Below the pieces are notes generated by a model, which was not told the DNA's origin, made no database searches, and saw only the letters and a list, made by a program, of their open reading frames with translations. Shown here piece by piece: positions 1-21,299 of a stretch of DNA of 21,299 nt. Positions within the stretch are counted from its first letter, which is position 1. The number at the start of each line of letters is the position of its first letter. The stretch comes from a virus. Location of the stretch: positions 1 through 21,299 of IMG/VR virus record IMGVR_UViG_3300044629_000016; one strand, given 5' to 3'. The position numbers and the translations under genes were made by a program.

Positions 1-1232
1 GCGCTCTGCCTCACACCTGAAATCAGGTAGCCGCCTCGACCGCCACCGCCTTGACCACCATCCGGTACCCCTGTCGTATTACTGTCAGCGCCGCCGCCGC
101 CACCACCGGCATAGAAGGAACCGAACACCTGACGCCCGGCCCCGCCGGGAGCCGACGGCCCCCCGCCAGAGCCAGACATGGAGGCTCCCGCAGCCGCAGC
201 ACCGCCACCGCCACCGCCAGACGCGCCAGAACCGAAGGTGTGGTAACCCGAACCGCCAGCGTTACCCTGCCCGGATGTACCGGAGCCACCTGAAGCCGCA
301 CCGCTAGAGCCCTGAAGGCTACCGCCGCCGCCGCCCGAACCGCCGTTCCTACCCGCCCGGTCAGCGCCCGCAGCATAGTAACCGCCGCCACCGCCGCCCG
401 AAGGGGCAAGACTGAACACGCTAGAAGAGGTCCCGTCCGAACCCTGCCCCAACGTAGCGGGGTTACCTCCACCCCCAACCGTCACGGTCTGATTGCCGAC
501 TGAAACCCCGGCGCGACCTGTGAGCAAGCCTCCGGCTCCGCCACCGCCGCCATATTGCCTACCCCCGCCGCCCCCGCCAGCGACCCCCAGATACTCCACC
601 ACCCCGCCCTCAACCACCCGCAACGAAGACGTAGACGTAAACGTGTGAACCTTGTAACCACCCGAGATCGTCTCCACGCCACCCACAATCACAGGCACCT
701 GAGTGATCCCATACAAGTAGAAACGACAGCCAGCAGCGAAAGCGTGACCACCCGCGCCACCGTTAGCCCATACAGTAAGCCGGTTGATAGCCGCAGTAGA
801 CGACCACAGACCCGCCACAGTCTGATTGAATCCGGTGGTCCCGTTTGTCTCGCCAGCACTCGTAGCCATGAAAGACTTGCTTGTGCTGCCAGCGTAGTTA
901 GGGATGTACACCGATGTGCTATCGAAGGTGTTAGCCGTATGCCCATCAGTAGGGGTGGCGCCGATGTAGGCCCCGTAGTAGCCGGTAAGGTTAGCCGCGT
1001 ATGATGACGCCGAGGCCCCGTCACCGCGCAAGACTATGCCGGAGTAGTCAGTAGAGTTATCGACCCCGTTGAAAGTGATAAAGGGCGATACCCAACTTGT
1101 GCCAGTACGGGTAGACCGCATAGATGCGACGAGAAGCAGGTCCGTGTAAATAGAAGGAATGTTACTGATGGATACCGAGATGGGGTTATCTGTAAGGGTG
1201 ACCTTGGTGATGAGGCGTTTCACGGTAGGCAT
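1..1232 (-). CDS. Glycine-rich tail-fibre or appendage protein, 3' end cut by window edge
   Basis: The frame starts at ATG 1232-1230 and stays open to base 1, so at least 410 residues are encoded and the C-terminus is missing. The start overlaps the TAA of the upstream gene by one base (TAATG). Residues 1 to about 180 form a beta-rich domain shared with five other proteins in this window; visible signatures are SNIPSIYTDLLLVAS, FNGVDNSTDYS, IPNYAGST, AGLWSSTAAI and a closing FYLYGI. After a linker with ISGGYKVHTF comes a long glycine-rich region with GGGGG runs, as in phage adhesins of the glycine-rich domain type. It is closest in layout to the protein at 2695-4011. The likely role is a surface-exposed receptor-binding or fibre component. 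The family role is inferred; the composition and paralogy are read directly. Confidence 0.8.
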   Translation of the reverse strand, partial: MPTVKRLITKVTLTDNPISVSISNIPSIYTDLLLVASMRSTRTGTSWVSPFITFNGVDNSTDYSGIVLRGDGASASSYAANLTGYYGAYIGATPTDGHTANTFDSTSVYIPNYAGSTSKSFMATSAGETNGTTGFNQTVAGLWSSTAAINRLTVWANGGAGGHAFAAGCRFYLYGITQVPVIVGGVETISGGYKVHTFTSTSSLRVVEGGVVEYLGVAGGGGGGRQYGGGGGAGGLLTGRAGVSVGNQTVTVGGGGNPATLGQGSDGTSSSVFSLAPSGGGGGGYYAAGADRAGRNGGSGGGGGSLQGSSGAASGGSGTSGQGNAGGSGYHTFGSGASGGGGGGAAAAGASMSGSGGGPSAPGGAGRQVFGSFYAGGGGGGADSNTTGVPDGGQGGGGRGGYLISGVRQS

Positions 1233-1744
1233 TACGACTCCGCCCTGATCCCGAACAGTTGAAACGTCGAACCAGCCACGAAGTCGCCACCCAGGCGCAC
1301 CGTAGTAATCGCAGCGGTGATTTGCACTAGGCTCACAGCCACTCGAAGCAGCGCCGGAGGATGACCTCCGTGCCATAGAACCGTCTTGAACATGTTGGTA
1401 TTGGAATACGACATAATGTGCGCCGTAGTGACAGCGTAAATGCCCGCAGCGGAGTTACCACCCGCAGCCAGACCGCCATTACTCTGCGTTTCAGAAGCAG
1501 CCGTATCCCTACCGCTAGAAGCCGAACTACCATTCCCCTGTAAACGGGTAACCGAATACACCCCGGTGGTGCTGACTCCGTTCAGGCGGAGTAGCAGCCC
1601 AGACGTAACCGCCGACTCATTCGTCCGCGAACTAGCAGTCACCACAAGGTCCGTGTAGTTACTAGGGACTGACGAGAAGACTACTTCCGTTGTCAGCGCA
1701 GCGGTAGTAGTCACAGACCCAATAGCATCGTAGGTGCGAGACAC
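1232..1744 (-). CDS. Beta-rich virion appendage protein (paralogue family copy)
   Basis: This 170-residue protein has a GTG start at 1744-1742 preceded by AAGGGG. It consists of the shared beta-rich domain alone, with no glycine-rich extension. Matching positions include FSSVPSNYTDLVVTAS near the N-terminus, LLRLNGVSTTGVYS, LQGNGSSASSG, AHIMSYSNTNMFK and the terminal FQLFGIRAES. The first two bases of the ATG of the next gene overlap its stop region (TAATG). It lies in a run of six such copies, so it is probably a fibre or capsid-surface subunit. No signal peptide or membrane segment is seen, as expected for a virion protein made in the cytoplasm. The function is inferred from position and paralogy only. 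Confidence 0.72.
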   Translation of the reverse strand: MSRTYDAIGSVTTTAALTTEVVFSSVPSNYTDLVVTASSRTNESAVTSGLLLRLNGVSTTGVYSVTRLQGNGSSASSGRDTAASETQSNGGLAAGGNSAAGIYAVTTAHIMSYSNTNMFKTVLWHGGHPPALLRVAVSLVQITAAITTVRLGGDFVAGSTFQLFGIRAES

Positions 1745-1746
1745 GG

Positions 1747-2337
1747 CTACCCCTTGATCCCATACAAAGCAGCCTGCGAGAACTGAGCAAAGTTACCGGC
1801 AGACAAGAAGAGTTGAACCGAAGTCACCGCAGAGGTAGACACAAGCAATCCGCTGTCCAAGTGAACCAAGCCCGAACCATTGAGATCGACGCCAGCAAGA
1901 ACGCGAATGACACGATTCTTATTGGCGACCGCATAATCCAGAATGTCGATAACGACACCGCCGAAGATGTTTGCCGTAGCCGTAGCGGCAGAGGTAGATC
2001 CAACGAACATCTCAGTATTGCTGGACTGCCCGACTGCCGTGGCAGAAGCGCCGTCTCCGTACAACTGGTGACGCGCATAACTAGCAGCCGTAACGCCGTT
2101 GATTCTCATGCGGCCACCGGCAAAGGCGGCACTTGCCGTGCCCCGTGACATATGACGAATCTGTAGGTGCTGATACGTCTGCGGGATGGAAGAGAACTCA
2201 ATGCTCGCAGCGCCGCCCGCACCCACCGTGACCGTCTGAATGGAGTCCATCTCCGACCAGCCCCACCCATAACCACCAACCATCGACGAGCCCTTACGGC
2301 CCGTCAGATCAGCAGTAGAGAAACGCCTAATCGCCAC
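1747..2337 (-). CDS. Beta-rich virion appendage protein (second subfamily)
   Basis: I choose GTG 2337-2335 as the start because GAGGTG lies five bases upstream; the start overlaps the end of the gene at 2327-2680 by 11 nt. Earlier in-frame codons lie inside that gene. The product is 196 residues. A short N-terminal leader (about 30 residues, with MVGGYGWGWSEMDSIQTV) precedes the shared domain: FSSIPQTYQHLQIRHM, MRINGVTAASYARH, VVIDILDYAVANKNRVIRV, GVDLNGSGLVHLDSGLL and ALYGIKG. It is most like the protein at 4516-5106, which also carries DSIQTVTVGAGG and a VDILD segment, so these two form a subfamily. A role as a virion surface or fibre protein is inferred. Confidence 0.72.
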   Translation of the reverse strand: MAIRRFSTADLTGRKGSSMVGGYGWGWSEMDSIQTVTVGAGGAASIEFSSIPQTYQHLQIRHMSRGTASAAFAGGRMRINGVTAASYARHQLYGDGASATAVGQSSNTEMFVGSTSAATATANIFGGVVIDILDYAVANKNRVIRVLAGVDLNGSGLVHLDSGLLVSTSAVTSVQLFLSAGNFAQFSQAALYGIKG

Positions 2338-2680
2338 GGAACACCTCAACCCACGACCCCGTGTCCTCATCCCACGAAATCGACAGGTGATCCTCAGTCC
2401 ACTCCGGCATCGGCACCGGCGACTTCCAATCATGGTTGCCGTCAAGGATCCATGACGGTGCGGGCTGCGGAGCCACGAACACATCAGCCGCCGGGTCGTA
2501 GGTGAAGCCAGGGCCGGGGTACTGCTTACGGATCCTGCCGTTGTACGAGCATTGGATCCATGTGCCGCCGAGGGTGAGGTCGTTGGCGAGGTAGTCCTGG
2601 CCTCGGTGTTCCTGCTCGTCGGGCACCACAAGAACACGAACCACAACCCCGGTAAGGTCGATCTCTGCGAAGTGAGCCAT
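2327..2680 (-). CDS. Small phage structural-region protein of a recurrent aquatic-phage type
   Basis: This 117-residue protein starts at ATG 2680-2678 and begins MAHFAEIDLTGVVVRVLVV. It carries the middle segment LGGTWIQCSYN and the run QPAPSWILDGNHDWKSPVP followed by acidic and aromatic residues. From memory this layout (MAHFAEI, a LGGTW block, a PxPSW block, then W-x-P-P) recurs in small proteins beside tail-fibre genes of marine and freshwater phages, but I know of no assigned function. It is the only gene in the fibre block that belongs to none of the paralogous domain families of this window. It lies between two appendage genes and overlaps the downstream one by 11 nt. It could be a fibre chaperone or a minor virion protein. 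Confidence 0.7.
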   Translation of the reverse strand: MAHFAEIDLTGVVVRVLVVPDEQEHRGQDYLANDLTLGGTWIQCSYNGRIRKQYPGPGFTYDPAADVFVAPQPAPSWILDGNHDWKSPVPMPEWTEDHLSISWDEDTGSWVEVFRGD

Positions 2681-2694
2681 GCGCCTATTCTTCC

Positions 2695-4011
2695 TTACCT
2701 GTATGGATACCTGATGATCACAATGCCCGAACCACCAGCCGCACCCGGACGAGTCGAATCACTCAAGCCGCCGCCGCCACCGCCACCCGTGTTCACGGTC
2801 CCGGCAGTACCAGTAGCCTGATTCGCGCCCGCACCACCGCCACCGGAGCCACCTGCGCCCGCTGTGCCACCGTTGGCGCCGCCGCCACCGCCACCAGCGC
2901 GAGTCACACCATCCACCCACGTCAGACCTGCGCCACCGGCACCGCTCACCGTTCCCGACCCGTTACCGCCTACGGCACCGGCACCACCGCCACCACCGCG
3001 ACCCTGATTAGTGTTTAGTGCCACGGCGTTACCGCCAGCGTTACCCTGCCCAGACGTACCGGCACCCGGTGTACCGGGGTTGCCGCCCGAGTCAGATCCG
3101 CCAGCGCCGCCGCCGGAACCGCCCGAGCGACCGCTATTCAGCCCGCTGTTGGAGAAGCCCGCCGCCCCGCCGCCGCCGAACGCCACCGCAAGCCCACCGA
3201 TAGACGAGTCGCCTCCGTTGGAGGCGGCTACATTCACGCCGAAGTTGCCAGCACCCCCTGCGCCCACGGCCACCGTGATCGGACCACCCGGCAGGAGAAG
3301 ATTGCGCGACACATAACCGCCAGCACCGCCGCCGCCAGTCTGTCCGCCGCCGCCGCCACCGACGACTAGCGCCTCCGCCCACCCCGGCGTGTTTACCTGC
3401 AACACACCCGACGACCGGAACGTATGCACCTTGTACCCGCCCGAAATCGTTACGTCCCCGCCCGACGCATCCATAAACACACCCGGATCCCCAGACGCCC
3501 GGCGGATGCCATACACGAAGAAAGACGACCCCGCAACGAAGTTCGCCACCTGACTCAGCAACGTCACAGACGTAACCGGCACCGTACCCGACCACAGGCC
3601 AGCGGTCGCCACAATGAACGCCGTCGTCCCGTTATTCTCCGTCACCGACTCGCAAGACACAGCCTTAGCCGTGCTGCCCGCGTAGTTAGCGACATAGATA
3701 GAGGCAACCCCGAATGTGCTTGCCGTGGCGGCAGCGGTCGGCGTGTAGCAGGCGAGCATCTGCGCCGCGCTGCTACCCGCGACTGATGACGCCCCCGATC
3801 CGTTGCCTTCTAAGTAGCGGAAACTGTAGTTACCGCCCGCGTCTCCGTTGAAGCGCAAGTTCAAGTTGTCCGCAAGATTCACAGTTCTAGCGGACCTAGC
3901 GGACGACACAATCAGGAGGTCCGTGAAAGTCTGGGGGATGTTGGAGAACGTGACAGTTGCCGCTTCCGCACCGAGTGTCTGCTTAGTGATGAACTCATAC
4001 GTTGCCGACAT
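2695..4011 (-). CDS. Beta-rich plus glycine-rich appendage protein
   Basis: The start chosen is ATG 4011-4009, which overlaps the upstream TGA by one base (TGATG). A longer in-frame reading to 4116 would run through the upstream gene. The product is 438 residues. Residues 1 to about 170 are the shared beta-rich domain (FSNIPQTFTDLLIVSS, LRFNGDAGGNYSF, LEGNGSGASS, IYVANYAGSTAK, AGLWSGTVPVTSV, SSFFVYGIR). A linker with ISGGYKVHTF follows, then about 220 residues extremely rich in Gly, Ala and Asn with GGGGGG runs, ending IVIIRYPYR. The same two-part layout is seen in the gene at 1-1232. Glycine-rich tips of this kind are known as receptor-binding parts of other phage adhesins, for example polyglycine helices in Salmonella phage S16 gp38. 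Similarity to that fold is an inference here. Confidence 0.8.
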   Translation of the reverse strand: MSATYEFITKQTLGAEAATVTFSNIPQTFTDLLIVSSARSARTVNLADNLNLRFNGDAGGNYSFRYLEGNGSGASSVAGSSAAQMLACYTPTAAATASTFGVASIYVANYAGSTAKAVSCESVTENNGTTAFIVATAGLWSGTVPVTSVTLLSQVANFVAGSSFFVYGIRRASGDPGVFMDASGGDVTISGGYKVHTFRSSGVLQVNTPGWAEALVVGGGGGGQTGGGGAGGYVSRNLLLPGGPITVAVGAGGAGNFGVNVAASNGGDSSIGGLAVAFGGGGAAGFSNSGLNSGRSGGSGGGAGGSDSGGNPGTPGAGTSGQGNAGGNAVALNTNQGRGGGGGAGAVGGNGSGTVSGAGGAGLTWVDGVTRAGGGGGGANGGTAGAGGSGGGGAGANQATGTAGTVNTGGGGGGGLSDSTRPGAAGGSGIVIIRYPYR

Positions 4012-4511
4012 CACGCACCTCGCAGAGCGTACAAATCGAAAGTAGACGACGCCGTGAACGTACTCCCGTTGATGTTGAACAGCCGCAGACTTGTGATGGC
4101 AGCAGTAGATCGCCACAAGCCGACACCGCGAGTTACTTCTCCGCCAGCCCCCGAATACGTCGCGAAGGCGACCTTGTTCACGTTCGTATTCGCATAAGAG
4201 GCAATGTTCAGAGTGCCCATTTGGACAGCGCCAGCGATAGGCCCAACGACGCTACCGAACGCCCGGTACGACGCCTGATTCGTTTCGCGCTGAGAACCGG
4301 CGGCGCTGCCGTTACCGGTGAGGAATGTGTTGGAGTAGTTGGTCGCGGTATCGCCGTTGTACTGCACTCGGGTGCCATCCGCGTTGGCAGAGATACCGAA
4401 GGTGGCGACCAAGAACAGGTCCGTGTACGTCTGCGGGATACCAGAGAACGTCACAGACGCGGCAGACGATACGAGCGTGATCGACGCAATCGGGTCACCA
4501 GTCAAAGCCAT
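4011..4511 (-). CDS. Beta-rich virion appendage protein (paralogue family copy)
   Basis: ATG 4511-4509 is preceded by GAGGTGATCTC, a good ribosome binding site, so I prefer it to the upstream in-frame ATG at 4532. The product is 166 residues starting MALTGDPIASITL. It is a single shared beta-rich domain with FSGIPQTYTDLFLVATF, VQYNGDTATNYSN, LTGNGSAAGS, LNIASYANTNVNK, VGLWRSTAAITSLRLF and a final FDLYALRGA. The stop overlaps the start of the 2695-4011 gene by one base, suggesting translational coupling. It is probably a virion-surface or fibre subunit; function is inferred from the paralogue array, not from a recognised named family. Confidence 0.74.
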   Translation of the reverse strand: MALTGDPIASITLVSSAASVTFSGIPQTYTDLFLVATFGISANADGTRVQYNGDTATNYSNTFLTGNGSAAGSQRETNQASYRAFGSVVGPIAGAVQMGTLNIASYANTNVNKVAFATYSGAGGEVTRGVGLWRSTAAITSLRLFNINGSTFTASSTFDLYALRGA

Positions 4512-4515
4512 GAGA

Positions 4516-5106
4516 TCACCTCGCCAGCACACCGTAAAGATGCACTACGGAGTTCTGCGGAACATTCGACTGAACCGTAGAGAATGTGACGCTAGTTACC
4601 GCAGCCGTGTTATTCCAGAGCCCCGAGTTCAGTCGCACGAAACCTTCGCCGCCATTCGTATCTACTCCGTTGAAAGCACGCACCGTTGTGTTCTTGGACG
4701 TGCTTGAAACGTCTAGAATGTCCACGACCCCGTAGTACGGTTGGGATAGCGTGCCCGTCTGCCAGTAGCCCACGCGGATGAATCCAACAGACGCTACTGC
4801 TCCCGTGCCCGTTGACGCGCCGTTACCGTTCAACTCATGGATGGCGTAGTTAGCGTTGGGGTCGCCGTTGAACCTGATGATGAAGTTGTTGTCCGCTACA
4901 GATGACGGAAGAACATACCGAAGGTGTAGATGCTGGAAGCGGCTAGAGATACCCGAGAAAGTAATGCTGCTAGTTCCGCCCGCACCGACCGTGACAGTCT
5001 GGATCGAGTCGATCACGCCAAGCGACGGCACATAGTTACCTAGTGCAGTCGTGTACTTCTCAAGCCCTTCCCGCAGAGAGGACTGAGACAGGCGAGTGAC
5101 AGCCAT
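4516..5106 (-). CDS. Beta-rich virion appendage protein (second subfamily)
   Basis: This 196-residue protein starts at ATG 5106-5104. A leader of about 30 residues (MAVTRLSQSSLREGLEKYTT) precedes VIDSIQTVTVGAGG and the shared domain: FSGISSRFQHLHLRYV, FIIRFNGDPNANYA, LNGNGASTGTGA, VVDILDVSSTSKN, NSGLWNNTAAVTSVTF and VVHLYGVLAR. The DSIQTVTVGAGG and VDILD segments pair it with the protein at 1747-2337. The leader differs from that of its partner and could be the part that attaches it to the particle. It sits 4 bases upstream of the next gene and 6 bases after the preceding one. The role as a surface or fibre protein is inferred. Confidence 0.73.
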   Translation of the reverse strand: MAVTRLSQSSLREGLEKYTTALGNYVPSLGVIDSIQTVTVGAGGTSSITFSGISSRFQHLHLRYVLPSSVADNNFIIRFNGDPNANYAIHELNGNGASTGTGAVASVGFIRVGYWQTGTLSQPYYGVVDILDVSSTSKNTTVRAFNGVDTNGGEGFVRLNSGLWNNTAAVTSVTFSTVQSNVPQNSVVHLYGVLAR

Positions 5107-5112
5107 GACTTA

Positions 5113-5478
5113 TCAGGTGTTCTCCGCGCCGAACGCCGCGAACGACATCGAAGTCGATGAGGCGTTGATCGTGATGATATCCGTCGCCGCGAGCGTCAAC
5201 CCCAACGTGAGCGCCGTGGAATCATTCGCCTGGATCGGCACATCGAACGCCACCCAATGCGCCGCCGCAATCGACGCACCAGCCGGACGAATAGCAATCC
5301 GGTACGTCTGCTGACTCGTGGTCTGATTACACACCGTGACCGTGGACACCACCGTCGAAGTAGCAGACGGCACCGTGTACAGGTTGTAGTTCGTGTTGAT
5401 CGCGGCAAGGGCCTGTGCCCCGTTCCCCGTATGACCAGCGGAACCCGTCATAGCGAGAACCTTGTAAGTAGTAGGCAT
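5113..5478 (-). CDS. YKVL-type small structural protein (copy 2)
   Basis: This 121-residue protein starts at ATG 5478-5476 and begins MPTTYKVLAMTGSAGH. It is a clear paralogue of the protein at 7104-7433: both have YKVL near the start, then a Val/Ser/Thr-rich stretch with cysteine in a VVSTVTVCNQ or IVICNRG segment, then RIAIRPAGASI or RIAVRPNAASL, a four-part beta pattern, and a closing FGAE or FGSE segment. Small proteins of this YKVLGQ pattern recur in phage structural regions, generally without an assigned role. The copy here lies inside the beta-rich appendage array, so an adaptor or fibre-accessory role is plausible but unproven. Confidence 0.72.
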   Translation of the reverse strand: MPTTYKVLAMTGSAGHTGNGAQALAAINTNYNLYTVPSATSTVVSTVTVCNQTTSQQTYRIAIRPAGASIAAAHWVAFDVPIQANDSTALTLGLTLAATDIITINASSTSMSFAAFGAENT

Positions 5479-5482
5479 GTGC

Positions 5483-5827
5483 TTATGCTCCCATCAGAAG
5501 GAAAACGGAATCAAGGCCGATCGTGCCTCCGCCAGCAGAAACAGTTGTCCACGCCACCTTGTTCACACCAGTTCCGGCGGCGTTCACGGTGAGTACCTGT
5601 CCGTCCGTGCCGAGCGGCAAACGGTCCATCTGATTGTCGGACTGGCCCACAAGCAGATCGCCAGCGGCGTTCACCAGTGTCACATCCACATAGTTGTGGA
5701 CATGGCTAGACGCCGACTTAGTTCCTAGTGCCGTCTCAACATCGGTGGCAAGGTATTCAATGTCGCGAGGGACGTTAGGCGTGTCAGTGGACGCCGGGTA
5801 ACGCAACCCACCGGGGGTAGTAGGCAT
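5483..5827 (-). CDS. Small tail-fibre-like protein
   Basis: This 114-residue protein starts at ATG 5827-5825 with AAGGAG five bases upstream. The N-terminus MPTTPGGLRYPASTDTPNV followed by RDIEYLATDVETAL is a pattern often found at the N-terminal attachment end of phage tail-fibre and tail-spike-like proteins. The C-terminal half, with HVHNYVDVTLVNAAGDLLV, LPLGTDGQVLTV and a final FLLMGA, resembles a short fibre shaft or head repeat. The start region (CACATGCCTACTAC) is almost identical to that of the downstream gene at 5478, but the proteins are otherwise unrelated. It may form the base of a fibre whose distal parts are the neighbouring separate proteins; that is inference. Confidence 0.75.
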   Translation of the reverse strand: MPTTPGGLRYPASTDTPNVPRDIEYLATDVETALGTKSASSHVHNYVDVTLVNAAGDLLVGQSDNQMDRLPLGTDGQVLTVNAAGTGVNKVAWTTVSAGGGTIGLDSVFLLMGA

Positions 5828-5836
5828 GTGTACTCC

Positions 5837-6664
5837 TTACCAACTCAATGTGATGTAGCCGTTACTGCCATTGACGCCTTCAACGGTCGCCGCCGGAACC
5901 ACAGCAGCGGTCGTGAAAGAGGAACCCGCACCACCGGCACCGTTACCACGGTTGTCGTCTGAAGAGTAACCACCACCACCACCGAAGTATCCGCTACCAC
6001 CACCCGCACCCGGATACGAGAAAGAGGGATTCACATACGAGTTATTGTCTCCCTCACCACCCTGCAACGCCGAACCGGCAGACGCCGTATTGTTGGGTTC
6101 CCCTGAACCGCCGCGAGCGCCACCCGCGCTGACCGTGCCCGCAGCGCCGTTGAATGATCCCGGCCCACCCAAGTTAGAAGAACCACCGCCGCCCCCCGCA
6201 ACAACGATCGCATTACCCTGTGTCAGAGAGCCCGCCGAGAAGATCCCCGAATAGCCGCCGCCCGCACCGCCCTGCACGAACGCGCTAGGGTAGTAGTTCC
6301 ACGTCGGCGAACCCGCGTTACCGCCACCGGGCCATCCGCCAAGATTCTGAACATTGACGGGATCAGGAAGCGACGCGAACCCACCCTCGCCGGCTTGCCC
6401 AGCCGCAAGATGCAAAGTCGCGCCCGGTGTCGTCGTCATACGGCCCGTGACGATGGAGCCTCCACCGCCGCCACCGCGTACCTCGTTACTGCCACCGCCG
6501 CCACCGGCTCCCACGACCTCAACCGTGATCGTGGTGACGTTCGCCGGCACCGTGAACGTCTGAAAAGCGTTCGACACATACACGAAAGACCTGCGGGCAC
6601 GCTGCGGTCCGTCCATAGCAAGGCTACGAGCGGACGCTGAACCGCGAGTCGTCAACATGGGCAT
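5837..6664 (-). CDS. Glycine-rich adhesin-like protein
   Basis: ATG 6664-6662 overlaps the TAA of the upstream gene by one base (TAATG), so I reject the longer frame that extends to 6790 inside that gene. The product is 275 residues. About 30 variable residues are followed by FQTFTVPANVTTITVEVVGA, a beta-strand entry, then a long glycine-rich domain with GGGGG runs alternating with short aromatic and Asn blocks (WNYYPSAF, SYPGAGGGSGYFGG), ending GVNGSNGYITLSW. This arrangement is typical of the glycine-rich domain proteins of phages and bacterial surfaces. Unlike the proteins at 1-1232 and 2695-4011 it lacks the shared beta-rich domain. It is probably a fibre tip or receptor-binding subunit. 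Confidence 0.78.
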   Translation of the reverse strand: MPMLTTRGSASARSLAMDGPQRARRSFVYVSNAFQTFTVPANVTTITVEVVGAGGGGGSNEVRGGGGGGSIVTGRMTTTPGATLHLAAGQAGEGGFASLPDPVNVQNLGGWPGGGNAGSPTWNYYPSAFVQGGAGGGYSGIFSAGSLTQGNAIVVAGGGGGSSNLGGPGSFNGAAGTVSAGGARGGSGEPNNTASAGSALQGGEGDNNSYVNPSFSYPGAGGGSGYFGGGGGYSSDDNRGNGAGGAGSSFTTAAVVPAATVEGVNGSNGYITLSW

Positions 6665-7104
6665 TAGGCGAACCGCCCCACAGACGCCAACACAAGATAG
6701 GTCGGGGTAGCAGCGGTCTTGACGATAGTGAAGGAGTACACGTCGATGGAGGATGCGGATCCTGCGGTGGGGGCGAACCCGCCGAGCCACTTTGGGGTCA
6801 CGGCGCTACCGTCGACCTGTGTCGCCGTCTGGTAGTACGGGGTGGATCCGTTTGTTACCAGAAACGAAACAGTGAATGACTGGCCCACGGGAAGCAGCGA
6901 CGACAGTGTGGTAGAAGCGTTGCCGCGCAAGTTCAGGGTCCAGTTAGCGCCCGCGTTCGCCGTGTAATAGACGACGGCCTGATTGGACACGTCGAAGTTG
7001 ATCGTGCCCGTGGCGGATGTAGCCGAGACGGTGACCTTCTCCTTCGGCCCGATGAACAGCGGATTGACAAACTCCGCCACCTCACGCGAACGGTAGATCG
7101 CCAT
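6664..7104 (-). CDS. Virion structural protein, probable fibre component
   Basis: This 146-residue protein starts at ATG 7104-7102, overlapping the upstream TGA by one base. It begins MAIYRSREVAEFVNPLFIGP and continues as alternating beta-strand sequence (INFDVSNQAVVYYTANAGAN, LNLRGNASTTLSSLLPVGQS, SFLVTNGSTPYYQTA), ending YLVLASVGRFA. The pattern of a Thr/Asn-rich sandwich with NLRGN and PYYQT resembles small beta-sandwich domains found near fibres in many uncultured phages. No enzyme motif is seen. It is in tight coupling with genes on both sides, so it is probably co-expressed with the glycine-rich protein downstream. Confidence 0.72.
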   Translation of the reverse strand: MAIYRSREVAEFVNPLFIGPKEKVTVSATSATGTINFDVSNQAVVYYTANAGANWTLNLRGNASTTLSSLLPVGQSFTVSFLVTNGSTPYYQTATQVDGSAVTPKWLGGFAPTAGSASSIDVYSFTIVKTAATPTYLVLASVGRFA

Positions 7105-7433
7105 CAGGTGATCTCACTTCCGAACAGGGTGAAGGAAAGGTCAGCGGTGGACGCATACACGACGACAAGATCAGCGGCGTCAATAGTGAGGCCGATGCTG
7201 ACGGAAATGGTTTCGTTACCCAGGATGGGGGAGTCGTAGAAGACGTAATGCTGATTCGCGAGGGAAGCCGCGTTAGGGCGGACAGCAATGCGGAACGTCG
7301 CGGCATCAGTTCCACGATTGCAGATCACAATAGATGACGACACAACCTGGGTTACGGAAGGGCATGTGTAGACAGTGGTATTCGTGGTGGCTGCCGGGGC
7401 CGACTGGCCGAGCACCTTGTATGCGATGGGCAC
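7104..7433 (-). CDS. YKVL-type small structural protein (copy 1)
   Basis: GTG 7433-7431 is the start, with AGGAG seven bases upstream, and it begins MPIAYKVLGQSAPAATTN. The 109-residue product is the paralogue of the 121-residue protein at 5113-5478; both have YKVL, VVSS or VVST followed by a cysteine segment, RIAVRP or RIAIRP, and a C-terminal FGSE or FGAE. This copy carries the more usual YKVLGQ form. It follows a 47-base gap that contains one of the three recurrent CTAACCCC-type sites listed below. It is likely an accessory virion or fibre protein; the family is recurrent in phages but I know no function for it. Confidence 0.73.
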   Translation of the reverse strand: MPIAYKVLGQSAPAATTNTTVYTCPSVTQVVSSSIVICNRGTDAATFRIAVRPNAASLANQHYVFYDSPILGNETISVSIGLTIDAADLVVVYASTADLSFTLFGSEIT

Positions 7434-7442
7434 TACCTTCTC

Positions 7443-7455
7443 CTAACCCCGGTTA
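7443..7455 (-). promoter_or_regulatory. Recurrent CTAnCCCCnGTTA site 1
   Basis: Plus strand CTAACCCCGGTTA; minus strand TAACCGGGGTTAG, directly before the AGGAG of the gene starting at 7433. It is one of three like sites in the few real gaps, each just before a ribosome binding site. Confidence 0.4.
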
Positions 7456-7480
7456 CTGAATGTGGAAGTCTCATGCAAGT

Positions 7481-8170
7481 CTACCGCTGAACACCGAGCG
7501 ACCCAGTGAACACAAATGGATGCGGGAACAGTTCCTCCGCCTGCTCAATAGCCTGATCTGCCCAACCCTCAGCCTCAGCCGCCAACGCAACCGCCTCAGC
7601 CTCGTAAGGCACTATGCCTGCGTATTGCACAATAAACGGGCCCGCAGTCACCGCAGCGTAAGTGGCAGGCCCCGAAGCCAGAGCCGAGTACGTCAGATAG
7701 GCCAGCATCAAGCCGCCATAATCGACAAGCACCTTGATACCGGCAGGCGAGTAACTAATCTTCGCCTCTTCCTCAGTGACCACGCCCTCCTCAAGGACAT
7801 AGGCCTGATAAGAAGCCAACTCGCTGAAAGCCTCGCCCGTGTAGGCCGGAACCAAGGAAGTCATCTTCACAGTGGTAGTGGCCTCGGGCAGTGCCGCCTG
7901 CCAAGTGCGGCCACCAGCAAAAGCCTCAGTGATGGTGTACACGAAAGACTCATTGAACTGAGGATCATCACTAGCCGGCAGCACAATCGAGAACTGGCCG
8001 AACGCATTGAGTGTCGCAGCGAATGAAGAAGGCACCATGATCTGATCGGCCAACTCGTTCCGCAGCGTCTTCGGCAGAGTGAAAGTCACTTGACCTGCGA
8101 CTGGGTCGCCCCGATAGTCGACATACTCACCCGTCACAGTCACCAGCGTGATGTTGCCAGCGATAGTCAA
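7481..8170 (-). CDS. Minor virion or tail-fibre protein (paralogous pair, copy 2)
   Basis: I choose TTG 8170-8168, one base after the upstream stop, giving 229 residues beginning MTIAGNITLVTVTGEYVDYR. The longer frame to 8344 runs through the upstream gene and gives an Arg/Leu-rich unlike sequence. The N-terminal domain matches the upstream protein closely: GEYVDYRGDPVAGQVTF against GQYVDVAGNPIAGQVKF, then LPASDD against LPATDD, and EAFAGGR against EAFSGGR. The C-terminal half has a helical Ala/Glu-rich segment (AVALAAEAEGWADQAIEQAE) and ends HPFVFTGSLGVQR. Both paralogues end with PFVF-x-G. This GxYxDxxGxPxxGxVxF domain is common in actinophage minor tail proteins. A short trimeric fibre is likely; this is inferred. 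Confidence 0.74.
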   Translation of the reverse strand: MTIAGNITLVTVTGEYVDYRGDPVAGQVTFTLPKTLRNELADQIMVPSSFAATLNAFGQFSIVLPASDDPQFNESFVYTITEAFAGGRTWQAALPEATTTVKMTSLVPAYTGEAFSELASYQAYVLEEGVVTEEEAKISYSPAGIKVLVDYGGLMLAYLTYSALASGPATYAAVTAGPFIVQYAGIVPYEAEAVALAAEAEGWADQAIEQAEELFPHPFVFTGSLGVQR

Positions 8171-8171
8171 A

Positions 8172-8717
8172 TCACACCCCCAGGAACACGAAGGGGTTGA
8201 GCACCTTAGCCTCGGCGGCCTCAGCCGCCGCCTGCGCCGCCGCTGTCTGAGCGGTCGCAGTGTTGATAGACGTAATGAGAGACGAAACCGTATCGGTAAC
8301 GTTCTCGATCGTGTCCACCCGAACCACCAGAGCGTTGAACACACTCAGCAACACATAAAGCGACACCTCATCGCCAGTGGACAACACCACTGGAACCTTG
8401 TCCGCAAGATTCTGATTAGCCGGCGACGCAGCCAACTGAATGTCATACACCCGGCCACCGGAGAACGCCTCCTCGACCCGATAAGTGAAGTTCACCGGAG
8501 ACAAAGACGCGTCATCCGTGGCCGGGAGCACCGCAGTGAACGTACCCGTCGCATCCAAGTCCACCGTGATCGTGTTCGGAATCACGATCTGGTTAGCCAC
8601 ACCATCGACCAGCACGGCGCGGGGCGTGAACTTCACCTGCCCCGCAATAGGGTTACCCGCAACGTCAACATACTGACCACCCAACGTCACCGTCGACAGG
8701 TTCGGGGTAAGCGGCAC
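8172..8717 (-). CDS. Minor virion or tail-fibre protein (paralogous pair, copy 1)
   Basis: GTG 8717-8715 has AGGAGG five bases upstream, giving 181 residues beginning MPLTPNLSTVTLGGQYVDVA. It holds the same N-terminal beta domain as its downstream paralogue (GQYVDVAGNPIAGQVKF, LDATGTFTAVLPATDD, YRVEEAFSGGRVYDI), followed by a helical segment rich in Ala, Thr and Gln (TAAAQAAAEAAEAKV) that could be a trimeric coiled coil, and the ending NPFVFLGV. The coiled coil plus short C-terminal tail suits a trimeric fibre. It is the first gene after the strong hairpin at 8739-8780. Function is inferred from the domain pattern seen in actinophage minor tail proteins. Confidence 0.75.
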   Translation of the reverse strand: MPLTPNLSTVTLGGQYVDVAGNPIAGQVKFTPRAVLVDGVANQIVIPNTITVDLDATGTFTAVLPATDDASLSPVNFTYRVEEAFSGGRVYDIQLAASPANQNLADKVPVVLSTGDEVSLYVLLSVFNALVVRVDTIENVTDTVSSLITSINTATAQTAAAQAAAEAAEAKVLNPFVFLGV

Positions 8718-8738
8718 AACACCCTCCTACATAAACCT

Positions 8739-8780
8739 AGCGGCGGGGCCAGCAGGGATCACCCGCTGAACCCCGCCGCT
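8739..8780 (-). terminator. Strong GC-rich hairpin after the capsid-linked genes
   Basis: Arms AGCGGCGGGG and CCCCGCCGCT (8739-8748 and 8771-8780 on the plus strand) are perfect 10-base complements, and the 22-base interior can fold further (CAGCGGG with CCCTGCTG, one bulge). On the minus strand it is followed by AGGTTTATG, a weak T-rich tract. It lies in the 83-base gap between the 139-residue protein gene and the first fibre gene. It may terminate or attenuate transcription, lowering fibre expression relative to capsid, or act as an RNA end-protecting hairpin. Confidence 0.6.
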
Positions 8781-8800
8781 CAGGCTGAACTAACTACCTA

Positions 8801-9220
8801 TCAGGTCAGGTCAACCCACAGGTAACGGAACGTGGCAGACGCCTCGTTGATCGGTGAAGCAGTCGCATTGACCGCGTACACCGTGACCGTGTTAGCGCCC
8901 GTCACAGCAGCACCCGCGAAGGCGAGTCCCGATGTGAGCGCCGGAGGGTTCACCACAACCATGTCACCGACAGCAGCGCCCGTGACCGTGATAGTGCCCG
9001 ACCCGGTAGCCCCGGCAGAAATCGACGGGAGGTCGATAGCGCCGGTGCCCGTGCTGATGCCCTTGACGGTGGAACCGCCACCCACGGCGAGCGTGCCCGC
9101 CGTGAGGTCACCGGTCACCGTCGCGTCGTCACCGACCGTGAGGTCATCGGTAGCGACCACATCATCGTCAGCGTGTAGCCGGCCGACAAGGGCCTCTCCC
9201 TGAGTGAGACGGTTAGACAT
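8801..9220 (-). CDS. Small virion protein with N-terminal beta repeats, likely head fibre or decoration
   Basis: This 139-residue protein starts at ATG 9220-9218, overlapping the capsid gene's TGA by one base. Residues about 20 to 50 repeat a short beta pattern (VVATDDLTVGDDATVTGDL, TAGTLAVGGGSTV), as in trimeric beta-helical fibre shafts. The rest, from KGISTGTGAIDLPSISAGA to ASATFRYLWVDL, follows a small beta-sandwich pattern (ITVTGAAVGDMVVVNPP, TVTVYAVNATASPIN) that recurs in phage head and fibre proteins. Its coupling to the major capsid gene suggests it is a capsid-attached fibre or decoration. It is followed by the hairpin at 8739-8780. Confidence 0.72.
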   Translation of the reverse strand: MSNRLTQGEALVGRLHADDDVVATDDLTVGDDATVTGDLTAGTLAVGGGSTVKGISTGTGAIDLPSISAGATGSGTITVTGAAVGDMVVVNPPALTSGLAFAGAAVTGANTVTVYAVNATASPINEASATFRYLWVDLT

Positions 9221-10197
9221 CAGGCCACCGCGCTCGCGAAGTAGACGCCGAGGTCGCTGGACACGACCTTGTTGTCGAACGCAACCTCAGCCTCGACACG
9301 ATCCGCCTTGAGGGCGTCCATGCGAATCTGAGAGGTGCCGACCGTCTGGCCGAGGCCACCCGACACACCAGTCCACGAGAAGATGTAGCCGGCGGACGGG
9401 GTGAGCAGGCCGGGGTTCGGGGCGACGTGGCCGAGCCACGCAACCTTGCCCACGTTGAACGAGTAAGCGCCAGTGGCACCCTCGTTGTTCGTGGCCCGGA
9501 TCGACTTGGCGACGAGCACGCGGTCCACCTCGAACATGCGGGCGAGCATGTCGCTCGTCACCACAGAAGAAGAGGTGTACTTGATGCGGTCGACGATGTC
9601 GGGGTGATGACGCAACTTGCGGAACGTCTCGTACCCGAGGACGAGGGTGTTGGCCTCGAAACCCGTGGTCGAGAGGATCTGCGCCTTGCCGCCCTCAACG
9701 TCCTCGATCGGATCGGAGTTGGCGTAGTCGCTCCACTGCTTGAACTCGTCCGTGGAGGGAGCGCCGGCAACACCGGTGTAGTCCTTGCCCCAGACCGAAG
9801 TGGTCATGTAGTCGGACACGAACTGGACCTCGCGACGGAGCAGAAGACGCTGCGTCACGAACTCGGCAGCCTCGCGAAGCGGGTTCAGCGGGCTGTCCGA
9901 GTTGGCCTTCGTCTGATCGCCGACATCCTTGTGGAACGCCCACACGTCAGCCGAGTAGGTCGCGGTGCTCAGGTTGTAGCCCGAGCCAGCCGACTCGGTT
10001 GCGTCGGCGCGGCGCTGGGCCTCGTCGCGGAACCAGTCGTTCTTCGTGTAGACGAAGTACTTGTCCGACTTCTTGTCCACCGGGACAACCGGGAAGACCT
10101 TGTCGGCGATGAAGTTCTCCGACTTCTGCATGTACGCGACCGAGATGTTGGTCAGGATCGCGTCGATGTGAACATTGTTCACGTTCGGCTGTGCCAT
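9220..10197 (-). CDS. Major capsid protein (HK97 fold)
   Basis: This 325-residue protein starts at ATG 10197-10195 with AAGGAG nine bases upstream. It begins MAQPNVNNVHIDAILTNISV and shows a pattern I recognise from major capsid proteins of many uncultured and alphaproteobacterial or actinobacterial phages: FIADKVFPVVPVDKKSDKYF, YTKNDWFRDEAQRRADATES, VWAFHKDVGDQTKANSDSP, FVTQRLLLRREVQF, a middle LVLGYETFRKLRHHPDIVDR and a C-terminal RMDALKADRVEAEVAFDNKVV. There is no long N-terminal delta domain, consistent with a separate scaffold gene upstream. The gene order scaffold, decoration, major capsid is the usual one. It assembles the icosahedral shell around the portal. Confidence in identity is high from sequence pattern and context together. 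Confidence 0.92.
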   Translation of the reverse strand: MAQPNVNNVHIDAILTNISVAYMQKSENFIADKVFPVVPVDKKSDKYFVYTKNDWFRDEAQRRADATESAGSGYNLSTATYSADVWAFHKDVGDQTKANSDSPLNPLREAAEFVTQRLLLRREVQFVSDYMTTSVWGKDYTGVAGAPSTDEFKQWSDYANSDPIEDVEGGKAQILSTTGFEANTLVLGYETFRKLRHHPDIVDRIKYTSSSVVTSDMLARMFEVDRVLVAKSIRATNNEGATGAYSFNVGKVAWLGHVAPNPGLLTPSAGYIFSWTGVSGGLGQTVGTSQIRMDALKADRVEAEVAFDNKVVSSDLGVYFASAVA

Positions 10198-10226
10198 CGT
10201 TACTGCTCCTTATCTCTCTAGGCCCG

Positions 10227-10622
10227 TCAGGACGCCCGGTGAGGGGCGGCGCAGTTGACGACGGCGGTTGCGATTTCGTTGTCGGCGCCAGCGGCGAGGA
10301 TCACGGTGCCGACGACGTACTCAGTCGTGTCGGTGCCGGGAACCTTGGCGTCCGCCTTGCCTGCGTTGTTGGTTCCGATCAGGGTGCCAACGGTCAGCGC
10401 GGCGGAGGCGACGATCTTCGTGCCACCGGCCACAACGATCTCGGCCTCCTGGCCCTCAAGGGGCGCGTTCTGAAGCACGCCGATCGGCTTGTCGGTGGCG
10501 CCGTTGCACACGGTCACGACACCGCCCGTACCAATCTCGACGAACTTGTACTGAGCGGCGCTGAGGTCAGCCCCCGCGACGAGGGTGATCTTCAGCGAGT
10601 AGTTGTTGATCTCGTATGCCAC
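10227..10622 (-). CDS. Capsid decoration protein, DUF2190-like
   Basis: This 131-residue protein has a GTG start at 10622-10620 and begins MAYEINNYSLKITLVAGADL. The segments DLSAAQYKFVEIGTGGVVTV, ATDKPIGVLQNAP, AEIVVAGGTKIVASAALTVG and YVVGTVILAAGADNEIATAV form the repeated beta pattern of DUF2190-type small proteins found just before major capsid genes. Such proteins bind the outside of the mature shell and stabilise it. The length is normal for the family. Position between scaffold and capsid genes supports this. Start choice is simple: the stop of the scaffold gene lies five bases upstream. Confidence 0.85.
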   Translation of the reverse strand: MAYEINNYSLKITLVAGADLSAAQYKFVEIGTGGVVTVCNGATDKPIGVLQNAPLEGQEAEIVVAGGTKIVASAALTVGTLIGTNNAGKADAKVPGTDTTEYVVGTVILAAGADNEIATAVVNCAAPHRAS

Positions 10623-10627
10623 GGCGA

Positions 10628-11440
10628 TCAGCCCTTCTTCTCGGCGAGGTACTCGGTGTAGAGAGCCGGATCGCTGACGAACACGTCAGAGAGAGCCTGC
10701 TCGAAAGTGGCTGAGGTGCCGTCAGCGACAGCAGCCTTAGCCAGCGACTCCGCCTTGTGGAAAGCGGAGCCAGTCTGAACGGGCGTTGAGCCGATCTCGC
10801 TGAAGATGTCAGCAGACTCGACCTTCGCATTGGCCGCGAGCAGCGTGCTCTCGACCGACTTCGCCAGGGCCTCGTCGACCTCGGCAAGGCGACGCAGCGC
10901 CGGGCCGACCTGATCGGCGTCAAGACCGAGAGCCCCGTAGGTCTCGCGGGCCTTCACGACCGCGTCAGCGTCAGCACGCTCTGCACGCTCCTTGAGAAGT
11001 GTGGCCTCGGCAGCCTCGGCCTTAGCCATGGCCTCCTGCGCCTGCTTCTCCATGACCTCGAACGCCTTACGAACAGACTCAGGCGCAGCCTTCATCATGT
11101 CCTCGTCGTCCTCGGGCTCTTCCTCATCCGAATCGCCACGGGAGGCCATCTCCTTCTCCATATCGGCGATCCGCGACTCGGCAGCGGCGAGAGCCTTCAG
11201 GGCCTCGTCGAGCCGATCCTCGGTGCTCTTCTCCATGTGGCCCTCCTGGGCGTCGGTGGACGGCACCTCCTCTTCGGAGGTGTCAGGTTCCTCGGTGATC
11301 TGCTCCATCGCTGCCACAACAGCGTCAGGGTCGGCCGCCTTCATGACGAGCCACCCCTCGGCAAGGTGAGCAGGATGATCGACGCCGGATGTCTCTTCGA
11401 TAGCAAGATTGACCATCTTGCGCGTACGGCGACGCTCCAC
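10628..11440 (-). CDS. Capsid scaffold-like protein with XkdF-type N-terminal segment
   Basis: I choose GTG 11440-11438 because TTTAGGAGG stands five bases upstream; the product is 270 residues. The N-terminus MVNLAIEETSGVDHPAHLAE followed by GWLVMKA matches a short motif (EESGVDxPAx...VMK) often found at the start of phage scaffold or protease-linked proteins. Residues about 75 to 190 are strongly acidic, Ala/Glu/Lys-rich and helical (a long coiled coil), and the C-terminal 60 residues (FSEIGSTPVQTGSAFHKAES) are less charged and probably bind the capsid. This is the normal composition of an internal scaffold that is removed at maturation. It lies between the protease region and the decoration and capsid genes. 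The hairpin at 11461-11495 lies just upstream. Confidence 0.78.
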   Translation of the reverse strand: MERRRTRKMVNLAIEETSGVDHPAHLAEGWLVMKAADPDAVVAAMEQITEEPDTSEEEVPSTDAQEGHMEKSTEDRLDEALKALAAAESRIADMEKEMASRGDSDEEEPEDDEDMMKAAPESVRKAFEVMEKQAQEAMAKAEAAEATLLKERAERADADAVVKARETYGALGLDADQVGPALRRLAEVDEALAKSVESTLLAANAKVESADIFSEIGSTPVQTGSAFHKAESLAKAAVADGTSATFEQALSDVFVSDPALYTEYLAEKKG

Positions 11441-11460
11441 AGATCCTCCTAAACCAGACA

Positions 11461-11495
11461 CGGGCCGCCAACCCCTAAGTAGGGGCGACGACCCG
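11461..11495 (-). promoter_or_regulatory. Two-part hairpin upstream of the scaffold gene
   Basis: Minus-strand CGGGTCG pairs with CGGCCCG (seven pairs, one G-U) and the inside CCCCTA pairs with TAGGGG. It ends about 12 bases before the ribosome binding site of the scaffold gene. There is no T tract after it, so a simple Rho-independent terminator is less likely than an RNA stability or processing element. Confidence 0.5.
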
Positions 11496-11510
11496 CAGGT
11501 CTCGATGAGG

Positions 11511-11675
11511 CTAGGTTAGCACGATCCCTGTCCCCCGAGAGGGTTGCGAAACGGGTTGTGCGGATGCTAAGGCAAGGCCGACAGCCCAGCCGGCGATGAA
11601 GCCGCAGCCGAGCCACGCCGCCACTGCGACGACAGCGACCCCCGTCTCAGGGGTCCACGAGTTCCGTAGGTCCAC
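11511..11675 (-). CDS. Possible small single-span membrane protein
   Basis: An open frame from GTG 11675-11673 to TAG 11513-11511 codes 54 residues and overlaps the end of the upstream gene by 29 nt in another frame. Residues about 11 to 39 form one uninterrupted hydrophobic segment (TGVAVVAVAAWLGCGFIAGW and AVGLALASA), flanked by a short charged N-terminus and a polar tail of about 15 residues. No clear ribosome binding site precedes the start, so coupling to the upstream gene would be needed. It fills otherwise empty sequence between the protease group and the scaffold. It could be a small membrane protein, or a chance frame in high-GC sequence, where Ala/Val/Gly-rich frames are common. Confidence 0.4.
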   Translation of the reverse strand: MDLRNSWTPETGVAVVAVAAWLGCGFIAGWAVGLALASAQPVSQPSRGTGIVLT

Positions 11676-11892
11676 CGTTGAACACCACTACGGGCTTGCT
11701 GCGGACTCGTCCACGGGAAGCGGACAGGCGAATGTCGACCTGCTCGGCGGGGAACGCCCGCATCGCGAGGAGGAACTCGGGGGAAAGCAACTGTGCACAC
11801 CACGCCGCCACAACAGGGGGTATGTCGGGTGAGTCGAGGGCAGCCTTGACCACGTCCCGCTGCATCATCCGAGTGACTCCCGCAGCATCCAC
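11647..11892 (-). CDS. Small hypothetical protein after the protease
   Basis: GTG 11892-11890 follows GGAG by four bases and gives 81 residues; the ATG at residue 9 (MMQRDVVKAALDSPDIPP) is a second candidate start, with GGGAG eight bases upstream. The sequence has a helical first half (VVAAWCAQLLSPEFLLAMRA), then a basic segment RLSASRGRVRSKPVVVFNGG. I recognise no family. It lies 16 bases after the protease gene and is likely in the same operon. A structural or regulatory part in capsid maturation is possible from position only. Confidence 0.55.
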   Translation of the reverse strand: MDAAGVTRMMQRDVVKAALDSPDIPPVVAAWCAQLLSPEFLLAMRAFPAEQVDIRLSASRGRVRSKPVVVFNGGPTELVDP

Positions 11893-11908
11893 TCTTCTCC
11901 GGGCAGAC

Positions 11909-12574
11909 TCACTCGGTCTCCTCCAAGTCGACGAACAGTCTCTCGGCGCGTCCCCCAATAGAGTAGCCCCTGATCTTGCCGCCCTTGACTAACTCCCACG
12001 CCCACGGCTTCCACTTCACGCCGAGGAACACGGTGTTAGCGGGGAACGACACCGGTTCATGCGTGTCCTCACCGGTCGCGGCCTTCTTCATCATCGGCAC
12101 CTGCACCTCGTAAGGCCACGTCATCACCTCGACCCACTCCCCAGCGACCTCATCCCGGTCATGCTGAAGACGGATCCGGCGGTCGCCGCCCTTGACGTAA
12201 TCCCACACGGCCTTCTGCAACTCTTGCGCGTCGGTCCACTCAGAGTGGGCGTCGAGACGGTCGGGGATGTACATGGGGCCGAGGGTGAACATCTCCTCAG
12301 AGACGGCCTTGGACACCTCGAAGTCGCCGACACTCTTCGCCACCTCGGGGGTGAAGGCGTCAACAGCGAACAGGCGGGCCTGCTCCTCGGTGATCTCTTC
12401 GAGGCGCGGGTCACCGTCCACGATGTACAGGGCGAGACGTGGGTAGTCGACCCACTGCTTCTCGACGATGTCCCACAAGTAGGTGTCAAGGGTCTGGGCT
12501 TCGTCGTCTTGCTCCATGCGGAACAGGGCGTAGATGCCTTGCTCGTCGACTTTCCCGAACAGTCTGGTAACCAT
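11909..12574 (-). CDS. XkdF-like (Peptidase S78-type) capsid maturation protease
   Basis: I choose ATG 12574-12572, which has GGAG four bases upstream, over the GTG one codon earlier; the product is 221 residues. The N-terminal 90 residues are a less familiar domain. The C-terminal part follows the pattern of XkdF-type putative serine proteases: LGPMYIPDRLDAHSEWTDAQ, then LQHDRDEVAGEWVEVM (H138 and the E-rich VE segment) and LVKGGKIRGYSIGGRAER (S205 in GYSIGG). His and Ser are the residues expected for catalysis in this fold. The likely role is cleavage of scaffold and capsid-associated proteins in the procapsid. Its place between the multi-domain proteins and the scaffold fits. Whether the His-rich motifs upstream are its targets is unknown. 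Confidence 0.82.
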   Translation of the reverse strand: MVTRLFGKVDEQGIYALFRMEQDDEAQTLDTYLWDIVEKQWVDYPRLALYIVDGDPRLEEITEEQARLFAVDAFTPEVAKSVGDFEVSKAVSEEMFTLGPMYIPDRLDAHSEWTDAQELQKAVWDYVKGGDRRIRLQHDRDEVAGEWVEVMTWPYEVQVPMMKKAATGEDTHEPVSFPANTVFLGVKWKPWAWELVKGGKIRGYSIGGRAERLFVDLEETE

Positions 12575-12584
12575 CACTCTCCTT

Positions 12585-12598
12585 CTACCCCCAGTTTA
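12585..12598 (-). promoter_or_regulatory. Recurrent CTAnCCCCnGTTA site 2
   Basis: Plus strand CTACCCCCAGTTTA; minus strand TAAACTGGGGGTAG, directly before AAGGAG of the protease gene and overlapping the stop of the 870-residue gene. Confidence 0.35.
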
Positions 12599-15208
12599 GA
12601 CTAGGCCGGCGTCTTGCGCCGTCTGGAACCCCTGGAACAGCGGCGTGCCGATTGCCAGCACCGGACCTGCCGGGACGGTGATCTTGGCAGCCATGCGCGT
12701 CATGCGCCGATACGTCGTGTAGCGCGTCCGGTTATCCCTTGACTCACGGTACGTCTCATACTCGGCGTGGATCGGCTCCTTCGCCTTGAGGGATCCGGGC
12801 GTGTGGAACTGCAACTCGAACTTCTGCCCGTTCGGGTGCACGGCAGCGACGTTGATCCCCTGGTAGGGGTCGCCCTCGACCCAGTAGTTCTTGACGCGCA
12901 TGTCGTAGCCCTTGACCTCTAGGCCATCTACGGTTCCCGCCACACCTTCCGTGTATTCGGGCTCCTCGAACGTCATCGTGTAGCGGACGACGTCGGACAT
13001 CTTGTCGGCAGTGACCTCGGCGTCGCCGCCGTTCTCGACCTTCTCGTCGTCGATCTTCCGAGCGAGAGACTTCTCCGCCTTCATGCGGTAGTCGAGACCC
13101 TCCATCGTGCCGCCGTTAGCGTTCGCCGTGTCGATCATGTCTTTCGTGATCTCGGGCTCGGCCTCGGCCGCCTTGTCACGAACCCGCTTGGCCGCTGCGA
13201 CCACGTTGTCGGGTCGACCGGTGGCCGGGGGATTGTCGACAGGGTTCAACTTGTAGCCGCCGTAAGAGTCACCGTCCTCGGCCGCTGCCCCGCCTCGGCT
13301 ACCGCCCTCCTCGCCACCGCCCTTACGGGGCGCATGGCTGGCTTGATTGTGAGTGCCGTGCTTCTCGACAGGCCAGTTGAGGGTCACCACGGCACCACCC
13401 GGCAGGGAGAACGTGGTCAGGCTGTTGGGCAGGTAGTCGTAGTACAGGGTGTGGCCGTCGAGTGACTTCGAGGTGCGGTTGCGCTTATCGCCCGGCCACA
13501 TACCCGTGACCTCGCGGTGCCGGATCGCGCAGTAACCCTTGGCCTGCTCACTGCTCATGTACTTGCCGACCGCAGCCACACAGGCAGTGAAGTCGCCGCC
13601 GGCGCCCCACGAAATCTTGCCCTTGCCACCGCCACGCCAGTAGTCCCGCAGCGCCTCCGGGTTACCGGCCTTCTCCATCTCGTCCGCGAGGTAGGCGTAG
13701 GAACCGAAGTCGGATAGGTCGTCCTCGTCCATGGTGGACAGCAACTCTTCCTCGTCGACCTCGTCATCGGTCAGTGGCCCGCCAGTGAGCCACGCCGAGC
13801 AGGATCGTGCCGAGGCGCACTTGAACTGGAACAACTCGCAGTAGCCCAGGCCCGCTGCTTCCGCTACGTCCTCGCCCTCGTCGCTGATGTTGCCGGCGAT
13901 GGCATCGACGATCTCTTCCTTCACGTTGAAGGCGGCACAGTTGCCGCAGCGGGTCGTAGACGCCTCGTCCGCCGGCACGCCCCACACCTCACCGAGACGC
14001 TCCCAGTAGTCGCCGGGCTCGTCCGGGTTCATCGGCCCATACAGGTACTCGTCGATGGCGTGCTGCCGGTTCTCAAGGTTGACGTGGATGTCAGTGATCG
14101 CCTCGGGGACGGCACGCTTCTCCACGTCGCCGAGCACGGAACGCACCCATGACCGGCCGGGGTCTCCGCCCCACGCATCCCACGCCACACGCCACGGCGT
14201 CGGCTCCCCGTCGTCGAGTTGGGCGTGGTCGCCGCGCTGCTTGCCGTGCCGGGCGAAGTAGGCCCGCATCTTCACCAGCGTGTCCTGGCCGACCGTGCCG
14301 CCCTCAGCGAGTTGCCGAGCCCGGTTACGGCCCACCGAGGTGAACCCGTCGCCGGCCTTGCCGTCCTCAATCCACGCCACGGCTCGACGGGCAGCGGAGC
14401 GGACAGCGTCGGGCACCTTGTACGAGTCGGCCTTCTCAAGGGCCCCAATGGACTTCAGGGACGACGCCCGATGCCCCACGACCGTGTCCGTGGGCCGGAA
14501 GCCCTGAGAGGTGAGCCGGTACACGCGAATCAGGACCGCCGGATCCTCTTCCGAGGCGTTCAGCGTGAAGGTCGAGTCGGGCACGTTGACCTTGCCCTCG
14601 GTGACGATCCGCTCGATGCGGCCCCTGGCGGGTCCACCGGATGAGCCCCAGGTGACGAAGTCGTCGACTCGCCATTCCTTCGCCTTAGCGAACCGTTCGA
14701 TCTGGTCGAGGCGGGCCTGCGCTTCCTCGCGAGTTTCGTAGGTGCCGAACTCCCGATCCGTGTCCTCGGCCATGACGACGTACTTGCCGTCCCGCTCGAT
14801 GATGCGCTTGAGCATGGCTTTCGGCTTCTCGGCGCCCATGATGGAGTCGACGTGGACCGTGTTCACGTTGGGTGACGCCTTGAGGACGTAGCCGTCGACC
14901 GTGAGGAGCACCTGCACGACGCCGCCGGCTTCGAGGGCCTTGGCGAGGGGCTCGGACAGGTCGCCGGGGAAGTCGATGTCGTCGACCGACGCCACCTCGG
15001 CCTCATCGACCACGATCACTGACCGGGACCACTGGTCATCCTCGTGTCCGTGGTCGAGGCCCCGCTTCAGCATCTCCTGCGACACCAGATGGTGGGCCTG
15101 CACCGCAGCCGGGTCATCCACGGCAGAGGCGTCAAGGCGGGTGTGCAGTGCGACTAGGTCGTCGGTGGGGAGAGCGGCCAGCCTGACGGCGGGGTCGGTC
15201 ACTGTCAT
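12596..15208 (-). CDS. Large multi-domain head-associated protein with C-terminal RelA/SpoT-like domain
   Basis: ATG 15208-15206 has GGAGGA a few bases upstream; the product is 870 residues. Parts in order: an N-terminal helical segment with a LHTRLD pattern (1-60); a Tudor-like DUF2945-type segment with WRVDDFVTWGSSGGPARGRI and EEDPAVLIRVYR (about 178-255); a segment SYKVPDAVRSAARRAVAW to AWGGDPGRSW (262-355), recurrent in phage head proteins; a Cys-rich segment with C421, C424, C457, C464 and C470, possibly metal-binding; and a segment GGDFTACVAAVGKYM to AIRHREVTGMWPG (537-563). Then comes the motif KHGTHNQASH (616-625) and a Gly/Glu-rich linker. Residues about 650-845 have the RelA/SpoT pattern: R708-x-K710-x-x-x-S714, D739, Y782-QGIN, and E798-LQ-x-HT. 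I infer a virion-carried enzyme; the substrate is unknown. Confidence 0.75.
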   Translation of the reverse strand: MTVTDPAVRLAALPTDDLVALHTRLDASAVDDPAAVQAHHLVSQEMLKRGLDHGHEDDQWSRSVIVVDEAEVASVDDIDFPGDLSEPLAKALEAGGVVQVLLTVDGYVLKASPNVNTVHVDSIMGAEKPKAMLKRIIERDGKYVVMAEDTDREFGTYETREEAQARLDQIERFAKAKEWRVDDFVTWGSSGGPARGRIERIVTEGKVNVPDSTFTLNASEEDPAVLIRVYRLTSQGFRPTDTVVGHRASSLKSIGALEKADSYKVPDAVRSAARRAVAWIEDGKAGDGFTSVGRNRARQLAEGGTVGQDTLVKMRAYFARHGKQRGDHAQLDDGEPTPWRVAWDAWGGDPGRSWVRSVLGDVEKRAVPEAITDIHVNLENRQHAIDEYLYGPMNPDEPGDYWERLGEVWGVPADEASTTRCGNCAAFNVKEEIVDAIAGNISDEGEDVAEAAGLGYCELFQFKCASARSCSAWLTGGPLTDDEVDEEELLSTMDEDDLSDFGSYAYLADEMEKAGNPEALRDYWRGGGKGKISWGAGGDFTACVAAVGKYMSSEQAKGYCAIRHREVTGMWPGDKRNRTSKSLDGHTLYYDYLPNSLTTFSLPGGAVVTLNWPVEKHGTHNQASHAPRKGGGEEGGSRGGAAAEDGDSYGGYKLNPVDNPPATGRPDNVVAAAKRVRDKAAEAEPEITKDMIDTANANGGTMEGLDYRMKAEKSLARKIDDEKVENGGDAEVTADKMSDVVRYTMTFEEPEYTEGVAGTVDGLEVKGYDMRVKNYWVEGDPYQGINVAAVHPNGQKFELQFHTPGSLKAKEPIHAEYETYRESRDNRTRYTTYRRMTRMAAKITVPAGPVLAIGTPLFQGFQTAQDAGLV
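13334..13363 (-). repeat. His-rich tag copy 5 (KHGTHNQASH)
   Basis: Codes KHGTHNQASH at residues 616-625 of the 870-residue protein, followed by a basic Gly-rich linker and the RelA/SpoT-like domain. It is closest to copy 1 (NQASH ending). Confidence 0.85.
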
Positions 15209-15235
15209 TAGTCCTCCGGGCTCGATCCTCCTAGG

Positions 15236-15448
15236 TTACCGCTCGACAGGCTCCTGGCCGGGGCTTGGCAGTAGCGCATATGCCATAACGTCGATGAGGA
15301 TCTCGCCGTAGATGTCAGTGGCGTCTTCGAGTTTCTGCCCGGCCTTCACTTCGCGCTCCATCACGTCCCAGAACTCGGGGGGTGCCTGATCGTAGGCGAC
15401 GGCCTTCAGGGCGGCGATGACTTCGAGGTCTTTCTCCTGCTCGGTCAC
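15236..15448 (-). CDS. Small acidic helical protein
   Basis: GTG 15448-15446 overlaps the TGA of the upstream gene by four bases (GTGA), a typical coupled start. The 70-residue product is acidic and mostly helical, with EKDLEVIAALKAVAYDQAPP, EFWDVMEREVKAG and a hydrophobic ending DVMAYALLPSPG. I recognise no family. It lies between the two large multi-domain genes and precedes the 870-residue one by 27 bases. Possibilities include a chaperone or a partner that keeps a toxic-looking domain inactive in the making cell, but nothing in the sequence decides this. Confidence 0.65.
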   Translation of the reverse strand: MTEQEKDLEVIAALKAVAYDQAPPEFWDVMEREVKAGQKLEDATDIYGEILIDVMAYALLPSPGQEPVER

Positions 15449-15642
15449 TTGACTCTCCGGTAGTACGGGGACTGGAAGACGGCCTCTTGCTCCTCCGGCG
15501 TCATCTTGTCGAACTCGTCGGCGAAGGCGTACATCTCGGGTAGGGCTTCGCGCATGGCCTGCTCATACTCGGTGTCGCTGGCGGTCTCGGGCAGGGCGTC
15601 ATAGACCTTCTCCGAGGCTGCGAGGATCTTATCTACGTTCAT
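15445..15642 (-). CDS. Small acidic helical protein
   Basis: ATG 15642-15640 is chosen because GGAGGG lies six bases upstream; the ATG at 15660 is inside the ribosome binding region and rejected. The product is 65 residues: MNVDKILAASEKVYDALPET, then a Glu/Asp-rich stretch with MREALPEMYAFADEFDKM and TPEEQEAVFQSPYYRRVK. It is acidic and helical, with a basic last few residues. No family is recognised. A recurrent CTAACCCCC-type site stands about 20 bases upstream, and the stop overlaps the start of the next small gene by four bases. It is likely co-translated with that gene. Confidence 0.65.
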   Translation of the reverse strand: MNVDKILAASEKVYDALPETASDTEYEQAMREALPEMYAFADEFDKMTPEEQEAVFQSPYYRRVK

Positions 15643-15663
15643 GGTCTTCCCTCCTTCCATACT

Positions 15664-15676
15664 CTAACCCCCGTTA
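15664..15676 (-). promoter_or_regulatory. Recurrent CTAnCCCCnGTTA site 3
   Basis: Plus strand CTAACCCCCGTTA; minus strand TAACGGGGGTTAG, in the gap before the 65-residue protein gene (ATG 15642). It lies about 11 bases before GGAGGG. Confidence 0.4.
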
Positions 15677-15686
15677 TGATACCACG

Positions 15687-18600
15687 TTAGTCGAAGAGGG
15701 CCTGCTGCCCAGGAATCTGCGGCTCAGACGGAGCCCCAGCAGCCGCCTCAGTCTCCGTAGTCGACCGCCTCGGCCCGGAGGGGCTCAACTCCTTGATCCC
15801 ATACCAATCCGTGCCCAGCAACGCCTCCTTGCCCGGCCAGGTAGCGGCACCATCGACGAAGCCCCACGACGCCACCTCGCGGGGGCTCGGATAGTCAGGA
15901 TCCGATGTCGGTAGATCGAGCCGTGCCCGCAGGCTCCTGCCCGACCGCTCAACCGAGCCTGGGAGCGAGCCACTGTCGAGCACCTCATCGAACTGGTACT
16001 TGACTGAACCGGTCGCCCCACCGGTACGCGCCCAGTCGAAGCCCTGCCTCGCCCACGCGAACCCACCCACGTCGAGGGCGGCGTGGACATGCACGTCGGT
16101 GATGCCGTGTGAGATGTAGTAGTCCTCTGCCCGCTTATTGAAGACCTTGGCGAACCCGGTGCCCTGGTACTCCTCGTCGATTCGGAGGAGTTCGTGGCTT
16201 ACAGCCACTCTGCCGTTGTCGTCAACGAAGAAGCGTCGCTGGAACTCGCCGGCCCAGTCTCCGTTCTCGGTGTAGATCGTGCCGGTGACATCGACGTGAT
16301 TCTCGCCCCAGTAACGCTCGACAGTCACATCCCCGACCTCGGCTTGTAGCCGGACAACTCGACCATCAGGTGTCATGCCCTCGTGGCCTATCCCGTAGAC
16401 CTCGTTGAAAGCGTCGGTGTCTAGCCCCTCTAGATCGGATTGCCGCATCTCGTCACCGTAGTCAGCGACGTAGAGGTCCAAGTCGCTTTCCATGCGTGCT
16501 TCGAGGCGCTCGTCGAACTCTTGCTGGTAGGTGTTGCCCATGAGGGGCTCTTCATAATCGGGTTCATCGCTGCGATCGACCCAGCCCTCGTCGGCCATCT
16601 CCTGCTCAACGTCCTCACGGGCTCTCTCCTCGATGACATCGGCATATTCGTCGCGGACTCGCTCACGCAACGCATCATCATCCATGCCGCCAGCGGCACC
16701 GACCTCCAACACGTCACGGCCCGGCCCCACGTTAGCCATCGCGTCGATGTCTTTCTGCCGAGCGCCCCAACCCGACGACGCCCCACCGCCACCACGACCA
16801 TGCGACTTCTGGTCATGCGCCCCGCCGAGATGCTTCCGCAGAGACTTATCCATCCACGACGGCCTGCCGTACTTCTCGTAGTAAGACTCCCGCAGGCTAC
16901 GAGCCTCATCGTCAGTGAAGCCCCAACGCTTCTTCCGCTTGATCCCCACCCGTTCCGCAACCCGAGTGATACGCCGCTCCACACGTCCCATCGCCGAACC
17001 GAGGCGCCGCGCCAAAGGCGATTCCGGCAAGTTGAGATCCGAATAGTCACCTGTCACAAGGGCCTGAGCGATAGCCTCACGCTGATCTTCGTATTCTTCC
17101 TGCCACGTCTTACCGCCGCCGCGCCTGGAACTAGGTTCATCCGTGTCGAAGTTACTGGTGAACGTGCCACCACCTGACGGCGTGTACCGGCCCGGCACGC
17201 CACGCAACTCGTCAGCCGCAGACGACCCGCCACCACGACGGCCATGTGACGACTGATCGTGTGAGCCGTGCTTTAGGACTGGTCGGAGGCCGGGCTCGAA
17301 GGCGACGACGATTCCTCGCCCGCGAACTTCGCCCACAGAGTCTTTGCGTACTCGTCGATCTCCGCGTCCGTCATCTTCGACAGGTCCGGCAGTTTCACTA
17401 CCTGCAACGGCCTTTCCGACTGCTCCTGTGCCACCGGTATCTATCTCCTCGAAGTTGGCTACGTCCCAAATGCTGATCTGGTCCCGCTTACGTCCCGCGT
17501 CGATAGCGGTGTCACGGTCCATGATGTTCTCGGACACGTCGAGATACACCTTGCCGTCCGCCTGATTGTGCCACAACCCCAGATAGGAGCCCTCGGACAA
17601 CTCGCGGTTGGACTTCATGAAAGAGCCCAACGCCTCGGGGCCGCGCTCCGGGTCGTAGAACTCGTCGGCGTCCACGATGGCGCCCTTGCTGCCGCCCATG
17701 GCGACCATGAAGCCCTTAGTGGGTTCGGATCCGTCGACCATGTTCACGGAGAGGCCGCCGTTAGCGCGGACCCTTTCGACGATGGATTGTGCGACCGAGC
17801 CGTCGAGTTTCAGGCTTGATCCTCCGCCGCCTCGGCGACCGTGTGAGGACTGGTCGTGGCTGCCGTGCTTCAGTACGGGGCGCAGCCCAGGCTCGAACGC
17901 CACGAGCACCGACTTCGCTATCGGCTTCACCGCAGTAGGCGGGACAGCGGGATCGAAAGTGTCGAGGATGATGACACGCTCGAACTCGTCATCGCCGGCT
18001 GCCTTTGTCACGCCCGTTCCCCAGTTGTATCTCCCAGCGAAGTATGTCGACGCCGGGTTCGTGGTGGATCCACCAGTCAGGGACCATTCTGCCCAAGACT
18101 CGGCCAAATGCTCGTAATCATTGAATCTACCGTAGGTACTAAGCGCGTCCATGCCGCCGTTGTCCCGTAGCGCATAGTAGTCGTCGCCGATCTGACGGTT
18201 GCTGCGCTTGTCGGTGACGTGGCCGTACTCGTGCGTGACAACATACTTCACTTGGCTTACCGTCTGCGCGGAAGGCATCGAATAGCCTTCTTCGCGGTTG
18301 ATCAACTTGGCGCCTTGCGCGTATTCCGGGCGCATGTTTATCTGCTTCTCGCCTCGTAGTACGAACGCTTTAGTTGAGTCCTGCACGATGTCAGCGTTAT
18401 CGCGGAAGGGCGCATTACTGAACACTACCGTCAAGCCGCTGACGGGAACCTGCGACTGGCAAGTGTTGAGCGCCTCCATGGTGTCGCGCATGGCTGCCGC
18501 GTCGGGCTCGCCACCGCCGAGCAACTCGACTCGCACTCGTGAGCCGTTAGGTCCGGTGTATTCGGTTGTCCTATCAGTGAAGTCGTCGGCTAGGTCTCCG

Positions 18601-18767
18601 GCCCGCTGCGGATCGTTGGGGTACTGCCCACTGAACCGGGCTAGGTAGTCGGCGCGGATGTCATCGCGGCTACGCTGCGCCCAGCCCTCGGGAAGATCAG
18701 ATGTCCCGCCCTTGTGCGGGTTATGCGACGCCTGATTATGAGACCCATGCTTGACAACCGTGTCCAT
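15687..18767 (-). CDS. 1026-residue multi-domain protein with four His-rich tags, metallopeptidase-like and GNAT-like domains
   Basis: I use ATG 18767-18765, overlapping the MuF stop by one base (TGATG), with GAGG seven bases upstream; GTG 18770 is an alternative. Four tags are seen: KHGSHNQASH at 6-15, KHGSHDQSSHG at 300-310 and 499-509, and KHLGGAHDQKSHG at 645-657. After the first is a zincin-like domain (HEYGH at 179-183, with E223 or E227 as a third ligand). After the second is a globular domain with FMVAMGGSKGAIVDADEFYD and GLWHNQADGKVYLDVSE. After the third is a basic helical segment (VERRITRVAERVGIKRKKRW). After the fourth is an acidic helical stretch, then a GNAT-like core (EEYQGTGFAKVFNKRAEDYY at about 865-884, GGFAWARQGFDW). 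It ends GQQALFD. I infer a head-located polyprotein or fused cargo; no step is proved. Confidence 0.78.
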   Translation of the reverse strand: MDTVVKHGSHNQASHNPHKGGTSDLPEGWAQRSRDDIRADYLARFSGQYPNDPQRAGDLADDFTDRTTEYTGPNGSRVRVELLGGGEPDAAAMRDTMEALNTCQSQVPVSGLTVVFSNAPFRDNADIVQDSTKAFVLRGEKQINMRPEYAQGAKLINREEGYSMPSAQTVSQVKYVVTHEYGHVTDKRSNRQIGDDYYALRDNGGMDALSTYGRFNDYEHLAESWAEWSLTGGSTTNPASTYFAGRYNWGTGVTKAAGDDEFERVIILDTFDPAVPPTAVKPIAKSVLVAFEPGLRPVLKHGSHDQSSHGRRGGGGSSLKLDGSVAQSIVERVRANGGLSVNMVDGSEPTKGFMVAMGGSKGAIVDADEFYDPERGPEALGSFMKSNRELSEGSYLGLWHNQADGKVYLDVSENIMDRDTAIDAGRKRDQISIWDVANFEEIDTGGTGAVGKAVAGSETAGPVEDDGRGDRRVRKDSVGEVRGRGIVVAFEPGLRPVLKHGSHDQSSHGRRGGGSSAADELRGVPGRYTPSGGGTFTSNFDTDEPSSRRGGGKTWQEEYEDQREAIAQALVTGDYSDLNLPESPLARRLGSAMGRVERRITRVAERVGIKRKKRWGFTDDEARSLRESYYEKYGRPSWMDKSLRKHLGGAHDQKSHGRGGGGASSGWGARQKDIDAMANVGPGRDVLEVGAAGGMDDDALRERVRDEYADVIEERAREDVEQEMADEGWVDRSDEPDYEEPLMGNTYQQEFDERLEARMESDLDLYVADYGDEMRQSDLEGLDTDAFNEVYGIGHEGMTPDGRVVRLQAEVGDVTVERYWGENHVDVTGTIYTENGDWAGEFQRRFFVDDNGRVAVSHELLRIDEEYQGTGFAKVFNKRAEDYYISHGITDVHVHAALDVGGFAWARQGFDWARTGGATGSVKYQFDEVLDSGSLPGSVERSGRSLRARLDLPTSDPDYPSPREVASWGFVDGAATWPGKEALLGTDWYGIKELSPSGPRRSTTETEAAAGAPSEPQIPGQQALFD
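16797..16835 (-). repeat. His-rich tag copy 4 (KHLGGAHDQKSHG)
   Basis: Codes KHLGGAHDQKSHG at residues 645-657, a variant with a three-residue longer spacer between the first two His. It is followed by RGGGGASS and then the acidic helical and GNAT-like module. Confidence 0.85.
17226..17306 (-). repeat. 27-residue protein repeat with His-rich tag copy 3
   Basis: Codes the same 27 residues as 17823-17903 (residues 488-514) and precedes a Gly/Ser-rich and then basic helical segment. The large silent divergence from the other copy argues that the protein sequence is kept by selection rather than by recent copying. Confidence 0.9.
17823..17903 (-). repeat. 27-residue protein repeat with His-rich tag copy 2
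   Basis: Codes VAFEPGLRPVL, KHGSHDQSSHG and RRGGG in a row (residues 289-315). It precedes the globular domain with GLWHNQADGK. The protein is identical to the copy at 17226-17306, but 18 of 27 codons and 20 of 81 bases differ, all silent. Confidence 0.9.
18723..18752 (-). repeat. His-rich tag copy 1 (KHGSHNQASH)
   Basis: Codes KHGSHNQASH at residues 6-15 of the 1026-residue protein, straight before the metallopeptidase-like module. It is followed by a basic, glycine-containing linker (NPHKGG). This copy is at the very N-terminus. Confidence 0.85.
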
Positions 18768-19864
18768 CACACAGCCTCATCCATCAGACGCAACTCCGCA
18801 AGCCACCTATCCATGTCCTGCGACGGCAAACCAGTAAGCCCGCGAGACGGCGGAATCAACACAGCCGTACACCGACAATGCGGATGCGCCGGCGGCATCG
18901 TATGACCAGTCGGGAACGCAGCGTTCCACTGCACTCGCTTCCCACTCAACGACGAACACACGTCACACGGCTTCCCACGCCGAGACGCCGAAGGAGCCAC
19001 AAGCCACTCCTTCTGCGACGACCCATCCAACAGGCCCGTCTTGTACGACGCATCCCACGAAGTCTGTCGCGCCATGTTCTGCGCCAACTGCAACTCCGTG
19101 CGGGCAATCATCTCCGCCCTACGCCGAATCAGCCTGTCCCGGTACGTCTTGGTCATCACGTCGGCCTTGGCCCGCGCCGCCTCCGGTGTCATGCCAGCCC
19201 TCACGAGTTGCCGGATCGTCGTCGAATCGTAGTTGTCGACAGCCCTAGCCCAGCGGGTATGCAGGCCCACGGTCTGCCGCAACATGCGGGCCGTGTCATA
19301 CGGGGAACGGCCCTGCGCGAGAGAGTCACGAATGACGTACCGAATCGCCGTCCGGTTCGCCCTGTCAATGTCCGTCACCAGCATGGCAGCGCGAGTGTCG
19401 GCGTAATACACGGCCCTCGGATCCACGAAGTCGACGATCACGTTACGGATCGGGTTGATCGCGAACTCGTCGACACCGCCACCATCCGGCAGGGCGAGGC
19501 TCGACGGGACAATGATCCCCGAAGGCAACCGGACACCCGGATCTTGCAGGATCGGCACACCCGGCCGGGCATCATTCCGCACCAGTCGAACGAACTCTTC
19601 CTGAGCCCGACGAAGGTACGCCTTCTTGAGTTTCTCGGCGAGGCGTGCTTCAAGATAAGCGACCGTTATGTCGTTGATGAACTCTTCCACGGCACTCGGG
19701 TCAAGTGAAGAGATCGCGTTGACGAGCCACTCGACATCGGCCACCAGCCGCGTCTCCCGCAACATGCGGGCGATCTGGTCGGCGATTGCCTGCTCCGCCG
19801 GCGTGAAGGGGTTGCTCGGGCCGTAGCCGCCGGGGCGCCGCTTGCCGCCACGGATGATCGCCAC
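18767..19864 (-). CDS. MuF-like minor head protein
   Basis: GTG 19864-19862 is the start, three bases after the portal stop; 365 residues. The signature of phage Mu gpF-like minor head proteins is clear: a helical middle with DIDRANRTAIRYVIRDSLAQ, IARTELQLAQN (253-263, the usual ARTE block), CDVCSSLSGK (C300, C303) and the C-terminal HPHCRCTAVL (327-336). The Cys and His residues probably bind a metal. Such proteins sit at the portal vertex inside the head and are needed for head assembly or DNA entry; they are often fused to, or followed by, toxin or enzyme domains in other phages. The gene here has no such C-terminal extension; instead the separate large gene follows. Confidence 0.9.
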   Translation of the reverse strand: MAIIRGGKRRPGGYGPSNPFTPAEQAIADQIARMLRETRLVADVEWLVNAISSLDPSAVEEFINDITVAYLEARLAEKLKKAYLRRAQEEFVRLVRNDARPGVPILQDPGVRLPSGIIVPSSLALPDGGGVDEFAINPIRNVIVDFVDPRAVYYADTRAAMLVTDIDRANRTAIRYVIRDSLAQGRSPYDTARMLRQTVGLHTRWARAVDNYDSTTIRQLVRAGMTPEAARAKADVMTKTYRDRLIRRRAEMIARTELQLAQNMARQTSWDASYKTGLLDGSSQKEWLVAPSASRRGKPCDVCSSLSGKRVQWNAAFPTGHTMPPAHPHCRCTAVLIPPSRGLTGLPSQDMDRWLAELRLMDEAV

Positions 19865-19867
19865 GGG

Positions 19868-21299
19868 TTACGCCTCTTCGTCGTCGGGCTCAGGCTCCTC
19901 GTCGGCCTTCTTACCCCCACCGAACGGTGCCGCACCGCCTGGGAACGCCGGCGCGTCCGGCACGATCCCGGTGCGCTCGGCCAACTGGCGTTGCGCGTTC
20001 GGCAGAGCCAGGAGAGCCTTCTGGTCCTCTTCGCTCATGTCGGATCCGCCGGCGTCCTCGGTGTTGTGGGCCGCCGGGGGCAGGCCCGCAAGGTCGCGCA
20101 GGTGATCTTCGAGGGTGGGGTCGGGCACGAGGATGCCAGCGGCGGTCATCTTGGAGACGAAGTCGCTGATCTCGGTGAGGTCGACGTGTGCTACCTCGGA
20201 GTACACGAGGTTGGGGCAGCGGGTCGTGTCCATGCCGTTGAGGCGCAGGAGGCGCGGGATGGCGTGGGCGTTGATCGTGTCAGCGATCGTCTTGCACAGG
20301 CTATCCACAGCCATCGTCCACAGGTCCATCTTCGTCGCGCCGAGGGCGAACGAACCGACCCGGTCGTGGCCGAGGAGGATGAAGTCGCTGAGGACCGACA
20401 TGGCGATGCGCTGGTCATACCGCTGAATAATCTTGTCCGTGTCGAACTGGCGTGACCCGCCCGACGACAGCAACGTCAACTCGAAGAGTTTATGGCCCGC
20501 GTCGTCGTAGATGACGGGGAAGATGACGCCCTCATTCTCATTCCGCTTGATCGAGGTGACGATCTCCTTGACGGCGTTCAACACACCGATCTGCTCCGGG
20601 GTCGCTGTCGAGGACAGGTACTCCGGGGGCACATGGGCGACGGGAAGGCCGGCGAGGTCACGCTCGATACCGATCGCTTCGATCTCTTCGATGCGGCGCT
20701 TGAAGTACCAGGGGCGGTAGGCGTTGCGAAGCAGTGAACGGCCCTCGGGGTTATTCTTCTGCGTCGTCGTGCGGAACAGCAGCGACTTGTCGATCGGGAT
20801 GGTGTGCATCCCGCCACCGGACGGGTCGTACTGTGTGTACGCCTGGATTCCGCCGTCCTCGTCGAACTCCCACTTCATCCACGTCTCTTGGGCGCGGATC
20901 GGCCACTTGCGCCAGCCAATCTTGCCGTCATTGAACTTGGACCGCTTCTTCGGGTCTTTCTGGTCCGGGCCGAGGCGACGCTTGTACACGATCTCGTGCC
21001 AGGACCAGCCGAACACAACGAAAGACAGGATCGAGGCGAGCGCGGAGTCCCACGAGTCGCTCATGTCATTGAGGCACTCTTCAACGAAACGGGCCGCCTC
21101 AACATCGTCCTCGGCGGGCTCGTCGGTGGCGCCGATCTCATTGAACGGGTCGATGCGCCATTCGAGGCGGGTGATGATCTTCTCGACGGCGAACAGGAAT
21201 GAGCCGATGACCGGATCGTTGTCCGACATCTCCCGGTAGGTGCGGGTGCCAAGGCGGCCCCGCAACTGCGTGAGGAACTCCTCGTACACATAGCCCGAG
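19868..21299 (-). CDS. Portal protein, DUF935-like, 5' end cut by window edge
   Basis: The frame is open to the right edge: before the GTG at 21289 the codons still read SGY with no stop, and SGYVYEEFLTQLRGR is the kind of sequence found inside this family, so the true start lies outside the window. Visible residues follow the Mu gp29 or DUF935-like portal pattern: YREMSDNDPVIGSFLFAVEK, TRLEWRI, a helical FVVFGWSWHEIVYKRR, AQETWMKWEFDEDGG, RSLLRNAYRPWYFKRR, and a long helical C-terminal half with HDRVGSFALGATKMDLW. It ends in an acidic tail (KKADEEPEPDDEEA). The protein forms the twelve-subunit DNA entry ring at one capsid vertex. The MuF gene follows three bases later. Confidence 0.9.
   Translation of the reverse strand, partial: SGYVYEEFLTQLRGRLGTRTYREMSDNDPVIGSFLFAVEKIITRLEWRIDPFNEIGATDEPAEDDVEAARFVEECLNDMSDSWDSALASILSFVVFGWSWHEIVYKRRLGPDQKDPKKRSKFNDGKIGWRKWPIRAQETWMKWEFDEDGGIQAYTQYDPSGGGMHTIPIDKSLLFRTTTQKNNPEGRSLLRNAYRPWYFKRRIEEIEAIGIERDLAGLPVAHVPPEYLSSTATPEQIGVLNAVKEIVTSIKRNENEGVIFPVIYDDAGHKLFELTLLSSGGSRQFDTDKIIQRYDQRIAMSVLSDFILLGHDRVGSFALGATKMDLWTMAVDSLCKTIADTINAHAIPRLLRLNGMDTTRCPNLVYSEVAHVDLTEISDFVSKMTAAGILVPDPTLEDHLRDLAGLPPAAHNTEDAGGSDMSEEDQKALLALPNAQRQLAERTGIVPDAPAFPGGAAPFGGGKKADEEPEPDDEEA

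Follow-up and report, generated by a model that had tools for sequence, protein, structure and literature searches.

A recurrent three-gene cassette in uncultured phages as a candidate heteromeric receptor-binding head

Phage fibres are usually homotrimers. At one end of a 21,299-nucleotide stretch of viral DNA (IMG/VR record IMGVR_UViG_3300044629_000016, positions 1 to 21,299; hereafter the window), six neighbouring genes appear to encode versions of one beta-rich domain, which raises the question of whether they represent separate receptor-binding proteins or the parts of a single assembly. The original prediction, made from the letters alone, described six tandem copies in a fibre block and suggested different receptor ranges, a heteromeric fibre or a capsid coat.

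Two triplets of domain genes in the window

The six open reading frames were found at the predicted positions, all on the minus strand, and their products fall into three classes, here called A, B and C. The genes of this region are as follows.

4516..5106, minus strand: class A of cassette 1, leader (helix at residues 8–21 in the model) and domain, 196 aa
4011..4511, minus strand: class B of cassette 1, bare domain, 166 aa
2695..4011, minus strand: class C of cassette 1, domain and glycine-rich tail, 438 aa (model pLDDT 93)
2327..2680, minus strand: gene of another family between the two cassettes, 117 aa, phrog_7759
1747..2337, minus strand: class A of cassette 2, leader and domain, 196 aa
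1232..1744, minus strand: class B of cassette 2, bare domain, 170 aa
1..1232, minus strand: class C of cassette 2, domain and glycine-rich tail, gene cut by the window end

The two DSIQTVTVGAGG leaders were recovered in the products of 1747–2337 and 4516–5106, as were the two glycine-rich extensions in those of 1–1232 and 2695–4011; the complete form of the cut gene is present in a near-identical contig (L016). The motifs quoted for the six copies are mostly non-literal, since strict FNGD occurs in 2/6, GNGS in 3/6, LYGI in 2/6, F..IP..Y.DL in 1/6 and GLW..TAI in 0/6; in loosened form, F-x-x-IP-x-x-Y-x-DL, GLW-x-x-T-A-I and LYGI fit five or six of the six. Shared motifs were therefore rejected as a proof of homology in their own right, and homology was judged by alignment and shuffling instead. 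All 15 pairs of copies aligned with z scores of 7.3–37, and 0 of 200 shuffles reached any pair. Control pairs between the six copies and eight neighbouring proteins (n = 48) gave z ≤ 3.2 in 47 cases; the exception, copy 4011–4511 with the protein at 5483–5827, had a z of 4.4, also with 0/200 shuffles.

The best partners lie across the two triplets: 4516–5106 with 1747–2337 (z 37), 4011–4511 with 1232–1744 (z 20) and 2695–4011 with 1–1232 (z 29). Together with the class tree presented below, these pairings indicate a duplicated triplet. Sequence comparison resolves the six genes into a three-gene cassette, A-B-C, present twice. The tandem layout stands as regards the repeated copies, with its strict contiguity broken by the 117-aa gene between the triplets. 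Homologues of this gene were seen in 33 loci within the compared subset of cassette loci.

Architecture and turnover of the cassette

The A, B, C cassette is common in uncultured phage contigs. Of the 543–579 confirmed relatives in each class scan, the best 80 were compared, which leaves distant relatives under-sampled. Among the non-redundant complete arrays of these loci, 161 of 163 read exactly ABC, ABCABC or ABCABCABC, and the comparison of copy number that had been proposed for related phages thus gave 3, 6 or 9 domains. No complete array from the retrieved loci lacks a class (0/163), and two hold one extra domain. The exact repeat was also found in 116 of the 118 arrays from loci outside the set used for building the class models. 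These counts exclude arrays less than 1 kb from a locus end (172 loci, seven of which deviate in order: aAC in 3, aABC in 2 and CABC in 2), and 6 of 405 sequences without the domain were also left out. In the class tree, positions A, B and C formed three near-perfect clades, with 4 label changes against a shuffled mean of 120.

The classes also differ in what precedes and follows the domain. It begins about 3 residues from the protein start in B and C, and about 20 in A. Among 174 cassettes, the distance from the nearest preceding methionine to the domain is at most 6 residues in 164 for B and in 166 for C, and at least 15 residues in 124 for A, so that an N-terminal anchor is missing from both B and C. 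Glycine-rich tails are absent from 142 of the 174 cassettes, present on C in 13 and on both B and C in 19, and A is never tailed. Spacing between the cassette genes has a median of 8–11 nt.

Comparison of similar phages shows the cassette to be an island of turnover. In all 26 of the 26 phage pairs whose two flanks are about 91% identical, identity falls to about 54% in each of A, B and C. In the window, positions 4919–5106, on the leader side of A of cassette 1, belong to a stretch 97% identical in another contig (L030), and most of the A domain lies outside it. Ten dereplicated pairs kept one or two cassette genes (≥85%) while the others differ, which indicates that a partner can be exchanged on its own. 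Phages E7 and F5, two species isolated on one Planktophila strain, form a single pair with 0 differences in their 1507-nt cassette; other stretches of these two genomes are also 98–100% identical.

Such single-gene swaps would agree with three independent homotrimeric receptor-binding proteins that act in parallel on different receptors, and so would the divergence of the domains, which in the window are 25–41% identical to the first copy. Separate parts, however, should be lost or multiplied singly, and the arrays described above show no missing class and an extra domain in just 2/163. The anchorless N-termini of B and C also speak against this arrangement, which we regard as very unlikely. 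The suggestion of different receptor ranges fits the data, but at the level of the whole cassette, as it is the cassette that turns over between similar flanks.

Genome neighbourhood, folds and database matches

In the window, the cassettes are immediately preceded by the following block.

5113..7433, minus strand: small proteins of virion type, with a glycine-rich protein among them (121, 114, 317, 146 and 109 aa), with PHROG matches, several of them named tail fibre

Some homologues of this block recur in other loci with cassettes. The cassette block sits between the major capsid gene (9220–10197) and neck/tail-terminator genes, the latter seen in L016, and the same order occurs in two other contigs (L010 and L014). 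This position is what would be expected if the cassettes of the window phage encoded head or neck fibres and not tail fibres, a location compatible with either a heteromeric or a serial assembly, and neck fibres have been described before (PMC10966104). On the other hand, the gene just upstream of the cassette in relatives matches a minor-tail family in 23 and a tail-fibre family in 19 of the 50 scanned (two sets that may overlap), the upstream genes of the window phage itself match tail-fibre PHROGs, and the glycine-rich tails resemble chains of a tail fibre and of a tail tip. A head or neck decoration is quite unlikely. A capsid coat, as in the earlier proposal, may still apply to the window phage, whose block has this position between capsid and neck genes.

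The glycine-rich tails were compared with Gly_rich_2 (PF21722), for which a whole-protein score above the Pfam gathering score of 24.3 was required. The C proteins scored 65.6 bits in cassette 1, 30.3 in the cut cassette 2 and 45.3 in the L016 form. In the predicted model, the C tail resembles the layered glycine-rich domain of the cyanophage Pam3 tail fibre gp24 (7ypx_A; Z 14.3, rmsd 3.0, 178 aligned residues, 32% identity). It likewise resembles the glycine-rich domain of chain 9d93_Qa from the tail tip of mycobacteriophage Bxb1 (Z 14.1, 181 residues at 30% identity), so that its modelled fold equals those of both solved virion proteins. These relatives of the tail were detected by fold comparison and missed by phmmer. 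The glycine-rich domain of Pam3 gp24 (7ypx, 7yfw) has been proposed to bind the host receptor (PMC9608196). The protein differs from the cassette in that it is homotrimeric, contains a TNF-like domain and carries a helical part at the N-terminus, for which there is no room before the domain in B and C; in the cassette, the tail is carried by one or two of three different chains.

For the A/B/C domain itself, compared with the jelly-roll sandwich of concanavalin A-like lectins, the best fold matches were C-terminal sandwiches of GH32 (Z ≤ 8.2), galectins (7.1) and legume lectins (6.8), and residues 1–174 of the C model resembled sandwich domains at Z 6–7.5; values below 8 for sandwich folds may reflect merely a common arrangement. 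Foldseek against the PDB gave weak matches with low TM-scores, and 143 structural relatives at E ≤ 0.001 were found in BFVD. Sequence searches of the PDB with the domain gave no relative at E ≤ 0.01, and at E ≤ 1 there was none for B and C and two chance-level matches for A (E 0.6–0.7). Searches of PHROG covered 71 class A sequences and the window copies, through which alone B and C were represented. A described PHROG covered the domain at E ≤ 0.001 in one of the 71 class A sequences (E 0.00095), and at this threshold the window copies matched phrog_2295 only, in their tail regions (starting at residue 128 in one copy). DUF2541 gave no match to the six window copies (E ≤ 1) or the 71 class A sequences (E ≤ 0.01), in a Pfam copy that may lack this model. 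As far as these class A sequences and window copies indicate, neither the Pfam nor the PHROG copy used for the searches appears to contain a family for the cassette domain. When 50,697 phage records were searched by tblastn with five A/B/C queries, matches came from E7 and F5 only, one query giving none.

These two phages, LanE43AprE7 and LanE43AprF5 (OX376640, OX376641), are isolates that bear one ABC cassette. Their variable island has been described as containing "three proteins encoding DUF2541", two collagen-like proteins and a portion of a tail fibre, with a possible role in host recognition (PMC10202952). From gene order, the three DUF2541 proteins should be A, B and C. Both phages differ from the window phage in having one cassette, bare B and C, and glycine-rich proteins in separate genes. 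The main text of that paper mentions neither three classes nor fixed copy numbers, and it describes no heteromer.

Proposed assembly of the three chains

The complete and ordered set of classes, together with the missing anchor of B and C, favours a heteromer, one of the options in the original prediction. We propose, as a reading that is rather probable, that A, B and C diverged long ago and serve as the three chains of a single receptor-binding head, which would be heteromeric and probably heterotrimeric. The N-terminal leader would tie A to the tail (or neck), and B and C, which have little beyond the domain with or without the tail, would join A through domain-to-domain contacts. The most economical assembly would be a pseudo-threefold A:B:C heterotrimer, in which the glycine-rich adhesin tail may sit on C or on both B and C. 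Variable loops and tails would bind the host surface, for which reason the set would be replaced or diversified between similar phages. As the window phage has two cassettes, it probably has two kinds of head.

The fixed gene order and the anchorless B and C would also be accounted for by a serial fibre, in which homotrimers of A, B and C are stacked end to end as base, middle and tip. Anabaena phage A-1(L) has a neck fibre of this kind, a bead chain for which one operon is described as encoding an anchor (gp82), beads (gp81) and an end (gp80) (PMC10966104), and the anchored, bare and terminal members of the cassette would follow the same division into anchor, bead and tip. The beads of A-1(L), in the same account, are homotrimers stacked in a chain, and the N-terminal beta-hairpins of gp81 touch the preceding trimer, a contact hard to reconcile with B and C, whose domain starts after about 3 residues. 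A tail on B besides C, as in the 19 cassettes mentioned, is a poor fit for a middle bead. We consider the serial fibre unlikely.

For the heteromeric head, coevolution gives weak evidence of A-B-C contacts. Inter-chain couplings above threshold numbered 102, against 46–71 in seven shuffles, a control that mixes a single cluster (208 of 255 sequences). The pair A28–C162 co-switched on independent branches (6.8 to 0.1), with no excess under another choice of residue (5.9 to 5.1). The evidence is graded weak because the 40 strongest pairs co-switched at 131.0 to 39.5, about the ratio given by six matched control pairs with equal raw association (10.4 to 2.9). Couplings in the outermost columns at either end were discounted, among them B4–C167, which rests on gaps from domain trimming, and B3–C166, which has no co-switch (same 1.0, opposite 2.1). 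When the same contact map was sought in A-B, B-C and C-A, as in a ring, real and shuffled data were not clearly separated, and transposed maps on average correlated as well as or better than ring-consistent ones. The sole patch above the null (3/300) lay at the first columns. A patch of columns 136–155 with 64–73 was suggestive and carries no claim.

Heterotrimers from three consecutive genes are described elsewhere. In the virophage DSLV2, three consecutive tail proteins are reported to co-purify as a 1:1:1 heterotrimer and to bind Synechococcus, with the gene order kept in 44 of 3,029 virophages; the likeness is one of gene arrangement. DSLV2 differs in being a virophage whose proteins are compared to the T4 gp37 tip, and the available part of its description makes no mention of a leader class, of tails rich in glycine or of cassettes in several copies (PMC12724248). 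In mycobacteriophage Mysterious, the consecutive gp35, gp36 and gp37 are described as forming one baseplate heterotrimer of beta-sandwich domains (PMC13252515, preprint); the N-terminal hairpin arms of that account would have no room in B and C, and again the likeness is one of gene arrangement. The term "heterotrimer" is absent from the text of the Douge paper (PMC13033339), and in the open PMC literature no description of the three-class cassette in tailed phages was found.

More tentatively, and at somewhat less than even confidence, A:B:C may be an obligate heterotrimer of paralogous lectin-like chains. It would represent a widespread, undescribed host-recognition system, indivisible for a very long time and multiplied as whole sets, with a combinatorial identity code in which any chain could be swapped to shift specificity and phages of one host would share a set. 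If the heteromeric head is true, three separately evolving chains would provide several recognition surfaces, each changeable alone. If A, B and C reveal host specificity, cassette matching might serve to predict which hosts uncultured phages infect, and E7 and F5 with their Planktophila host provide a cultured system for testing the match between cassette and host.

Gene content of the window and the duplicated triplet

The window is a 21.3-kb piece of a virus record with a GC content of 62%, and its recognised genes all lie on the minus strand. They encode, in order, a Mu-type portal, a MuF-like protein, an XkdF-type protease, a protein at the scaffold position, a small protein matching a PHROG named 'head scaffolding', and the major capsid protein. 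Small fibre-type proteins come after the major capsid gene, followed by the six copies of a beta-rich domain, which belong to three gene classes: A has an N-terminal leader, B is the bare domain, and C here joins the domain to a glycine-rich tail.

Features of the window
15687-18770 (minus): 1027-aa protein adjoining MuF; KHGSH(D/N)Q(S/A)SH motifs recur between divergent segments
12596-15208 (minus): 870-aa protein; Hva1_TUDOR match and a head-morphogenesis-like C-terminal part
11909-12577 (minus): XkdF-type protease (PF14550), also matching PHROGs named RNA ligase and DNA methyltransferase
7104-7433 (minus): 109-aa protein
5113-5478 (minus): 121-aa protein
4516-5106, 4011-4511 and 2695-4011 (minus): A, B and C of cassette 1
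1747-2337, 1232-1744 and 1-1232 (minus): A, B and C of cassette 2

A Pfam search of the 1027-aa protein (E up to 0.01) gave no family, and the PHROG names RNA ligase and DNA methyltransferase are probably misleading for the protease. The 121-aa and 109-aa proteins match the same frames in several relatives, with homologues in 52 and 50 loci, respectively, of the subset compared.

The original prediction of six homologous copies was confirmed, since all 15 pairs scored z 7.3-37 and none was equalled in 200 shuffles; among control pairs (the six copies against eight neighbouring proteins), 47 of 48 scored z ≤ 3.2. In the other control pair, B of cassette 1 and the protein at 5483-5827 (minus) showed an unexpected weak similarity (z 4.4, 0/200 shuffles). 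The tandem arrangement had to be revised: the top pairings, 4516/1747 (z 37), 2695/1 (z 29) and 4011/1232 (z 20), indicate that the array is a duplicated A-B-C triplet, with a 117-aa gene between the triplets. The last pairing rests on the class tree, because 4011/2695 scores higher (z 21.5). The frame starting at position 1 is cut by the window end; in the near-identical contig L016 it runs on into a full-length C, and the genes beyond that C match neck and tail-terminator families.

The cassette in related phages

Relatives were found by scans with one full protein and with class A, B and C alignments, plus one genome scan, the loci coming from the best 80 of 543-579 confirmed relatives per class scan. 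A profile built from the six copies finds the same arrays in relatives. Taken together, the scans gave 1208 domains in 405 sequences (404 retrieved loci and the window). An array was considered complete if 1 kb or more lay on each side of it (227, or 163 after dereplication). The dereplicated set comprised 151 ABC, nine ABCABC, one ABCABCABC and two with an extra domain before a complete ABC (212, 12, 1 and 2 before dereplication), and all three classes were present in each of the 163. Of the 118 arrays from loci after L102, the last one used to train the class models, 116 were exact. Triplet position can be accounted for by 4 changes on a tree of 255 domains, where shuffled labels take 120 on average. 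C forms one side of a branch, with a support of only 58; grouping in this way holds for 84 of 86 in A and 83 of 86 in B.

Some loci depart from this pattern. Triplets in L046 (7398-9395) and L099 (3057-4569), both near a contig end, read unclear-A-C and still have three genes. A short weak lone domain (17.7 bits) precedes a complete ABC in L120 (7406-7798), and an extra domain was also found in L368 and L060. L030 and L106 are two ends of one 61-kb contig, with an ABC-then-A array running off one end and an ABC close to the opposite one; the two may be fragments of a single longer array split in assembly.

Gene anatomy was compared in 174 cassettes by the nearest Met before the domain. In 164 of the B genes and 166 of the C genes this Met lies at most six residues ahead (median 3), whereas in 124 A genes it lies at least 15 residues before (median 19). 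No Met was found in seven B, six C and 24 A genes, and the latter must therefore start at other start codons. Median gene spacing, from stop codon end to the first codon of the next domain, is 11 and 8 nt. Glycine-rich tails occur on no chain in 142 cassettes, on C alone in 13, on B and C in 19, and never on A. In Planktophila phage E7 (L023, 23587-25320), two separate glycine-rich genes (277 and 296 aa; phrog_2295) directly precede A, and B and C are without tails. Some phages have a fused form of A preceded by longer sequences; judged by eye, these sequences resemble fibronectin repeats, and one BFVD structural relative carries a fibronectin name.

The predicted model of A is a helix with a beta-sandwich (mean pLDDT 88.8; C, 93), and the similarity of the sandwich to lectin-type jelly rolls is limited to Z 6-8. 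The modelled glycine-rich tail matches the Bxb1 tail tip and the Pam3 fibre (Z 14, 30-32% identity); in the Pam3 fibre, a receptor-binding role has been proposed for the glycine-rich domain. Variability peaks at similar columns in all three classes, about 42-47 and 80-99, and by position most of these would lie in loops predicted for the A model.

A neighbour scan took in 50 of 154 upstream and 46 of 129 downstream proteins. The protein directly upstream of A matches minor-tail family phrog_8780 in 23/50 and tail-fibre family phrog_38058 in 19/50; those downstream include phrog_11667 (15/46) and endolysins (at least 4/46). The window phage differs, as do L010 and L014, in that the block sits between capsid and neck genes. 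In L004 the block has the same neighbouring genes on each side as in the window phage, and the locus stops short of the capsid gene.

Turnover between conserved flanks

The window and L016 share 97% identity with contig 3300042554_000484 (L030, L106) along 7.2 kb of upstream flank and 96% along 4.1 kb of downstream flank, yet same-class domains share only 32-52% amino-acid identity. The flanks shared with L004 show 82% identity (2.6 kb) and 96% identity (4.1 kb), and the domains 42-56%. Upstream identity with L030 continues into the A leader, to window position 4919; within the block, shorter islands of 74-93% persist where genes and domains join, and others cover the tail end, the 117-aa gene and the second A's leader. 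The 236 distinct single cassettes include 26 pairs (from 35 loci in 14 groups) with both flanks similar at ≥ 85% (medians 91%), and each of these pairs has different A, B and C genes (medians 55, 53 and 54%). With one flank similar (129 pairs), 116 differ in all three genes, 10 keep one or two and three keep all. The single-gene swaps in those 10 pairs show that partners can be exchanged. Variable host-recognition islands have been described (PMC3909814).

E7 (OX376640) and F5 (OX376641) are two phage species isolated on Planktophila strain LanE-43, for which a variable island with three 'DUF2541' proteins has been noted (PMC10202952). In this one pair, the ABC segment shows 0 differences in 1507 nt, against 92.6% identity in the stretch after C and 92.9% in the upstream fibre gene; 2 of 199 overlapping 1507-nt windows are equally identical. 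Other regions are nearly as close (second glycine-rich gene, 99.8%; much of 17-21.5 kb, 98-100%). The host link is a single pair, and where isolates come from one sampling, recent exchange between them may have other reasons.

Assembly of the A, B and C proteins

In 255 paired sets, 102 inter-chain pairs had mean-field couplings above a threshold, compared with 46-71 in seven within-cluster shuffles. Co-switching on independent branches was observed for A28-C162 (6.8 to 0.1) and A28-C4 (5.6 to 1.0). The same bar was passed by 6 of 40 top pairs and 2 of 120 controls, which were less associated from the outset; in the six controls of comparable association, co-switching was roughly as frequent as in the top pairs (10.4 to 2.9). 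A different choice of residues leaves A28-C162 with no co-switch excess (5.9 to 5.1). A ring-geometry test of the couplings drew no sharp line between real and shuffled data.

Glycine-rich fibre tips and heterotrimers from three consecutive proteins are already known. In virophage DSLV2, three consecutive tail proteins are reported to bind Synechococcus and to co-purify in a 1:1:1 ratio (PMC12724248); mycobacteriophage Mysterious is described as having a heterotrimer of gp35-37 (PMC13252515). The domain is not covered by any Pfam or PHROG family in the class A rows and the window copies, save 1 of 71 rows each at the margin, and searches of open PMC literature found no description of a fixed, multiplied three-class cassette in tailed phages.

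The cassette is complete and ordered, its three lineages are old and anchors are missing, all of which argues that the A, B and C proteins would act as one object, with A as the attachment. The simplest object from three homologous domains would be a heterotrimer. We lean towards an A/B/C heteromer, and what inclines us to it is the gene evidence together with the precedents, not the couplings.
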